Shown piece by piece: positions 1 through 64,000 of a stretch of 64,000 nt of DNA. The stretch comes from an uncultured Pelagibacteraceae bacterium (GTDB taxonomy: Bacteria > Pseudomonadota > Alphaproteobacteria > Pelagibacterales > Pelagibacteraceae). Each line of letters begins with the position of its first letter. Within the stretch, counting starts at the first letter, position 1. The position numbers and the translations under genes were made by a program. The DNA lies in the NCBI GenBank assembly GCA_902633585.1, contig CACPGZ010000001.1, positions 1 to 64,000 of the forward strand, written 5' to 3'. The notes below the pieces were generated by a model. The model made no database searches and was not told the origin of the DNA. It was given only the letters and a program-made list of their open reading frames with translations.

Positions 1-417
1 ATTATATTAACTCTTTTGACTGCATATTTATTGCAAATTACAGGTTTAAGGTTAATTGGTGGTCTACTTTTATTATACATAGTTTATAGACTTTATGTCG
101 ATGTCGTTAAAGGCTTTGAGAGCGAAAATGATATTAAAGTTGATAACTCAAGTTTCTTAAAAGCTATTTGGACAATTTTATTAGCAGATTTTACCATGAG
201 TTTAGATAATGTTTTGGGGGTAGCTGGAGCAGCTGGAGATCATTATTACCTACTGATCTTTGGTCTTGTTTTATCAATTATATTAATGGCAACTGCAGCT
301 ACTTTAATTTCAAATTGGATTAAAAAATATAAATGGATAGCTTGGGCTGGTTTAATAGCTATTTTATTCGTAGCTATTGAATTGATTTATACAGATATTA
401 AAATATTATTTCTATGA
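1..417 (+). CDS. TerC/YjbE-family integral membrane protein (5' end outside window)
   Basis: The frame is open to the left edge, so the gene is cut off there; the TTG at 16 is probably not the real start. Visible are about four hydrophobic segments and the acidic signature DFTMSLDNVLGVAG, which matches the metal-binding motif of the TerC/YjbE family, usually linked to metal (manganese) export or tellurite resistance. The substrate cannot be told from the sequence. The stop codon overlaps the start of the next gene (ATGA), so the two are probably translated together. Family call fairly sure, function open. Confidence 0.8.
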   Translation: MILTLLTAYLLQITGLRLIGGLLLLYIVYRLYVDVVKGFESENDIKVDNSSFLKAIWTILLADFTMSLDNVLGVAGAAGDHYYLLIFGLVLSIILMATAATLISNWIKKYKWIAWAGLIAILFVAIELIYTDIKILFL

Positions 418-1184
418 TGTACTTAAAAAACTATAATTTAAAAAATAAAACTGCAATTGTAACAGGAGCCGGTAAAGGAATAGGTAGAGCGTGCGCTATC
501 GCACTTGCTGAAGCTGGCGCAAACTTAATTATAATAAGTAGAACTAAAAAGGATTTGGATGAGGTTTCAAAAAAGATTAAGAAAATTAAGCGCAAATGTA
601 AATCTTATGTTTGTGATATTACGAATTACAATGAGATTAAAGATATTATAAACAGACAATCGAAAATAGATATTCTAATCAACAATGCGGGTAATAATAT
701 CCCAGAACACTTCACAAAAGTTAAAACTAAAAATATGGAATATATGGTTAAGATAAATACAATGGCAACTTTCAATTTAGCTCAATTATGTGCGCTTAAA
801 ATGATCAAGTCTAGAAATAGAAAAAAAGTAGGTGGTGTTATTGTTAATATGTCATCCCAAATGGGTCACGTTGGAGGTCCTATAAGAAGTGTTTACAACA
901 TGACTAAATTTGGTTTGGAAGGTCTTACAAAAGGAATGTCAATTGACCTTGCTAAATACAACATAAGAGTAAATACTGTTTGTCCAACATTTGTTGTAAC
1001 TCCTATGACACGTAAGTTTTTAAAAAGTAAAAAATTTAAAAAAGAGGTTCTAGGGAATATACCTTTAGGCAAATTCGCTGAACTATCAGATGTAGCGAGT
1101 GCTGCTATATTTCTTGCTTCTGATGCAGCATCAATGATCACTGGAACTTCTCTATTAGTTGATGGCGGATGGACAGCAAGATAA
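414..1184 (+). CDS. Short-chain dehydrogenase/reductase (SDR)
   Basis: Classical SDR of normal length (256 aa). It has the Rossmann motif TGAGKGIG at residues 17-24, NNAG at 90-93, serines near 147-148 and the YNMTK catalytic pair (Y161, K165), and ends with the usual GTSLLVDGGW. It should be a cytosolic NAD(P)H-dependent oxidoreductase acting on a hydroxyl/keto substrate; the pattern resembles the FabG/gluconate 5-dehydrogenase branch but the substrate is not determinable. It starts with ATGATG overlapping the TerC-like stop, and its own 3' end overlaps the M23 gene by 16 bases, so the three are likely one transcript. Confidence 0.9.
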   Translation: MMYLKNYNLKNKTAIVTGAGKGIGRACAIALAEAGANLIIISRTKKDLDEVSKKIKKIKRKCKSYVCDITNYNEIKDIINRQSKIDILINNAGNNIPEHFTKVKTKNMEYMVKINTMATFNLAQLCALKMIKSRNRKKVGGVIVNMSSQMGHVGGPIRSVYNMTKFGLEGLTKGMSIDLAKYNIRVNTVCPTFVVTPMTRKFLKSKKFKKEVLGNIPLGKFAELSDVASAAIFLASDAASMITGTSLLVDGGWTAR

Positions 1185-1972
1185 TAACTAGATTATTTTT
1201 TTTAATAGTCATCTTTTTTCCAACTAATTTAATTGCAATCGAATTTAACGGAAAATTTTTACAAGGTCATTATATTATAGGAAAAACCGATCCATCTTCT
1301 CAAATAATTATAGATAAAAAAAAAGTTAGAGTTTCGAAAGATGGTTATTTTGTCTTTGGGATCGACCGTGATAGAAAATTTGATTTAACAATTACTAAAA
1401 TCACTAGTGGAAAAAGTGAAAAAGTTATAAAAAAAGTACTTAAAAGAAAATATAATATTCAAAGGATTGATGGCTTAGAGGAAAGTAAAGTCACACCCCC
1501 TGAATCGGTTTATAAAAGAATTAAAGAGGAAAATAATAGAATTGGAAAAGCAAGAGCAATAAACTCTGATTTACCCTTCTTTAAAAATCAATTCGTTATG
1601 CCTGTTAAGGGAATAATAAGTGGAGTTTATGGAAGCCAGAGAATTTTAAATGGTAAACCAAAATGGCCCCACTATGGAATTGATATTGCTGCAAAAAAAG
1701 GAACAATGATTAAGTCATCAGCAACTGGTGTTGTAACAATGGCAGAGGATGATCTTTATTATACTGGTGGTACAATTATTATGGATCATGGACATGGAAT
1801 TTCTACAATTTATTCACATCTTGAAAACGTGATGGTGTCTGTTGGTGATAAAATTAATCAAGGAGATATCATTGGAACAGTTGGATCTACTGGTAGATCA
1901 ACTGGTCCACACCTAGATTTCAGAGTAAATTGGTTTCAAACTAGGCTTGATCCAATGTCTTTGTTAAACTGA
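1169..1972 (+). CDS. M23-family (LytM-type) metallopeptidase, secreted
   Basis: An N-terminal hydrophobic signal segment (about residues 7-24) is followed by a lysine-rich region and a C-terminal M23 domain (about 140-267). The zinc/catalytic positions are H168 and D172 (HYGID), H217 (YSHL) and the last motif GPHLDF. The usual HxH is therefore H248-x-D250, with Asp where a second zinc-binding His normally sits. This substitution is, to my recollection, seen in other proteobacterial M23 proteins, so activity is uncertain rather than excluded. Expected role is cell-wall peptide cleavage or activation of an amidase in the periplasm. It overlaps the SDR gene. Confidence 0.88.
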   Translation: MDSKIITRLFFLIVIFFPTNLIAIEFNGKFLQGHYIIGKTDPSSQIIIDKKKVRVSKDGYFVFGIDRDRKFDLTITKITSGKSEKVIKKVLKRKYNIQRIDGLEESKVTPPESVYKRIKEENNRIGKARAINSDLPFFKNQFVMPVKGIISGVYGSQRILNGKPKWPHYGIDIAAKKGTMIKSSATGVVTMAEDDLYYTGGTIIMDHGHGISTIYSHLENVMVSVGDKINQGDIIGTVGSTGRSTGPHLDFRVNWFQTRLDPMSLLN

Positions 1973-1986
1973 CAGAGTATATTAAA

Positions 1987-2136
1987 ATGATAAAAAAGTT
2001 TAAAAATTTATTATCAGAAAGTAAATGGGGTAAATATATTCTGGTTGGGGGATTTACTTTTTTTTTGATAAAAGGTTTAGTTTGGTTAATAGTTTTCCTT
2101 ATCGCTGGTTTTAGTTTGATAAATCTTGGATCGTAA
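1987..2136 (+). CDS. Small membrane protein, 49 aa
   Basis: ATG start 14 bases after the M23 gene, stop TAA at 2134. The product begins with a basic amphipathic stretch (MIKKFKNLLSESKWGKY) followed by one or two hydrophobic helices with FLIKGLVWLIVFLIAG. No family recognised. The compact spacing and clear membrane topology make it more likely to be a real gene than chance. Function unknown. Confidence 0.55.
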   Translation: MIKKFKNLLSESKWGKYILVGGFTFFLIKGLVWLIVFLIAGFSLINLGS

Positions 2137-2170
2137 AATATAGTTTATAAAAAATATTATATTAAATATT

Positions 2171-2941
2171 ATGAGTTCATTAATAGAAAAAACATCAAAT
2201 AAGTTGGTTAAAGCTTTTCTTAAAAACAAGATTATTGCACCATTGCCTAGAAAGTTTACAAAAAAACTTACTGAGGCAAATAAATTTAGAATGCTTTGTG
2301 AGAGTAAAGTTAAAAAACCAATTATAGGTTACAAAGCTGGAGGAACCGGAATTCCAGTGATGAAAAAATTAAAAGAAAAAGAACCATTTTACGCATCTGT
2401 TTATAAAGATAATTTTTTAAAAAGCGGTAGAAGTGTAAAGATTAGTAAAACCACTTTTGGCATTGAGCTGGAAGTTTGCTATTTAATTAAAAAATCTTTT
2501 TTTAATTCTAAATCAGTGGTCACAATGAGAAATATCGCAAAATTTATATCTCATATGGCTCCTTGTATTGAGATTGTGGGTTATAGACAGAGAAAAAAAG
2601 GAATTACCTCATTTGGAGATTTAAGTAGCGATTTTGGAGCTAATGTTAAGTTTTTGATCGGTCAAAAGAAAAAGTATAAAAAAATAAATATCGGAAATTT
2701 AAAAACTAATATTTCAAACAAAAAAACAAAACAAAATATAAATGGTAATACTAGTGCAGTTTTTATTAATCCATTAAACTCATTAAGATTTGTTTTGAAT
2801 AAAATTAAAAAAGATAAATTAAATTTAAATAAAAATTTTTATGTATTTACAGGATCTACTGTAGGAGTTGTTCCAATTGGTAAAGGCCTTTATACAGGTA
2901 AGATAGATAAATTAGGGTCTGTTAAAACTATAATTAGGTAA
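2171..2941 (+). CDS. 2-keto-4-pentenoate hydratase / MhpD-like family protein
   Basis: 256 aa, about the normal length for the hydratase/decarboxylase branch of the fumarylacetoacetate hydrolase superfamily. Diagnostic segments are GYKAGGTG near residue 55, where related enzymes have GYKxGLT, FGIELEVCYLI around 95 carrying the ExE metal-binding pattern, and the C-terminal FTGSTVGVVPIGKG. Known relatives hydrate 2-oxo-pent-4-enoate-type acids in aromatic catabolism. No other aromatic-pathway genes are adjacent, so the real substrate is open. Confidence 0.72.
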   Translation: MSSLIEKTSNKLVKAFLKNKIIAPLPRKFTKKLTEANKFRMLCESKVKKPIIGYKAGGTGIPVMKKLKEKEPFYASVYKDNFLKSGRSVKISKTTFGIELEVCYLIKKSFFNSKSVVTMRNIAKFISHMAPCIEIVGYRQRKKGITSFGDLSSDFGANVKFLIGQKKKYKKINIGNLKTNISNKKTKQNINGNTSAVFINPLNSLRFVLNKIKKDKLNLNKNFYVFTGSTVGVVPIGKGLYTGKIDKLGSVKTIIR

Positions 2942-2944
2942 AAA

Positions 2945-3067
2945 GTGAAAACATTTATACTTTTGGTTTTGATGTTTGTTGTTGTATGGGTATTGTTCAG
3001 ACCTATTACTCAAAAAGAAATTGATAGATATAATAACAAAGACAATAGACCAAACTTAGATTTATAA
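2945..3067 (+). CDS. Tiny single-pass membrane peptide, 40 aa (GTG start)
   Basis: A GTG-initiated frame starts 3 bases after the hydratase stop. It encodes one hydrophobic helix (FILLVLMFVVVWVLF) and a polar tail rich in Asp/Asn/Lys. Small bitopic proteins like this are common in streamlined marine alphaproteobacteria. No homolog recognised; no strong ribosome-binding site, so translation would depend on coupling to the hydratase gene. Confidence 0.42.
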   Translation: MKTFILLVLMFVVVWVLFRPITQKEIDRYNNKDNRPNLDL

Positions 3068-3130
3068 CAAAATCGATTGCTTAACATTTTTTTTTAAAGT
3101 AGATTCTTTAAACCATATCTCATGGTGAAA

Positions 3131-3176
3131 AAGAGGCCGATATCGCATCGGTTAAAAGCGAGTTTTGGAAAACTAA
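3131..3176 (+). promoter_or_regulatory. Two-hairpin leader before the 63-aa ORF
   Basis: Immediately 5' of an AAGGAG ribosome-binding site (3178-3183) lie two stem-loops: CCGAT/ATCGG (3137-3141 with 3147-3151, extendable by G-T pairs) and AGTTT/AAACT (3161-3165 with 3170-3174). The local base composition is less AT-biased than the flanks. The tight packing against the ribosome-binding site suggests a structured 5' leader. No known riboswitch class recognised. Confidence 0.4.
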
Positions 3177-3188
3177 CAAGGAGAGTGT

Positions 3189-3380
3189 ATGAAAAGAATG
3201 CACAGAATACTGAGTTTGTTTAGCCGAGGCTCAAAAAATGCAAGGCTAAATCAACTTATGTTTCGAAATGCAAAAACCGTAAGTGCTAACGATAATGGCA
3301 CTAGTGGTTATTTAGTGAAGACAGGAAAAAATAGTGGAAAAGTCCTGGGACACATAAGAAGTCGGTCTAAAGTTATTTAA
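3189..3380 (+). CDS. Unrecognised basic 63-aa protein
   Basis: ATG is preceded at 5 bases by AAGGAG, one of the clearer ribosome-binding sites in the window. The product is Arg/Lys/Ser/Asn-rich with no membrane segment. Around 3284-3297 the DNA encodes SANDN and resembles the resume site of tmRNA (T and A at -5/-4, then GCT AAC GAT AAT). However, the frame stays open 27 more codons, does not end in Ala-Ala, and no tRNA-like domain is visible. I therefore keep it as a protein gene and flag the resemblance. It sits directly upstream of the first copy of the 18-bp repeat element. Confidence 0.5.
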   Translation: MKRMHRILSLFSRGSKNARLNQLMFRNAKTVSANDNGTSGYLVKTGKNSGKVLGHIRSRSKVI

Positions 3381-3390
3381 GTACACTGGG

Positions 3391-3446
3391 GTATGGGGGC
3401 ACCTGGCAACAGAACGCCCCTTATTAAAGGATTCCCTCATCCATAC
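3391..3446 (+). repeat. 18-bp element copy 1, inside a nested stem structure
   Basis: GGCAACAGAACGCCCCTT occupies 3405-3422. GGGGC at 3396-3400 can pair with GCCCC at 3416-3420 around it, and GTATG (3391-3395) with CATAC (3442-3446) can close an outer stem. The same element recurs at 4679, 5003 and 5846 in the same orientation. It lies 24 bases after the 63-aa ORF, so a transcription-terminator role is an alternative, but the conserved bases are in the loop as well as the stem. Confidence 0.6.
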
Positions 3447-3465
3447 TCATTTTCTAAAAATAAAG

Positions 3466-3498
3466 TTCAATGAAGGTTCAATGAAGTTTCAATGAAGT
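3466..3498 (+). repeat. Three head-to-tail 11-bp repeats TTCAATGAAGK
   Basis: Units at 3466-3476, 3477-3487 and 3488-3498 are TTCAATGAAG followed by G, T and T. The phase is exactly 11 bp. The same word appears three times left of element copy 2 (4571-4636), so it marks both inner ends of the block between copies 1 and 2. Confidence 0.8.
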
Positions 3499-3554
3499 TT
3501 GAAAACAATATTAATTAAGAATTTTAATCTTTTACCAACAATGCACCAACACAA

Positions 3555-3746
3555 TTAGAATAAGTGAAATTGTTTTTTTTCATTAGTTCTTTTTTCTACA
3601 GAGATAATATTTTCCATCGTTTTTAAAGAGTCCTTTTTTTTTAGAAAACTTGAGCAACAAAAAAAGTAATCTATACCTACATCTATTGAGAATTTTTTTA
3701 ATTTTTTGTGCTCAATATTAAAATTTATCTCATACTTATTCTTCAT
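3555..3746 (-). CDS. Unrecognised 63-aa protein
   Basis: The frame begins just downstream of the stop of the 266-aa gene on the same strand, so the two look like a small operon. The product is Lys/Phe-rich, soluble in appearance, with a CC pair in the middle and no recognised motif. It may be a genuine short gene of the accessory block or a remnant. Low confidence. Confidence 0.35.
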   Translation of the reverse strand: MKNKYEINFNIEHKKLKKFSIDVGIDYFFCCSSFLKKKDSLKTMENIISVEKRTNEKKQFHLF

Positions 3747-3748
3747 AA

Positions 3749-4549
3749 TTAAATTTTATATTTAATTAATTCTTTATTATAATTTGATAAATCCTGATTA
3801 ATTGATTTTTCACTAAACGAGATATTTTTATTTTGAAACGTAGATAATAGATAAAATTTGTTTTGCTCAAAAATATTATACAGATCTGCTACACCATGAG
3901 AATATCCTTTAACAATATTTGGAGTGCAAAAAAGATGCATTTCCTTTAATTCTTTTGATAAATAAATTTGGACATAAGGTTCTTCGTAAGGTTGCACAAA
4001 TTGATCATATGGATCCTTGCTTTTTTTAAACCTTTTTTCATAACCTGATATCAGTAAGTTTAAGTGCTTTGAGTAGTTGGATGTAATTTTTTTTATACTC
4101 ATATCTTTATATTTGTCTGATAGTTTTAGAAAATCTTTAGACTCTGAGGTAATATAAAAAAAACCATCCATTATTAAATTGTGCCTTTCAAGTTGATTAT
4201 TAAAAAATTCTGCTTTTTGTTGTTTAAATGCAATAATAGATTCCTTTATAATCTTATGACTCTCTGAAGTTAATTTTAATTGTATTTTTCTCGCCTCTTT
4301 TCTCATTTTTTCTTCAGATAGTTTTTTAAGTTCATCTATTTTTTTTTGTGTAAATACAACTGATTTACATGCCTCTGCAATTCCCATAGCATAAGACATT
4401 AAATAACCATTTTGATATGAAAGTTGAACCATGTCGCCCACTTCTTTAGTGAACTCGTTATCTTTACCGCTTTGTTTAAAACAATAATTTCTATACAAAC
4501 TTAATAAAATTTTAAGATACGTTTTTAAAGTATCATTATAAATCTTCAT
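3749..4549 (-). CDS. Unrecognised 266-aa protein in accessory block
   Basis: No signal peptide or membrane helix is evident. The protein is largely helical with a charged, probably coiled-coil centre (about residues 85-125, KKIDELKKLSEEKMRKEARK) and a Pro/Tyr-rich patch DQFVQPYEEPYVQIY near 185. I do not recognise the family; it is not an integrase or transposase. It is the main gene of the block bounded by element copies 1 and 2 and is flanked on both sides by TTCAATGAAGT repeats. It could be cargo of a small mobile unit. Existence as a gene is likely, function unknown. Confidence 0.6.
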   Translation of the reverse strand: MKIYNDTLKTYLKILLSLYRNYCFKQSGKDNEFTKEVGDMVQLSYQNGYLMSYAMGIAEACKSVVFTQKKIDELKKLSEEKMRKEARKIQLKLTSESHKIIKESIIAFKQQKAEFFNNQLERHNLIMDGFFYITSESKDFLKLSDKYKDMSIKKITSNYSKHLNLLISGYEKRFKKSKDPYDQFVQPYEEPYVQIYLSKELKEMHLFCTPNIVKGYSHGVADLYNIFEQNKFYLLSTFQNKNISFSEKSINQDLSNYNKELIKYKI

Positions 4550-4570
4550 ATTTTAATTTTACCCCAATTC

Positions 4571-4636
4571 TCAATGAAGTCTAGAAACAGAGTTTTTGAA
4601 AAAAGGTCAAACTTTCAATGAAGTCTTCAATGAAGT
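4571..4636 (+). repeat. Three copies of TCAATGAAGT left of element copy 2
   Basis: TCAATGAAGT at 4571-4580, then TTCAATGAAGT at 4614-4624 and 4626-4636 (12-bp phase). Same word as at 3466-3498. The position is also just upstream of the 266-aa gene, so an operator function cannot be excluded. Confidence 0.75.
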
Positions 4637-4675
4637 ATTCCAAATACCTAGGTATTTTGATATGATTTGGTTCTC

Positions 4676-4696
4676 GGGGGACACAGAACGCCCCTT
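4676..4696 (+). repeat. 18-bp element copy 2
   Basis: GGGGGACACAGAACGCCCCTT: identical to copies 1 and 3 over ACAGAACGCCCCTT (4683-4696), diverged to the left. GGGG and CCCC can pair across a 10-base loop. The last base is the first base of the reverse-strand stop codon of the following 63-aa membrane gene. Confidence 0.7.
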
Positions 4697-4887
4697 TAAA
4701 ATCTATTTCTGTTTTTTTTCTTCTCTTTTCTCCACAGAATAAAAAATAAAAGAATTAATCCTGGTTGTAAAATTACAAAAATAACAATATTTGCCAAGTT
4801 GTAACCCATACCAGTAACTGTTCCGATATATTGAAGGACTCCAACACACCACCAAAAAAATTGATCAATCATTTGATAAGTATACAA
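4696..4887 (-). CDS. Small two-helix membrane protein, 63 aa
   Basis: Two hydrophobic helices (about residues 8-25 and 32-52, the second IVIFVILQPGLILLFFILW) are followed by a basic tail RKEKKKNRNRF. It is the only gene between element copies 2 and 3, with its stop codon touching copy 2 and three TTCAACGAAGT repeats just upstream of its start. No family recognised. Confidence 0.5.
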   Translation of the reverse strand: MYTYQMIDQFFWWCVGVLQYIGTVTGMGYNLANIVIFVILQPGLILLFFILWRKEKKKNRNRF

Positions 4888-4889
4888 TT

Positions 4890-4957
4890 TTCAACGAAGT
4901 TAAAAAGCAATTCGTGGACAAAACAATTGAAACTGTCAACGAAGTTTTCAACGAAGT
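4890..4957 (+). repeat. Three copies of TCAACGAAGT left of element copy 3
   Basis: TTCAACGAAGT at 4890-4900, GTCAACGAAGT at 4935-4945 and TTCAACGAAGT at 4947-4957 (12-bp phase for the last two). It differs from the repeats of the neighbouring block by one base (C for T), consistently in all three copies, as if each block carried its own version. Confidence 0.75.
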
Positions 4958-5001
4958 AACTAGATTAAGTAAGCAAATATGCTAATTTCTTATCTAATGC
5001 C

Positions 5002-5020
5002 GGGCAACAGAACGCCCCTT
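5002..5020 (+). repeat. 18-bp element copy 3
   Basis: GGCAACAGAACGCCCCTT at 5003-5020 is identical to copy 1 over all 18 bases. GGGC (5002-5005) pairs with GCCC around the loop AACAGAAC. Confidence 0.8.
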
Positions 5021-5076
5021 CCTATTTCGTGTTTCTCTGATCATAGCAACATTAATTTAAAGTTCTAAATAGTTTT

Positions 5077-5118
5077 GACGACTAAAGGACGACTAGAAAG
5101 AGATAATTTTTATTATCT
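5077..5118 (+). repeat. GACGACTA tandem repeat and hairpin right of element copy 3
   Basis: GACGACTAAAG (5077-5087) and GACGACTAGAA (5088-5098) are in exact 11-bp phase. Directly after them AGATAAT/ATTATCT (5101-5107 with 5112-5118) forms a 7-bp stem overlapping the stop of the outer-membrane gene, which could end its minus-strand transcript. Confidence 0.6.
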
Positions 5119-5728
5119 AAAATTTATATCTTAACGATATAGATTTGATTTTATTATCAAACATATCGGGATTATATCTGCCACCTGCCGGTGTTGTTCC
5201 ACTTCCTCCCTTTACTATACCAAATTCAGACTGTTTAAAAACTATTTCATAGTTTCCCATTCCATAACCTAAAATTATTTGGTGAGCAAAGTCTGTATTA
5301 TCATTATCCTTGTCAAATGGATCATTACTAAATCTAGAGTTTGTGTCTACATTTGTATGACCCAAGCCTAATCCAAGACCGGCTAATATATATCCATTAG
5401 AACCAAATTCAGATGTGTACATAATATTTTCCATTATTGAAAAAGTTGTAACATCAACACTTATTCTACGTTCTAATTTTTGAGTGACTTCTCCATAATA
5501 AGAAAACTCTGTTTCTAAAGCAAGGTTGCCTGATCTAGTTCCAAATCCATACGAGATAACCGAGCCTTCGTCATCTGGGTCTGCATCACCATATGTGAAC
5601 CCACCAATATCATGCGGATTGTCAGCAACGTTTTTGGTTAAACCTAGTGAACCATATCTATAACTTTCACTATGAGCGTTTAAAGCAAAAATTAAACTTA
5701 AAAGGCTTATTGTTAGAATTTTTTTCAC
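5117..5728 (-). CDS. Small outer-membrane beta-barrel protein
   Basis: I place the start at the GTG at 5728 because AAGGA lies 7 bases upstream and the product then begins with a clean signal peptide (VKKILTISLLSLIFALNAHSE). An upstream ATG at 5764 would only add 12 residues before it. The mature part has alternating strands with Gly/aromatic residues and ends in SLRYKF, the terminal aromatic typical of barrel insertion. About 203 aa suggests an 8-strand OmpX/OmpW-like barrel. It is the cargo between element copies 3 and 4, so it may be an exchangeable surface protein. Confidence 0.75.
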   Translation of the reverse strand: MKKILTISLLSLIFALNAHSESYRYGSLGLTKNVADNPHDIGGFTYGDADPDDEGSVISYGFGTRSGNLALETEFSYYGEVTQKLERRISVDVTTFSIMENIMYTSEFGSNGYILAGLGLGLGHTNVDTNSRFSNDPFDKDNDNTDFAHQIILGYGMGNYEIVFKQSEFGIVKGGSGTTPAGGRYNPDMFDNKIKSISLRYKF

Positions 5729-5783
5729 AAGAAAATCCTTACACGGAAAATACACAGGAATCATTCCTAATTTTCGAAAGTTT

Positions 5784-5819
5784 CTAGATAAGATTATATC
5801 AATTTTGTTGCTAGATAAG
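5784..5819 (+). repeat. Paired CTAGATAAG left of element copy 4
   Basis: CTAGATAAG occurs at 5784-5792 and 5811-5819, in the stretch between the outer-membrane gene and element copy 4. The first copy is preceded by TT and the second by TG. It is weaker than the other repeat sets. Confidence 0.5.
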
Positions 5820-5840
5820 GGTTATAGAAGAAGGGTTTGG

Positions 5841-5865
5841 AATGTGGCAACTGAACGCCCCCATT
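5841..5865 (+). repeat. 18-bp element copy 4, abutting the sodB stop
   Basis: GGCAACTGAACGCCCCCA at 5846-5863 differs from copies 1 and 3 at three bases. AATG (5841-5844) and CATT (5862-5865) can close an outer stem around GGC/GCC. The element ends exactly where the reverse-strand sodB stop codon (5864-5866) begins. Confidence 0.6.
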
Positions 5866-6457
5866 AATCTAGTTGAGATTCAACAAATTCCCAATTAATC
5901 AATTTCTCGTAAAAGTTCTCTAAGTACTCAGGTCTTTTATTTTTGTAATCTACATAATAAGAATGTTCCCACACATCACATGCCAAAATAGGTTTCATAT
6001 TTTGAATTAATGTATTCTCAGCATTAGGTGTTTTACTTATCACTAATTTACCACTGTTAATTGATAACCAACACCACCCAGATCCGAATTGGGTAATACC
6101 TGCTTGTGTAAATTTTTTTTTAAATTCATTTGTACTACCAAAATCTGTTTCAATTCTTTTTTTTAGCTTATCAGGCATTGAACCCCCGCCATTTGGTTTC
6201 ATACATTTCCAGAACAATATATGGTTCCAATGTTGACTAGCATTATTAAAAATTCCAATTTTAGATTTATCTTTTGAAGAGTTAATAATAATTTCTTCTA
6301 AGGACATTTTGGACATATCAGTATCTTTAATTAGATTATTAAGATTAGTTATATAAGTTTGGTGGTGTTTTCCATGATGAAGATCGAGAGTCTCTTCAGA
6401 CATTATTGGAGATAAAGCAGTTTTAGAGTAGTCTAATTTAGGTAGTTCAAATGACAT
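5864..6457 (-). CDS. sodB: Superoxide dismutase, iron type
   Basis: 197 aa, full length. Metal ligands H27 (in HHGKHH), H79 (QHWNH), D161 and H165 (DVWEH) are all present. Q75 in NNASQHWNH is the Gln position that marks Fe-type rather than Mn-type enzymes. It converts superoxide to peroxide and oxygen in the cytosol. The start ATG at 6457 gives the standard N-terminus (SFELPKLDY). It stands alone, 132 bases downstream of xsc on the same strand. A role protecting against superoxide from sulfite autoxidation is conceivable but only inference. Confidence 0.97.
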   Translation of the reverse strand: MSFELPKLDYSKTALSPIMSEETLDLHHGKHHQTYITNLNNLIKDTDMSKMSLEEIIINSSKDKSKIGIFNNASQHWNHILFWKCMKPNGGGSMPDKLKKRIETDFGSTNEFKKKFTQAGITQFGSGWCWLSINSGKLVISKTPNAENTLIQNMKPILACDVWEHSYYVDYKNKRPEYLENFYEKLINWEFVESQLD

Positions 6458-6540
6458 ATATATACATATAATTTATAATTATCTTTTATAAATGATTATA
6501 ATGACGCAAATATTTATAATATGGAGAAAAGTTATAAATT

Positions 6541-6557
6541 ATGCCTAATGGAGGCAT
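6541..6557 (-). terminator. Stem-loop 3' of xsc
   Basis: ATGCCT/AGGCAT (6541-6546 with 6552-6557) lies 33 bases past the xsc stop on the minus strand. No clean T-run follows, so termination strength is doubtful. Confidence 0.4.
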
Positions 6558-6589
6558 CTAGCAAATTAACCTCAATCCTAAAATTTAAC

Positions 6590-8374
6590 TTAAGAAGTTA
6601 AAGAGGGTTGCTTTTTCATATCTTCTTTTTTTATACCAGCAACTCTTACTGGTTTTTTCATCGCATCTCTTCTAAATGGTTCACCTAACTCTTGATTTAA
6701 TATTACTTCAATAAAAGTCGTGATTCCCTTTTTTTGATCTTCACAAGATTGTTTAATAGCGGCAGTAGTTTCATCCATTGTTTTTACAGTTACACCTTTC
6801 AATCCACATGCACTCGCTACTTTCGCATAACTTAATTCAGGATCTAGCTCAGTTCCAATGAAATTATTATCGAACCAAAGTGTAGTATTTCTCTTTTCCG
6901 CTCCCCATTGATAATTTCTGAAAATCACCATAGTGATTGCCGGCCACTCTTCTCTAGCACAAGAGCTCATCTCATTCATGCTAATTCCAAATGCGCCATC
7001 TCCTGCAAAGCCTATTACCGGTGTATCAGGGCATCCAATTTTAGCACCTAAGATTGAGGGAAAACCATAACCACAAGGTCCAAACAGACCGGGAGCTAAA
7101 TATTTTCTTGGCTTCTCAAAAGTTGGGTAAGCATTTCCAATCGCGCAATTATTTCCAATATCACTTGAGATTATTACATCCTCTGGCATTCCAGCTTGTA
7201 TAGCTCTCCATGCCTGTCTTGGTGACATTCTGTCTTTATCTCTTTCTCTAGCCTCTTTATTCCAAACAGTCCCTTCATCATCGTCTTCATGATCTAAACT
7301 TGATAATTTTTGTAACCAAGCAGATTTCGTTTGGTGAATTAAATCCTTTCTTTTTTGTCTATCAGTATCTCCTGCATTTGAAGCAAGCTTTTCAAAAATT
7401 TGTTGAGCAACTAATTTTGCATCACCACTTATCCCTACAGTAACTTTCTTAGTTAAACCAATTCTATCTGGATTAATATCAACCTGAATTATATTTGCAT
7501 TCTTTGGCCAATAATCAATTCCATAACCTGGTAAAGTAGAAAAAGGATTCAATCTAGTACCTAACGCTAAAACTACATCAGCTTTAGAAATTAATTCCAT
7601 TGCTGCTTTTGATCCATTATATCCCAATGGTCCAACTGCCAAAGGGTGACTTCCTGGAAAACTGTCATTGTGCTGATAACCAGAACAAACTGGTGAATCT
7701 AATTTTTCAGCAAGTTTTTTTGTTTCATCAATGGCGCCACCGATAACAACACCTGCTCCTGACAAAATAACTGGAAATTTTGCTTTTGATAAAAGATCAG
7801 CAGCTTTCGAAATCGCATCTGCACCTCCACCTTGTCTTTCTAGTCTTACAATTGGTGGAAGTTCAATATCAATAACCTGTGTCCAGTAGTCTCTTGGAAC
7901 GTTTATTTGAGCTGGTGCGGAACCTCTAATTGCTTTTTCAATTACTCTGTTAAGAACTTCTGCCATTCTTGATGGATCTCTTACTTCCTCTTGGTAACAA
8001 ACCATATCTTTGAATAAATTCATTTGCTCAACTTCTTGAAAACCACCTTGACCCATAGTTTTATTTGCAGCTTGTGGTGTAACTAATAATAATGGAGTGT
8101 GGTTCCAGTAAGCTGTTTTGATTGGTGTTACTAAACCAGTAATACCAGGTCCATTTTGTGCAATGACCATGGACATTTTTCCTGTAGATCTCGTGTAGCC
8201 ATCTGCAATTAATCCACCGTTTGTTTCGTGAGCAACATCCCAAAAAGTTATACCTGCATCTGGAAAAATATCTGAGATTGGCATAAACGCTGATCCAATA
8301 ATTCCAAAAGCATGTTCAATGCCATGCATTTGTAAAACTTTAACAAAAGCTTCCTCTGTTGTCATTTTAGTCAT
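6590..8374 (-). CDS. xsc: Sulfoacetaldehyde acetyltransferase (Xsc)
   Basis: 594-aa thiamine-diphosphate enzyme of the Xsc family, splitting sulfoacetaldehyde with phosphate into acetyl phosphate and sulfite. The catalytic Glu of the PYR domain is E50 (WDVAHE). The central domain starts near 190, and the diphosphate/Mg site shows GFAGDGAFGISMNE near residue 460, followed by FRNYQWGAEKRNTTLW, typical of Xsc rather than acetolactate synthase. No phosphotransacetylase or taurine genes are adjacent. It is divergent from suyAB across a 110-base AT-rich gap in which I see no clear operator. Base composition is more even than the polysaccharide genes, as expected for a conserved enzyme. Confidence 0.93.
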   Translation of the reverse strand: MTKMTTEEAFVKVLQMHGIEHAFGIIGSAFMPISDIFPDAGITFWDVAHETNGGLIADGYTRSTGKMSMVIAQNGPGITGLVTPIKTAYWNHTPLLLVTPQAANKTMGQGGFQEVEQMNLFKDMVCYQEEVRDPSRMAEVLNRVIEKAIRGSAPAQINVPRDYWTQVIDIELPPIVRLERQGGGADAISKAADLLSKAKFPVILSGAGVVIGGAIDETKKLAEKLDSPVCSGYQHNDSFPGSHPLAVGPLGYNGSKAAMELISKADVVLALGTRLNPFSTLPGYGIDYWPKNANIIQVDINPDRIGLTKKVTVGISGDAKLVAQQIFEKLASNAGDTDRQKRKDLIHQTKSAWLQKLSSLDHEDDDEGTVWNKEARERDKDRMSPRQAWRAIQAGMPEDVIISSDIGNNCAIGNAYPTFEKPRKYLAPGLFGPCGYGFPSILGAKIGCPDTPVIGFAGDGAFGISMNEMSSCAREEWPAITMVIFRNYQWGAEKRNTTLWFDNNFIGTELDPELSYAKVASACGLKGVTVKTMDETTAAIKQSCEDQKKGITTFIEVILNQELGEPFRRDAMKKPVRVAGIKKEDMKKQPSLTS

Positions 8375-8484
8375 GGTTTATCTTTCTTAATCAGCGTCTT
8401 AATATTATATATAAAATTTAATTGTTAATTTTTGCGATTAATATATAAGATTTTGGAAATTTCAAATAAACAATTCGACACGAT

Positions 8485-8769
8485 ATGACTACTGAAATTA
8501 TAATCCACGACCAAAAAGACAATGTAGGTGTTGTAGTAATTGAAAAAATTACCCCAAAACAAGAGTGCACCTGCTGGATTATGGAGAATGATAGCTCAAC
8601 AAGTATTCAATCAAAGGATGAAATTCCTTTAGGACACAAAATAGCAATGAATGACCTAAACGAGGGTGATACGATTCTTAAATATGGACATGACATTGGT
8701 AAAGTGGTCAAACCGATCAAAAAAGGTGAACACGTTCATGTTCATAATGTGAAAACAAAAAAGTGGTAA
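8485..8769 (+). CDS. suyA: (R)-sulfolactate sulfo-lyase, small subunit
   Basis: 94 aa with the SAF/AFP-like fold of the UxaA N-terminal family: LGHKIAMNDLNEGDTILKYGHDIG near residues 49-74 is the family signature. With SuyB it eliminates sulfite from 3-sulfolactate, leaving pyruvate. Linkage to a SuyB-like partner and to xsc favours the sulfonate enzyme over altronate dehydratase. The stop is followed three bases later by the suyB ATG. Confidence 0.85.
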   Translation: MTTEIIIHDQKDNVGVVVIEKITPKQECTCWIMENDSSTSIQSKDEIPLGHKIAMNDLNEGDTILKYGHDIGKVVKPIKKGEHVHVHNVKTKKW

Positions 8770-8772
8770 TTG

Positions 8773-9939
8773 ATGAAAATTCCAAAAAGTTTTTTAGGCT
8801 ATAAAAGGGAAAATGGAAGATCTGGAACAAGAAATCATGTAATCATACTCCCAGTTGATGATATTTCGAATGCATGTGCAGAAGCAGTTTCAAATAATAT
8901 TAAAGGCACAATCGCTTTACCTCATTCTTATGGAAGACTGCAATTTGGAGCAGATTTAGAGTTACATTTTAGAACGATGATTGGAACTGGAAGTAACCCA
9001 AATGTTGCTGCGGTTATTGTAATTGGCATAGAGCCAAAGTGGACAAAAAAAATTGTTGATGGAATTGCAAAAACCGGCAAACCTGTTGAAGGTTTTCATA
9101 TTGAGCGAACTGGAGACATTGGAACAGTTATGAAAGCCTCTAAGAAAGCTCAAGAATTTGTAATGTGGGCTTCTGAAAAACAAAGAGAAGAATGTCCGAT
9201 TAGTGATTTATGGATTTCAGTTAAATGCGGCGAGTCTGATACAACTTCAGGATTAGCATCTAATCCAACAGTTGGAAACTTAATGGATAAGCTAGAACCA
9301 TTAGGTGTCCATTTATGTTTTGGTGAGACATCAGAACTTACAGGGGCAGAAAAAGTTTGTGCAACAAGAGGAGCTACTAAAGAAGCCTCAGATAAATTCA
9401 TGAAAACTTGGAGTGCATATAATGATTTTATTTTAAAAGAGGCAACAGATGATCTTTCTGAGAGCCAACCAACAGCAGGAAACATTGCTGGAGGTTTAAC
9501 AACTATTGAAGAAAAAGCTTTTGGAAACTTTCAAAAAATTGGTAATTGTAAATTTGTAGATGTTTTAGAACCAGCAGAAGAACCTAAAAAAGGTAAAGGA
9601 TTGTATTTTATGGATACATCCTCAGCAGCAGCTGAATGTGTAACGCTACAAGCTGCAGCAGGTTTTAATATTCATTTATTTCCAACTGGTCAAGGCAATA
9701 TTGTGGGAAACCCTATAGAGCCTGTTGTCAAGTTAACAGCAAACCCGTTAACTGCAAAAAGTATGAGTGAACATGTTGATTGTGATGTTTCAAAAATCCT
9801 TTCACGAGAAATGAATTTATCAGAGGCGGGAGATAAACTTATTGAAACAACTTTAAGAGTTGCTAATGGAAGATTAACTTGTGCTGAAGCTTTGGGACAT
9901 AAAGAGTTTGTTATGACTAAACTTTATAGAAGTGCATAA
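8773..9939 (+). CDS. suyB: (R)-sulfolactate sulfo-lyase, large subunit
   Basis: 388 aa from the ATG at 8773 (a TTG lies one codon earlier). The product begins with the UxaA C-terminal family motif [21 protein letters not shown] and carries conserved cysteines in [11 protein letters not shown], probably for an iron centre. The C-terminal half has [18 protein letters not shown]. Together with SuyA it yields pyruvate and sulfite. Other members dehydrate altronate or galactarate; the neighbours (xsc, two sulfur-oxyanion-type transporters) argue for sulfolactate. Cytosolic. Confidence 0.87.
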
Positions 9940-9953
9940 TTATTTTATTAAGA

Positions 9954-11027
9954 ATGGTATATAAAAAATACTTGGTAGTAGTTCCAGGTATAATTCTATC
10001 ATTTATTCTTTATTCTCTTTCTCATGGTTTTAATAATATTATTGGAGTAGAGCTTTTGGGTTATAGCAAAAGTCCAATATCTACAGCAATGATAGCAATT
10101 TTATTAGGAATTTTTTTTGGTAATTTTTTTAAAATTCGAGACAGTTTTCAAAAGGGTTTAGATTTTAGTAGAGACTACATATTGAAACTTGGGATCATTT
10201 GTCTAGGGATACAATTAAAGCCTTTTGAATTTTTAGATTTTGGAAAAATTGCGATTCCACTAATATTAATTTGTATAATTAGTGTTTTAATCGCTATTAA
10301 GTTATTAGTAAAAAAACTTAAAATACCAACTAGAATGGCTTATCTAATATCAATCGGAAGTACCGTTTGTGGAACTACTGCAATAATGGCTACTGCACCA
10401 GTAATCAAAGCTAGTAAAAATGAGGTTTCCTATGCTATTGCAAATATTACTTTATTTGGAATATTATCAATGTTTCTTTATCCTTACTTTGCAAATTTTT
10501 ATTTTGATGGAAACTCTTTATATGCAGGCCTTTTTTTAGGAACTGCTATACATGAGACCTCTCAAGTTGCTGCAGCTGGACTAATCTATGATCAACAATT
10601 TAATAGCCCTGAAACATTAAACATTGCTACTGTGACAAAGCTTATAAGAAATACTTTTTTAATAATAATGATACCACTTTTTGCTATTCTTTATAATAGA
10701 GGTCAGGCAAAAGAGAGGGGTTATTCTATTTTGAATATATTTCCCTATTTCGTTTTAGGTTTTATAGGAATGATAATTTTAAGAAATATTGGTGATTATA
10801 TTTTTTTAGCTGATAGTGGTAAAAATTGGCTTGAGACAATTAATTTTATTAAAGCTGCTTCTAAAATTTTCTTAACTATGGCTATGGCTGCAATAGGTTT
10901 GTCAACAAACTTGAAGGATATTAAAGATATGGGACACAAACCATTTGTTGTGGGATTTGTTGCAATGTTTACTGTGGGAGTCGTTAGTATTGTAACAATT
11001 GAAATGTATTTAAAATTCTTTACTTAA
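9954..11027 (+). CDS. YeiH/UPF0324-family transporter (putative sulfur oxyanion exporter)
   Basis: 357-aa protein with about 10 membrane helices. Family landmarks are GIICLGIQLKP near 76, SIGSTVCGTTAIMATAPVIKA near 130, GTAIHETSQVAAAG near 195 and the C-terminal MAMAAIGLSTNLKD. Databases often label the family putative sulfate exporter; direct proof is sparse to my knowledge. The position 14 bases after suyB on the same strand suggests it removes sulfite or sulfate made by the sulfo-lyase. Its 3' end overlaps the convergent TauE-like gene by 8 bases. Confidence 0.8.
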   Translation: MVYKKYLVVVPGIILSFILYSLSHGFNNIIGVELLGYSKSPISTAMIAILLGIFFGNFFKIRDSFQKGLDFSRDYILKLGIICLGIQLKPFEFLDFGKIAIPLILICIISVLIAIKLLVKKLKIPTRMAYLISIGSTVCGTTAIMATAPVIKASKNEVSYAIANITLFGILSMFLYPYFANFYFDGNSLYAGLFLGTAIHETSQVAAAGLIYDQQFNSPETLNIATVTKLIRNTFLIIMIPLFAILYNRGQAKERGYSILNIFPYFVLGFIGMIILRNIGDYIFLADSGKNWLETINFIKAASKIFLTMAMAAIGLSTNLKDIKDMGHKPFVVGFVAMFTVGVVSIVTIEMYLKFFT

Positions 11028-12114
11028 TTTGTTTTACTGTTTTTTTAAAATATTTCTCTCTAAACTTTGAAATTGATCTTCTAATAAACGCTGCAGCAAT
11101 TCCCAAAAAAACAGCAAACAAAATAGAAAACAATCCATAAAAGAATGGCATATCCTCTGAAAACTCTTTAATAAATTTTGAAAAAAAGTTTAAATCTGCT
11201 GATCCAGCAGATATTGTTTTCTTTTGTATCTCTTCAGCAAAAAAAGTATCATAAGCTATTACTATCCCAACAATTAATAATAAAATTGCTAATAAAGCTT
11301 TTAATCCAGAGCTGTCAATCTGTTCACCAAGTTTTTGACCTACTTGAACTCCAACTATTGATCCGATAACTAACATTAAGACCAACATTAGATCTATAGA
11401 ACCGTAATTAATTGAATGAAGAAATGTAACTATTACACTAACAAAAATCGTTACAAATAATGAGGTTCCAGGCACTAATTTTGTTGGCATCTTAATAATA
11501 TAAATCATTGCGGGTACTAGAATAAACGCACCACCTATACCCATTATAGCTGCGATAAAACCAACAATTAATCCAATTATGATAGGTGTAAATATGCTTT
11601 CATACAATTTAGATTTTGGAAATCTCATTCTAAAAGGAAGCCCATGGATCCAGTAATGCACATGTAATTTTTTCTTCTCTACAATATTTTTTTTGGCTTT
11701 ATCAATTTCACCTAAACTTTCCACCAACATCAAAGTCCCAATTATTGCAAGAATATACATGTAGGCTAAAGAAATAACTGTATCAATCTTTCCTATATCT
11801 TGAAAATAAGTGAAAGTAAAAATACCTAATATAGTTCCTATTGTTCCACCAATTACAATTATTAATCCAATTTTATAATCCAAGGTGTTTTTTAACCAAT
11901 GAGTGGTAGATCCAGATACAGAAGTTGCCAAAATGTTATTAGCCTCATTAGCAACTGCATAAGCCGGCGGAACACCCATGAAAATTAAAAAGGGTGTCAT
12001 TAAAAAACCACCTCCTACTCCAAACAAACCTGAAAGAACACCAACAATGGCACTTAGCAAAAGTATTTCAACCGGATTAATAAATACTTGAGCTATAGGT
12101 AAAAATACATCCAT
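11020..12114 (-). CDS. TauE/SafE-family sulfite/organosulfonate exporter
   Basis: 364 aa with two homologous halves, each carrying the Gly-rich TauE/SafE signature (SGLFGVGGGFLMTP near residue 28; AIMGIGGAFILVP near 190), 8-9 membrane helices and a basic cytosolic linker around 140-170. Family members export sulfite or sulfoacetate during sulfonate degradation, which fits the xsc/suyAB neighbours. It converges on the YeiH-type gene with an 8-base overlap. Confidence 0.85.
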   Translation of the reverse strand: MDVFLPIAQVFINPVEILLLSAIVGVLSGLFGVGGGFLMTPFLIFMGVPPAYAVANEANNILATSVSGSTTHWLKNTLDYKIGLIIVIGGTIGTILGIFTFTYFQDIGKIDTVISLAYMYILAIIGTLMLVESLGEIDKAKKNIVEKKKLHVHYWIHGLPFRMRFPKSKLYESIFTPIIIGLIVGFIAAIMGIGGAFILVPAMIYIIKMPTKLVPGTSLFVTIFVSVIVTFLHSINYGSIDLMLVLMLVIGSIVGVQVGQKLGEQIDSSGLKALLAILLLIVGIVIAYDTFFAEEIQKKTISAGSADLNFFSKFIKEFSEDMPFFYGLFSILFAVFLGIAAAFIRRSISKFREKYFKKTVKQIK

Positions 12115-12154
12115 AAATAATTAATTTATAACTGAATATTACTGATATATATTG

Positions 12155-12415
12155 ATGTCAATAAAGACAAATACATTCCAAATGAAAGCTTTTTTAATTG
12201 CCTTAATTATAAACATTATAATTTTCGACACAGTCATTGGTGCTTTGGTTAACTGTATCAACGGAAAATGTGAATTTACTAATAGTTTTCATTACAAAAC
12301 TGCAAGTACATTTTGTTTACAAACTTTAACATTTGAGGATGTTGAAACAGATTATTCCTTTTTTACAATTTTAAGAACTGGAGAACAGTGTCAGGTTTAT
12401 AAATCTGAAGATTAA
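12155..12415 (+). CDS. Small secreted or membrane-anchored Cys-containing protein
   Basis: 86 aa from ATG 12155; an internal ATG at 12182 (MKAFLIALIINIIIF) may be the real start and would give a more usual signal sequence. After the hydrophobic segment come four cysteines (NCINGKCEF, STFCLQ, GEQCQVY), suggesting one or two disulfides in the periplasm. No family recognised. Confidence 0.5.
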   Translation: MSIKTNTFQMKAFLIALIINIIIFDTVIGALVNCINGKCEFTNSFHYKTASTFCLQTLTFEDVETDYSFFTILRTGEQCQVYKSED

Positions 12416-12418
12416 AAA

Positions 12419-13288
12419 CTATTTAAAAATTTCATTAATCTTTTCATCTAAACTATCAGTCTCAGATTTAATATCTTCACTATCTACATTAGCCTTTGAA
12501 ATATCGTTTAATACTTTTGAATTAATATTATCTACTTCCACTTTATCTTTCACAAATTGAGTACCAACAATATTAGTTTTCGTTAAAGAATTATTCAATT
12601 CATGAATTTGTTTGAAAATTTCGTTTTTCTCATTGTCAACAGAATTAAAATTATTTTTAACAATTTCGTACTTTTTTTTAATACTCATAACTTCACTCGA
12701 CAATCTTGTATTATCTTCTTGGTAAAATTTGATTTGATCGGACAATTCTAAAATTTGAGATTTAATCTTTAATGTTTCGGATTGTTCTTTTTTTAAAATT
12801 TCAATATCATTTTGTAAATTTTTATTATGTTTAATAAATCGAGCGATTGTATCTTTTAGCTCATTATTATTAGTAATAAGTTTTTTATTGTAATCAGATA
12901 AGATTTTTAACTTGTTATCAAGATTGTTCATTCCAGATTTCAAGTTTTCATTATTTTGCCTATGTTTTTCTATTAATAGTTTTTGATTTTTTAGAATCTC
13001 TGATTGTATTTTGTTTCTATCGAAAAAGATTTTTTCATCTTTTAGTTTTTTTATTTGTAATTCCTGATTATTAATTTTTTTTGAAATTTCTGAAGTTTTT
13101 TCTTTTACACTATCCTCTATTGTTTGAGCACTTTTCTTAATTTCAGAAAATTCTTTATCTATTATATTTTGCTTATCATAATTTAAATCGTTTTTTTTAC
13201 TTAAAGCAGATTCTGCTTCCTCAATTAAATTTAATGTCTCATCTGGAAGATCATTACTTTTTGGAGAAGAACTCTTACTATCATCCAT
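12419..13288 (-). CDS. Coiled-coil protein, paralog of the gene at 14027
   Basis: 289 aa, almost entirely charged heptad-type helix between an acidic N-terminus and a C-terminal LDEKINEIF tail. No signal or membrane segment. From about residue 150 it aligns with the coiled-coil protein two genes upstream: RFIKHNKNLQ against RYIVNTKKLQ, IKFYQEDNTRLSSE against IKFYQDENVRLSSE, IHELNNSL against IRELNRSI, and both end in an LDE..IF tail. The pair arose by duplication and may form hetero-oligomeric filaments. Function unknown. Confidence 0.65.
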   Translation of the reverse strand: MDDSKSSSPKSNDLPDETLNLIEEAESALSKKNDLNYDKQNIIDKEFSEIKKSAQTIEDSVKEKTSEISKKINNQELQIKKLKDEKIFFDRNKIQSEILKNQKLLIEKHRQNNENLKSGMNNLDNKLKILSDYNKKLITNNNELKDTIARFIKHNKNLQNDIEILKKEQSETLKIKSQILELSDQIKFYQEDNTRLSSEVMSIKKKYEIVKNNFNSVDNEKNEIFKQIHELNNSLTKTNIVGTQFVKDKVEVDNINSKVLNDISKANVDSEDIKSETDSLDEKINEIFK

Positions 13289-13309
13289 AAGTCAAAAATT
13301 TATACTTGT

Positions 13310-13951
13310 TTATTCAATAGAACCTGGAGAAAAAAATCTAAATTTTTTTACTTTTTTTTCCTCTTTTTTATCGTTTTTTTTAATCTCTGATTTATTAAAA
13401 TTATTACGCAGATTTACAACCTCGCTACCATTGACTTCGATTTTTTGCTGCCTTTGTATTGTACTATTATTATTTTCATTGCTATAAGAATTAATTCTTG
13501 ATTCTATGTAATTTGTTTTATCTTCTATATCTTTGTTTTTTGACTCAATATTTATTGAGGTTGTTCTAATCTCTTTCTTTATTTTATTAACTTTTTTATC
13601 TAGTTCGGTCTCTTCTTTAGTTAGTTGCTCTGTTTGTTTTAAACGGTTTTCAAATGCACTAACTTTATCCTCTAATTCTTTTTGTTTAATTAATTCCTCT
13701 TTTTTGACATTTAAATCATTTTCTAAATTGGATATTTTTTCTTGATGCTCTTTTTTTCTTAAATTAATTTTAGTTTCCGTTTTTTCTAAATCATTTGTTA
13801 ATTCTACTAATCTGCTTTCAAGGTATTGAGTTCTGGTTTCATATATCCATTGCTCATTGCAGTGCTTACACTTAATTAGTTTTCCTTCCAGTTCATGACC
13901 TTCATTCATTATATAAAACTTTTGTTTGCAATTTTTACAATGGATCATCAT
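13310..13951 (-). CDS. Zinc-ribbon plus coiled-coil protein
   Basis: 213 aa. The N-terminus holds a zinc ribbon (CKNCKQKFYI followed by CKHCNEQW; four Cys in two CxxC knuckles within residues 5-36), similar to the MJ0042/YgiT-like ribbons found at the start of alphaproteobacterial membrane or envelope proteins. Residues 45-145 are coiled coil, and the tail is Lys-rich, ending KKFRFFSPGSIE. No membrane helix. It lies between the two paralogous coiled-coil genes on the same strand, so the three probably act together. Confidence 0.62.
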   Translation of the reverse strand: MMIHCKNCKQKFYIMNEGHELEGKLIKCKHCNEQWIYETRTQYLESRLVELTNDLEKTETKINLRKKEHQEKISNLENDLNVKKEELIKQKELEDKVSAFENRLKQTEQLTKEETELDKKVNKIKKEIRTTSINIESKNKDIEDKTNYIESRINSYSNENNNSTIQRQQKIEVNGSEVVNLRNNFNKSEIKKNDKKEEKKVKKFRFFSPGSIE

Positions 13952-14026
13952 ATTTATTTTTAAATTTTAGCCTTATAAAATTAATGAGTCAACGACTACG
14001 ATTAATCAAATAGTACTTGATATTAC

Positions 14027-15136
14027 TTATAATTTTTGAAAAATTTTTTTTACTACTTCATCTAAACTTTTTTGTTCTTTATCATTAAGGTTTTCTAATT
14101 TATCGTTTTTAATAACTGGTTTTTCCTCACTAAACTTTGTTGAAATCACATTAGTTTTTTCCTCTATTGATCTATTGAGTTCTCTGATTTTATTAGAAAT
14201 TTTTTCTTTTTCTATCTCAATATCTGATAAATTTACCTTAATCGTTTCACTATTTTTTTGCGCCAATAAGAGTTCACTGGATAATCTAACATTTTCATCT
14301 TGGTAAAATTTTATTTTATTATTCATTTCATTAATATCAGTTTGGCTGGACTGCTCTAAATAATTAATTTTTTCTTGTAATTTTTTAGTGTTAACGATGT
14401 ATCTAGATACTGTATTTTTTAACTCTGCATTATTAATTTCGTAAGATCTATTTTTTTGATTAGTATTCTCTAAATAAAGATCTTTGCTTGATAATTCAGA
14501 TTTTAAATCTTTAATTTCATTAGATAATTGAGAGTTCTCACCACTTATTTTGCTTAGATTAATTTGTAACTCTCTAGTGTTGTTTGTTAATTCAGTATTT
14601 TCCAAAAATAATTTTTTATTTTCATTATCTTTTTTTAACAATTCGTTATTTAGATTATCATTATTAGATTTAAGTTTAATATTATCTTGTTCGATATTTT
14701 GATTTTCATGTTTTAAAAATTCATAGTTACCAGATAATAAGTCATATCTTTTTTTTAAATCATTATAGTTATTTAATAATTCTTTTTTATTTATCTTCAA
14801 ATAATCAATTTCATTTCTTAGATTTTTTATCTCCAGTTGTTCATCAATAATTATCTTTAAAGTATTTTTTTTAACTTTCTTCTTAAGAAAATCGTAAATT
14901 TCATTTACAATTTTATCCTTTATTTCAGTATTGATCAAAATCTTATGCTTGATGGAATTAGTATTCTTTTGTCGTGGTTTTAAAATTTCATCACTTAATA
15001 CTAAAGGCTCTTCAATAATCTTATTTTTTTTTTCTAATTTTTTCTCATAAATAAATTCTGTTGGTTTTTTGTTATTATCTGAATTTAAAATATTGTTAGT
15101 TGCTTCAACAATTTCTTTTATGGAATAGATTTTCAT
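14027..15136 (-). CDS. Long coiled-coil protein, paralog of the gene at 12419
   Basis: 369 aa. An N-terminal non-coil part (MKIYSIKEIVEATNNIL, then a basic/acidic linker) is followed by a short helical module (KDKIVNEIYDFLKKKVKK) and about 240 residues of coiled coil. The C-terminal 200 residues match the neighbouring 289-aa protein. It is first in a three-gene minus-strand run. The Asn-rich heptads suggest a flexible rod. A structural or scaffold role near the envelope is plausible only as inference. Confidence 0.65.
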   Translation of the reverse strand: MKIYSIKEIVEATNNILNSDNNKKPTEFIYEKKLEKKNKIIEEPLVLSDEILKPRQKNTNSIKHKILINTEIKDKIVNEIYDFLKKKVKKNTLKIIIDEQLEIKNLRNEIDYLKINKKELLNNYNDLKKRYDLLSGNYEFLKHENQNIEQDNIKLKSNNDNLNNELLKKDNENKKLFLENTELTNNTRELQINLSKISGENSQLSNEIKDLKSELSSKDLYLENTNQKNRSYEINNAELKNTVSRYIVNTKKLQEKINYLEQSSQTDINEMNNKIKFYQDENVRLSSELLLAQKNSETIKVNLSDIEIEKEKISNKIRELNRSIEEKTNVISTKFSEEKPVIKNDKLENLNDKEQKSLDEVVKKIFQKL

Positions 15137-15221
15137 AAATTTTTAAGAATCATTTATTTATATTTATAATCTATGATTTTTTATATTCAAGCAGTGGTTG
15201 AATTAAGTTATTTACGGAGTT

Positions 15222-15935
15222 TTAGTTTGTAATAAAAGTCCTACTACTATCTGAGTCTGTTAAACATACGCATGATAATTTCCCCGAAAAATAGCATCCA
15301 CTATCAACATTTATTCTAAAAGGATCACTTATTATATTCTCCTCTGGCGTATGCCCATGAACAATAATTTTTTCAGATTTAAAATCTTTGCTAAAAAATT
15401 CTCTAGATCTTGACCATAAATAATCTTCTTTACTTTGTTCAGATAACTTTTTTCTAGGATTAATTCCTGCATGCACAAATAGATGATTTTTTGTTGAATA
15501 TATTAATTCTAAATTTTTAAAAAAATCTATATGGCTTTCTTCAATATTATTTAAAAAATGATCTCTTAACCTATCTATAACTTTATCTTCGAAACCATCT
15601 TTAATAAATTCTACGATCTCGATATTATAACTTCTAAATGTTTGATCTGCTCCAAATTCAAGCCAATTTTTAATATTATTATTTTCATTGATTAAAAAAT
15701 CGACCAAAAATTGATCATGATTTCCGAGTAAATTAATTATATTAATTTTATCTTTTTTTAATTTTAGGATTTGATCAATAACTTGTTTAGAATTTTTTCC
15801 TCTATCAATATAATCACCAAGATAAACTATTATATCATTTTTTGGGTCAAATTTATCATATGTAAGGATATTTTTGTGAAGTGATGTTAATTGTGATAAA
15901 CATCCGTGTATATCCCCAATCGCAAATATATTCAT
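15222..15935 (-). CDS. PPP-family metallophosphoesterase (Ser/Thr phosphatase-like)
   Basis: 237 aa with all PPP signatures: GDIHG (7-11), GDYIDRG near 42, GNHD near 71, HAG near 176 and HGHTP near 200. Members are protein phosphatases or ApaH-like nucleotide hydrolases with a two-metal centre. It lies 5 bases downstream of the glycosyl-phosphotransferase gene and two genes from a BY-kinase, so it could oppose protein phosphorylation in the polysaccharide system; low-molecular-weight or PHP phosphatases usually do this, so that is speculation. Confidence 0.85.
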   Translation of the reverse strand: MNIFAIGDIHGCLSQLTSLHKNILTYDKFDPKNDIIVYLGDYIDRGKNSKQVIDQILKLKKDKINIINLLGNHDQFLVDFLINENNNIKNWLEFGADQTFRSYNIEIVEFIKDGFEDKVIDRLRDHFLNNIEESHIDFFKNLELIYSTKNHLFVHAGINPRKKLSEQSKEDYLWSRSREFFSKDFKSEKIIVHGHTPEENIISDPFRINVDSGCYFSGKLSCVCLTDSDSSRTFITN

Positions 15936-15940
15936 TAAAT

Positions 15941-17338
15941 TTAATCAACTCTTTGAAACAAAACTACAAAAATTGTTCTAATTAAAATGTAAACATCCAA
16001 CATTAAATTCCAATTTTTAATATAATACAAATCATGTTGAAATCGCTTATTCATTGATCCTTCTTCATCCGTAGGCCCTCTTAATCCATTTACTTGTGCC
16101 CAGCCTGTGATACCAGGAAGACACTTGTGTCTTTGCATAAAATTTTGCACTTCTTTTGAGTAATGTTTAGTATGATCGGTCATATGAGGTCTGGGGCCTA
16201 CTATAGACATTTCACCTTTTAAAACATTTAAAAACTGAGGTAGCTCATCAATACTTAATCTTCTAATAATTTTACCAACTTTTAAAAGTCTACTATCCCC
16301 TGCTTTCACTTGTAATGTCTCATTTTTATTCTTCATATTTTTTATAGATCTTAATTTTAATATATTAAAAGATTTACCATCCCAACCAGTTCTTTTTTGT
16401 TTAAAAAAAATTGGAAAACCATCCTCTAATATAATTAAAATAGAAAAAAATATTATTATAGGTAATGAAATTATAATAAAAGTTAAAGAAAATATCTTAT
16501 CCATTAAAGTTTTTAACAAAAAACTTGTGCCGTAAAAAGGAGAAAAAGAGACGTTATAAAAGTCGAAGCCTGCCTCACTATCTAAGCCTTCAACAAATTT
16601 AAATTTTGATTCTGGTTGAATCAAACGACAATCAATTGAGTAATTTAGAAATTTTTCAATTATATTCTCTATATATGATTGTGTTTTAACATTTGAAATT
16701 ATCCAAACTTGTCCGATAGAATGATGGTTTAGAATTTGGCCAAAATTCTCATTCAACCCAAAACTTGGTATTCCATAAAAATTTGTATCTTTTCCATCAA
16801 GTTGATCTATTGCTATTAAACACTTAATCACAGAGTTGCTAACTTTCTTTGGAAATTTTTTTATAATATTTTGACAAGATATTGCATCTCCAATTAATAA
16901 AATATTTCTCTGTATGGAATTTGATCTAACTAATTGAGCATAAATATAATCAAAAAACACCTTAGAAAAAAGGAATAATAAAGATGAAATACTTATATTT
17001 GTAAAAAGCCAAATACGTGAATAATTATCTGTGGTTTTAAAAATCACAGTAACTAAAATTACAAAAATAAAAGTCTGGATTAACAATAAAAATTCAATTC
17101 TAAGCCATTGAACTGTTCCTTTGATATATCTTTTTTCTTTAGTAGTAAGAATTGAAAGAATAAAGAAAATAATTACAATAAATATTGAGGCCTCTAAATA
17201 AGTATCTGATAATTTCCATGTATTATTTCTTAAATAATAAGAAATAATACTGCTAACAAATAGTATTATGCTTAAAAATGAATAATAAAATAATAAAAAT
17301 GATTTGTCATCTCTTTGAAATATTTTTTCAAATATCAT
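15941..17338 (-). CDS. Polyprenyl glycosylphosphotransferase (WcaJ/PssY type)
   Basis: 465 aa. The N-terminal half has five membrane helices and a nucleotide-binding-like middle domain (NILLIGDAISCQN near 145). The C-terminal bacterial sugar transferase domain (about 268-465) shows a re-entrant helix, then KLRSIKN, RRLSIDELPQFLNVLKGEMSIVGPRP and LPGITGWAQVNG. It should transfer a sugar phosphate to undecaprenyl phosphate at the inner membrane, starting the glycan repeat unit. Adjacent to the Wzz/kinase gene, in the order expected for a Wzx/Wzy polymer locus. Confidence 0.9.
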   Translation of the reverse strand: MIFEKIFQRDDKSFLLFYYSFLSIILFVSSIISYYLRNNTWKLSDTYLEASIFIVIIFFILSILTTKEKRYIKGTVQWLRIEFLLLIQTFIFVILVTVIFKTTDNYSRIWLFTNISISSLLFLFSKVFFDYIYAQLVRSNSIQRNILLIGDAISCQNIIKKFPKKVSNSVIKCLIAIDQLDGKDTNFYGIPSFGLNENFGQILNHHSIGQVWIISNVKTQSYIENIIEKFLNYSIDCRLIQPESKFKFVEGLDSEAGFDFYNVSFSPFYGTSFLLKTLMDKIFSLTFIIISLPIIIFFSILIILEDGFPIFFKQKRTGWDGKSFNILKLRSIKNMKNKNETLQVKAGDSRLLKVGKIIRRLSIDELPQFLNVLKGEMSIVGPRPHMTDHTKHYSKEVQNFMQRHKCLPGITGWAQVNGLRGPTDEEGSMNKRFQHDLYYIKNWNLMLDVYILIRTIFVVLFQRVD

Positions 17339-17376
17339 TTGAAAATTATATTTGATTTGTTCGTAATTATTAAGTC

Positions 17377-19563
17377 TTAACTATAACTTTTGTATTTATT
17401 GTAATAACCGCCATATTGGTAGTAACCATAATAGCTTGCTTTAGAAGTATCTAAATCGTTAAAAATTAATCCATCTACTTTAACTTGAACGCCATTTAAT
17501 TTTTTTAATACAGACTTAATCCCAACTAACTTTGTAATATTGGACCTTGCAATCAGGAAATTATGATCAGTAGCCTGACTTATGAATAACGTGTCACTCA
17601 CCGGTTGTATTGGAGGTGTATCAATAATTACATAGTCATAATTTTTCTTCAAAGCATCAAAAAAACTTTTTAATTTTGATGTGGTTGTTAAATCTGTTAA
17701 ATCCGACCTTCTCGTTCCTGATGTCATTACCTCAATATCTGATCCTGGTAGCTTCATGATACAATCACTCATTTTAACCTTTCCCTGAATAATATCACTA
17801 AAGCCAACTTTAGGTGCTTCTTCTGCAAGGTTAGTTTTGCTTAACACGGAAGGTCTTCTTATATCAGTTTCAATTAAAAGAACTCTGCCAATTTTAGAAA
17901 ATGCTAAAGCTGCGTTTAATGAAACTGTAGTTTTACCTTCTCCAGAGTAAGTTGAGCTTATTAATAATGATTTGTTTTTTTGATATTTTGCAACCAATAA
18001 AGTTCTTAAAGTTCTAATACTCTCTGAAAATTCAGAATTTACATCTTCTATAAATATCTGAGACAAATGGTATCCTTTATCTAATTTTTTTACTTTTGGA
18101 AGCGTTGCTAATACTGGAATATTGAAATTTTCAAGATGTGATGGTTCAATAACTGTGTTACTATTAAATTCTAAATATACCAAACCTCCAAAAAGAATTA
18201 TAAACGATGTAAGATAAAACATTATAGTTATTTTTGTTACATCGGGAGATACGGGTAATAGCGGTAAAAGTGCATTTTGAATTATTCTAACATTTGATGA
18301 TTGGAGCTCTTTAACTTCATTTGTTTCCTTCATTCTTTGAAGAAAAGTTTCATAAATTCTATTATTTGTCTCAACTTCACGCACATATTGTTGTAATGCA
18401 ACATCCTTTTCCTCTAATGCTTGTAATTCAAATTTTGCTTGATCAAGTTCCGTTTCACTCGACTCTATAAAACCCTTTAAATTTGATAATTCAAAAGCAG
18501 CAGCTGCAATATTTTCCTCTAAGATTTCTTTAAGCCGGTTATCTAAATTTTGTTTAGTTTTGAGTGCCTTTTTAACTTTTGGATGTTCATCGGTGTAAAT
18601 AATTTGAAGTGCCTCAATATTATTATTAGTAGCATTAATATTTGTTCTAATATTATCTACCTCTTTTTTGTTTCTAAGATCTGCTATAGCTAACAGTTCA
18701 TCAACGTTTCCATCAGCTAATTTAATTGAGGTAAGATCATTCTGTTTTTTTTGTAACTCTCTATTTGCTTCAATAATTCTTTGAGAGACAGATTTAATTT
18801 GATCAATTTTAAGATCTTTAATGTCTCCTATATCTATCAAATTATTCTCTTTCTTATAATTCAGCAATTTTTGTTCAGCAATTTCCATTTGCTTCAAAAG
18901 CTTAGATAATCTTACATTTATTTGCTGATTAGCATAGTTTGTGACTTTAACCTTTGTATCAACATCATATTTTAAATATGCATCTATAACTTGTTCTAAT
19001 AAAAATTTTGCAAATTCAGCACTTCCTGAATTCATTGTTATATTTACAACGTCACTGTTTCTTATTTGAGATACGGCTAAATTATCTTTAATATATTTTT
19101 TCAAAATAATTTTTAGATCATCTTGATTAATCTTATCTTTTTTTTTATTGAAATTTAAGAATTTTAAATTTTCCGCAAAATAATTTTTCGGTAATCTTTG
19201 GTACAGATCTGTAATATTATCTAAATTTTTTGGATCTAATAAAATTGTAGATATAACTTCGTCACTTTCTATTATTTGAATTTGATTATTAATATAATTA
19301 TTATTACTAAACCCTGTTCTCCCAGTTTCTCCATCATAAACTTCCTCTATATTTACAATATTTTTTGTTGACTCCTCAATTACTAGAGTTGCTTGACTTT
19401 GGAAAATTGGGTTAATATTTAAAGATATAAATAATCCAAGTAGTCCAAACAAAAGAGGGACAATTAAAAGTATTCTTTTAAATTTTAAAAGTATGATCCA
19501 ATAATGAGCTAAATTTAATTGCTCATTAATATCACCTATTCTTTCTAATAAACTTTTTTCCAT
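17377..19563 (-). CDS. Wzz-type co-polymerase fused to BY-kinase
   Basis: 728 aa. Wzz domain with a first membrane helix near 30-50, a long periplasmic coiled coil (about 190-420), a second helix near 440-465, then a cytosolic ATPase domain with Walker A YSGEGKTT near 539, Walker A' VLLIETDIRRPS, and Walker B VIIDTPP near 645. The tail YYGYYQYGGYYNKYKSYS is the Tyr cluster that such kinases autophosphorylate. It controls polymer length and export through cycles of phosphorylation. The partner would be the Wza protein encoded at 26653. Confidence 0.92.
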   Translation of the reverse strand: MEKSLLERIGDINEQLNLAHYWIILLKFKRILLIVPLLFGLLGLFISLNINPIFQSQATLVIEESTKNIVNIEEVYDGETGRTGFSNNNYINNQIQIIESDEVISTILLDPKNLDNITDLYQRLPKNYFAENLKFLNFNKKKDKINQDDLKIILKKYIKDNLAVSQIRNSDVVNITMNSGSAEFAKFLLEQVIDAYLKYDVDTKVKVTNYANQQINVRLSKLLKQMEIAEQKLLNYKKENNLIDIGDIKDLKIDQIKSVSQRIIEANRELQKKQNDLTSIKLADGNVDELLAIADLRNKKEVDNIRTNINATNNNIEALQIIYTDEHPKVKKALKTKQNLDNRLKEILEENIAAAAFELSNLKGFIESSETELDQAKFELQALEEKDVALQQYVREVETNNRIYETFLQRMKETNEVKELQSSNVRIIQNALLPLLPVSPDVTKITIMFYLTSFIILFGGLVYLEFNSNTVIEPSHLENFNIPVLATLPKVKKLDKGYHLSQIFIEDVNSEFSESIRTLRTLLVAKYQKNKSLLISSTYSGEGKTTVSLNAALAFSKIGRVLLIETDIRRPSVLSKTNLAEEAPKVGFSDIIQGKVKMSDCIMKLPGSDIEVMTSGTRRSDLTDLTTTSKLKSFFDALKKNYDYVIIDTPPIQPVSDTLFISQATDHNFLIARSNITKLVGIKSVLKKLNGVQVKVDGLIFNDLDTSKASYYGYYQYGGYYNKYKSYS

Positions 19564-19666
19564 TTTAATATTTTGAGAATCTAATTAAAAACGATTCGCT
19601 TACAAGTTGTTTTTTATTTTTTGAGTCTATCTGGTAAATTTTTTTATAAACATACAATATATAGTA

Positions 19667-20200
19667 CTAATATTTAGACAAAACAACTCTTCCCGCCTCA
19701 TCACTAAATCTAGGAATATTTCTTAAATAATAAAGCTTAAGAGTTTTATTTTTCTTTTTATTGTTTTTCGAAAGAATAAAAAGATTTAAGAAATTTTTTT
19801 CAAACTCAATTTTATCAACATCATTATTAATCTGATGAAGTACTTTTGTTTCCCAATATTTATAATCTAACGCAGATTTCCTTTCTGTTTTTTTTATAAG
19901 ATTGAAAATTTTCTTACTATATAGATTGGTGCCCCCAATATCCTTTTTATTAATCATTATGGGTTTGATAAAAAAAATTGAGTAATTGTATGGTAAAAAA
20001 TTGATTGTTTTTGAAAAATAATCATCAATTTTAGTGCTGTAAGATATTATTAATATAGAGAAAATATTATATAAAGAGATTATAATTAAGCTAATTATTA
20101 AAATTTTGTTTATGTATTTATTTAAGAAAAACACATTTAATTTTATCAAAATAAAATTAATTTTACCATTAATTTTATCAACTGTATTTTTTTGTAACAT
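19667..20200 (-). CDS. Unrecognised bitopic protein, overlapping the giant gene's start
   Basis: The 177-aa frame has a hydrophobic segment (ILIISLIIISLYNIFSILII, about 33-52) and a polar Lys-rich domain. Its first 30 codons lie antisense to the signal peptide of the FecR/Ig-like protein. A shorter start such as the GTG at 20134 would nearly remove the overlap. It resembles no family I know. The size, the membrane segment and the otherwise empty space support a real gene; the start is doubtful. Confidence 0.5.
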   Translation of the reverse strand: MLQKNTVDKINGKINFILIKLNVFFLNKYINKILIISLIIISLYNIFSILIISYSTKIDDYFSKTINFLPYNYSIFFIKPIMINKKDIGGTNLYSKKIFNLIKKTERKSALDYKYWETKVLHQINNDVDKIEFEKNFLNLFILSKNNKKKNKTLKLYYLRNIPRFSDEAGRVVLSKY

Positions 20201-23200
20201 TTCTCATTCTGAACAGATCTTTACAGGATTTGTAGAGTCTCTAGAAGGTCAGGCAAAAAAAAACATAAGTGGGAGTCTGAAAAGACTTAGTGAATATGAT
20301 CAAATATTTACTAATGAAAGTATTGTGGTTAGTCCAAATTCATCAATCAATATATCATTTATTGATAATTCTATTTTAACACTTGTTGGAGATTCTGAAT
20401 TTTTGGTTAAAGAATTTGATAATACTTCCCAAGAAAAGTTGTTTCGATTAGAGATTTTAAAAGGTAAATTTACTTTTGAGTCTGGATCTATTGCTAAATC
20501 AAAAGATGATGCAATGAAAATTATTTTGTCTGAAATTGAAGTTGTTCTTAACGGAACACTTGTTACGGGTGAAAATTCAGAAGCTAATAAATCTATAGCC
20601 CTAGTAGAAGACTCTATGGGAAAAATTGGAAGTTTGAAAGTTACAGTTGGGGATCAAACAACAACGATATCTGAACCTTCAGTTGGTATTAATATTTCAG
20701 GATCACAAATTCAGCAAACTACTCTTAGTACGGAAGAAGTAGATCAGATTAAAGAAATAAAAAAAGAAGCATTAATTAAATCATCAACGCAAAGCGAAGA
20801 GGATATTGATAGAGCTTTATCAAAACAATTAGCTAATGGAACAATCCCTGATTCAAATGGAGATGGTATTGCTGATGCAAACGACATTGAGGCTTATAAA
20901 AATGAAATTTATGATTTTAGAGGAGAAAGATTTGATTATTTTGTAGAATATTCCACAGGAGCTGACATGGGATTAATGTCAGATATAATTATGAATTCTG
21001 ACCCAAGTCAATCAATGTATCTTATGCAAAGTATGATTGATTACGACCAAAGTAATACTACCATTCTTATGGATGAGGTTTCAAAGGCTGGATTTGATGT
21101 GCTTTCACATATGGCTCAAGCTGATGGTTTAGATCCAACTATGGCTTATATGGATGAAACTTTTGATTTTAATGAAATAAGAACTTCAATAGTTGATGGA
21201 ATGATTTTAGATCAATCTGAGCAATCGATTGATGCAATAGCAAGAGTAATGGCTGTGAGTGATCCTTCGATGAGTACATATTTAGTAGAAGAGATCTCAA
21301 ATATTACACCGCAGGGAAATGAAAATTTTTCAATAGACATATTAGCTAGTTTTACAGAAATGGCGCCAGAAAAATTAGCTGAATTTTATGAGGAAGATCC
21401 CGAAACAATGAATAAATTAACAACCAATGCATTTCAAAATGCTGATGAAGGAGATATTGAAATGATGGCAACAATAATGCAAGAAACTTCTCCAAAAGAT
21501 ACTGCTTTATTGATGACAAATTTAGTTGAAAATAATCCTGAAATGATTGCTGGAGTTTATGGCAATCTAGCAGAGCAAGATTTTGATTTATTTGACCATA
21601 TAGAATCTGCAAAAGTTCAATCTGGTGAAACTGTAATTGTAAGTGTCGCAAATGACTCTATGTATGGAACAGAAATCAGCGATGGAAGTCAAATAATGAA
21701 TATGGTTGTAGATGACAATATCATTGCATATCAAGATGAGTATTTCCAAAACTTTAAAGGAGAGGTTTTTGCTGAAATAATAGCTCATTCAGAGGGGACT
21801 TCTTCTGAGGTTGTAGCCGAACTTATGATGGATACAACTAATGGTGATACTGCAATGTTCATGATGGAAACTGTAATGAATGAAAATCCAGATGTACTAA
21901 GTGATGTTATGAGTAGTTTTGCTGATCAAAATTTTGATATTTTCGAACATATAGAAGAGACCACAGTTGAGGAAGAAAATATTGATATTGATAATAATCA
22001 ATCTGAAAATATTCTAATTACAGATGATAACTTAATTACTACAACTTCAGTAGGTGTTGCTACAAGCAATATATCTTCAAACTCAGAAAATAAAATTCGA
22101 TTAACAAAAGCTGAACGACAAGCTTTAAAAGAAGAAAAAAAAGCACAAAGAAAAGCAGAAAAAATTGCTAAACAAGAAAAAAGGAAAGCAGAAAGACAGG
22201 CAGCAATTGCTGAAAGAAAAGCAGCAAATAGAGCTGCAAGAGTAGCGGCTAGAGAAGGTGATGAAGAAGAAATTGAATTTGATAACGTTGAAGATGATTT
22301 AAAGGAATTTAAAACAGAAGTATTTAAAGAAATGATCGAAAATTCTAATGAAAATACGATGTCTACAATGGCTAAATTAGTGACTACTACAGATAACTCT
22401 ACTGTCTCACTTATTTTTGAAACAGTTATTTCCGAACAGAACAATCCAGAAGAAAATATCAATAATATTTCAAATCAAAACATAGCTTTAGATTTTATGG
22501 ACAATCTAAGTAATGTTGACTCTGAAATAGTGGAAACAATTTACGAGACTCAAACCGATCTAGTAAATGATATTGTCGATACAGCATTATCAGATGTATC
22601 ATCTGTAGATTCTGAAGCTATAGCTAATATAATATCTTCTTCAGGAAATGATGAAATGATAGAGATGGTGTTTAATAATATTGCCTCTTCAAATGATCAA
22701 TCATTAACAACTGATGTCTTTATGAATCTTGCTGAAAGTGAAGATGGTGCAGATGCAATAATTACTATGGCCTCGACTAATCAAAGTCTTTATGAAAATT
22801 TTGCACAAGATATTGACCCAACATATATGACTGCAGCATCTTTATATACTGATACAACTTCACAATATAATACATCTACAACAGCAGCTGCTGCAACAAC
22901 ATCTAATTCAGATACTACAGCTTATGCTGCTGGTGATATATCTTGGACGACCTACCCCATGTCACCTGGAACTATTTCAACCAGTTATTACGTAAGTATA
23001 ACGGGAACGGCTGAGTCTAAGAACGGCGTAGTTTATTCTGTGTCGGACTTACCCGATGGATTGACTTTAGATTATTCCACTGGAATGATTTTTGGCACAC
23101 CAACAAGCCCTGGCGTTTTTAATACAACAATTACCGCGGCAGATATAATGGACTCGGGAAATTTCGCTACTGCTAGTTTAACTTTTGATATAGTTGAAGA

Positions 23201-25280
23201 CACTAGTGGGGGTTATGATAGTGGCGGCGAAGGTAATTTTTCATTCATGTCAACTCCTTATCCTCCGGCAACTTTAACTGTCAATAATACAATTACACCC
23301 ATATATCTTTACACATCAGGTGGAGTTGGTAGCATCACTTTTACGGCCACTGGACTACCTACTGGTATATTTGTAATGGGAGATGAGATAATGGGAACTC
23401 CAGACACTCAGACATTTTCAGGAAGCGCTGTAAATATTATAGCTACAGATGAAGACGGAAACACTACAAGCGTAAATATTAATTTCCCTATGGTAGATTC
23501 TAATTCTGGAGAAGGTGGAGGAGCAAGTGGACCTATATGGGCAACTTATCTTTATCCACCTGCATCGCTAACAGAAGGTATTGAAATGCCCGATATGTAT
23601 TTAGATGCTACAGGAACAGGATTTGTAAGTTATACAGCATCAAATTTACCGATGGGTTTATATGTTGATGGGGAGTATATTAGAGGAACTCCTAGTATGC
23701 AAACTGCTGCAGCTTCTAGTGTAATGATTACTGCTACAGATGATATAGGTTCGCAAACCAAATATGTAACATTCCCAAGTGTAGATCCTAGCAGTGGAGG
23801 TGGTAGTGTTACTTGGACAACTACACAAGCTGATTTTCCATCCACTATGACTAAAGGAACAGCGATATCGTCTATAACTTTAAGTGCAACAGGAACTATG
23901 GAACCAATTACATATACTGATGATGGTAATTTACCAAATGGTATTTCTTTAACAGCAGGTATAGTATCCGGAACTCCTCTGAATGTTAGAGCTACAGAGA
24001 CTACTGTAACTTTTACTGCTAAGGACATGGATGGTAATGAAGAGACCTTGACGGTTCTCTTTCCAATAATAAATGCTGCAAGTGGTATTAGTAATCCTAA
24101 TTGGATTACTACCCCCACAACTTCAGGGACTTATACTACTAGTTCAGATATAAATATTAGTGCTGAAGCAGTTTCAGTTCCAGCAGCTAATGGAGTGATT
24201 TACTCAGCTTCAAGTTTACCTCCAGGTGTAATTTTAGATACAGCAACAGGTTTTATTTCTGGAACGCCCACGACTGCTGGAACATACAATACAGAGATAA
24301 AAGTAGAAGATGCAACGGACAGTACTTTTCAAATAACCGAAATTTTGACATTTACTGTTACTGACGGTGGAGGAGTAACTTGGAACACAACCGCGTCAGA
24401 ATTTTCATCTTTAACTTTAACTGAAGGCACACCTATGTCCTCTATTACTTTAAGTGCATCAGGTACTGGTACGATAAGTTATGCTGATGATGCAATGTTA
24501 CCAGCAGGTATATCTTTAACTGCGGGTATAGTTTCTGGAACTCCTTCTTCATCAACAGAAACTGAAACATCAGTAACTTTTACGGCACAAGATGAAAATG
24601 GTGATACTGAGACTTTAATTGTTTCTTTTCCAATAATAAGTGCAAGTGGTGGTATTAGTAATCCAACATGGATGTCAGAACCAATATTTGATTCTACTTA
24701 TAATATTAATGACAATATAAATATAACAGCAGATGCAGAGTCAGTACCAGCTGCAAACGGAGTTATCTACTCAGCTACTGGTTTACCCTCTGAACTTACA
24801 ATTGATACTAACTCTGGCTTAATATCTGGGATGCTTAGTACAGCTAATTCTTATTCAATAACAATTTTTGCTTATGATCAGACCGATAATACTTATCAAA
24901 TTAGCTCATCTAGTAGCTTTGTAGTTTCATCTGAAGAAACTGAAACAGTTGAATTTGATACGCCCGCAGGAACACTCGCTTCTGTAGACGCAGGAGAAAC
25001 AATCAATGAAACTGTAATAGCAACAGCATCACAAGGTTCTGAAATTACCTACTCTTTCACAGCTACTAATAACATGAATGCAATGGGTCTTGCTGGCACA
25101 AGTATAGTTGTCACTGGAAATACGATTTCTGGTATTGCTCCAAGATTGTATGTGGCAGCCACATATTCTTTTGCGTTTACTGCTACAATCCCAAACACTC
25201 AGACAAATAACAGAACATTTACAATCGATATTTCTCAAGATTCAACTTGCGTATCGCCAACTAATAATATCTGTACTTAA
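20112..25280 (+). CDS. Giant FecR-domain protein with Ig-like repeats, secreted
   Basis: 1722 aa from ATG 20112. In order: signal peptide (to about residue 34), a FecR domain (about 36-195), a calcium-loop motif DSNGDGIADANDIEAY near 250, then some 400 residues of acidic Met-rich helical repeats (for example MATIMQETSPKDTALLM and VAELMMDTTNGDTAMFM). Next are a Lys/Arg/Ala/Glu helix (about 665-720), further helical repeats, and from about 943 eight Ig-like domains of the putative-Ig (He_PIG) type with LPxGLxLDxxTGxISGTP motifs, ending in a Cys-containing tail. No sorting motif or barrel is seen. Location between polysaccharide genes suggests a cell-surface adhesin or glycan-layer anchor. The export route is unknown. 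Confidence 0.85.
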   Translation: MYLFKKNTFNFIKIKLILPLILSTVFFCNISHSEQIFTGFVESLEGQAKKNISGSLKRLSEYDQIFTNESIVVSPNSSINISFIDNSILTLVGDSEFLVKEFDNTSQEKLFRLEILKGKFTFESGSIAKSKDDAMKIILSEIEVVLNGTLVTGENSEANKSIALVEDSMGKIGSLKVTVGDQTTTISEPSVGINISGSQIQQTTLSTEEVDQIKEIKKEALIKSSTQSEEDIDRALSKQLANGTIPDSNGDGIADANDIEAYKNEIYDFRGERFDYFVEYSTGADMGLMSDIIMNSDPSQSMYLMQSMIDYDQSNTTILMDEVSKAGFDVLSHMAQADGLDPTMAYMDETFDFNEIRTSIVDGMILDQSEQSIDAIARVMAVSDPSMSTYLVEEISNITPQGNENFSIDILASFTEMAPEKLAEFYEEDPETMNKLTTNAFQNADEGDIEMMATIMQETSPKDTALLMTNLVENNPEMIAGVYGNLAEQDFDLFDHIESAKVQSGETVIVSVANDSMYGTEISDGSQIMNMVVDDNIIAYQDEYFQNFKGEVFAEIIAHSEGTSSEVVAELMMDTTNGDTAMFMMETVMNENPDVLSDVMSSFADQNFDIFEHIEETTVEEENIDIDNNQSENILITDDNLITTTSVGVATSNISSNSENKIRLTKAERQALKEEKKAQRKAEKIAKQEKRKAERQAAIAERKAANRAARVAAREGDEEEIEFDNVEDDLKEFKTEVFKEMIENSNENTMSTMAKLVTTTDNSTVSLIFETVISEQNNPEENINNISNQNIALDFMDNLSNVDSEIVETIYETQTDLVNDIVDTALSDVSSVDSEAIANIISSSGNDEMIEMVFNNIASSNDQSLTTDVFMNLAESEDGADAIITMASTNQSLYENFAQDIDPTYMTAASLYTDTTSQYNTSTTAAAATTSNSDTTAYAAGDISWTTYPMSPGTISTSYYVSITGTAESKNGVVYSVSDLPDGLTLDYSTGMIFGTPTSPGVFNTTITAADIMDSGNFATASLTFDIVEDTSGGYDSGGEGNFSFMSTPYPPATLTVNNTITPIYLYTSGGVGSITFTATGLPTGIFVMGDEIMGTPDTQTFSGSAVNIIATDEDGNTTSVNINFPMVDSNSGEGGGASGPIWATYLYPPASLTEGIEMPDMYLDATGTGFVSYTASNLPMGLYVDGEYIRGTPSMQTAAASSVMITATDDIGSQTKYVTFPSVDPSSGGGSVTWTTTQADFPSTMTKGTAISSITLSATGTMEPITYTDDGNLPNGISLTAGIVSGTPLNVRATETTVTFTAKDMDGNEETLTVLFPIINAASGISNPNWITTPTTSGTYTTSSDINISAEAVSVPAANGVIYSASSLPPGVILDTATGFISGTPTTAGTYNTEIKVEDATDSTFQITEILTFTVTDGGGVTWNTTASEFSSLTLTEGTPMSSITLSASGTGTISYADDAMLPAGISLTAGIVSGTPSSSTETETSVTFTAQDENGDTETLIVSFPIISASGGISNPTWMSEPIFDSTYNINDNINITADAESVPAANGVIYSATGLPSELTIDTNSGLISGMLSTANSYSITIFAYDQTDNTYQISSSSSFVVSSEETETVEFDTPAGTLASVDAGETINETVIATASQGSEITYSFTATNNMNAMGLAGTSIVVTGNTISGIAPRLYVAATYSFAFTATIPNTQTNNRTFTIDISQDSTCVSPTNNICT
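23808..24941 (+). repeat. Tandem duplication of a two-domain Ig-like unit
   Basis: The pair of Ig-like domains starting at 23808 (VTWTTTQ) recurs at 24375 (VTWNTTA), exactly 567 bp or 189 codons later. Matching landmarks include ISLTAGIVSGTP, SSITLSA and VPAANGVIYSA at equivalent places in both units. The nucleotide sequence has diverged clearly, so the duplication is not very recent. Confidence 0.75.
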
Positions 25281-26638
25281 TGATATTAAAAAAAAATGTT
25301 CTTCAAAATCTATTTTTAATTATCTTAATTGTTACATTAAGTTTTAATGCAAGTATTAATCCTTTATTAATTCAAATCGCTTCTATTAATTTTATTATTC
25401 TTTTTTTTTTATGTTTAAAGAATGATGAAATTAAAGAGAGGATTAAAGAAAATTATTTGAATAATAAATTTTTTTTTATCTTTTTTTTTGTATATTTGAG
25501 TTACCTTGTATTAAAAATAATTCCCTTTCCATTAAGTTTAATCGAAATCTTGGCACCTAATAATTATAATCTATATACTTCTATAAAAATTGACAAATCA
25601 TTATGGTCACTAAGTATAGATCCTGCAAGTTCATTTTTTGGACTACTAAACTGTATTAATTTTTTCATAATCTTTTTAATATTTCCTGTCTTGTTTAATA
25701 GAAGTCGATATTTAATGAAATTTTTATTTTTTTTGTGTGTCTTAGGTTTTTGCCATGCAGCATTTGCTACATACTGGATGTTGATTGGAAATCCATCAAT
25801 TTTTTTTATTGAGAAAATCCATTATTTAAATGCTTCCACGGGTCTCTTTGTAAATAGATCTGTTTTTGGAACATTTTTATTTTTATGTGCTTTTTCAGGG
25901 CTATATTACATAGTAATTTATTTTCAAAAAAATCAAATAACAAACTTTACTTTCGCGGAACAATTGAAAAGTAAAGTTTTTTTTATAAGAATCTTTATTA
26001 TTTTTTTAAGCATTGGAATTCTAACAACTTGGTCTAGAGCTGCAAATTTTAGCTATATTCTTATTTTATTCTCTTTTTTATTTTACTCAAAAATATCTTT
26101 TAAGAAATATATTAACCCACTATCAACTGTTATTATTTTCATATTGATTTTTGATGTTTGTGTAATGGCTGTACTATTTGGTAATGCAAAATTAATCGAA
26201 AGATATACTGAAACTTCGCTTTTGAGGGAAACAATAAGATTTGATCTACAAGCTTTTGGTTTAGAACAATTTAAAAACTTTTGGTTATTTGGTTATGGTA
26301 GTGGTGCTTTTGGAAGTATATTTAAAATTTTTTATCCTATTCCTGATAATTCTTTTAACTATTTAGCAGAACATACGCACAATGATGGAGTAGAACTTTT
26401 AGGTGAAATAGGATTATTAGGTGTTTCGATATTATTGTTGATATTAATTTTTTATTTTAAAATAATTTTAAAAGAAATTAATGGAAAAAAACAACTCAGA
26501 AGATTCACTTTATTAACTTTATTAATTTTAATTTTGTTTATCCAAAGTTTTGTAGATTTTTCATTACATACACCTGGTATACCAATTTTAATAGTAAGTA
26601 TTTTGTCTATAGGTCTAATTAACTATGAAAACCAATAA
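25280..26638 (+). CDS. O-antigen polymerase/ligase-like membrane protein
   Basis: 452 aa with about 11-12 membrane helices and a large periplasmic loop that contains FGYGSGAFGSIF and AEHTHNDGVELLGEIG, the His-containing pattern of the Wzy_C/WaaL family. It joins or polymerises lipid-linked glycan in the periplasmic leaflet. Its ATG overlaps the stop of the giant FecR/Ig-like gene (TAATG), implying coupled translation and hence a shared role; it might glycosylate that protein (O-oligosaccharyltransferases belong to this superfamily). Polymerase, ligase and protein glycosyltransferase cannot be told apart by eye. Confidence 0.82.
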   Translation: MILKKNVLQNLFLIILIVTLSFNASINPLLIQIASINFIILFFLCLKNDEIKERIKENYLNNKFFFIFFFVYLSYLVLKIIPFPLSLIEILAPNNYNLYTSIKIDKSLWSLSIDPASSFFGLLNCINFFIIFLIFPVLFNRSRYLMKFLFFLCVLGFCHAAFATYWMLIGNPSIFFIEKIHYLNASTGLFVNRSVFGTFLFLCAFSGLYYIVIYFQKNQITNFTFAEQLKSKVFFIRIFIIFLSIGILTTWSRAANFSYILILFSFLFYSKISFKKYINPLSTVIIFILIFDVCVMAVLFGNAKLIERYTETSLLRETIRFDLQAFGLEQFKNFWLFGYGSGAFGSIFKIFYPIPDNSFNYLAEHTHNDGVELLGEIGLLGVSILLLILIFYFKIILKEINGKKQLRRFTLLTLLILILFIQSFVDFSLHTPGIPILIVSILSIGLINYENQ

Positions 26639-26652
26639 TTTTTGAAAATATA

Positions 26653-27780
26653 TTATCTATTATCGCTTACGATATCCTCATTATCACTTATAATATACCA
26701 GTCATCTTGTTCTGCTATATAGGGTTTATATGTTTTAAATAAAGTTTCCGATGGAGTTAATAAACTTATTACATTATTCCATTTTACTAATTTAGTTGAA
26801 GGAATAAAAACTATATCATTTGGAAGAATATAAAAATTGTTTGCAGCTATAAATGCAGCAGGATTATTTAAGTCAATCGTAAATATATCTATGTAAAGGA
26901 ATTTGTTTAAATTCTCCCTCATTACATAAATATTTTTTGTTTTCGCAGTAGCTTTATTGATCCCCTTAGTTGCTAATAACTCAGTCAATGTTAAATCTTT
27001 ATACACAGAAATCGGTCCTGAAGTAGTAAACTCACCAAAGGCATAAGCTTGGTCAGTATCAGATTCTGATACATGTAAAACATCATCTTTCCTTAAATAC
27101 ACATCTAAATCAGTATTATTTTTATTCAGTAATTCAAAAAGATCTATTTCAAAAACTTCATCCCCCCTTCTGAGTAACGCAGTCTTCATATAACTTTTTT
27201 GATCTTTAATATAGCCAGCCCGTATAAGAGCATCTAAAACTTTTAAAGGTTGCTCAGAGAGTAAAATCGATAATGGACGATTAATTGCACCAGTTATATA
27301 AACATATGAACTATTATATTGCTCGATCTTTACAATCGTTTCAGGTTCTTGGTAAAAAGTTTTTAACACTTCATTTATAAATGATTGAGCTTCCTCTTTG
27401 GTTTTACCATCAATAACAACTTGACCAGCGTAAGGAATTGTTACGTCTCCTTTTGGACTTATAGTATATGAGCCATTAATATCATCAATATCTGTGATAG
27501 ATACATTTATAACATCCCCTGGGCCTATAGTATAATAATACTCATTCTCATCCATTAGCTTGATAATTTTTTTATCTTTATTTTTTTTCATATCCTCAAA
27601 TTTAGGAAGAGAAGCTGTATTGATTTTATTTAGATTGTGAAATTTTAGAGTAACGCCCCTTTGTTCTAGGCCTATTTTTTTTGGATTTTTACTTTTTGGT
27701 TCACTCTTGAAGCCCGTTGAGTTTGTACAACCAACTAAAAAAAGGGAAACTAACAGAATCTTTAAGTACATATGTTTCAT
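26653..27780 (-). CDS. Wza-type outer-membrane polysaccharide export lipoprotein
   Basis: 375 aa with a lipoprotein signal (LLVSLFLVGC, Cys18). The polysaccharide export domain starts at YYTIGPGDVINVSITD near 82 and continues VTIPYAGQVVIDGKTKEEA; SLBB-like beta-grasp domains follow (YVYITGAINRPLSI, AYAFGEFTTSGPISV). It forms the outer-membrane export channel for capsular or exopolysaccharide, with the Wzz/BY-kinase as inner-membrane partner. Confidence 0.92.
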   Translation of the reverse strand: MKHMYLKILLVSLFLVGCTNSTGFKSEPKSKNPKKIGLEQRGVTLKFHNLNKINTASLPKFEDMKKNKDKKIIKLMDENEYYYTIGPGDVINVSITDIDDINGSYTISPKGDVTIPYAGQVVIDGKTKEEAQSFINEVLKTFYQEPETIVKIEQYNSSYVYITGAINRPLSILLSEQPLKVLDALIRAGYIKDQKSYMKTALLRRGDEVFEIDLFELLNKNNTDLDVYLRKDDVLHVSESDTDQAYAFGEFTTSGPISVYKDLTLTELLATKGINKATAKTKNIYVMRENLNKFLYIDIFTIDLNNPAAFIAANNFYILPNDIVFIPSTKLVKWNNVISLLTPSETLFKTYKPYIAEQDDWYIISDNEDIVSDNR

Positions 27781-27794
27781 TTATATATTAATTT

Positions 27795-28994
27795 TTAAAA
27801 AAATGAAAAAAATTTAATAATAAATTTCAAACTAAGAATTAAAAATAATAACTCAACAAAAAATAGAGAAAGAATCAAACCATAAAGCCCTAAAAAATTT
27901 CCAAGAAATATAAATATAAATAACGAAAAAATAGCAGTAATTAGGGATATATTTCTTTGAAATAACATTTGGTCATTATAGTAAAAATAAACATTCATCA
28001 TTGTTGTTAATCCTCTTAAAAAGGCGATAGGAAATAAATAGTAAACATATTTAATTATTAAATCTAAAGGGTATTGGTCACTTAAAAGAATATTAAATAA
28101 AAAATTCCCAAAATAATAATGAATTAATATTGCAGTTAAAATAGTTATAACAAATAAACCTAATGATTTCATAATCATTCGATTGTCTTTTTTCTTCGAA
28201 TAATCAGGCATTATGATTTTTTGTAATTGAAATAATGGAATTAATAGAACTTCTAATACAAGTAATAAAATTGCGTAAATTGCAATATCATTTTTTAAAA
28301 TTAAAAATGGTGAAATTGTTAATCCCATATAAATTGTAAAATGATTTGATAGACTAATAATAAGATAATTTTTAGCTTTTAAAGCAAAAGTAAAAATTTT
28401 ATTCTCTAAATTTTTAATATTTTTATCTTTATATCTGAGATAAATTAAAAATTGTAGAATAATCGAAAATATTACTGAATAAATAAAAAAACTTAAAACT
28501 TTTAAAATTGTTAATTCATTTTTATAAATCATTAATAAAAATAAAAACACCAAAGTTTTTAATAAAAGGATAATATTTAATTGAAAATTTTTGTTTATAG
28601 CAACTAAAGCACCTTCATAAGAAAAAATTAAAAAAAAACACAATAATGATGAGAAAACAATAGTATTTGTCTCAAAACTATTTAGAAAAAAATATATAAT
28701 TATTAAAGGGAAAACACACAAAAAAATAAGACTTCTTAATTTTATGAAATTAAAAAGAATTGAGTTAAAATTATATAAATCTTTGTTATAAAGATTATTT
28801 CCATAATGAAAAAAACCAAATTCCATTGCTATTAATAAATATCCCAGAGCATTTTTTATCAATTGAAAATCTGCAAAACTTTCAACTTCTAAATTATTTA
28901 TTAAAAAAATTGTTAAAATTATACTTGAAATTCTAAAAAGAATTAGAATTGAAGAATTTTTAAGCGTACTTTTTAAAAGTTCCACAATTTTCAT
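27795..28994 (-). CDS. Wzx-like polysaccharide flippase
   Basis: 399 aa, about 12 hydrophobic helices throughout, no soluble domain, pattern of the MOP-superfamily polysaccharide biosynthesis proteins (N-terminal FRISSIILTIFL and paired Phe-rich helices). It would flip the lipid-linked repeat unit to the periplasm. Slightly short for the family (400-480). Called from topology, size and context rather than a diagnostic motif. Ends 14 bases upstream of the wza-like start on the same strand. Confidence 0.75.
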   Translation of the reverse strand: MKIVELLKSTLKNSSILILFRISSIILTIFLINNLEVESFADFQLIKNALGYLLIAMEFGFFHYGNNLYNKDLYNFNSILFNFIKLRSLIFLCVFPLIIIYFFLNSFETNTIVFSSLLCFFLIFSYEGALVAINKNFQLNIILLLKTLVFLFLLMIYKNELTILKVLSFFIYSVIFSIILQFLIYLRYKDKNIKNLENKIFTFALKAKNYLIISLSNHFTIYMGLTISPFLILKNDIAIYAILLLVLEVLLIPLFQLQKIIMPDYSKKKDNRMIMKSLGLFVITILTAILIHYYFGNFLFNILLSDQYPLDLIIKYVYYLFPIAFLRGLTTMMNVYFYYNDQMLFQRNISLITAIFSLFIFIFLGNFLGLYGLILSLFFVELLFLILSLKFIIKFFSFF

Positions 28995-29011
28995 AAAAGT
29001 ATATTTTTCTA

Positions 29012-29824
29012 TTAATTAAATTTTTTTAAAAATTTTTTATTAATCAATTTTCTTTTTTTATCAAATATGATGCCCCATTTTGAGTAATAATATAATATTG
29101 ATTTAAGATGAATGATAAATATTTTCAAACTTTTGTGTGAACTTCGATTATGCACGTGGGTTACATTAAGAGATTTAAAGTAGACTGTATCAAATTTTTC
29201 AGAAATTCTTCTATACCAATCAAGATCCTCTACATATAAAAAAAAATTATCATCATAAGAACCTACTTTCTTTATTACTTCAGGTTTTATAAAATAACAA
29301 GCTCCATGAATAAATGGCACGTTTGTAATATATTTTTTTTTTTTAAATGTATCTATCTTTTGATGTATTTTAATTGAAAAGTTATCATGATTGAAAAAAA
29401 ATCTAGAAAAAAAATTGAATATACTAGGAATAGATCTGCAAATTAACTGTGTAGTTCCATCAGTATTGACTAATTTTGGTGATAGTAATCCAAACTTCCT
29501 TTTTTTTATGAGTAGATTAATACAAGAAATAACATCATTAGCTTTAAGATAAATATCAGGATTTAATATCAAATATAAAGGATTATCTTTTATGGTTCTT
29601 CTGATATTATAATTATGTCCATTTCCAAAGCCTACATTTTCTTTTGACTCGAAGTAATTATATTTATTTTTTTTACAAAATTTAAATAAACTTTTTTGAT
29701 TAGCATTATCAAATATATAAACTTTCACTTTAATATTTTTAATTTTTTTAACAAATGTTAATACTTTAGAAATTTCTAAAATATTTGAATTATAAGATAC
29801 AAGTGAAACAACTAATTTTTTCAT
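29012..29824 (-). CDS. Glycosyltransferase family 2 (rhamnosyltransferase-like)
   Basis: 270 aa, GT-A fold. It begins VVSLVSYN, has ENVGFGNGHNYNI near 62 and the metal-binding LILNPDIYL near 85 (N-P-D in place of DxD, usual for this subfamily), IHGACYFIKPEV near 170 and DDNFFLYVEDLDWYRRI near 192 with the catalytic acidic pair. It adds a sugar to the lipid-linked intermediate in the cytosol. Donor and acceptor unknown. Confidence 0.87.
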   Translation of the reverse strand: MKKLVVSLVSYNSNILEISKVLTFVKKIKNIKVKVYIFDNANQKSLFKFCKKNKYNYFESKENVGFGNGHNYNIRRTIKDNPLYLILNPDIYLKANDVISCINLLIKKRKFGLLSPKLVNTDGTTQLICRSIPSIFNFFSRFFFNHDNFSIKIHQKIDTFKKKKYITNVPFIHGACYFIKPEVIKKVGSYDDNFFLYVEDLDWYRRISEKFDTVYFKSLNVTHVHNRSSHKSLKIFIIHLKSILYYYSKWGIIFDKKRKLINKKFLKKFN

Positions 29825-29832
29825 AAATATAA

Positions 29833-30306
29833 TTAGTTCAACTCAATAAATTTTTTAATTATTTCTGGCACATTTGATTTGGGCAATTTTTTTATCTTTT
29901 TATAATTATTTTTATCTTTTAAAGTTGAAACTATATTTTTAGCTAAATGATTTAAGGAAAATGATACATTTATATTATAAAGTTGCTTAAATTTTTTCAT
30001 TGCATAAATTTGATCATTTGGAGCCTCATGTTTCATTCTTGGAAATACAATAAAATTCTTTTTAAGCTTAATTAATTCCATTATAGTTGCTATACCACCA
30101 TGACAAATAACTAATTTACTTTTTTTTATATTCTTAATGTGCTGACTTGATAAAAAAAAATTTTTTGATTTAAAGTTTATTGGTAGATAATTACTATTAC
30201 CTCTTTGAACTAAAAAATTAAATTTTTTACATAAATCAGACTGATCAATATATTTAATTAGTCGATCAAAACCTTCAGGATAACTTCCAACTGTAATATA
30301 AATCAA
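29833..30306 (-). CDS. Alg13/PssE-like glycosyltransferase catalytic subunit
   Basis: 157 aa, matching the GT28 C-terminal domain alone: ITVGSYPEGFDRLI at the start, ICHGGIATIMELIKLKKNFIVFPR around 88-112 (UDP-sugar binding), and EAPNDQ. Such half-proteins work with an Alg14-like membrane partner, which is the next gene upstream (4-base overlap). Together they resemble bacterial PssD/PssE or eukaryotic Alg13/14 and would add the second sugar to the lipid carrier. Confidence 0.82.
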   Translation of the reverse strand: MIYITVGSYPEGFDRLIKYIDQSDLCKKFNFLVQRGNSNYLPINFKSKNFFLSSQHIKNIKKSKLVICHGGIATIMELIKLKKNFIVFPRMKHEAPNDQIYAMKKFKQLYNINVSFSLNHLAKNIVSTLKDKNNYKKIKKLPKSNVPEIIKKFIELN

Positions 30307-30767
30307 CTAATTATTCCTTTTGCTAGTTTTGCTTTTGGATAAGTTTTCTTTAAAGATTTAAATTGAATTATGAATAAATCTGAAAATTTATAACATATTC
30401 TACCTGTTAAGGTTGGTTTATCCATATTACCTATGCTTTCTATAAATATATTCTTAGTTTTAAGTAAAATTTTTCCTAATATGAAAGTCATCGCAGCAAC
30501 ATCTGCACCTGTTGAAATTATTATTTTGGGTCTTTCTATTAATATAATAAACAATGATTGTAAAAAATTCAAAAATAAATTTATTATATTTCTATTAGGA
30601 TGTTTAATAAAATAAATCTTATCTTTTAATTTTATTTTTTTTGAAAAAAAAGTAACATGATAAGCATCTTTTAGAATTATTCCTTTTAAGCATTGCGTTA
30701 ATTCATAATAATGGCCTCCTGTCGAATAAACTAAGCATACCTTTTTATTAATTTTATTTTTTTTCAT
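30303..30767 (-). CDS. Alg14/PssD-like glycosyltransferase membrane subunit
   Basis: 154 aa. It starts VCLVYSTGGHYYELTQCL, the hallmark of the Alg14 family, then has a hydrophobic stretch (INLFLNFLQSLFIILIERP) that docks to the membrane, ISTGADVAAMTFILGK and FIESIGNMDKPTLTGRI. It recruits the Alg13-like subunit encoded directly downstream. Its start overlaps the end of the split nucleotidyltransferase by 14 bases. Confidence 0.83.
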   Translation of the reverse strand: MKKNKINKKVCLVYSTGGHYYELTQCLKGIILKDAYHVTFFSKKIKLKDKIYFIKHPNRNIINLFLNFLQSLFIILIERPKIIISTGADVAAMTFILGKILLKTKNIFIESIGNMDKPTLTGRICYKFSDLFIIQFKSLKKTYPKAKLAKGIIS

Positions 30768-30951
30768 TTAAAAATTTTTTCAAGTTATTATTAGTATCTT
30801 TAATTATTCTCACTTTTTCTTTTTGTTTAAAATTATTTATTATTTTTATACTGTCATAACAATAAAGGTCTAAAGGGAATTTATTAAAAAAAGAATATAT
30901 TCTTAAATAAGTTAAAAATATATTTTTATTAAAAAAAATCCATAACTCCAT
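30754..30951 (-). pseudogene. 3' part of frameshifted nucleotidyltransferase-like gene
   Basis: This 65-codon frame continues the preceding protein after a one-base shift in a run of eight T (minus strand; plus 30931-30938). Removing one T joins FFFNNGVMDFF directly to NKNIFLTYLRIYSFFNKFPLDLYCYDS. The joined part supplies the last beta-strand with an Asp that the nucleotidyltransferase fold needs. The apparent ATG at 30951 is then internal. The stop overlaps the next gene in normal operon fashion, so the 3' end is well placed. Confidence 0.6.
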
Positions 30952-31393
30952 TATTAAAAAAAAATCTAATATCTAGATCTGAATTAGTATTTTTAAAGTT
31001 AGTTTTTGATCCTAAAGAGCCAATTATGACACACTCATTAATTGAATGACGTTTTTTTATCATCTTAATAATTTTTTTAGCTATTGAATTTAAATGTATC
31101 AAATTATTCTTATAGAATAATGAATATCTACATATTAGCCAAAATTGACAATTAAATATAAAAAATAAAGTATGAATTGCTATAATGGACAATACTAAGG
31201 AATTAGTAATTATACTTGCTAATATTATAATTAATAATTCTAAGAATATTCTAAAAATCAATTCTTTAGTCTGCATTCCTCTAAGACCTTGAAATAACCA
31301 ATTAATAATTAGAATAGAAAAAAATGAATTAATCATTTTATCTCCAAATGATTTTTTATTAAAAAAATAAAATTTCCTTTTATAAATATTCAT
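30929..31393 (-). pseudogene. 5' part of frameshifted nucleotidyltransferase-like gene
   Basis: 154 codons. After two or more hydrophobic segments (about 25-95) it carries IIGSLGSKTNFKNTNSDLDIRFF, the GSxxxx...SDxD signature of the nucleotidyltransferase (NTP-transferase 2) superfamily, then stops 13 residues later in a T-rich run. The remainder lies in the next frame (30754). Whole-length product would be about 210 aa. The shift may be a real mutation, phase-variable slippage or a homopolymer sequencing error. Confidence 0.6.
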
Positions 31394-33308
31394 TTATAAA
31401 CTCCACTAATCTTTTGTATGTATTTGATTTTGAAAAAAAACTAAAAGACTTTGTTGATCCATAAATTGATATATGTGACCCATCTAATGAATATGGGTAA
31501 TTATCTTCTGTAATATAATCTTTTTTAAATAAATCTTTTCTTTCTAACAAAAATATATTTGGGTTTTGACTATATTTTTTTTGTATCACGTCCCAAAATG
31601 CTCGACCATATTTTTCATTTATTTCTCTAAATATTAATTCACCTTTATTTTTATAAATAATGTTATCAACACTACTCCTAGTGAATTGAGGTGGTATATC
31701 AAAAATTACTACCTTATTGTTTCTTCTTATCTTATATTCAATAAAGTTAATCACACTTTGAGTGTAATTTTTATTTTGAATACTGTGCCAGGCACCTCCT
31801 AAAAAAATAATCTTATTTTCATTAATTTCATTTTTAACGTGATTTCTATTAATTTTACATTGTTTAATCGAAACATGATTTTTGGGAGCAGTAAATTTAC
31901 TACCAATAGAAGGAAAACAAAAATTTGTTGTTATACTATTTATTGAATATTTATTAGTTTCAGCAAAAATTTTAAGAAATGGTTCCCATTGAGCAGCATG
32001 GGAATCACCATATAATAAAATATTTTTTTTCTTATCTACAAAATTGTTAAGAAAACAATACAATCCTTGATCTCCAACCTTTTTAATATCTGTTTCTGTA
32101 AGATTAAAAAAACAGTAATTATTTTTTCTTTCGGCTAGTTCATGATAATTATTTTTTACAAATTCTGGAGTCTTAAATCTGTTTTGAAAACCATTATTTA
32201 AATGACCAGTTGTTCCAATTACAATAAAAAAAACAATTGAAATAAAACTATAAATAAAAATTTTTTTTTGAGTAAAAATTTTTAAGTTTTTATTTCTAAA
32301 AGGTTTTTCTATGTACTTCCATGAAAAAAAGGCTAATAAAAAAGAGAGTGATACTAGCAGTATTACTAAAATTAATTCAAGTTTTTCTCCTTTCCATATT
32401 TTTGCAAACGATAAAATTGGCCAATGCCACAGATATAAACTATAACTAATTAATCCTATTTTAACTAAAAAATCTTGAGATAGAACTTTGTTAACAATAG
32501 TTTTTTGACCACCAAAAATTATAATTAATACACATCCAATTACTGGAGCTAATGTATAAATACTTGGAAATGGAGTGTACTTATCAAAAAAAAATAATGA
32601 GATCAAAATTAATATTACGCCAATCGATGACAAAATATTATTATCTTTAATATTTTTTTTATGTAAAAAAAAAGCACTTAATGATCCAAAAAAAATTTCC
32701 CAAACTCTTCCTGGTAATAAATAAAAGTTTGCCACAGGTTGACTACGCCAACTTATTTCGGCATAAGCTAAACTAATAATAATCAAAAACGATATAATAT
32801 ATTTTATATTTTCTTTTTGATATTTCCATAAGTAAAATAGCATTATTGGGAAAAATAAATAATATTGCTCTTCCACAGATAAGCTCCATGTGTGAAGTAA
32901 AGGTTTTTCTTCAACAAGAGGTGAAAAGTAATTCGTCTCTTTCCAGAATAAAAAATTTGATATGAAAATACTTACAGCTATTAAACTTTGAAAAAAATCT
33001 TTTAACTGATAAGGAAACATTAAAAACCATCCAAAGGGTATGCAAACAATCATAACAGTAAAAAGTGCTGGTAAAATTCTTCTGGCTCTTCTGTTATAAA
33101 AATTAAATATACTAAAACTACTATTTTCTAAATCATTAATTAAAATTGATGTAATTAAATAACCACTTATTACAAAAAAAATATCTACACCTAAATAACC
33201 CCCACTAAAAATTTCAAAATCAGCATGAAAAAGTACTACAATTAAAACTGAAATTGCTCTTAATCCATCAATATCTTTTCTATATTTTAAACCCTTATTA
33301 AGACTCAT
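31380..33308 (-). CDS. OafA-type acyltransferase with C-terminal SGNH domain
   Basis: 642 aa. Residues 1-370 form the acyltransferase-3 domain: YRKDIDGLRAISVLIVVLFHAD with the catalytic His, GYLGVDIFFVISGYLI, LLHTWSLSVEEQYYLFFP and ten helices. Residues 400-642 are a periplasmic SGNH domain with LLYGDSHAAQW and, at the end, LDGSHISIYG giving the catalytic Asp-x-x-His. It O-acetylates surface glycan, passing the acyl group across the membrane. Overlaps its upstream neighbour by 11 bases. Confidence 0.92.
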   Translation of the reverse strand: MSLNKGLKYRKDIDGLRAISVLIVVLFHADFEIFSGGYLGVDIFFVISGYLITSILINDLENSSFSIFNFYNRRARRILPALFTVMIVCIPFGWFLMFPYQLKDFFQSLIAVSIFISNFLFWKETNYFSPLVEEKPLLHTWSLSVEEQYYLFFPIMLFYLWKYQKENIKYIISFLIIISLAYAEISWRSQPVANFYLLPGRVWEIFFGSLSAFFLHKKNIKDNNILSSIGVILILISLFFFDKYTPFPSIYTLAPVIGCVLIIIFGGQKTIVNKVLSQDFLVKIGLISYSLYLWHWPILSFAKIWKGEKLELILVILLVSLSFLLAFFSWKYIEKPFRNKNLKIFTQKKIFIYSFISIVFFIVIGTTGHLNNGFQNRFKTPEFVKNNYHELAERKNNYCFFNLTETDIKKVGDQGLYCFLNNFVDKKKNILLYGDSHAAQWEPFLKIFAETNKYSINSITTNFCFPSIGSKFTAPKNHVSIKQCKINRNHVKNEINENKIIFLGGAWHSIQNKNYTQSVINFIEYKIRRNNKVVIFDIPPQFTRSSVDNIIYKNKGELIFREINEKYGRAFWDVIQKKYSQNPNIFLLERKDLFKKDYITEDNYPYSLDGSHISIYGSTKSFSFFSKSNTYKRLVEFINEYL

Positions 33309-34551
33309 TTTTTTGATTTTTATGATTTATTTTTTCAAAATAACAAAATGAAAAAGCTGATAAGAAAAAAAATATTATTGTACTAAATAAAGTCTCCAGA
33401 AACATCGACCAAAAACCACTATATAAAAGTATACTTCCGTATAATAAAGTTGAAGCAGATAATGTATATCCTAACTTGTCAAAATTTTTGCGAAAGTATT
33501 TAAAAATTCTAAAATTTTGAACTACAAACTTTAAATAAATAGCTAAATAACTTATAAATCCAAAAACACCAAGTTCGCCCATTAAATGTGGATAAAAAGC
33601 ATCAATGCTTTTGAGCCCGAATAAATTTATATTATATTTATCATAAATTTTTGTGTCTTGTCTAGCTGTCCAACCACCATAATTTCCCACTCCAACTCCT
33701 AATAATAAATTATCCTTAATAAGATCATAGGATTGAACATAAAAATTATATCTGGTAGCTTGTTCGATATTTTTTTTGTCACTAAAGGTAATTAATTTAG
33801 ACTCAAATCTATTATTATAGAAAGAATTATTTGTCCAAAAAAGAAAACTTATTAAAAATATAATTAAAAAATTTTTAAATCTTAAAATTTTTACAAAATA
33901 AGCTAAAACTGAGATTAATAAAATTGAAGAAAGTGCGCTTAAAGACAGTGTGCAGAGTAATGCAATCAAAAAGATAGAAAAAATAATAAATCTTTTTAGT
34001 AAATATGAATATATGATTGGAAAAATAAGAAAAAAACCCAGATCGACTGGACTACCCACTATCGAATATGATCTAAAAGGGATTATATTTAAAGGACTAC
34101 CAAATACATTATATACCAAATAAAGATGTTCTTTTAATATAAATTCTATAACTGCAATAATTGAAATTAATAATGCAATATATAAATAGATTTCAAGAGT
34201 TCTTTTATATTTTTCCTTTTGATACAAAGCTACAGCAACAAAATACATAAAAAAAGGTAAAATATAATTCTTAAGCTGTACAAAAAAACTATACAAGTTT
34301 AAATCATCATAATTCATTATCGATGAAAAAATAAAAATTGTAAATAATATAAAAAACCAATTATAAATAATCGTATCTTTTTTAAAAAAAGATCTTTTAT
34401 AAAATGGGATTAAGAATATAAATAAGACTAATATAAAAAAATCGTCAAAAAATTTTATCATAGGATCTAAGAAGCTAGATAAATAATTCAAAAGAATTGA
34501 TGTCGTTAATATTAAAAATAAAAGGATTTCTGATATTCTAAATGATTTCAT
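33298..34551 (-). CDS. Second O-antigen polymerase/ligase-like protein (Wzy candidate)
   Basis: 417 aa with 10-12 helices. The periplasmic loop contains NLLLGVGVGNYGGWTARQD and PHLMGELGVFGFISYLA, the Wzy_C pattern. Compared with the protein at 25280 this one is embedded among glycosyltransferase genes, so it is the better candidate for the repeat-unit polymerase. It overlaps the adjacent GT4 gene by 4 bases (ATGA). Confidence 0.78.
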   Translation of the reverse strand: MKSFRISEILLFLILTTSILLNYLSSFLDPMIKFFDDFFILVLFIFLIPFYKRSFFKKDTIIYNWFFILFTIFIFSSIMNYDDLNLYSFFVQLKNYILPFFMYFVAVALYQKEKYKRTLEIYLYIALLISIIAVIEFILKEHLYLVYNVFGSPLNIIPFRSYSIVGSPVDLGFFLIFPIIYSYLLKRFIIFSIFLIALLCTLSLSALSSILLISVLAYFVKILRFKNFLIIFLISFLFWTNNSFYNNRFESKLITFSDKKNIEQATRYNFYVQSYDLIKDNLLLGVGVGNYGGWTARQDTKIYDKYNINLFGLKSIDAFYPHLMGELGVFGFISYLAIYLKFVVQNFRIFKYFRKNFDKLGYTLSASTLLYGSILLYSGFWSMFLETLFSTIIFFFLSAFSFCYFEKINHKNQKNES

Positions 34552-35669
34552 GAATAAATTTCCCTAATATTTAGGTATATTTTTTTTCGTTCCTTAAATA
34601 AATATTTAGAGAAATTCTTTATAATTTTTTTTTTATTATATTTTTTTTTTAAAAATTTTGAAAATTTTTTTATTTGAATTTCAGGTTTAATAACAGGTAT
34701 AATGATACCATTATCTTTATTAACTAATTTTTTTACATCACCAACATTTGTACTAAAAACTGGAATTCCTGTTGCAAGAGATTCTTTTACTGCAAAAGGA
34801 CTCACTTCACTTGATGAAAGGAGAATTAAAGAATGACAAGAGTTTATAACGTCATTTACGATTTTATTTTTAACTTCATTTAATAATATAATATTTTTTT
34901 GAGCTTTATTTTTTTTCACAAAATAATTTAAATTATCAAATAATTCACCATAACCAACGTAACATAATTTAAAATTTTTTTTTAAATAGTTGTCATTATT
35001 TATTGTTGATATAAATAATTGTGCAATTTCAATTGGACGTTTTACCTTTGCAATTCGTCCAAGAACTAAAATAACCTTTTTTTTTTCATTTTTAAAAAAA
35101 TTTTTTTTTTTTGATTTTTTGAAACTAAAAAAGGGTGGCAAAAATGTTAACTTTTTTTTAAGGCCTTTATGTCTGATAGTATATAACTTTATAGCGTAAG
35201 TACCGGCACATGTGATTTTATCTATATAAAAGTTTATTAAAAATCTTTCAATATGGATAAAAAGTGAAACCATAAAATTCAAATAAGGGTATTTTTTTTC
35301 AAATACATCAAACGTCTTCGTATGAATAGTTGTTACTATTTTTGAATTTTTAATTATTTTAATAAATGGTGCAAAATAAATTCTATGTATGTGAAATGTG
35401 CATCCTTCAAAAATTTTTTTATTGAATAATAGAAAAAAAAATAATTTAAAACAAAAAATTAACCAATTATGTTTTGTTGAGATAGGATAAAAATAAACTT
35501 CTGTGCCACTAATATTTTTTTTCTTAGCTTTACCTGATCCTAAAGATAATAAATAAATTTTATCAAAGTATGTTTTTTGTAATCTTATCAAATTTTCTAC
35601 ATATCTTATTCCTCCTCCTTGTCCTGAATAACCTATGTAACCATTATAAACATTAACTAGTTTTTTCAT
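34548..35669 (-). CDS. GT4-family glycosyltransferase
   Basis: 373 aa, GT-B fold. It opens with a Gly-rich loop (YSGQGGGIRYVENLIRLQ) near 15 and has the GT4 donor-site region VILVLGRIAKVKRPIEIAQLF near 205 and LLSSSEVSPFAVKESLATGIPVFSTNVGD near 285, with the ESLATG motif in place of E-x7-E. Cytosolic, nucleotide-sugar dependent. Sugar specificity unknown. Overlaps both neighbours. Confidence 0.85.
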   Translation of the reverse strand: MKKLVNVYNGYIGYSGQGGGIRYVENLIRLQKTYFDKIYLLSLGSGKAKKKNISGTEVYFYPISTKHNWLIFCFKLFFFLLFNKKIFEGCTFHIHRIYFAPFIKIIKNSKIVTTIHTKTFDVFEKKYPYLNFMVSLFIHIERFLINFYIDKITCAGTYAIKLYTIRHKGLKKKLTFLPPFFSFKKSKKKNFFKNEKKKVILVLGRIAKVKRPIEIAQLFISTINNDNYLKKNFKLCYVGYGELFDNLNYFVKKNKAQKNIILLNEVKNKIVNDVINSCHSLILLSSSEVSPFAVKESLATGIPVFSTNVGDVKKLVNKDNGIIIPVIKPEIQIKKFSKFLKKKYNKKKIIKNFSKYLFKERKKIYLNIREIYS

Positions 35670-36309
35670 TTAGTTTTTCATTAATAATTTTTGAAATTTT
35701 ATTTAAAGTTTCTTCGCTACTATTGTCGTTTTCAATAATATGTATTGGATATAACTTTGATATTTTCTCAAAAAGTTCCTTCCTTCTTAATAAGTTTTTA
35801 TCATAAAAAGCATCTGGCCTGTTATTTTTAATCAGTTCTACATTTCTTTTTAAAATTATATAAATTGTATCTTTGGGCATTAATTTAAAAAGAGATTTAG
35901 CAAAAATTCCAAAAACAAATTTTTCCATTTTAGTATCTATTGAAATATCTACTAATGTGTCGACTAAACATCTATCGGCAATAATTGAAACTTGACTTGT
36001 TTTAAATCTTAATATTATTTCTAAAAATTGATCAATCCATTGAAAAAATAAAAATAAAATTGATAATATTTTACTTTTATAAAAATCGTGGTAACCAATT
36101 TTTGTTCCATTAATTTTTTCTTTATAATTGTGCCCTGTTAATCTAGTGAGAAGTAATAATGGTTTTGAAGTATAATTTTTGAATCTACTCCAAATGTATT
36201 TAAAATTAATCACGTTAGAAAAATTATTTACTATTTTGTTTATGATAAATGTCTTTCCAGATCCGTCTAATCCAGAAACACAAATACATATTTTTTTATA
36301 ATTTTTCAT
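35653..36309 (-). CDS. P-loop kinase, thymidylate-kinase-like
   Basis: 218 aa with Walker A GLDGSGKT at 14-21, ADRCLVDTLVD near 113 (the DR motif of dTMP kinases) and a LID-like region NNRPDAFYDKNLLRRKE near 165. True housekeeping thymidylate kinases have a tighter, better-conserved sequence. The location inside a glycan operon suggests a divergent small-molecule kinase, perhaps acting on a sugar or lipid intermediate. Overlaps the GT4 gene by 17 bases. Confidence 0.75.
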   Translation of the reverse strand: MKNYKKICICVSGLDGSGKTFIINKIVNNFSNVINFKYIWSRFKNYTSKPLLLLTRLTGHNYKEKINGTKIGYHDFYKSKILSILFLFFQWIDQFLEIILRFKTSQVSIIADRCLVDTLVDISIDTKMEKFVFGIFAKSLFKLMPKDTIYIILKRNVELIKNNRPDAFYDKNLLRRKELFEKISKLYPIHIIENDNSSEETLNKISKIINEKLNEKTS

Positions 36310-36311
36310 CG

Positions 36312-37382
36312 TTATCTTGTTGTTAAAAATTTTTTTATTGTTAAATATAAATCTTCCTTATTTTTACAAACGTAAGAATTTGTATTTTTAACATGTTCGG
36401 TGATTCCTGGTGTATTTAAAACAAATAAAGGTACTTTTGTTTTAATCGCATCATTAATTACGAGTGGGGTATCAGAAATAGTAATTTTAAATGGAAGTAT
36501 ATTTATAGAACTTTTACTTATTTTGTTTTCAAATTGAGTTGGTGAATAATATTTTGTGTCTAAAATAATTTTTTTTTGGAATTTTGAATTTTTAATTCTA
36601 TTTCTTAAATCAACAATATTGCTTTTAAGATAACTCTCCTTATTATTTCTAATCAACAGATTTAGATAAAGATTAGGTTTAATCAAAGATAATTTTTCGA
36701 AAATATCGAATACAATATCTAGACCTCTTAAATTAAGTGGGGGACCAAAATAAGTGAGTAATATTTTTTTGTTTTTTTTTTGAGAAAAATTTTTTGATCT
36801 ATTAAAATATTTTTTTTTGAATGGTATAAAAACTTTTCCACCTGGTAATCCATTAAATTTATATCTGATTTGAGACTCCTTACTTAAATATATAATATTT
36901 GAAGAACCAGTTAAATAAAAACCAATTTTTAATAAAAAACCTGGAATTAAACTCGAGAACACTGGATTAAACAAAAGTTTAAATTCTTTAAAGAAATCAG
37001 TTAAAGTTATTCTTAATATTTCATTTATTTTGAATCTATTATTTGCAAGTAAAAAGTAAACATTATTAAAACTAGAAAATCTCATTGGAAAAAGAAACTC
37101 TTGGGATCCAATTACTATTATAATTTTTTTTGGTTTAATATTATTTATTACTCTTTTTAATTCTCCTGTAGGCGAATTAAGATTAAAAAGTTTATATAAA
37201 TTAATTACTTTAAAGTTGTGTAAAAATTTTTTTTTTCCATCAGAGATTATGAAAATATCATAATTTTGTTTAATTAATTTTTTACAAATTTTATTTACAG
37301 AAAACCATGGTTGGCTTCTTAAAGATTTTTTTTTATATCCAAAGCAAATTACAGCTATCTTATCTTTTTTTAAATTTTTCAA
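36312..37382 (-). CDS. Glycosyltransferase, GT4-like, divergent
   Basis: 356 aa. GT-B-like: an N-terminal Rossmann half (IAVICFGYKKKSLRSQPWFSVNKIC), a central KKILLTYFGPPLNLRGLDIVFDIF near 207 marking the start of the donor domain, and SINILPFKITISDTPLVINDAIKTKVPLFVLN near 293. The latter corresponds to the E-x7-E region but has DTPLV rather than a Glu pair. Probably a glycosyltransferase with an altered donor site. Overlaps the upstream GT4 gene by 23 bases. Confidence 0.68.
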   Translation of the reverse strand: MKNLKKDKIAVICFGYKKKSLRSQPWFSVNKICKKLIKQNYDIFIISDGKKKFLHNFKVINLYKLFNLNSPTGELKRVINNIKPKKIIIVIGSQEFLFPMRFSSFNNVYFLLANNRFKINEILRITLTDFFKEFKLLFNPVFSSLIPGFLLKIGFYLTGSSNIIYLSKESQIRYKFNGLPGGKVFIPFKKKYFNRSKNFSQKKNKKILLTYFGPPLNLRGLDIVFDIFEKLSLIKPNLYLNLLIRNNKESYLKSNIVDLRNRIKNSKFQKKIILDTKYYSPTQFENKISKSSINILPFKITISDTPLVINDAIKTKVPLFVLNTPGITEHVKNTNSYVCKNKEDLYLTIKKFLTTR

Positions 37383-38478
37383 AATGTCTTTTTAAATTAT
37401 CAATATTTTTTAAATTATGTAATTTCATCACTTTTTTTCTATGAATAGTAATAATTTTAGACTTCTTTCCTTTACTAGAGGAATTTAGAGCATTGATCAT
37501 TTGATTTATGTTACCTGATTTTACAATTACTCGATCAACAAGTTCCATTATAGATCCATCATCTGTTGAAATAATTTTCATTTTCATAGCCATTGCCTCC
37601 ATTAAAACAACGGGTATACCTTCGGATCCTTCTTTTTTATTAAATTTTGATGGTAGAAAAAAAATATCTGAAAATTCCATTAATTTTTTTATCTGACTTG
37701 AATTTAAGCTTCTATATACAGTTATCTTATTTTCTAACTTTCTTTTTTTTATTTCTTCTTCAATATTTAAATCTCCAAACCCAACTGCTATAAAGTGAAA
37801 TTTATCACTAATTTTTTTTGCTACTTTAAATAAATCAAACCAACCTTTTCTTGGAGTGAATCTCGCAACAGTCAGCACATTTATTTTTTTTTCTTTATTC
37901 CAAAAATATGGATCAATTGGAAGTCGGATAACTTTTATTTTTTTTTCATCAATTAAAAAATTGTTTACTAATAGTTTTTTATTCTTTTGAGATATAGTCG
38001 TAATTAAAGATGCATGTTTCATTGCAAGGTTAAAAAATTTTTTATTTGGTTGAGCATAAATCTCGTGTGCGTGAATTGTTACTGAAAGTTTAATATTAGT
38101 AAGTTTACTAAGATAAAATGCAATAAAAAATTTTCTATCTCCAAATGAACCATGTAATAAGTCAAACTTATTTTCTATTTTGGGAAACCATGAAATTGCA
38201 AAAATTAATTCTAAAAAACAGGAATATTTTATTGAATTAAATACTAATTCAAAAATTTTAAAAGGTCTTGTAATTAATAAAATTATCGATCCAAGGATAA
38301 AATTTAATATGTTAAAGTTATTAACTTTATAATCTGAGTCGTTTATTGTTATATATTTTGACTTACTTAATGTAGAAAAAATTGATATTTCAATGTTTTT
38401 TTTATTTAAAAGCCCAATTTCATTAATAATGAATGTTTCTAATTTTTCTTTCATAGAAACAAAATAAGCTATCCTCAT
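37360..38478 (-). CDS. GT4-family glycosyltransferase (WcaL-like)
   Basis: 372 aa. It has IAYFVSMKEKLETFIINEI at the start (typical of WcaL/AmsK types), VTIHAHEIYAQP near 128, VLTVARFTPRKGWFDLFKVA near 198 and FFLPSKFNKKEGSEGIPVVLMEAMAMK near 273 with the complete E-x7-E motif. Cytosolic, retaining transfer from a nucleotide sugar is expected. Follows the methyltransferase gene after 4 bases. Confidence 0.9.
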   Translation of the reverse strand: MRIAYFVSMKEKLETFIINEIGLLNKKNIEISIFSTLSKSKYITINDSDYKVNNFNILNFILGSIILLITRPFKIFELVFNSIKYSCFLELIFAISWFPKIENKFDLLHGSFGDRKFFIAFYLSKLTNIKLSVTIHAHEIYAQPNKKFFNLAMKHASLITTISQKNKKLLVNNFLIDEKKIKVIRLPIDPYFWNKEKKINVLTVARFTPRKGWFDLFKVAKKISDKFHFIAVGFGDLNIEEEIKKRKLENKITVYRSLNSSQIKKLMEFSDIFFLPSKFNKKEGSEGIPVVLMEAMAMKMKIISTDDGSIMELVDRVIVKSGNINQMINALNSSSKGKKSKIITIHRKKVMKLHNLKNIDNLKRHFEKFKKR

Positions 38479-38482
38479 TTTA

Positions 38483-39130
38483 TTAATTTTTTTCTAGCAG
38501 CAAACAAGTCACTTTTCTTTTTTTGAAAAGCCAAACTATTGACCAAAAATTAGTTTCATAACCTTTTAATCTAAAAAAAGGTAAAAAAAGTCTAATAAAA
38601 GATTTCATTAATTTAAAAAAAGAATTAGTAAAAAATATGGGCTTTATATCTAAAATTTTTTCCTCAATTATTTTACAATTAGGAAAAAAATTACTTAATT
38701 CTTTTGGTGTTGGTCTAAGTAAATTATCTATTGGATCATTATGTTTTGGATAAACATAGGGTACAGTTAATATAATTAAGCCTTTTTTGCCAATAAAATT
38801 AGTTAAATTATTACAAGTTTTTGGAATATCATCCACATGTTCTAAGAGATTAGAACATATCAAACTATCATAATTATCTTTTGATATATTGCTTACTTGG
38901 TCCTCATCTAAAATATCACACTGAATATCAACTCCGCTATCTTTTTTTAAATCAAGATGAAAAGCTTCAGCTCCATTATTTTTTAAAAATTTAAAAATAT
39001 ATTTATCAATATGAGGTTGTAAGACAGTCCTAAATTCTAAAGTTGAACTACCAATATTCAAAAGCTTATTTATTTGATAACTTCTTTTTTTAATTACAGT
39101 ATTTATCCAAATAGCTTCTTCGATATGCAT
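38483..39130 (-). CDS. Class I SAM-dependent methyltransferase
   Basis: 215 aa. The SAM-binding loop is recognisable but degenerate (LLNIGSSTLEFR near 25), with motif II AFHLDLKKDSGVDIQCDI and the post-motif DSLICSNLLEHVDDIPKTC around 90 typical of methyltransferase-11 members. The N-terminus IWINTVIKKRSYQINK is short. It may methylate a sugar of the glycan or its end, capping chain growth, which is inference from position. First gene of the run 38478-26653. Confidence 0.78.
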   Translation of the reverse strand: MHIEEAIWINTVIKKRSYQINKLLNIGSSTLEFRTVLQPHIDKYIFKFLKNNGAEAFHLDLKKDSGVDIQCDILDEDQVSNISKDNYDSLICSNLLEHVDDIPKTCNNLTNFIGKKGLIILTVPYVYPKHNDPIDNLLRPTPKELSNFFPNCKIIEEKILDIKPIFFTNSFFKLMKSFIRLFLPFFRLKGYETNFWSIVWLFKKRKVTCLLLEKN

Positions 39131-39213
39131 AATTTTTGATTTGGTATATTTTACAACTTATATGATAAAATTACAATTAGAACTAATTCTAAATAGAAAT
39201 ATATAATAATATA

Positions 39214-40191
39214 TTAATCTAATTTATTTTCCCAATCGATTGCGGTTCTTAATATATAATTCAGATTATTAAATTTCGGTTTCCATGAAAAATATTTCAT
39301 AAACTTATCAACATTTGATACAATCATTTCACTATCTCCTGGTCTTCTTGGCCCTATAGAAGTTTTTATATTTTTATTTATAACCTTGTTAATTTCTTTA
39401 ATTACTTCTTTAATACTAAAACCATTTCCATATCCACAATTAAATAAATTAGACTCACCCCCTCCTATTAAATGATTTGCAGATATTAAGTGAATTTCTG
39501 CTAAATCAGAAACGTGAATGTAATCTCTTACTGCAGTTCCATCTGAAGTATTGTAATCATCACCATTAATAATTAATTCATCTTTCTTCCCTACAGCAAC
39601 CTCACTAGCAACCTTAATTAAATGTGTTGATACTTTTGAAATTAATCCAGTTCGCATTTCTTCATCAGCACCAGCAACATTAAAATATCTTAGTATAATA
39701 TATTTTGAGTCATATTGTTCTGAAGTTTCTCTAATAAAATTTTCTAATTCTAGTTTTGATGAGGCGTAAGGATTAAGTGGATCTGTTGGATCAGTTTCTT
39801 TAACTTTTTTAACTTCTGGGTTACCATAAACAGCAGCTGTAGAAGAAAAAATAACTTTTTTTAATCCATTTTCATAACAAGTTTCTAAAAATATTTTTGC
39901 TTTTGTGTAGTTAAAATTATTATATCTTTGTGGCTGTTCTACTGACTCATCAACTCTAATTAAACCAGCAAAATGGAGAACTAATTCGAAATTATTATTC
40001 TTTATTAAGTTTTTAACTTTTTCTTTCTCGGCTATATCAAATATTTCAAGTTTTACTTCTCTGGGCAATAGTTCTTTGTTACCTGTTATTAAACTGTCAA
40101 TACAAGTTACTTCGTGACCTTGGTCAATTAATAAATGGCAAACGTGACTACCTATATAACCCGCACCACCAGTTAATAAAATTTTACTCAT
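39214..40191 (-). CDS. galE: UDP-glucose 4-epimerase
   Basis: 325 aa, full length. NAD-binding GGAGYIGSH at 8-16, FAGLIRVDESVEQP near 82, FSSTAAVYG near 113 and the catalytic Tyr/Lys in NPYASSKLE near 138; also GLISKVSTHLI, DGTAVRDYIHVSDLA and the C-terminal GPRRPGDSEMIVSN. It interconverts UDP-Glc and UDP-Gal, supplying donor sugar for the adjacent glycan genes. Separated from the methyltransferase by 83 bases, so possibly its own transcript. Confidence 0.95.
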   Translation of the reverse strand: MSKILLTGGAGYIGSHVCHLLIDQGHEVTCIDSLITGNKELLPREVKLEIFDIAEKEKVKNLIKNNNFELVLHFAGLIRVDESVEQPQRYNNFNYTKAKIFLETCYENGLKKVIFSSTAAVYGNPEVKKVKETDPTDPLNPYASSKLELENFIRETSEQYDSKYIILRYFNVAGADEEMRTGLISKVSTHLIKVASEVAVGKKDELIINGDDYNTSDGTAVRDYIHVSDLAEIHLISANHLIGGGESNLFNCGYGNGFSIKEVIKEINKVINKNIKTSIGPRRPGDSEMIVSNVDKFMKYFSWKPKFNNLNYILRTAIDWENKLD

Positions 40192-40268
40192 ATAAATTTA
40201 AATTTATAATTAAGATGTACCGTAAAATTATACAATATTCTAAAAATATGTATCTTTTTAAATAAAAT

Positions 40269-40394
40269 TTAGTTTAATGATGATAACGTACCGACAAGAA
40301 TTAATCCCCAATAAGCAGATAATCCTAAAAATATGCCTGTTTTCACTTTATTTTTTTTAATTTTTGAAGGAATATTTTTAATTAAATTTGACAC
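40269..40394 (-). CDS. Tiny membrane peptide, 41 aa (GTG start)
   Basis: A GTG-initiated frame encodes a basic N-terminus (SNLIKNIPSKIKKNKVK) and one hydrophobic helix (TGIFLGLSAYWGLILVGTL). It fills most of the otherwise empty gap between galE and the apr genes. No strong ribosome-binding site. Family unknown. The 77 bases to galE show nothing further. Confidence 0.5.
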   Translation of the reverse strand: MSNLIKNIPSKIKKNKVKTGIFLGLSAYWGLILVGTLSSLN

Positions 40395-40409
40395 ATAAAT
40401 TTTTTAACA

Positions 40410-40428
40410 TTGACAAACTATTTGTCAA
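40410..40428. promoter_or_regulatory. Perfect 8-bp inverted repeat, operator-like
   Basis: TTGACAAA (40410-40417), spacer CTA, TTTGTCAA (40421-40428). It lies 16 bases upstream of the 41-aa gene's GTG and about 47 bases past the end of the apr-linked 116-aa gene. It could be an operator for a dimeric regulator or a short terminator stem; no T-run follows on the minus strand. Confidence 0.45.
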
Positions 40429-40474
40429 ATATTTATTTACCTTAATAGAAAATATTTTGTATTGAGTATTAAAA

Positions 40475-40825
40475 TTAATATATTGTAGCTCCAAAGACTT
40501 TCACCTCGCCGTCCTCTACTCCAAGAACAAGTCTTCCAAGGAACTCACCAGCAATCTCTTTGTTTGTTTGCTTTATAAGAACTGTGATATGGTCACCCCT
40601 TCTTAAAGTACCAAAAGGCTCATAGGTTTCATTTAAGTTAGTAATCAGCTTATTATTTGCCCACTGTTTACCAAGCTCAACTTCATTAGCACCAAACAAC
40701 ATTTGAGTTGAAAAATCTCTTGTAAAGCCACCATAATCTTTAAGATTTGAAGATCTAACTAAATTTTGCCAAAAAGGTTCGCCAATTTTATAAATCTCTT
40801 CGTCAGATTTTGATAAAAGATCCAT
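40475..40825 (-). CDS. Unrecognised conserved-looking protein at end of apr operon
   Basis: 116 aa, soluble, balanced composition unlike the Lys-rich accessory genes (for example FGTLRRGDHITVLIKQ and FLGRLVLGVEDGEVKVFGATIY). The N-terminal helices followed by strands resemble an NTF2/SnoaL-like small alpha+beta domain, but I cannot name it. It begins 23 bases after aprA on the same strand, so it is probably co-transcribed and may be an accessory or assembly factor for the APS reductase. Confidence 0.65.
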   Translation of the reverse strand: MDLLSKSDEEIYKIGEPFWQNLVRSSNLKDYGGFTRDFSTQMLFGANEVELGKQWANNKLITNLNETYEPFGTLRRGDHITVLIKQTNKEIAGEFLGRLVLGVEDGEVKVFGATIY

Positions 40826-40848
40826 ATTGTTAGATTACTTAGAACTAT

Positions 40849-42708
40849 TTAAGATGCTTTTTTCTTCTCTTTCTCATCAACTATATGATAAACAGGCACC
40901 TTTTCCATGCTAAACTTACCAGTGTTTGGATCTCTTCTTGAAACTGTTAAACAATGCCAGTTTTCGTCATCTAATTTCATATGATCGCCTCTATAATAAT
41001 AGCCTGGCCAACGAGTTTCTTCTCTAAAAAGTGTATGTTCTGTAACACATTGAGATGTAAGAGTTCTATGCTTTAGCTCCCAAGCTCTCATCAATTGATG
41101 ATAATCTTCAGCACCAATATTTTCTAAATCTTCTTGAAGCCAAACTAATAATTCTAGGGCTCTCTTAAGCATATTACCGTTCGTCATATAATTGGCAGTT
41201 ATACCACCAACATATTCATCCATAATTTTTTGAAGTCTTTGCAAACCTTGTATTGGAGAAATATAGCTTGGAGAGACTGTTCCTCCAGTAATTTCATTTT
41301 GAGCTACAGTATAATTATCAAGCGGTTTATAAACCTCTTTTTTAAAATTATCACATTGTTGATCGGAAACCTGAATACCTTTTGCTTTTTGATCTTCAAT
41401 ATATTTCACTGCAGCTTTTGCAGCCAATCTTCCTTCTGTAAAAGATCCAGATGAAAATTTATGAGCGCTTCCTCCAACAGTGTCTCCTGCACCAAATAGA
41501 CCATCTATGGTTAACATTCTATTGTAACCCCAGAAATATTCTGGTGGAGAGAGATCCTCAGGTCCACTAACCCATGCCCCAGAACAAGTTGCATGCGAAC
41601 CCATTACATATGGTTCTGAAGTGGTTAGTTCAGGATTTGTATACTTAGGATCAATATTTTGTGATGCCCAAACAACCGCTTGACCGACAGTCATTCCTAA
41701 AAAGTTTTCCCAACCCACTGTTTCTAAATGTGGATCTTGAAAAGCCTCTGTTGTAACCATTTGAATTGGACCGTTACCTGAAGCAACTTCTTGAATAAAT
41801 GCGTGATTTCTTAAACATGTTGGTGTTGGATGATGATCAATATATTCTCCAACCAATTCTTTAGTTTGATCATACCATTTCTTCTCGTAATTCTCTCCAT
41901 TAGCATTTTGAGTATAAGTTTTTAAATGTAAAAAATATGCTCCAACTGGTCCGTATCCATCTTTAAATCTACACAAAACAATTCTATTTTCCATTTGAGT
42001 CATTTTAGCACCTGCAGCGATAGGTAATGCATAAGCTGAGCCGTTGCTCCAAGGAGCATACCAAGTTCTTCCCATTCCCTCTCCAACTGCTCTTGGTTTA
42101 AAGATATGAGATGCACCTCCAGCTGCGACTATAACTGTCTTTGATCTAAAAACATGGAAATCCCCTGTTCTCATATTGAATCCAACTGCACCACCAATTC
42201 TATTTTCTTGAGATTCGTCCATTAATAAATGAGTTACAATTATTCTATTATAAATTTTATCTGCTGACTTTTTTGCGGCCTCTGCAACAATCGGTTTGTA
42301 ACTTTCACCGTGTATCATAATTTGCCACTTACCTTCTCTTAGATACCTTCCAGTTTTTTCATTTTTCATCATTGGAAGACCCCATTCGTCAAACATATGA
42401 ACAGTTGAGTCTACGTGTCTTGCCATGTCATATCCTAAATCTTCTCGGACCAATCCCATTAGATCGTTTCGTGCATATCTTACATGATCCTCAGGTTGAT
42501 TTTCGTCCCATTGCATGCCCATATAACAGTTGATCGCGTAAAGACCTTGTGCAACTGCTCCACTACGGTCAATATTTGCTTTTTCTACACAAATTATTTT
42601 TAAGTCTCTTCCCCAGTGCCTTGCTTCAAAAGTGGCACCAGTTCCAGCCATTCCACCACCAACAACTAATACATCACACTCTTCATAATGTGTTTTGTGT
42701 TTAGCCAT
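40849..42708 (-). CDS. aprA: Adenylylsulfate (APS) reductase, alpha subunit
   Basis: 619 aa FAD protein of the fumarate-reductase/AprA superfamily. The dinucleotide motif DVLVVGGGMAGTGA is at about 13-26, AQGLYAINCYMG near 53, KTVIVAAGGASHIFKPRA near 188, GMGRTWYAPWSNGSAYALP near 212 and GLFGAGDTVGGSAHKFSSGSF near 397. It interconverts APS and sulfite plus AMP. In an organism without sulfate respiration it would run toward sulfite oxidation. The start codon overlaps the aprB stop (TAATG). No ATP sulfurylase gene is in the window. Confidence 0.96.
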   Translation of the reverse strand: MAKHKTHYEECDVLVVGGGMAGTGATFEARHWGRDLKIICVEKANIDRSGAVAQGLYAINCYMGMQWDENQPEDHVRYARNDLMGLVREDLGYDMARHVDSTVHMFDEWGLPMMKNEKTGRYLREGKWQIMIHGESYKPIVAEAAKKSADKIYNRIIVTHLLMDESQENRIGGAVGFNMRTGDFHVFRSKTVIVAAGGASHIFKPRAVGEGMGRTWYAPWSNGSAYALPIAAGAKMTQMENRIVLCRFKDGYGPVGAYFLHLKTYTQNANGENYEKKWYDQTKELVGEYIDHHPTPTCLRNHAFIQEVASGNGPIQMVTTEAFQDPHLETVGWENFLGMTVGQAVVWASQNIDPKYTNPELTTSEPYVMGSHATCSGAWVSGPEDLSPPEYFWGYNRMLTIDGLFGAGDTVGGSAHKFSSGSFTEGRLAAKAAVKYIEDQKAKGIQVSDQQCDNFKKEVYKPLDNYTVAQNEITGGTVSPSYISPIQGLQRLQKIMDEYVGGITANYMTNGNMLKRALELLVWLQEDLENIGAEDYHQLMRAWELKHRTLTSQCVTEHTLFREETRWPGYYYRGDHMKLDDENWHCLTVSRRDPNTGKFSMEKVPVYHIVDEKEKKKAS

Positions 42709-43178
42709 TAATAGTAAACTCCTTTTTTAAAGGACTCTTTTGGAACAGTTGGTAGTTCTTGATCTGTATTTAATCCCTCAGGTTCGGAATAAAGTCTTTG
42801 AGAATTTATCTCACCTTGATTAGGTTTATCACCTTCAGCAAGTTTTGGAATAAACTTACCCCATGGTTTAGTTGTTATTGGAGAAACAAAATTTTTTTCT
42901 GTTCCATTTCTGAATTTTATTTTCCATGAAATTGTACCCTTCTCTTCTTCTCTTCTAACTCTTACGCTGTGTCCCATAGGAGCAAAATCAGCATAACCAC
43001 GTACATCTATTGCATGATTAGGACAAGCCTTAACACACGAATAACATTCCCAACAAAAGTTTGGTTCTATATTTTTTGCACGTCTAATATTTTCATCAAT
43101 GTGCATAATATCCGAAGGACAAATATCCACGCAATGACCACAGCCATCACATCTTGTCATATAAACAAAAGTTGACAT
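42708..43178 (-). CDS. aprB: Adenylylsulfate reductase, beta (iron-sulfur) subunit
   Basis: 156 aa with two ferredoxin-type clusters: CDGCGHCVDICP at 10-21 and CWECYSCVKACP at about 42-53, then the AprB tail (GHSVRVRREEEKGTISWKIKF). It passes electrons between the AprA flavin and the membrane partner. GGAG lies 11 bases upstream of the ATG. Encoded between aprM and aprA. Confidence 0.95.
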   Translation of the reverse strand: MSTFVYMTRCDGCGHCVDICPSDIMHIDENIRRAKNIEPNFCWECYSCVKACPNHAIDVRGYADFAPMGHSVRVRREEEKGTISWKIKFRNGTEKNFVSPITTKPWGKFIPKLAEGDKPNQGEINSQRLYSEPEGLNTDQELPTVPKESFKKGVYY

Positions 43179-43210
43179 AATTTTATTTTCTCCTGATTTT
43201 TTTTACCATA

Positions 43211-44005
43211 TTAATAGTGTTTTGGCTCTTCTCTTTTTATACCTAGGCCAAATTGCTCAGGTGCATCTGCTGGAGGTGGTAGATTATCTCTAGAACCGTC
43301 AGCTTCTGCTAAATTTTTTTGAATTGCAGCACCTGGTTTATAGAACATATGAGCAAATTTAGACCAGTAAACTCCTCCAAATAAAGCAAGATTCGCTAAG
43401 ACAAATAATGTTAGAAATAAAAATGATAGACCTGACTGACCAATATATTGAGTATAAGACCAAGCTAAACCAAAAGTTGCGCAAGCTAATAAGGCGAGAA
43501 CAAATAAGTCTGCTTTAATTATTCTATACCAAGGATGAGCTTCAGCCGATACATCAACTCTCAAAAAAAACCAAAACCAGTAACCACCTAAGCATGTAAG
43601 GATTGCTCCTACATGCCATAGTAAAGACCAAAATTCTGAATTTGATTTTCCTACACCTGTATAACCAAAAACTAACACGGATGATGATACCCAAAATAAA
43701 ATTGTACCATACATACCCAAAACGTGAGCTAATCTTCTTTTACCAAACCCTAATTCTGATGTAGTACCAATATCAACAACAGTTGTTTTTGCGATGATTG
43801 AAGTCTTCTCACCAATACCTAATTTTTTAGTCGCAGCTAATTTTGCTTTTTTCGCATTATTAAAAAAATAGATTAGATTTTTATGGTGTATCATTTGGAT
43901 AATAGTCCCTGCAGCAATTAAAATTACCATTGCAAAAATAAATCCCTGCATAGCTAAAGGAGAAATAGTTTCTGCTAATATAGAAAATGGGTTTATTTGT
44001 AACAT
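43211..44005 (-). CDS. aprM: AprM, membrane partner of APS reductase
   Basis: 264 aa with five predicted helices and several His in or near them (QMIHHKN, RRLAHVLG, LLWHVGAIL, KFAHMFYKP), as expected for a haem-b, NarI/HmeC-like quinone-linked subunit. Its position before aprBA matches the aprM of sulfur-oxidising and SAR11-type bacteria, where it replaces QmoABC. It would pass electrons from sulfite oxidation to the quinone pool. Gap to the upstream HIT gene is 98 bases and likely holds the operon promoter. Confidence 0.87.
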   Translation of the reverse strand: MLQINPFSILAETISPLAMQGFIFAMVILIAAGTIIQMIHHKNLIYFFNNAKKAKLAATKKLGIGEKTSIIAKTTVVDIGTTSELGFGKRRLAHVLGMYGTILFWVSSSVLVFGYTGVGKSNSEFWSLLWHVGAILTCLGGYWFWFFLRVDVSAEAHPWYRIIKADLFVLALLACATFGLAWSYTQYIGQSGLSFLFLTLFVLANLALFGGVYWSKFAHMFYKPGAAIQKNLAEADGSRDNLPPPADAPEQFGLGIKREEPKHY

Positions 44006-44103
44006 TTCCGCCTGATGTTAATTATTTTTAAAAATTAAATTTTTAATCTACTTAAAAAAAGAGATCAACCTCAAACTAAAGGCAATTTGTCTTTATAAAA
44101 CCC

Positions 44104-44502
44104 CTATTTTTTTCTTTTATAGTGTTGTTTGCTTGGAATAACTGATCTTACTCCACCTTGGGGATTCTCTACATCTCCTGATCTTCTTGGAATTAAATGG
44201 AAATGGCAGTGTAAAATTGATTGACCCGAAACTTTGCCAATATTAGTTCCTAAGTTAAACCCTTCTACATTCGGGTCCTTATTTAAGATATCCTTTTTAA
44301 TAGCCTTTATGAGATCATTACAAGCAACAAGTTCTTCATTTGTTAAATCAAAAAAATTCTTCATGTGTCTCTTGGGTATTATTAAACAATGATATTTTGA
44401 GACTGGGTAAGTATCGTAACTAGCGTAAGCTAGATGATTTTTGATTATAATTCCACTTTCTTTGCAATTACAGAATAAACATGGATCATTTGGATCTCTC
44501 AT
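44104..44502 (-). CDS. HIT-family nucleotide hydrolase
   Basis: 132 aa. Zinc-ribbon-like CLFCNCKES near the start, then YPVSKYHCLIIPKRHMKN and the catalytic triad HCHFH near 98 (Hx-Hx-H-hydrophobic). Cleaves dinucleoside polyphosphates or nucleoside phosphoramidates; some relatives handle adenosine 5'-phosphosulfate, interesting next to apr genes but unproven. Starts 3 bases after the pabC-like stop, so part of the pab run. Confidence 0.87.
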   Translation of the reverse strand: MRDPNDPCLFCNCKESGIIIKNHLAYASYDTYPVSKYHCLIIPKRHMKNFFDLTNEELVACNDLIKAIKKDILNKDPNVEGFNLGTNIGKVSGQSILHCHFHLIPRRSGDVENPQGGVRSVIPSKQHYKRKK

Positions 44503-44505
44503 AAA

Positions 44506-45276
44506 TCAAAATTTATACAAACCAGTTCCACTTATAGCTGAATTATAATATTTAGAAAATATTTTGTATTGATCTAATTTTTTTCTTTTCCAACCTAATT
44601 GTTTTATATTCTTAACAGATGCAACACCTTTACCAGAACCAATCAATAATATTTCTTCATAATTAATTAATTCTTTTAAAAAAATTTCTTTTTTTATTAT
44701 TTTTTTTTTTGATTTAAAAAAATTATAAGTTATTCCCTTATAGAAATTTTTTGAAGGTGAAAATATATCATTTTTACGAACAAATAAGAGATTTGATGTA
44801 CCAGTTTCAAAAAGTCTATTTCTATAAACAAGTCCAATATCTGATTTAGAATTGTCCATTTTAGATAAATAAGATAAAATTTTTTCATATTTAAGATTTT
44901 TGTACTTAGGTTTTTCTCTTTTTAAATTAACAAGTTTTAAGCTAAAATCTAATTTTGGCTTTAATCTTTTTCTCAACGAAATTGATAAAATATTTTTATT
45001 TAAGGCAACTCTCAAAAGATGATTGTAATTTTTTTTTTTTGATAAATTTTTATTAATAGTTTTTAAGATATCTTGTTTAAGATTTCTTTTATTGATATTA
45101 TAACATTTTAGGGACTTTATTAAATTTTGAATGTGATCTTTAAAAAATAAAATTTTAGGGGGTTTTCCATAAATCCACATTGTTGTGAAGATACCATGAT
45201 CACCCCATAAATCTTTAAAATTTATTTCTTTAAGATCTTTAAGCTGATAAGATTTTTTTAATAAGTAAGTTACCAT
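44506..45276 (-). CDS. pabC: Aminotransferase class IV, probable aminodeoxychorismate lyase (PabC)
   Basis: 256 aa. The fold-type IV PLP pattern is visible: GDHGIFTTMWIYGKPPKILFFKDHIQNL near 26, IGLVYRNRLFETGTSNLLFVRKN near 148 (E-x-x-x-S-N-hydrophobic PLP loop) and ISLRKR. The pabB-pabA-pabC order supports release of p-aminobenzoate and pyruvate from aminodeoxychorismate for folate. The sequence is divergent and Lys-rich; a branched-chain or D-amino-acid aminotransferase is the alternative. Its ATG overlaps the pabA 3' end by 38 bases, so the true start may be later. Confidence 0.77.
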   Translation of the reverse strand: MVTYLLKKSYQLKDLKEINFKDLWGDHGIFTTMWIYGKPPKILFFKDHIQNLIKSLKCYNINKRNLKQDILKTINKNLSKKKNYNHLLRVALNKNILSISLRKRLKPKLDFSLKLVNLKREKPKYKNLKYEKILSYLSKMDNSKSDIGLVYRNRLFETGTSNLLFVRKNDIFSPSKNFYKGITYNFFKSKKKIIKKEIFLKELINYEEILLIGSGKGVASVKNIKQLGWKRKKLDQYKIFSKYYNSAISGTGLYKF

Positions 45277-45796
45277 TATTTGTTAAAAATGACTCTGGGT
45301 GAAATTGAAATCCGTAAATATTATCTTTTTTATTTTCAAAAGCCATAGCCACTTTTGACTCTAAACACCTCATAGTTATATCAAAATTATTTATTTTAAA
45401 AGGCTCTTTTAATTTTAAAGAATGATAGCGACCAACTTTAAATATTTGGTTTTTTTTAAATATTGAATTTTTGTTTATAACTTTTACGGATGATTGATAA
45501 CCATGGTAAATTTTGTTCTGCTCTATAATTTTTGCTCCTTCACAAAATAGTATTTGTTGAAATCCTAAACATATTCCAATAATTTTTTTTTTGCCTTTAT
45601 ACTGATTGTAAATTTCTGATGATGAAGGGTAATTTTTTGGATTTCCTGGTCCTGGAGAGAAAATAATTACTTTGGCGTGTCTAAGTTTTAATCTATTTAT
45701 ATTATTATAATTATCACATTCAACTTTATCAAATAATGAAAATTGATGAACGACATTATGTGTAAATGAGTCGTTATGATCTATGACGTAAATCAT
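45239..45796 (-). CDS. pabA: Glutamine amidotransferase, PabA/TrpG type
   Basis: 185 aa. Class I amidotransferase triad: Cys in GICLGFQQI near 77, and His/Glu in FQFHPES near 165. Starts IYVIDHNDSFTHNV, typical of PabA/TrpG. It feeds ammonia to PabB. The ATGA overlap with the pabB stop (45793-45796) argues for a complex made in equal amounts. TrpG function in addition is possible if no other copy exists. Confidence 0.92.
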   Translation of the reverse strand: MIYVIDHNDSFTHNVVHQFSLFDKVECDNYNNINRLKLRHAKVIIFSPGPGNPKNYPSSSEIYNQYKGKKKIIGICLGFQQILFCEGAKIIEQNKIYHGYQSSVKVINKNSIFKKNQIFKVGRYHSLKLKEPFKINNFDITMRCLESKVAMAFENKKDNIYGFQFHPESFLTNNGNLLIKKILSA

Positions 45797-46953
45797 TTAT
45801 AAAGATCAATTAGTGCTTTTGCTTTTATATAATTTTCATTAAACTCGTGTCTCGAATTACTATCAACAACCACGCCCGAGGCTACAGAAATTTCAGAAAT
45901 ATTTTTAAAATTTAAGATAGATCTAATTATAATATTAAATTTTAGATCTCCATTAAATTTTATATAACCAAAACTTCCGGTGTAGATATTTCTATTCTCT
46001 TTTTCTTGGTTGTTTAAAAGGTTTAAAGTACTAATTTTTGGGCAACCTATAACTGATCCTCCTGGCATCATGGCTCTAATAATGTCGATATTTTTAACTT
46101 TTTTTTTTAGTTCACCTTTAATTAAACTCACGTAATGAAAAAGATCTTTATACTCCTCTACAACCTTTTCCTTAATTACTCTTACTGAACCAACCTTACA
46201 TATTCGAGAGACATCACTTCGTTCCATATCTACTATCATATTATGTTCTTTTGTTTCTTTGAGATTATTTCTAAAGTATTTTAATGCTTTATTTTTGGTC
46301 ATTTTTTTACTTTTCTTTACTGTCCCTGCAATAGGTTTAGTAGTTAAAACTGATCCAATTTTAGTAATTAAATTCTCAGGTGAGCAGCTAATTATAGAAT
46401 AATTTTCATCTTTAATCATGAAAGCCTCTGGCGCTAAATTAGTATGAGATAGTCTACAAAATAGATCCAAAGGATCAATTTTCGATTTCATCTTATATTT
46501 GGTACAAATTTTTATTTGATAAGTTTCACCACTTTTTATTTTTTTTTTAAATTTATCGAAAATTTTTTTATAGTGCTGACTATCTATATTTATTTTGAAA
46601 TTTTTTTTAAAATTTATTTGAATTTTTGGATTGTAAATTAATTTATTATTTAATTTTATTTTTTTCTCAGGTTTATAAAATATACCTTTTGGAAAGTTTA
46701 TACCTCTTTGTTGTGGAACTTTAACACCAATAAGACTGTTTAATAATTCGTAACCAAAAAAACCAATAAATAAATCTGTTTCCTTAAATCTTTTAGTTGG
46801 TATTTTTTTATTTAAAAAACGAAAAATATTTTTTTTATTAAGAATAATCTTTTTAGAAAAATCAGTATATAAATCAAATCCATTTGTAGATTTGTAAATA
46901 ATATAGGATTTTTTTGATTTGTTAATATCCTGAAGTTGATTTGTATTACTCAA
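45793..46953 (-). CDS. pabB: Aminodeoxychorismate synthase component I (PabB)
   Basis: 386 aa, chorismate-utilising domain: GETYQIKICTKY near 152, APEAFMIKDENYSIISCSPENL near 185, TKPIAGT near 213, KEHNMIVDMERSDVSRI near 244, PGGSVIGCPKI near 310 and GSFGYIKFNGDLKFNIIIRS near 333. The PIAGT sequence, with Ala in place of the Arg-containing PIKGT of typical PabB, is a divergence at the lysine position. The N-terminal domain is short and degenerate. Anthranilate synthase is an alternative; the pabC neighbour favours folate. Confidence 0.85.
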   Translation of the reverse strand: MSNTNQLQDINKSKKSYIIYKSTNGFDLYTDFSKKIILNKKNIFRFLNKKIPTKRFKETDLFIGFFGYELLNSLIGVKVPQQRGINFPKGIFYKPEKKIKLNNKLIYNPKIQINFKKNFKINIDSQHYKKIFDKFKKKIKSGETYQIKICTKYKMKSKIDPLDLFCRLSHTNLAPEAFMIKDENYSIISCSPENLITKIGSVLTTKPIAGTVKKSKKMTKNKALKYFRNNLKETKEHNMIVDMERSDVSRICKVGSVRVIKEKVVEEYKDLFHYVSLIKGELKKKVKNIDIIRAMMPGGSVIGCPKISTLNLLNNQEKENRNIYTGSFGYIKFNGDLKFNIIIRSILNFKNISEISVASGVVVDSNSRHEFNENYIKAKALIDLYK

Positions 46954-46954
46954 T

Positions 46955-48175
46955 TTATTCTGTTTTTAATCTTAGTACTTGTTGCTCTTTGATTGGTAAA
47001 TGAATTATTGCTGCAAAAACTGATAAAGCAATTGCTAAATACCACGCGTAATCATATGACCCATAAAGATCATGAAACAAGCCTCCTAAATAAGCACCAA
47101 AAAATGAACCTATTTGATGACTTAAAAATACAATACCATATAAAAGACCGAGATATTTGGTCCCAAACATGTGTGCAACTATTCCACTTGTTGCAGGCAC
47201 AGTGGACAACCATAAAAAACCAAAAGTTGCTCCAAAAATAAATGAGTTAATATTGCTCGCAGGCAAAAATATGAAGAAAATTATTGATAGTCCTCTCAAG
47301 CTATAAATTGCACTTAATATTATCTTTTTACTCATTTTAGTAGAAAGATAACCGCTAGATAGAGATCCAAAGATATTAAACAAACCTATCAAAGATAAAA
47401 TTGCAGCTGCTGTCCAGCTTTCTAATCCTCGATCAATTACATAAGTAGGTACATGGGTGCCGACTAAAGTTATGTGAAAACCACAAACAAAAAAACCAGA
47501 AACCAAAAGAATATAGCTTTTGGATCCAAAAGCTTCTTTTACTGCTTCTGCTGTGGTTTGGGTATTGGGTGCCTCAATAGTTTGCTCTAAAGATGGAGAT
47601 CTTACAAAAAATGATATGACTAGACCAACTGATAAAGCTATCAAAAAAGCTACTAAAGTAGTTTGCCATCCATTTTCAGTAAGAGAGTACTCTGTTAAAA
47701 TTGGAGATAAAAAATATCCAAAAGATCCAACAGCAGTAACGATGCTCATCGCAATTGTTCTATTAGATAATGGAAAATGTTTTCCAACTACCGACATGGG
47801 AATACTTATTGCTGTGCCACCTAGTCCAATTCCTACTAAGACTCCTAAATCAATCTGAAAAAAGATCCCGGTATTTGGACCTGCATATAAAAAATAAACA
47901 CCGCCAATAAAAAATATAAATGCCAATGCTATTGCTTTATGGCCACCATATTTGTCGGCAATGGTCCCAAATATAGGTCCCGTTAATCCCCACATTAACA
48001 TTTGAAGTCCAACAGATAATCCAGATTGTGTCAGAGAAATCCCCAGGTCATCTCTGAAATCCATAAAAAACATTCCAAATGTTTGTCTCACTCCCAAGGA
48101 AATTAAAACCACTAAACTCGCAGCTATTAAAGTAATTAATGCAGTTTTGTTTCTTATAAATTTTTCTGATTTCAT
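46955..48175 (-). CDS. Major facilitator superfamily transporter
   Basis: 406 aa, 12 helices in two halves. Motif A-like GTIADKYGGHKAI near 70 and a degenerate counterpart GYLSTKMSKKII near 274; RQTFGMFFMDF near 29 is typical of the monocarboxylate/oxalate-formate branch. Substrate unknown. It sits between metC and pabB with 1-7 base gaps, hence the same operon. Confidence 0.85.
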   Translation of the reverse strand: MKSEKFIRNKTALITLIAASLVVLISLGVRQTFGMFFMDFRDDLGISLTQSGLSVGLQMLMWGLTGPIFGTIADKYGGHKAIALAFIFFIGGVYFLYAGPNTGIFFQIDLGVLVGIGLGGTAISIPMSVVGKHFPLSNRTIAMSIVTAVGSFGYFLSPILTEYSLTENGWQTTLVAFLIALSVGLVISFFVRSPSLEQTIEAPNTQTTAEAVKEAFGSKSYILLVSGFFVCGFHITLVGTHVPTYVIDRGLESWTAAAILSLIGLFNIFGSLSSGYLSTKMSKKIILSAIYSLRGLSIIFFIFLPASNINSFIFGATFGFLWLSTVPATSGIVAHMFGTKYLGLLYGIVFLSHQIGSFFGAYLGGLFHDLYGSYDYAWYLAIALSVFAAIIHLPIKEQQVLRLKTE

Positions 48176-48181
48176 AGAAAA

Positions 48182-49384
48182 TTACTTTATGTGTCTTAAG
48201 GCTTGTTTAATATCAGCGATAAGGTCGCTAGAATCTTCAAGTCCTATATGTAACCTTACAAGGTGTTCATCTTTTGCTAGATTCATGTATTTTCGTTTTC
48301 CGATCTCTCTGTTCTCCTGATGTAGTACTAAGCTTTCAAAACCACCCCAACTATATCCATATCCAAAAAGCTTAAGAGAATTTACAAATTTTCTTACTGA
48401 AATTACGCTTTTAGCTTTAATTTTTAAACCCATTAAACCAGATGCTCCAGAATAATATTTTTTCCACATTTTAAAATTTTGCGAATTTTTTTTATATGGA
48501 TATAAAAGTTTAATCTTTTTATTTGTTAATAAGTATGCAGCTACTTTTTTAGCGTTATCGCTGTGCCTATCTAATCTAACATCAAGAGTCCTTAAACCTC
48601 TTGTGATTAAATAAGCGTCATCCGGTCCTAATCTTTGACCTGTAATTTTTTCAGCAATTTTGACTTTCTGAAACACCTTTTTATTTACTGCTAAACTACC
48701 ACCCATGACATCTGAGTGACCCGAATAATACTTTGTTGCAGAAACTATTGACATATCAAAACCTAGTTTGATAGGTTTAAGATAATAAGGTGTCCCCCAA
48801 GTATTATCAATTACGGTATAAAGTTTATTTTTTTTTGCAATAGAAACTATTTTATTTAAATCTTGAAAATCGAAAGTATTACTTCCAGGATTTTCAACAA
48901 AAATTAATTTAGTTTTCGAAGTAATATTTTTTTGTAAAGTTTTTAGATTATGGGGATCATAAAAAATAGTCTTAATATTAAACTCTTTTAAATAGTTTTC
49001 AGTTAAAACTCTAGTTGGACTATAAACAGGATCAGCCACTAATATTTCATCACCAGGCCTCACAACACTAAATATGGCTAGGAATACTGAACCAAAACCT
49101 GTTTGGGTTGTAAAAACATGATAACTTTCTTCAAGTTTTGTTAGAATTTTTTGTAAAATGTAAGTAGTTGAAGTACCTTGTCTCGCATAGTCAAAATATC
49201 CTCCTCTAGGATTTTTAATTGCTTTATTTTGCATATTCCTAATGTCTCGCATAGACTTAAATATGATTGTTGAAGCCCTTACAACTGGAGGATTTACAGA
49301 CTGATTATAGAAATCTTTAGCAGTATGTTTTAAAAATGTTTTAAAAGATTTACCCATAAAAAAATTGATAACTTTAAAGGACAA
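48182..49384 (-). CDS. metC: Cystathionine beta-lyase (trans-sulfuration PLP enzyme)
   Basis: 400 aa; starting at the internal ATG (49357, MGKSFKTFL) would drop nine residues and may be the real start. Cys/Met-metabolism PLP family: YARQGTSTTYILQ near 66, TQTGFGSVFLAI near 92, VIDNTWGTPYYL near 192 and the PLP lysine in SATKYYSGHSDVMGG near 215. GHSDVMGG is typical of MetC-like enzymes. It cleaves cystathionine to homocysteine. First gene of the minus-strand run toward the HIT gene. Confidence 0.9.
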   Translation of the reverse strand: MSFKVINFFMGKSFKTFLKHTAKDFYNQSVNPPVVRASTIIFKSMRDIRNMQNKAIKNPRGGYFDYARQGTSTTYILQKILTKLEESYHVFTTQTGFGSVFLAIFSVVRPGDEILVADPVYSPTRVLTENYLKEFNIKTIFYDPHNLKTLQKNITSKTKLIFVENPGSNTFDFQDLNKIVSIAKKNKLYTVIDNTWGTPYYLKPIKLGFDMSIVSATKYYSGHSDVMGGSLAVNKKVFQKVKIAEKITGQRLGPDDAYLITRGLRTLDVRLDRHSDNAKKVAAYLLTNKKIKLLYPYKKNSQNFKMWKKYYSGASGLMGLKIKAKSVISVRKFVNSLKLFGYGYSWGGFESLVLHQENREIGKRKYMNLAKDEHLVRLHIGLEDSSDLIADIKQALRHIK

Positions 49385-49432
49385 TGCTATATCCCACCAA
49401 TAATTTCAATTAAATTATAATTAAAGGAAAAA

Positions 49433-49516
49433 ATGGGTTATCCAAAAAAACATCGAGGCCGAAGGAAAATGGGCTCAAAAAAAAGAAGAGCTAGAAAAAA
49501 AAATAAAAAGAAATAG
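49433..49516 (+). CDS. 27-aa very basic peptide
   Basis: ATG preceded by AAAGGA at 5 bases; product MGYPKKHRGRRKMGSKKRRA plus seven more residues, about 60% Lys/Arg. Such a peptide would bind nucleic acid or ribosomes; it is too short for a known ribosomal protein. It ends 6 bases before the next + strand gene. Strong ribosome-binding site and clean spacing support it despite the length. Confidence 0.55.
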   Translation: MGYPKKHRGRRKMGSKKRRARKKNKKK

Positions 49517-49522
49517 TCCTCA

Positions 49523-50239
49523 ATGAATTCAATTGAAAAGGCACGATCCATTAGTATATGGATTTTTATAGTCCCCTTTATTGCTATTAATATTTGTTTA
49601 TTACTGGTAACCCAATTCCATAGTTTGTTTCCTAATCAGGGTGATATTTTACACAGTACCTTTCCTTACTTTGATGGGGGCGCATCTATAAGTAGAACGG
49701 CTAGACCTTACCCTTCTTGGTTAGTATTTAAACCTGCAATGTTTTTGACATCTTATTTACTAATCAGATATTGGTTATTTAATAAAGACATTATTAAATA
49801 TTTTGAAGTTGATCATAAAAATTTAAAAAAGATAGTTTTTTTTGGTATTGCATCAGCAGTTGCTTTGACTGTGCACTCAATTTTTTTAGGTATTAAATTT
49901 GATAATGATTTATACAAACTTTTCAGAAGAGTTGTGATGTTGTCTTTCATTGTTTTTGAAATAGTAGCTCAAGCTTATTTAGTGGCAACTTTTTGGTCTT
50001 TTAAGAAAAAATTGAAAAATTATATAAACCCTTTAATTTTAAATCTTAAAATAATTTTAGTTTCATTATTAGTTATAGTTGCTGTTATATCTATACCTAT
50101 CGTCAGTTTACCTGGTGATGATTTCATTGGAATTCAATTAAAGTTTCTTAAACATGCTTTGGAATGGGATTATTTTATTGGTGTCATTTCTTTTTATTTG
50201 TTAACTTTTTTTATGTGGAAAAAACAAGCTAATTTGTAA
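49523..50239 (+). CDS. Six-helix membrane protein of unknown function
   Basis: 238 aa. Helices at about 11-31, 70-85, 103-122, 137-158, 175-198 and 216-232. The first periplasmic loop [20 protein letters not shown] recalls the Frag1/DRAM/Sfk1 family, a weak resemblance by eye. Its 3' end overlaps mnmA (convergent) by 11 bases. Likely shares a transcript with the 27-aa peptide. Confidence 0.7.
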
Positions 50240-51347
50240 TCCAACCACCACCCAAAACTTTAAAACCAAATTTATCTTTATCATAAAAAACACATGCTTG
50301 TCCTGGAGAAATTCCATCCTCAAATTCCACTAAATTCACAAAAGCACTTCCGTCTTTGTTAAAATTTACTTTTCCCTTGAGAAGGTTGCCTGTTGATCTT
50401 ACTTTGACAAATATATCATTTTTAAATTCATCTTTCTTAACAAGCAAATTTAGATTATTTAAATTGATATCTTTTTTTCCAAGTTTTTCTTTTGGACCAA
50501 CAATAATTTCATTTTTTTTTGCGTGAATCTTTATTACGTATAAAGCATCTTTATCTGAAACTTTTATTCCTTTTCTTTGACCTACCGTAAAATTGATGAT
50601 TCCATCATGAACTCCAATCACTTTTCCCTCCAAATTTTTTATATTTCCTTTTTTAAAAGAGTCAGGTCTAAATTTTTGAATTACCGAAGCATAATCACCA
50701 TTGGGTACAAAGCAAATATCTTGACTATCTGGTTTGTCAGCTACATTAAGATTTAATTTTTTTGCTATTGATCTTGTTTCGTCTTTAAGCATACCACCTA
50801 GAGGGAATCTTAAATAATTTAATTGTTCCCTAGAAGTGTTAAATAAAAAATAACTTTGATCTCTATTTTCGTCAATAGCTCGGTACATATTAGTTTGATT
50901 TTCACTAGTAATACTTTTAACATAATGACCGGTAATCATTGCGTCTGCTTTTAAATTTTTAGCAACTTCAAATAAATCTTTAAATTTAACAGTTTGATTA
51001 CATCGTACACAAGGAATAGGTGTTTCACCTTTTAAATAACTATCAACAAAATTATCAATCACTCCTTGTTTAAACTTATTTTGATAATAGAGAATTTTAT
51101 GCTCGATATCTAATTTTTGGGCGACTCTTTTAGCATCCATAATATCTTGACCAGAACAACATTGTTTTGAAGCAGCAACCTCTTTTCCATCATTGTATAG
51201 CTTTAAAGTTATACCAATAACCTTATAACCCTCTTTTTTCATCATTCCAGCAACAGTAGATGAATCTACTCCACCAGACATTGCAACAACGACTGTTGTT
51301 TCTGAGGGACTTTTTTTTAAACCAATAGAGTTTAAATTATTATTCAT
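50229..51347 (-). CDS. mnmA: tRNA-specific 2-thiouridylase MnmA
   Basis: 372 aa. ATP-pyrophosphatase loop [11 protein letters not shown] near 21, the catalytic cysteine region [13 protein letters not shown] near 113, and the second cysteine in [13 protein letters not shown] near 210. It installs sulfur at U34 of Lys/Glu/Gln tRNAs. Extra CCSGQD near 62 is usual in alphaproteobacteria. Divergent from the DUF3553 gene. Confidence 0.96.
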
Positions 51348-51388
51348 TTCATGGTATTTATACTTATTTCTAATATAAATTAAATTAA

Positions 51389-51565
51389 ATGATTTTTGAT
51401 TTTGAACCAGGTGACAAAGTTTTCAATCCTATTAATAAAGATTGGGGAATAGGACAAGTCCAATCAATAATTAAAGGCAAAGTTACTGTAAATTTTCAAA
51501 ATGTTGGTAAAAAAGTCATTAACTCTGAAAATATAGAATTAAAAAAAATAAATGATTCAAAGTGA
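51389..51565 (+). CDS. DUF3553-family small protein
   Basis: 58 aa: [24 protein letters not shown] then [14 protein letters not shown], which matches the DUF3553 pattern (a small SH3-like beta domain, similar to the N-terminal CarD/TRCF-type fold). Function not established; some relatives are linked to transcription or repair proteins. It overlaps the cysQ start by 14 bases, so the two are translationally coupled. Confidence 0.78.
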
Positions 51566-52325
51566 TATAAAAAAAATTGTTGAAGATTTAGTTCAAACTT
51601 TTTTAGATGCAGGAAAAGTTTCTTTAAATCTTAGGAGAAAAGGCCTTACTAAAGAAATAAAATCTGATAATACACCTGTGAGTAATGGTGACTTAGAGGT
51701 TGACAAAATTTTAACCAAAAAAATATTAGATTTAACACCAAATATCTTAATAGTGTCTGAGGAAGCATCAGAAAATAAAACACGAAACAACCTAGAAAAT
51801 TTTTGGTTAATTGATCCAATCGATGGCACCTATGACTATATTAATGATCTCGATGAATTTACAATTAATGCAGGATTGATAATTCAAAAAAAACCTGTGG
51901 CTGGATTAATTTATGCTCCAGCAAAAAATAGAATGTTTTATTCTTATGGAGATGGTTTGTCTTTTGAGTTAATAAATGGGGAGCCAATTAAATTAGATCA
52001 TTCAAAAAATTTTAATAAAAACGAGATTAAATTTGTATCCTACTCTAATAAAATTAAACCAGAAATAGATAAAATATATAAAAAACTTAATGTTAAAAAA
52101 TATGTAAGAATGAAAAGCTCTTTAAAATTTTGTGTAATTGCTGCTGGAGAGTATGATGGTTATGTTGCAGAGCCAAGAGCTTCTGAGTGGGATATAGCTG
52201 CAGGTCATGCAATTTTGAAACATTCTGGTGGAAGTGTAACTGATTTTAATGGACAAGAAATTCTTTATGGAAAAAAAGATTTTAAAAATCCGAGTTTAAT
52301 CTTAAAAAGCAAAAATATTCAATAA
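51552..52325 (+). CDS. cysQ: 3'(2'),5'-bisphosphate nucleotidase / inositol phosphatase family
   Basis: 257 aa. Metal-site motifs of the inositol monophosphatase superfamily: SEEASE near 72 (first Glu), WLIDPIDGTYDYIND near 86 and WDIAAGHAIL near 215. The CysQ-type N-terminus and GLIYAPAKNRMFYS favour PAP phosphatase, which removes 3'-phosphoadenosine 5'-phosphate from sulfur assimilation. Another inositol-phosphatase specificity is possible. Confidence 0.85.
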   Translation: MIQSDIKKIVEDLVQTFLDAGKVSLNLRRKGLTKEIKSDNTPVSNGDLEVDKILTKKILDLTPNILIVSEEASENKTRNNLENFWLIDPIDGTYDYINDLDEFTINAGLIIQKKPVAGLIYAPAKNRMFYSYGDGLSFELINGEPIKLDHSKNFNKNEIKFVSYSNKIKPEIDKIYKKLNVKKYVRMKSSLKFCVIAAGEYDGYVAEPRASEWDIAAGHAILKHSGGSVTDFNGQEILYGKKDFKNPSLILKSKNIQ

Positions 52326-52468
52326 TGGATGATCAGCTAAGAATTATTTTAATTATAATTGTTTCAGTTTCAATTTTTGGTCTACTTGTTTTTGTCTTTG
52401 TAAAAAATTATATGAAAAATAAAATTAATTTTTTAGTAAAAGAAAATAAAAAAAATAAATCAAAGTAA
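52325..52468 (+). CDS. Tiny bitopic membrane protein, 47 aa
   Basis: Starts in a TAATG overlap with cysQ. One helix (IILIIIVSVSIFGLLVFVFV), then a basic tail KNYMKNKINFLVKENKKNKSK. Ends 9 bases inside the convergent recX gene. Unknown family; coupling to cysQ supports it. Confidence 0.55.
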   Translation: MDDQLRIILIIIVSVSIFGLLVFVFVKNYMKNKINFLVKENKKNKSK

Positions 52469-53023
52469 TTTTACTATTTTAATAAAATCGTCTTTTTCAA
52501 TTTCCATTACTTTTTTAGAGGTTTCAAAATCAAAGCCATTTCTTGCTAATAAAGATATATCTTTCTTATAAAATAAGGATCTATTATCTTCATTCCTTCC
52601 GGGACCAATTCTCTTTTTTTTACATAATTTAATTGCTGAAAAAAAATCTTGGTCTGAATTGTTATCATGAATTTTATTAACAGTTTCTTTGATATGTTCA
52701 CTATTGATACCTTTGCCTATTAAGTAATTTCTAATTTTGTTTATTGAGCTACCTCTTTGAATCATGCTTTTAGCTTTGCTTTCAGAGTAAAATTTATCAT
52801 TAATAAACCTGTCCTTTTCTAAGTCCAAAAGAACAATATCGATCAAATTGGTAACGTCTTGTTTTTTCACATTTGGCACCGAAGTTTTTAAGTATTTTTT
52901 TAGTAAGTAAGTTTTAAGCTGTTGTTTTGATGGTGCATATTTTTCCACATAAGAAAATGCAAAATTTCTCATCTCCTCAACAGTAACTTTTAAAGTTTTT
53001 TTTTTATTTCTTATAGGAATCAT
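52460..53023 (-). CDS. recX: RecX-like regulator of RecA
   Basis: 187 aa, helical. RecX three-helix repeats are visible: AFSYVEKYAPSKQQLKTYLLKKY near 27, DRFINDKFYSESKAKSMIQRGSSINKIRNYLIGKGI near 72 and a third near 150 (LARNGFDFETSKKVME). It modulates RecA filaments. recA is not in this window. Start at 53023 is the first ATG. Confidence 0.83.
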   Translation of the reverse strand: MIPIRNKKKTLKVTVEEMRNFAFSYVEKYAPSKQQLKTYLLKKYLKTSVPNVKKQDVTNLIDIVLLDLEKDRFINDKFYSESKAKSMIQRGSSINKIRNYLIGKGINSEHIKETVNKIHDNNSDQDFFSAIKLCKKKRIGPGRNEDNRSLFYKKDISLLARNGFDFETSKKVMEIEKDDFIKIVKLL

Positions 53024-53051
53024 AGAAAGATTTAATATAATATATTCTAAG

Positions 53052-53525
53052 ATGATCGAACAAATTTATAATTATTTTTCAATAGATATGCTCTACTATT
53101 GGGTAAATCTAGGAGTTCTCCCATTTTGGTTGATTTTAATTTTTTTTCCAACGTCTAATCTTTGCCGGTATTTTGTGACTTCAATATTTCCAATTTTTAT
53201 ATTGAGCGGTGCGTACATATTTTTATTATATAAGTCTTATTTAAACTCGTATTATTTTAATAGTAATTTTAGCCTCTATATGGGTATTGATGACACGACG
53301 GATTTATTTTCCAACAAAAATTTTCTTATGATGTTCTGGATACATTTTATATCGATTAATTTATTTACCGGAGGTTGGATTGTAAAAGACTCACAAAAGT
53401 TTGTCATTAATAAATTCTTAATTTCAATACCACTCATCATTACTTATCTAATCGGACCATTAGGTTTATTAACTTATTGGTTAATTAGAATTTTCTATGC
53501 CAAAAATATAAGCTTATATGACTAA
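53052..53525 (+). CDS. ABA4-like (DUF4281) membrane protein
   Basis: 157 aa with four helices. DUF4281 features include ADDT-like GIDDTTDLF near 78, WIHFISINLFTGGWIVKDSQK near 96 and the C-terminal GPLGLLTYWLIR. The family contains plant ABA4, needed for neoxanthin formation; the bacterial role is unknown, and no carotenoid genes are nearby. Overlaps the next gene by 8 bases. Confidence 0.75.
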   Translation: MIEQIYNYFSIDMLYYWVNLGVLPFWLILIFFPTSNLCRYFVTSIFPIFILSGAYIFLLYKSYLNSYYFNSNFSLYMGIDDTTDLFSNKNFLMMFWIHFISINLFTGGWIVKDSQKFVINKFLISIPLIITYLIGPLGLLTYWLIRIFYAKNISLYD

Positions 53526-54096
53526 AAAAATCGATTTTTATTTTGATTTTATTAGTCCTTATTCATTTTTAGCACATAAAAAAATTGTTAACTCTAATGA
53601 TAGGATTAAATTTAACTATAAAGCAATTCTGCTTGGTGGACTTCATAATTTAGGAGGCATTACTGCCCCCGCGTTTAATGAGAGAAAAATGAAAAATATG
53701 AAAAATGATTGCACTTTAATTGCTGAAAAAAATAAAATTGACTTTATTTGGAATGACAAATTTCCGATTAATTCATTATATCTGATGAGAGGATATCTTT
53801 TTATAAATAATAATAAAAAAGATAAGTATTTTGATCTCTGTTTTGATGCTTATTGGAAAAATAACGAAGATATTTCAAATGAAGAAACTATAAAAAATAT
53901 TTTATCGAAATGTGAGATAAATCATAATGATTTTGAAACAGGTATTAAAGATCAAAAGATTAAAGATGAGCTAAAAAATTTGACAAATATTGCTTTCAAT
54001 AATGACGTCTTCGGTGCCCCAACTTTTGTTATAAATAATAATTTATATTGGGGACAAGATAGACTTGGGTATGCTTTAGATGAATTAAATAATTAA
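53518..54096 (+). CDS. DsbA-family 2-hydroxychromene-2-carboxylate isomerase-like
   Basis: 192 aa. Starts IDFYFDFISPYSFLAHKKI, the thioredoxin-fold kappa-GST/HCCA isomerase signature (SPYS rather than CxxC), with GAPTFVINNNLYWGQDRL near 172 carrying the cis-Pro loop. A GSH-dependent isomerase or transferase in the cytosol. Converges with the rhodanese gene (4-base overlap). Confidence 0.87.
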   Translation: MTKKIDFYFDFISPYSFLAHKKIVNSNDRIKFNYKAILLGGLHNLGGITAPAFNERKMKNMKNDCTLIAEKNKIDFIWNDKFPINSLYLMRGYLFINNNKKDKYFDLCFDAYWKNNEDISNEETIKNILSKCEINHNDFETGIKDQKIKDELKNLTNIAFNNDVFGAPTFVINNNLYWGQDRLGYALDELNN

Positions 54097-54476
54097 GTAA
54101 TTTTAAATTTGCTTTGTTTCAACGCTCCAAATCCTCCGTCAATATGAGAAACCTTTTTAAATCCCATATCTTTTAAAGACTTTGCCGCGAGAGCTGACCT
54201 CATTCCACCAGCGCAAAATAAAACCATTTCTTTATTTAAATCTAGTTTGCCTTGCTTAAAATATGCACTCTCTGGATCAAGCCAAAACTCCAACATCCCT
54301 CTAGGAACATGATTTGAGTCATCAATTCTTCCTTCTTTTTCCAATTCTCTTACATCTCTAATATCAATTAAGTTACACTCATTTTTACTAAATTTCTCAA
54401 AAGCTTCATCGGTAGATATAGTCTTAATCTCTTTCAAAGCTTCTGCTACAAGAGTTTGGGATGATTTAATTGTCAT
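54093..54476 (-). CDS. Rhodanese-like sulfurtransferase domain protein
   Basis: 127 aa, single rhodanese domain: NLIDIRDVRELEKEGRIDDSNHVPRGML near 35 and active loop CAGGMRSA with the catalytic Cys near 90. Transfers sulfane sulfur in the cytosol. It stands alone between two convergent/divergent neighbours. Confidence 0.9.
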   Translation of the reverse strand: MTIKSSQTLVAEALKEIKTISTDEAFEKFSKNECNLIDIRDVRELEKEGRIDDSNHVPRGMLEFWLDPESAYFKQGKLDLNKEMVLFCAGGMRSALAAKSLKDMGFKKVSHIDGGFGALKQSKFKIT

Positions 54477-54511
54477 TATATTGTAAATATTTATATCATA
54501 AATAAAAAGAT

Positions 54512-55489
54512 ATGAAAAAGTTTTTCATAAAGATTTGTAAATTTTTCGGCTTCGAAATTATTGATCAAAATGAATTTACCTCTCCTACACTAAATAAAGA
54601 ACTGAATGAAGATCTTTCAATTTTTAACCAAAAATCTATAGTCCTGCCTTTAGGAGAGGTAAAAATTACAAGAAAAGTAAATTCAATCCTTATAATTATT
54701 AGAGTTAATACAGAAATTGAAGTTTGGGATCAAAATAAAAGAAGATTATTCGAAAAACCGAAAGTAGAATATTCAATTCGTTCAATAAAATCCTTAATAA
54801 AATCAATTAACCTTTGTCAAAAAAAATATTCAGATCTAAAAATAAAAACAGTAATCCTTGATGATTCTTCAAAAAACGAAAATTTAGACAAAATAAAAAA
54901 AGTAATAAAAGATTCAGATGTAGAAATAATTACCCTAAACACGAAAAAATTTGAAACTAAAATTAAAAAACAAAAAACACAGGAAACTTTTTCAAATTTA
55001 GCGAGTTTATTTCAGTGCTTTGAGATTGCTAAAGATATTGGGGAAGACTTAATTTTCTTTATTGAAGATGATTATCTTCATTTTGACACTATGTTATCAG
55101 AGATGATTGCTACATATGAGAGAGTGTCATCTCAATTAGGTAAAGATATTTTTATGTGTCCCTCAGATTATCCCTATCTATATATGGATAATGAAAAAAC
55201 AAATATTCTAATCGGAGATAAAAGACATTGGAGAACAATTAATAAGACTTTATGCACTTTTTTGACTAGCAAAAAATTATTAGATTTGTACTGGCAAAAT
55301 TTTTCAAAAAATTGTGAAGACCGTCATGATCCTTTTGAGAAGTACATTAATGAGATTTATAAAGATGAGTTTTGTATATCTCCTTTAAAAAGTTTATCTG
55401 TGCATCTAACAAATATTAATTCAAGTTATGGTCTGTCACCATTTATTGATTATAAAAAATTGTGGGATGAGAATAAATTTAATGGTTAA
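54512..55489 (+). CDS. Unrecognised protein with GT-A-like acidic motif
   Basis: 325 aa, no membrane helix apart from a weak amphipathic N-terminus (MKKFFIKICKFFGF). The central part has IKTVILDDSSKNENLDKIKKVIKD near 115, like a GT2 core, and IFFIEDDYLHFDTMLSEMIATY near 188, a plausible metal-binding DxD site, followed by LGKDIFMCPSDYPYLY. I take it as a divergent glycosyltransferase-fold protein. Function unknown. Confidence 0.6.
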   Translation: MKKFFIKICKFFGFEIIDQNEFTSPTLNKELNEDLSIFNQKSIVLPLGEVKITRKVNSILIIIRVNTEIEVWDQNKRRLFEKPKVEYSIRSIKSLIKSINLCQKKYSDLKIKTVILDDSSKNENLDKIKKVIKDSDVEIITLNTKKFETKIKKQKTQETFSNLASLFQCFEIAKDIGEDLIFFIEDDYLHFDTMLSEMIATYERVSSQLGKDIFMCPSDYPYLYMDNEKTNILIGDKRHWRTINKTLCTFLTSKKLLDLYWQNFSKNCEDRHDPFEKYINEIYKDEFCISPLKSLSVHLTNINSSYGLSPFIDYKKLWDENKFNG

Positions 55490-55952
55490 GGAAAATATCA
55501 AAGCTCCACATATAAGGTTACCTTCCACGGATAATACAGAGTATTTGCTTAAGAAATCGATTGGTAATTATGTAATAATATATTTTTATCCCAAAAATGA
55601 CACTCCTGGTTGCACGTTAGAAACAAATGATTTTAATAAGCTTCTTCCAAATTTTAAAAAGCTTAATTGCGAAGTGTATGGTATTTCAAAAGATAGTCTT
55701 GAAAGTCACATTAAATTTAAAAAAAAATATAAGATAAAGTTCAATCTTTTATCTGACCTAGATAAAAAAGTTCTCAAAAAATATAAAGTTTGGGGTAAAA
55801 AAAAATTTATGGGTCGAGAATTTATGGGAATAATCAGATCAACCTTTTTAATTGATAAAAAAGGAAGAATTTTAAAAATTTGGAGCAATGTGAAGGTCAA
55901 AGATCATGCTAAAGAAGTACTGAACACACTTAAAAGGATAACCAGAAAATAA
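55482..55952 (+). CDS. bcp: Peroxiredoxin, BCP/PrxQ type
   Basis: 156 aa from ATG 55482, which gives the normal BCP start (VKENIKAPHIRLP) and overlaps the previous stop by 8 bases. The peroxidatic Cys is in NDTPGCTLETND near 43. The resolving Cys five residues later found in E. coli BCP is missing; the only other Cys is in KLNCEVYGIS near 64. It reduces peroxides using a thiol partner. Confidence 0.92.
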   Translation: MVKENIKAPHIRLPSTDNTEYLLKKSIGNYVIIYFYPKNDTPGCTLETNDFNKLLPNFKKLNCEVYGISKDSLESHIKFKKKYKIKFNLLSDLDKKVLKKYKVWGKKKFMGREFMGIIRSTFLIDKKGRILKIWSNVKVKDHAKEVLNTLKRITRK

Positions 55953-55954
55953 AA

Positions 55955-55976
55955 AAGCCCCTCGAGGGAGGGGCTT
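55955..55976. terminator. Strong bidirectional terminator hairpin
   Basis: AAGCCCCTC (55955-55963), loop GAGG, GAGGGGCTT (55968-55976): nine perfect pairs, followed on the + strand by CTTATTT and preceded by A6, which reads as T6 on the minus strand. It ends the bcp transcript and can also end the convergent amtB transcript. Confidence 0.9.
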
Positions 55977-55999
55977 CTTATTTAACTAACTTAGAGAGA

Positions 56000-56045
56000 G
56001 TTGAAGGATCCTTCGACGAAATATACAGGGAGTTCGAAGGATCCC
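56000..56045. repeat. Two hairpins sharing GAAGGATCC, 3' of amtB
   Basis: GTTGAAG-GATC-CTTCGAC (56000-56017) folds with one G-T pair. GGGA/TCCC (56028-56031 with 56042-56045) encloses a second TTCGAAGGATCC. Both lie in the amtB 3' region. Confidence 0.55.
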
Positions 56046-56060
56046 TTTCTTTATTAACAA

Positions 56061-57362
56061 CTAGTCGCGAATTGCGTATGCAATCACTCCTGTTTCAGTA
56101 ACGTCAGTACCTTTAGTTTCAGCTTCTTTACTTAATCTGATACCAATAGTTGCTTTCATAATGCTCCAAACAATCAAAGCTACTACGAAAACAAAGACGT
56201 TAATTGAAATCACGCCTAATAATTGAGTTCCAAATGAAGTATCTGGATTTGTAATCGGCACTGCTAATGTACCCCAAATACCAGCAAATAAGTGAGCCGG
56301 TATTGCTCCTACAACGTCATCAATTTTTAATGAGAATAGAAGTTTAGTACCATAAACTACGATTACACCACCAACAGCTCCAATTAAAATAGCAGCTAAA
56401 GGTGAAGGCATCAATGGTTCTGCAGTAATTGCAACTAATCCACCAATACATCCATTTAACATTTGAACAACATCTGTTTTTCCAAAATTCAATCTTGTGA
56501 CAGTCGCTGCAGCCATTACACCACCAGCTCCTGCTAAGAAAGTATTTAGAAATATTGTTGACACAGCGATAGCATCATCAGCTGTACCAATAGCTAATTG
56601 AGATCCACCGTTAAATCCAAACCAACCTAACCATAGAATAAATACTCCTACAGTTACTAATGGAATTGAGGATGCTGCAAATGGTTTAAGTGGTGCAGGA
56701 GATCCAGACTTAGTAAATCTTCCAAGTCTAGGTCCTAACATTAAAGCACCAGCTAGAGCAGCCGCTCCACCTGTTGAGTGAACAAGTGTTGATCCTGCAA
56801 AGTCTGAGAATCCAGCAGAAGCCAACCAGCCTCCACCCCACTGCCAACCCATTACGATTGGATAAATAATTCCTGATAAAATTGCTGCAAACAAAAAGAA
56901 TGGCCACAATTTAATTCTTTCAGCTAGTGTTCCAGAAACAATAGATACTGTAGTTGCGCAGAATACCATTTGGAAATACCAATCTGATCCATCTGCATAA
57001 CCAGTATCAACTGCACTTGAATCTGACCAGGGAACGAAGCTTCCTATATAGCCACCTTCTGGAATTCCATAAGCTAAGTTATAGCCAAACATCCAAAACA
57101 TTATTCCAGCAATTGATATTAAACCTATATTTTTTGCGCAGATAACAGATACACTTTTTGATGTAACCATACCTGATTCTAACATTGCAAATCCGCAAGC
57201 CATAAAGAAGACTAGAAATCCACACATTAAAAATAGCAAGGTGTTAAATATAAAACCTATTTCAGCAGAAACTGTTGTCTCTGCCATAGCTGTACCACTC
57301 ATGTTTAATAGAAAAATTAAACTAAAAAGCGGGACACATATCTTATTAATTAATTTTGTCAT
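56061..57362 (-). CDS. amtB: Ammonium transporter AmtB
   Basis: 433 aa. A signal-like first helix ending SGTAMA, then 11 helices. Twin pore His are in STLVHSTGGAAALAGA near 196 and IPAHLFAGIWGT near 350; GWLASAGFSDFAGS and MLGPRLGRF fit the Amt family. It imports ammonium across the inner membrane. AAGGGG sits just before the ATG. No glnK follows, unlike many proteobacteria. A TATGCATAATATGCATA repeat at 57437-57453 in the upstream gap could be an operator. Confidence 0.96.
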   Translation of the reverse strand: MTKLINKICVPLFSLIFLLNMSGTAMAETTVSAEIGFIFNTLLFLMCGFLVFFMACGFAMLESGMVTSKSVSVICAKNIGLISIAGIMFWMFGYNLAYGIPEGGYIGSFVPWSDSSAVDTGYADGSDWYFQMVFCATTVSIVSGTLAERIKLWPFFLFAAILSGIIYPIVMGWQWGGGWLASAGFSDFAGSTLVHSTGGAAALAGALMLGPRLGRFTKSGSPAPLKPFAASSIPLVTVGVFILWLGWFGFNGGSQLAIGTADDAIAVSTIFLNTFLAGAGGVMAAATVTRLNFGKTDVVQMLNGCIGGLVAITAEPLMPSPLAAILIGAVGGVIVVYGTKLLFSLKIDDVVGAIPAHLFAGIWGTLAVPITNPDTSFGTQLLGVISINVFVFVVALIVWSIMKATIGIRLSKEAETKGTDVTETGVIAYAIRD

Positions 57363-57458
57363 TAAGACCCCTTCTGTTAAAGAGACATGTTTATTTTAAT
57401 AAAAATTAATATCTAACGCTGATTATGAAAATATGGTATGCATAATATGCATATAGAA

Positions 57459-57489
57459 ACAGCCCCAACGAGTATCTCGTTAAGGCTGT
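57459..57489 (-). terminator. Terminator of the HU gene
   Basis: ACAGCC/GGCTGT (57459-57464 with 57484-57489) with inner ACGAG/CTCGT, 11 bases past the hup stop on the minus strand, followed there by TTTCTAT. Confidence 0.75.
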
Positions 57490-57499
57490 AAAAAAGATA

Positions 57500-57775
57500 T
57501 TATCTATTAAATACTTCTTTTAAGGCTTTTGCCGGCAAGAACTTGACTTTTTGCGATGCAGCAATTTGGATTTGCTCGCCAGTTCTTGGATTTCTTCCAA
57601 CTCTAGCTTTCCTTTTAGCTACTTTATATGTCCCAAAACCAGCAATTTTCACTGAATCGTCACCTTTTAAAGCATCTAAAATTGTATTGGTAATTGTATC
57701 AAAAGTTCTTTCTGCATCAGCTTTACTTAAATTTAGTGCTCCAGAAATTTTGACAACTAATTGTTTTTTATTCAT
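57500..57775 (-). CDS. hup: DNA-binding protein HU
   Basis: 91 aa, full length. MNKKQLVVKISGALNLSKADAERTFDT starts the helical body, and GFGTYKVAKRKARVGRNPRTGEQI (about 46-69) is the beta arm with the R-NP-tip. It bends and compacts DNA. A run of 154 bases upstream holds its promoter and the rseP terminator. High Ala/Lys and more even codon use than neighbours, consistent with high expression. Confidence 0.97.
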   Translation of the reverse strand: MNKKQLVVKISGALNLSKADAERTFDTITNTILDALKGDDSVKIAGFGTYKVAKRKARVGRNPRTGEQIQIAASQKVKFLPAKALKEVFNR

Positions 57776-57900
57776 TTTAGCTCCGGTTTTATTAGGTTTA
57801 TTTCATTGTTCTCAAAAGTGTAGATAAATCAAGACTTTTTTTAGTATATATAAAAAAGTTATACACAACATATTGTGGAAATCAAAAAATGTTGATTTTA

Positions 57901-57919
57901 CAGGGTTTTTTAAACCCTG
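57901..57919 (-). terminator. Terminator-like hairpin after rseP
   Basis: CAGGGTTT/AAACCCTG (57901-57908 with 57912-57919), 11 bases beyond the rseP stop on the minus strand. Eight perfect pairs with a TTT loop. Only a weak T-rich tract follows. Confidence 0.65.
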
Positions 57920-57929
57920 ATGCCAATTA

Positions 57930-59042
57930 TTAATTAATTAATCCAAGGTCTTTTAGGTCGTTGAATGTGGTAAAAAACATTAAAGATAATAATAAAATTA
58001 AACCGATTCGAAAAAAACCTTCTTGAGTTTTTTGCGATAATGGACGACCTAAAACTTTCTCAAATGCATAAAACATTAAATGTCCTCCATCCAACATAGG
58101 GATTGGAAACAAATTAACTAGGCCAAGACTAATTGAAATGTATGCCATCATGCTTATAAATGCCAAAATACCAAATTCTGCTACCTGTCCTGAAATTTTT
58201 GCTATTCTAATAGGTCCACCAAGCTGAGAGGTATCAGCCTTACCAAAAATCATTGCACCGATATATTTGAGAGAGGAAATACTTACATAATAAACCTCAT
58301 TAACTGCATGATAAATCGATTGCGCAGGCCCTAATTTTACGTGATTAATTTTGTTATTATAGGCTCCTAATTTTATTCCCACTATCCTTTTATTAAGTTT
58401 ATTTCCTAAGTTATCTTCTCCCAAAACGACATTTGGTTTTACTTTAAGGATTAATTCATCGTAAGAACGTTTAATTTTAAAGTCAATTATGTCGTCTGTA
58501 GACATAGTGATAAATTTGGAAACATCCATGATGCTTTCGACTTTATTGCCATCTATTTCCAAAATTATATCATTTTCTTTTAGTCCCCCAACCATCGCTG
58601 CGCTGTCTTTCTGAACCTCATTGATTACAGCTGGTGTAAAATCTTTTCCAATAAATGTATAAATTGAAAAGAATATTACTAAGGCTAATAAAAAATTAGC
58701 TAAAGGACCGCCAAATACTATTAAACTTCTTTGATATAAAGGTTTTAAGGTAAATAATTTTTTTTGTTCTTCTTCATTATATTTCTCTAAAATTTCTTTA
58801 TGATCTGCTTGAGAATATACATTTCTATCGCCAAAAAATTTTACATAACCCCCAAGAGGTATCCAGCATATTTTCCATCTTGTACCTGATTTATCATTCC
58901 AACCAAAGATTTCTTTACCAAATCCTATGGAAAAATCGGTCACTCCAACACCAAACTTTTTTGCAAAATAATAGTGTCCATATTCATGTATAAACACAAC
59001 TATAAGGATAAGAACAATGAAAGGTAATAAATAATTTAACAT
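57930..59042 (-). CDS. rseP: Site-2 protease RseP (M50)
   Basis: 370 aa from the ATG at 59042, which yields the usual start MLNYLLPFIVLILIVVFIHEYGH; a longer frame to 59084 overlaps the upstream gene. Zinc motif HEYGH at 19-23, a PDZ domain around 115-200 (GGLKENDIILEIDGNKVES), and the second zinc site LFPIPMLDGGHL near 320. Cleaves anti-sigma factors or signal-peptide remnants in the inner membrane. Only one PDZ is seen, where E. coli has two. The usual dxr/bamA neighbours are absent. Confidence 0.92.
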   Translation of the reverse strand: MLNYLLPFIVLILIVVFIHEYGHYYFAKKFGVGVTDFSIGFGKEIFGWNDKSGTRWKICWIPLGGYVKFFGDRNVYSQADHKEILEKYNEEEQKKLFTLKPLYQRSLIVFGGPLANFLLALVIFFSIYTFIGKDFTPAVINEVQKDSAAMVGGLKENDIILEIDGNKVESIMDVSKFITMSTDDIIDFKIKRSYDELILKVKPNVVLGEDNLGNKLNKRIVGIKLGAYNNKINHVKLGPAQSIYHAVNEVYYVSISSLKYIGAMIFGKADTSQLGGPIRIAKISGQVAEFGILAFISMMAYISISLGLVNLFPIPMLDGGHLMFYAFEKVLGRPLSQKTQEGFFRIGLILLLSLMFFTTFNDLKDLGLIN

Positions 59043-59049
59043 ATTAATA

Positions 59050-60048
59050 TCATATAATATCAGACATTTTAGAAATTTGTCCAATACTAAAAATTATCGC
59101 ATCTTTTTTTTTAAATCCAAATTTTTCAGCATTATCTTTGAACCTTATTGGCGGTTCCATTATTGGTTCCAATGATAAAACAAACGTTCCCCAATGCATA
59201 CCTAACACTTTTTTACTTTTCAAATCTCTCCCTATGCTAAGGGCTTCCTCAGGATTTGTATGATAAATAGATTTGTCTTTATAAGGCATAATTGGATAAA
59301 AATTATAAGCACCTATATTTATAATTGTGAGATCTATTGGCCCAAATTTATTTCCTAATTCCTTATAAACTTTTCCAAGTCCAGTGTCACATGAAAATAG
59401 TATTTTTTTTTTTTTATACTCTATCAAAAAATTTCCCCACAAAGTTTTATTGTTGTCAGTTAAGTTTCTTTTTGACCAATGTACAGCTGGAAGAAGTGTA
59501 ATTTTTAAATTTTCATTAATCTTTATTTCATCATACCAATCCATTTCATTAATATCTTTGTATCCATTAGTTTTAAAATATTTGCTAAGTTTTAATGGAA
59601 CTAATACTTTTGCCTGTTTGAAAGGGAATCTTCTTATGGTCATCATATCTTGATGATCATAATGATTATGGGTAAGTAGAAATAGATCAATTTCAGGTAA
59701 TTGGTTCAATCTTAAAGCTGGATCTGTAAATCTTTTAGGTCCAAATATAAGTGGCCCTGCATTTTTAGAAAAAATAGGATCTGTAATTATCGTCTTATTT
59801 CCCAATTTAATAATAAACGTTGCGTGACCAATCCAACCAATATAATCATCATCTTTTAATTTTTCTAGATCTCTTAACACTTGATCTTTATTTAAAACGT
59901 GGCCATTAGTTATTGTCATATCTAATTTTTTTTTTTCTTTATTAAATATTTTGTAAGACCACTTTACATTAGGATCTCTTTGAGGTGAGCCTTCAGGATT
60001 TCTAAACGATCCATCAGGAAGATGGTGATAAGGTTTTTTTTTCGTCAT
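59050..60048 (-). CDS. MBL-fold metallohydrolase (UlaG/NAPE-PLD-like)
   Basis: 332 aa. Metal motif LTHNHYDHQD near 125, GWIGHATFIIKLGNKTIITDPIF near 71, PAVHWSKR near 186 (with trailing SR-like region), SCDTG near 218 and GMHWGTF near 283. The N-terminal H-H-L-PDGSFRNPEG is typical of the NAPE-hydrolysing phospholipase D-like clade, which may act on phospholipids. Substrate not established. The stop abuts rseP. Confidence 0.87.
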   Translation of the reverse strand: MTKKKPYHHLPDGSFRNPEGSPQRDPNVKWSYKIFNKEKKKLDMTITNGHVLNKDQVLRDLEKLKDDDYIGWIGHATFIIKLGNKTIITDPIFSKNAGPLIFGPKRFTDPALRLNQLPEIDLFLLTHNHYDHQDMMTIRRFPFKQAKVLVPLKLSKYFKTNGYKDINEMDWYDEIKINENLKITLLPAVHWSKRNLTDNNKTLWGNFLIEYKKKKILFSCDTGLGKVYKELGNKFGPIDLTIINIGAYNFYPIMPYKDKSIYHTNPEEALSIGRDLKSKKVLGMHWGTFVLSLEPIMEPPIRFKDNAEKFGFKKKDAIIFSIGQISKMSDII

Positions 60049-60668
60049 TAGTAATTTTTTATATTTTTTTTTAAAATTATCTTCTCTAATTTTTTGCTGA
60101 TAACCATTACTCCTTTATAATTTGGATGCATACCATCGCTTAAATTAAACTCAGGATTCGTAGCTATACCCTCCAGTAAAAACGGAATAAGATCTAATTT
60201 ATATTTTTTAGATAAATCTGGAAAAATCTTATCAAATTTTTTTTTATATTTTGGTCCATGCGAATTAGGAGCAATCATTCCAGCTAAAATGATATCAATA
60301 TTCTTTTTTAATGAAACTTGAATTATTTTTTCTAAATTTTTTTTGGTTTCGCTCGGTTCAATGCCTCTCAGCATGTCATTAGCACCTAGGCCTAAAATCA
60401 TTAAATTTATCCCAGGCTGTGATAATGTCCATTCTGCTCTATTTAGTCCTCCTGATGAAGTGCTACCTGATACACTTCCATTAATTACCTCTATATTGAT
60501 ACCTTTAGATTTTAAGCTTTCTTGTAAAATGAACGACAAATGTTGCTCATTGGGTAAGCCATAACCTGCCATTATACTGTCACCAAACAATACAATTTTT
60601 TCAATTGCATACGAGTTTATGGTTAGTAGACAGAGAACAATTATTTTAATAATAAAACTTTTATACAT
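60048..60668 (-). CDS. tesA: Arylesterase/lysophospholipase, SGNH family
   Basis: 206 aa from ATG 60668; starts with a signal peptide (YKSFIIKIIVLCLLTINSYA). Block I IVLFGDSIMAGYG (nucleophile Ser), block III LGLGANDMLRG and the C-terminal SDGMHPNYKG with the catalytic Asp/His. Periplasmic esterase or thioesterase. It is divergent from the ABC gene as in the E. coli tesA-ybbA arrangement, and the two start codons overlap in CATG. Confidence 0.92.
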   Translation of the reverse strand: MYKSFIIKIIVLCLLTINSYAIEKIVLFGDSIMAGYGLPNEQHLSFILQESLKSKGINIEVINGSVSGSTSSGGLNRAEWTLSQPGINLMILGLGANDMLRGIEPSETKKNLEKIIQVSLKKNIDIILAGMIAPNSHGPKYKKKFDKIFPDLSKKYKLDLIPFLLEGIATNPEFNLSDGMHPNYKGVMVISKKLEKIILKKNIKNY

Positions 60669-61332
60669 GAGTATTCTTCTTAAATTAAAAAAAGTAAATC
60701 TTAAATATAAAACTGGCAAGGATAATATAAGTGTATTGAATAATATTAACCTAATTACTAAAAAAAAAGAAACTGTTTCAATAGTAGGTGAAAGCGGCTC
60801 AGGAAAAACAAGTCTAATAATGCTGGTGGGTGGTTTAGAGCGTGCAACCTCAGGTAAAATATTTTTTCAAGATCAGGAGATAACTAAATTGAATGAGGAC
60901 CAAGTATCAAAGATTAGAAAGAAAAATATTGGTATAATTTTTCAGTCTTTTTATTTAATTCCCAATTATACAGCCGTTGAAAATGTTGCTCTAACTCTTG
61001 AACTTAATAAATTTAAAAATCCTGAAAGAAATGCAAAAGAATTATTGGATAGATTTGGTCTAAAACATCGACTAAACAATTTACCAAGCCAATTATCAGG
61101 AGGTGAGCAACAGCGCGTAGCTATTGCAAGAGCGATTGCAATGAAACCTGAATTAATTTTAGCTGATGAGCCAACAGGAAATTTAGATACAGAAAATTCT
61201 ATTATGATCTCTAAGATATTATTCAATTATGTCAGAGAAGAGGGTTCGTCATTAATAATAGTTACTCATGACACAAAACTTGCAAATAAAACCGACAGAA
61301 AAATTAAAATTAAAGATGGAAAAATTAAATAA
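60667..61332 (+). CDS. ybbA: ABC transporter ATPase, YbbA/LolD-like
   Basis: 221 aa from ATG 60667 ([16 protein letters not shown]). Walker [10 protein letters not shown] near 41, signature [14 protein letters not shown] near 144 and Walker [13 protein letters not shown] near 164. With the FtsX-type protein it forms a MacB-like mechanotransmission transporter, not a classical importer. The start shares CATG with tesA on the other strand. Confidence 0.92.
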
Positions 61333-61348
61333 TTTATCTGAAATTAAT

Positions 61349-63853
61349 ATGATATTTAAATACGCTTTAAGAGACCTGAAAAGGAATTATAAAAAAATTT
61401 CAAGTATTATTGTAACACTATTTATTAGTCTTTTTGTGTTAAGTGCAATTTTTACAATTGAGGACAGTTTAAAAAAAGAATTAAATAATAATGCTAGAGC
61501 ATTACTTGGAGGAGACTTTGAAATTGATTATAATCGTAATCAAGGAAATTTAGATTTAATAAATAAAGTCGAAGAATTCGCAACTGTCTCCCGGATGATT
61601 GAGTTTAGTACAATGCTTTCAACAACCAATCGTGAAAAAAATAAATCTTTATTTACTAGAATAAAAACAGTTGATAAAAAATATCCTCTTTACGGTGAGA
61701 TTGTTTATGAGCCTGCGGGAGCTTTTGAACGGATGCACAATGAACCAAAAACAATTTTAATTAATGAAAGTTTATCAAAAAATCTTAAAATTAAAATTAA
61801 TGAAATTGTAAATATTCAAGATCAAGAATTTACAGTTATTGGTAAAGTAAATTCTGTTCCAGATGTTAGTGGGTTTGTGGCTTTTGGTGATTGGGCTTTA
61901 GCAAGCGAACAAACTTTGAATATTTTGAAATTAAATGGAATTGGTAGTTTTTTAAATTATGAGTACAAAGTAAAATTTAACCAATATAAAGACTCAGATA
62001 TTTTTGAAAAAAAAATTGAAGAAATTTTTAAGGACGATCAAAAAGTAAAGCTTAGATATCCTGAAAACTCCGCCAGTGGATTGAAGCAAATTATTAATAA
62101 TTTTTCACAGTTTTTGTCACTCGTATCAATTAGTGCAATGTTAATTGCTGGAATTGGAATTTCTAATACTTTCTTATCTTTCATTAACCAAAACAATATG
62201 TCTATAGCAGTAAGAAAGGCTGTTGGTTTTTATTCCGGAAATATTAAAAAACTTTATTATCTTCAGTTATTTATATTATTACTCATCATCAGCATTTGTG
62301 CATATATAGCTAGTTTCGTTGCTGTACCTATTGCAAATAAATATTTATCTGATGGCATTGGATTAAAAATTTATCCAGCTATTTCTTATATTAACCTTAT
62401 TAAAATATTTTTGATAGGTTTATTGGTATTAGTCATTTTTTCTATTCCAACTATTAGCTCGATTGATCAAGTTAAAGCATCAAATTTATTTCGAAATGTA
62501 TTTCAAAATTTACAATTTTATTATTCAAAAAAATTAATTGTTTTAAGCATTTTTCTGCTATCAATCTTAATATTATTATTTACTTTTAGATCTGAAAATC
62601 CTGGTTATAGCCTTAGTTATTTTGGAGCATTTTTTATTTGTTTGATTGTGTTTTTTTTACTATCAAAATTTATAATTTTTTCTCTTAAAAAATTTAAAAT
62701 AAACTCAGGTATCTCTTTAAAATTATCTATAAAAAATATAACTCAAACAAAAAGTATTACACCTATTACAATTATGTCTCTTGGTTTAGGTGTTACTTTA
62801 CTATTAACTTTAGCTCTAGTTGGAACAAACTTTCAAAGAGAAATAGCAAAGTCAATTCCTGATATTGCTCCAGATTATTTCTTTGTAGGTATTCAAAATG
62901 AAGATAGAGAGAAATTTGAGAAAAATATTTTGTTAATGGATCCTGACGCAAATATTGAAATTGTACCAATGGTTTCTTCGGGCATTATCAAAATTAACGG
63001 TATAAATCCAAATACGTATATTAATAGTGATAATGATAGTTATTGGGTCATTGAAAGTGAAAGAAGATCATCGTGGTCAAAAAACGTACCTGAGGACAAT
63101 CTAATTGTAAAAGGTCAGTGGTGGGATTTATCTAAACCTAAAAAACTTCAAATATCGTTAGACGCAAAAGTAGCTAAAGATTTTAATATTAATCTGGGCG
63201 ATATATTTACTTTAAATATTTATGGCAGGGAAATAAATGGTGAAGTAGTTAATTTTAGAGAGGTTGATTACAGAGATCTTAACATAAATTTTGCAATGCT
63301 ATTTAATCCTGAGTTTGCAATGAAGATTCCACATGAGTACTTGGCAACTACAAAGTTTAAAAATTTAGACAAATTTAACGAAATAGAAATGCTTAAAGTT
63401 TTTCCAAGTTTATCAATGATAAAAATTGCAGATTATTTAAATAAAGTGACATCTATTTTAAATAAAGTTTTTATAGCTGTTATATTAATTTCAGCAGTAA
63501 CAATCGTTATTGGTTTAATAGTGATCTCGAGTGCAATAATTGTACAAGGAAAAATGAAAGAATATCAAAATTTAATTTTTAAAATTTTAGGATTTTCAAA
63601 AAAAGAAATTGTTTTTTCATCTTTAATTGAATTTTTAATCATTTTTAAATCAGTAATATTAATTGCAGTATTTTTTTCAGTTTTTGGCTCAAAATTTATT
63701 ATTGAAAATATATTTGAATTAGCATGGCAATTTGATTTTAAAGTTTTAATATACCTTTGTATTTCTATTGGATTAACTACATTAATTTTAATTTTATTAA
63801 CTAATTTAAAATATTTAAATCCTAAAGTTTACCCACTTATAAGAAATCAATAA
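61349..63853 (+). CDS. ybbP: FtsX-domain permease, YbbP-like
   Basis: 834 aa from ATG 61349 (MIFKYALRDLKRN), preferred over earlier starts that overlap the ATPase. Layout: helix 1 near 22-43, a periplasmic domain to about 245, then a helix group (LVSISAMLIAGIGISNTFLSFINQN), a central pair, a second periplasmic domain and a final FtsX helix triplet (ILISAVTIVIGLIVISSAI near 715). Two FtsX domains as in YbbP. Substrate unknown, perhaps lipids given tesA. Confidence 0.9.
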   Translation: MIFKYALRDLKRNYKKISSIIVTLFISLFVLSAIFTIEDSLKKELNNNARALLGGDFEIDYNRNQGNLDLINKVEEFATVSRMIEFSTMLSTTNREKNKSLFTRIKTVDKKYPLYGEIVYEPAGAFERMHNEPKTILINESLSKNLKIKINEIVNIQDQEFTVIGKVNSVPDVSGFVAFGDWALASEQTLNILKLNGIGSFLNYEYKVKFNQYKDSDIFEKKIEEIFKDDQKVKLRYPENSASGLKQIINNFSQFLSLVSISAMLIAGIGISNTFLSFINQNNMSIAVRKAVGFYSGNIKKLYYLQLFILLLIISICAYIASFVAVPIANKYLSDGIGLKIYPAISYINLIKIFLIGLLVLVIFSIPTISSIDQVKASNLFRNVFQNLQFYYSKKLIVLSIFLLSILILLFTFRSENPGYSLSYFGAFFICLIVFFLLSKFIIFSLKKFKINSGISLKLSIKNITQTKSITPITIMSLGLGVTLLLTLALVGTNFQREIAKSIPDIAPDYFFVGIQNEDREKFEKNILLMDPDANIEIVPMVSSGIIKINGINPNTYINSDNDSYWVIESERRSSWSKNVPEDNLIVKGQWWDLSKPKKLQISLDAKVAKDFNINLGDIFTLNIYGREINGEVVNFREVDYRDLNINFAMLFNPEFAMKIPHEYLATTKFKNLDKFNEIEMLKVFPSLSMIKIADYLNKVTSILNKVFIAVILISAVTIVIGLIVISSAIIVQGKMKEYQNLIFKILGFSKKEIVFSSLIEFLIIFKSVILIAVFFSVFGSKFIIENIFELAWQFDFKVLIYLCISIGLTTLILILLTNLKYLNPKVYPLIRNQ

Positions 63854-63916
63854 TCAAATCGCCTAAAATAAAGTAAAAATATAAATTTTTTATTTAACTG
63901 TAAATTAAATAACTTT

Positions 63917-64000
63917 TTATTTTTTTATAATTTCATACTCAAAATTTTGAGAATTTTCATTTACCTGTAGTAGCTTTGCACCATTTTTACTATGAAATTT
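63917..64000 (-). CDS. C-terminus of a minus-strand gene running off the right edge
   Basis: 27 codons are open from the window edge to a TAA at 63917-63919, ending QNFEYEIIKK. The mixed polar composition looks coding but is too short to identify. About 60 bases separate it from the convergent ybbP gene; I see no hairpin there. Confidence 0.4.
   Translation of the reverse strand, partial: KFHSKNGAKLLQVNENSQNFEYEIIKK

Follow-up and report, generated by a model that had tools for sequence, protein, structure and literature searches.

Organization of the block array

The window, that is the whole stretch of 64,000 nucleotides analyzed here from an uncultured Pelagibacteraceae bacterium, contains three small gene-bearing blocks in tandem, delimited by four copies of a short core, GGCAACAGAACGCCCC. 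With up to two mismatches this core is found at 3405, 4679, 5003, and 5846 and only once elsewhere in the genome, on contig C39; with up to three mismatches, four matches in the window compare with 0.02 expected. Gene names given below without a stated search were assigned by eye.

Block 1 begins at the first core (3396..3420, plus strand, core at 3405), a copy of a permuted tmRNA 3' end and the putative attL. A pattern scan allowing one mismatch places three tandem copies of the word TTCAATGAAG just inside this end (3466..3498, plus strand), at 3466, 3477, and 3488, 11 bp apart and at +61, +72, and +83 from the core; the copy at 3466 ends in GG instead of GT. The only cargo gene encodes 266 aa (3749..4549, minus strand), and its best Pfam match, with E=0.01, lies below the cut-off. 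At the right end (4570..4636, plus strand), CTCAATGAAGT at 4570 and TTCAATGAAGT at 4614 and 4626 lie at -109, -65, and -53 from the next core. This second core (4676..4694, plus strand, core at 4679), the putative attR of block 1, has the variant form GGGGGACACAGAACGCCCC, which is common to three elements of relatives carrying the same word (L304, L305, and L306).

Block 2 encodes a small protein of 58 aa, hydrophobic by eye (4696..4872, minus strand), which as read differs in one residue from the product of positions 8517-8693 in locus L302. Its words are present at the right end only (4890..4957, plus strand), as TTCAACGAAGT at 4890, GTCAACGAAGT at 4935, and TTCAACGAAGT at 4947, that is, at -113, -68, and -56 from the third core, GGCAACAGAACGCCCC (5003..5018, plus strand). 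Block 3 has a candidate left arm of two GACGACT copies at 5077 and 5088 (5077..5094, plus strand), 11 bp apart and at +74 and +85. It is followed by a gene for a 215-aa outer-membrane beta-barrel-like protein (5117..5764, minus strand; OMP_b-brl, E=2.6e-4, below the cut-off) and by a pair of CTAGATAAG at 5784 and 5811 (5784..5819, plus strand). The members of this pair are 27 bp apart and off the arm positions, and their role is uncertain. The fourth core, GGCAACTGAACGCCCC (5846..5861, plus strand), forms the right boundary of the array beside a superoxide dismutase gene.

The first-pass annotation had described this layout largely as it is. Three words at each inner end of block 1, three right-end words in block 2 that are a version of the block 1 word, and a different pair at each end of block 3 were all recovered, and of the block 1 coordinates only the right-hand start needed correction, from 4571 to 4570. 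Matching words at paired ends, to which it drew attention, are a feature of block 1 and not of blocks 2 and 3; with GACGACT on the left and CTAGATAAG on the right, the ends of block 3 have no common word. Judged by their letters, TTCAATGAAGT of block 1 and TTCAACGAAGT of block 2 are two versions of one word family.

The words are more frequent than composition predicts. Allowing one mismatch, 12 matches were counted in the window against 4.93 expected and a maximum of 10 in 100 shuffles; nine of the 12 fall within 3466-4957 and the other three are isolated. The exact pattern TTCAAYGAAGT occurs eight times in the 911,506-bp assembly, six of them in the window, and the reversed-pattern control once. 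The two copies outside the window are on contig C39, adjoining the real tmRNA gene, and on contig C23, isolated inside a coding frame. The tandem word pair is present in 20 of the 397 family genomes (window genome counted) and its reversed control in none of the 397.

The core and the tmRNA gene

On contig C39, a circularly permuted tmRNA of the alphaproteobacterial type (RF01849, 221.4 bits) has the core as its 3' end. This tmRNA gene adjoins an open reading frame read by eye as thyX, and its 3' end is followed by three copies of the word. An intact tmRNA is absent from the window, where only a weak match of 32.6 bits ends at the first core. By its sequence, the element that separates the blocks is the 3'-terminal part of the permuted SAR11 tmRNA.

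An exact core scan of the GTDB genome collection returned at least 120 stretches which, among the matches listed, were mostly from Pelagibacteraceae; one of that family (L074) is 94% identical to the window over 534 bp. The exact 14-mer core is present in 314 of the 397 family genomes, with a maximum of eight copies (G245). In nearly all loci having both, it lies about 142-146 bp past the tmRNA motif, and further copies in relatives are on the same strand as the tmRNA-end core. Since the loci were found through the core, its conservation is partly circular; even so, the tmRNA copies are conserved from about -16, whereas good conservation of internal copies is confined to about 0 to +15. Tandem insertion at the ssrA 3' end is seen in relatives; the window array begins at a core copy away from an intact tmRNA.

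A sister genome shows an empty site. In locus L256 (genome G292), a sequence 99.7% identical to window positions 1901-3422 runs straight into one that matches 5000-7000 at 95.4%, and blocks 1 and 2 are missing exactly from core to core (1598 bp). The lower similarity of the right flank leaves room, as far as the alignment can tell, for an additional recombination event. Judged by ORF order, L268 is without a 2-kb core-to-core block that is present in L269 at a related site.

Positions and sharing of the words across relatives

The placement of the words was surveyed around 282 cores in 148 loci, with an exact tandem 7-mer at 10-12 bp counted over non-redundant flanks. To the right of the core, 29 of 179 flanks carry such a tandem, and 28 of these 29 start between +58 and +82; to the left, the figure is 29 of 100, of which 27 start between -100 and -58. 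Control windows 200-350 bp off contain tandem 7-mers in 10 of 204 and 4 of 137 cases. Both peak windows were set when part of these data had already been inspected, and most flanks (150 of 179 right, 71 of 100 left) have no exact tandem under this strict test. Right arms follow two layouts: three words near -112, -67, and -55, or two to three words of which the first lies near -98 to -85. Distinct first 7-mers number 24 on each side; by eye they correspond to about 20 words, because some 7-mers are frames of one word. The words thus vary between blocks while their positions relative to the core stay set.

The two ends of a block also tend to agree. An exact 7-mer is shared between the left and right arm windows in 29 of 82 non-redundant blocks; when right ends were shuffled, the mean was 9.9 and the maximum 20 of 82 blocks, and none of 2000 shuffles reached 29. 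Windows inside the blocks share a 7-mer in 3 of 55 cases. An earlier cut of the data gave 26 of 65 blocks with a shared word against a shuffled mean of 5.45 and a maximum of 14 (1000 shuffles). Word sharing between block ends is strong, not universal: 53 of the 82 blocks have no exact 7-mer common to both arm windows, which, together with the imperfect blocks 2 and 3, points to erosion, hybrid origin, or wrong delimitation of many blocks. Some block boundaries may be false, because the block lists rest on a lenient core definition that admits up to three mismatches, or ACAGAACGCCC with either C or T. Eleven loci judged by eye to be chance matches or non-SAR11 (L034, L039, L045, L047, L051, L057, L058, L078, L081, L088, and L092) were left out of the position, end-sharing, core-hairpin, and core-motif counts.

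Cargo of the blocks

Arrays in relatives hold one to a few small genes per block between core copies. With a minimum of 55 aa, mechanical calling yielded 96 ORFs from 65 blocks; these ORFs fall into 78 sequence clusters. Matches to Pfam and PADLOC within blocks include restriction enzymes, DNA methylases, trypsin, rhodanese, and GNAT domains. Among the 96, 83 ORFs reach 70 aa; 76 of these cassette proteins were scanned with Pfam, and Phage_integrase is not among the 25 of 38 families listed. Since Pfam scores even the integrase described below under its cut-off, a phmmer search was added, in which 10 SAR11 recombinases had no match at E<=0.01 among the 96 block ORFs of relatives and window. 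Blocks 1-3 of the window are each flanked by putative attL and attR, and no recombinase was recognized inside them. The window's own assembly, 66% complete, has no match to PF00589 and none to P0002.

Different genes accompany the same tandem word. The cargo is 266 aa in the window, 192 and 93 aa in L304, 182 and 236 aa in L305, 209 aa in L306, 112 and 304 aa in L303, and five genes over 7.5 kb in L302. The ends of window block 1, L304, L305, and L306 are 78-91% identical, whereas their cargo windows are 37-53% identical; L302 and L303 form a second set, with ends 59-70% identical to the first. Like ends around unlike cargo mean that the word marks an element family, not a gene. The early proposal to test whether the word version co-varies with cargo has a negative outcome: the word follows the element ends and cargo varies freely.

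These data bear on the possibility that the words are operators or promoter elements for a regulator of the cargo genes, the right-end words lying upstream of genes read towards the tmRNA. Most block ORFs (77 of 96) are indeed antiparallel to the tmRNA, the right-end words of blocks 1 and 2 are just upstream of minus-strand genes, and TTCAATGAA is a near palindrome. Yet the left end of block 1 holds the same word downstream of its gene, the word positions follow the core, and one word bounds unrelated cargo and abuts integrase genes. A regulatory role is therefore regarded as unlikely, although it survives better than the other alternatives considered below.

Integrase-bearing partner elements

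The word of block 2 recurs in an element that carries its own integrase. In genome G332 (L320), a 9.4-kb element at the tmRNA encodes a 420-aa tyrosine integrase as its last gene, at the right end. Its left words are TTCAACGAAGT at +62, +74, and +85, and its right words lie at -113, -68, and -56, the positions found in block 2 (4890, 4935, and 4947). Aligned with window positions 4890-5002, its right end agrees in 85 of 112 bases; with the words cut out, 58 of 78 agree, and the score of 84 compares with a shuffled maximum of 62. No full integrase gene was seen next to the TTCAATGAAGT version. The G332 element also carries a 225-aa resolvase-like protein, away from attL.

The 420-aa protein matches a PHROG integrase family at 1.8e-13; in Pfam, SAM-like (8e-4) and Phage_integrase (2e-3) are both below the cut-off. 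In an alignment of four homologues, Arg245, Arg357, and Tyr389 are invariant and other canonical positions differ; one of them is held by Tyr354, where His is usual. The AlphaFold2 model has a mean pLDDT of 72. Foldseek with this model returned 39 matches at E<=0.001, all of them tyrosine recombinases, and VIA-align gave a Z of 15.7 and an rmsd of 3.0 over 173 residues against a staphylococcal integrase. At the N-terminus, three strands and a helix are modeled with low confidence at residues 25-78 (pLDDT about 50-75), which is the arm-binding topology of the Tn916 and lambda integrases. One structural match to lambda integrase spans model residues 12-396 at an rmsd of 17.4.

Ten of the 397 genomes have homologues of this integrase, and half of these homologues are C-terminal pieces. 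In G281, a full homologue (37% identity) is followed by two copies of ACTATGTACCT and then by a core, and in G316, G051, and G319 C-terminal pieces are followed by other words and cores. For the homologues in G081, G230, and G067, the tmRNA core was absent from the stretch examined. No clear integrase remnant was found in the window.

A comparable arrangement, with other words, exists in some SAR11 integrase elements at other attachment sites. The DNA upstream of the integrase was read in 14 distinct mobile-type integrase loci, and in six of them an exact tandem word separates the attachment site from the integrase start. The words are CCGGCACA, TGTCGTCG, TGACACA, ATGACGA, and GAGCACAGT, in pairs at 11 bp, and a GGTCAC triple at 10-11 bp; the sites are five tRNA genes and one glycine riboswitch (GAGCACAGT, L170/L225). 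Three loci (L219, L222, and L223) have imperfect pairs only, and in five (L168 and the 425-aa type of L175, L177, L180, and L182) the upstream word is absent. Among five far ends checked, the tandem recurs in L220, L221, and L225 and is single or weaker in L224 and L218. At the tRNA-Met of L220, an integrase element and a neighboring integrase-less cassette share TGACACA at both ends of each.

Other sources of the integrase were considered and rejected. The recombinase of the SAR11 core genome, represented by PF00589 in 302 of 397 genomes and mostly once in each, was a candidate cassette integrase. Among the matches listed it is mostly a frame of about 307-327 aa, its neighbors by eye are ogt-like and glycan genes, and no tmRNA core lies in the stretch examined; the four of its loci that were tested (L181, L184, L185, and L187) have no adjacent tandem 8-mer. 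A part for it as an accessory factor is not excluded. Helper phages were sought in IMG/VR. The core pattern retrieved 14 contigs, eight with a phage tmRNA and six with unrelated, mostly GC-richer DNA, and none of the 14 had an att site or integrase beside the core; the tandem word retrieved five viral contigs, in all of which the pairs lie inside coding frames. The record of pelagiphage HTVC010P does not list an integrase, and a tblastn search with one tRNA-element integrase against a phage collection found only distant relatives, all below 60% identity.

Interpretation of the words as probable integrase arm sites

The repeats are interpreted as arm-type (P and P') integrase sites within the attL and attR of cassettes inserted at the tmRNA end, which could be moved in trans; a probability of about 0.87 is assigned to this reading. 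Recombinase arm sites were one of two proposals of the first-pass annotation, and the observed anatomy favors them: block 1 has words at its two ends, word positions are tied to the core, word identity changes from block to block, some blocks share a word between their ends, and the empty site is exact. Further support comes from the recurrence of the block 2 word, spacing, and right end beside the integrase gene in the G332 element. Very probably, the words are integrase docking sites at cassette ends, although binding and mobility are inferred. Against the reading, no excised circle, binding, or transfer has been observed.

Each block would be a small integrated element whose attL and attR cores are the direct repeats of the tmRNA 3' end. 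Inward of these, the words would form the left (P') and right (P) arm sites for a tyrosine integrase, whose small N-terminal domain would grip them while the catalytic domain cuts at the core. A circular cassette would be inserted at the tmRNA 3' end by an integrase bound to both arm words and core. The incoming core would restore the tmRNA gene, and the next insertion would stack upon the previous one, building a tandem array with the gene intact. The two word versions of blocks 1 and 2 imply two related integrase specificities. As no integrase was recognized in these blocks, their movement would need one in trans, for example from an element of the G332 type. Elements without an integrase, either lost or never possessed, may stay movable while their words match a helper. 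The insertion half of this mechanism is supported by the anatomy; supply of the integrase in trans and present activity are inferences.

The other early proposal, that the words are replication or partition iterons, here of small episomes trapped in the chromosome, is not supported and appears very improbable. Tandem direct repeats of 11/12 bp would suit it, and among the products of the G332 element are a sliding-clamp-like protein and one whose Rep_1 match is weak and under the cut-off. However, blocks range down to 324 bp with a single 58-aa gene, the words are split over both ends at set distances from the att cores, and no replication or partition gene was recognized by Pfam in the window blocks. 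This last negative is weak because the 266-aa product has no significant match to any family. It is harder still to regard the blocks as integron gene cassettes with attC-like sites. They are compact, varied, and in tandem, and 57 of the first 60 internal cores fold into a hairpin below -3 kcal/mol; but RYYYAAC or GTTRRRY occurs in none of 148 internal cores (core stretch only, the cores having been picked by their own sequence), the core derives from tmRNA, and the integrase identified is carried by an element and matches a phage-integrase PHROG. Repeats due to chance or composition in AT-rich spacer DNA, of which the window yields many weak tandem examples (38), are scarcely credible given the 12 word matches against 4.93 expected, the 28 of 29 tandems within one 25-bp window, and the end sharing that shuffled right ends never reached.

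Within the arm-site interpretation, a wider idea can be put forward only tentatively, being possible but rather doubtful. SAR11 may possess an integron-like platform without a resident cassette integrase, in which the arm word names the helper, a phage satellite or mobile element, and one or a few conserved RNA hairpin cores serve many integrases. The divergence of words at fixed positions would then be a specificity code that prevents joint excision of neighboring cassettes.

Relation to known systems

In attP sites of the lambda, L5, and Tn916 type, tandem arm sites of about 10-12 bp lie on each side of the core and are bound by the N-terminal domain of the integrase. Unlike these, the SAR11 arms persist without an integrase and have about 20 word versions (by eye) around one core. 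CIMEs and tandem accretions are flanked by attL and attR, have no recombinase of their own, and are expected to be moved by the integrase of a relative. The window blocks resemble them in being flanked by attL and attR with no recombinase recognized inside; they differ in that no conjugative parent has been seen, and their size and array length are nearer to those of gene cassettes. Marine bacteria also harbor tycheposons (PMC10872708), cargo-carrying tyrosine-recombinase elements located at tRNA genes.

A study of Dehalococcoides describes multiple tandem islands with variable cargo downstream of ssrA, whose boundaries are ssrA itself or a 20-bp direct repeat that copies the ssrA 3' end (McMurdie et al. 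2011, PMC3146451). An integration module is present in 16 of 31 islands; it comprises six genes beside attL, and its integrase, DsiB, is a serine recombinase (PMC3146451). SAR11 is similar in its tandem insertion at the ssrA 3' end, its variable cargo, and the presence of an integrase in only part of the elements. It differs in having a tyrosine integrase and a permuted two-piece tmRNA, in blocks as short as about 0.3 kb, and in the arm words at the block ends. The G332 element has no serine-recombinase module beside attL, its integrase being a tyrosine recombinase at the right end. Small cassettes inserted at tRNA genes, or insertions marked by repeated copies of the final 20 bp of a tRNA gene, are known from Actinomarinales (PMC7771536) and from the additive islands of Methylophilaceae (PMC10872708). 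The passages of these two sources consulted describe neither arm words nor a link between word and integrase, and the target in SAR11 is the tmRNA. Among the titles and abstract openings listed by searches of the open PMC library, none dealt with cassettes at the tmRNA or with arm words in SAR11; that library lacks preprints and the bulk of subscription papers. Tandem ssrA islands are already known; integrase-less cassettes that keep integrase-specific arm words look new.

SAR11 are very abundant ocean bacteria with streamlined genomes, usually seen as poor in mobile DNA. One survey found no genomic islands in Pelagibacter HTCC1062 and cites an earlier description of hypervariable regions there (PMC3478194). 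The tmRNA cassettes would provide a compact route for strain-level gain of genes such as restriction enzymes and secreted-looking proteins. Their arm words would be a readable key pairing integrase-less cassettes with a helper, so that the pairing would no longer be guesswork but could be approached by comparing sequences and assaying binding.

The words also occur away from the tmRNA core. In L308, L309, L310, and L319, a word triplet or pair without that core lies beside a terminator-like hairpin, and in G174 a C-terminal integrase piece is followed by a word pair and a terminator-like hairpin.

Other possible attachment sites

The integrase element of locus L225 (genome G003 of the comparison set) (425-472 and 4787-4874) is flanked by a 48-bp direct repeat, with copies at 425-472 and 4797-4844. 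The repeat falls within the aptamer of a glycine riboswitch (RF00504, 66 bits for the right copy), and the riboswitch has apparently been used as the attachment site. A gcvT-like gene was noted by eye downstream of this site.

Marine viral contigs (L137-L140, L143, L144, L146, and L149) have a permuted tmRNA of their own, and the attachment core is preserved exactly at its 3' end. Phage tmRNA genes could therefore, in principle, serve as additional insertion targets.

Other integrase-bearing elements, a few kb in size, were observed at tRNA genes in L220 (G078), L221 (G190), L223 (G029), and L224 (G022), where a primase-like gene was recognized by eye. The L223 element includes a gene resembling those of terminase small subunits (phrog_51 match, 1.1e-8). 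The elements at these four loci are considered candidate SAR11 phage satellites.

Cargo and related arrays

The 58-aa protein carried by block 2 (window 4696-4872) was found again in another genome, at L302 8517-8693, immediately following an element bearing the same word and a five-gene cargo, among which a DNA methylase was identified by eye. In L203 (G117), a 13.7-kb gene set located downstream of the tmRNA lies between two cores (3463-17116). It comprises, as judged by eye, glycan and sugar-nucleotide genes, and no integrase was recognized in it on this inspection.

Upstream of the first core, at window 3189-3424, there is an ORF of 63 aa; its tail, about 50 bp long, is tmRNA-like. A Pfam search with this ORF returned no matches. 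In L127 and L266 it has the core of the tmRNA on one side and a second core on the other, and in L205 it follows a pnp-like gene, as read by eye.

A tyrosine recombinase of about 307-327 aa, mostly found once per genome in a survey of 397 Pelagibacteraceae genomes, seems to be common across SAR11. Its neighbours in the loci read are an ogt-like gene and glycan genes.

A second type of array, from which the tmRNA core is absent, consists of the window-block word as a triplet or pair followed by a terminator-like hairpin, e.g., AAAAAGGGCAGTTTTTACTGCCCTTTTTT. Such arrays occur at L308 2160, L309 2490 and 3775, L310 988, and L319 1317. An array of this type with a different word occurs in L331.
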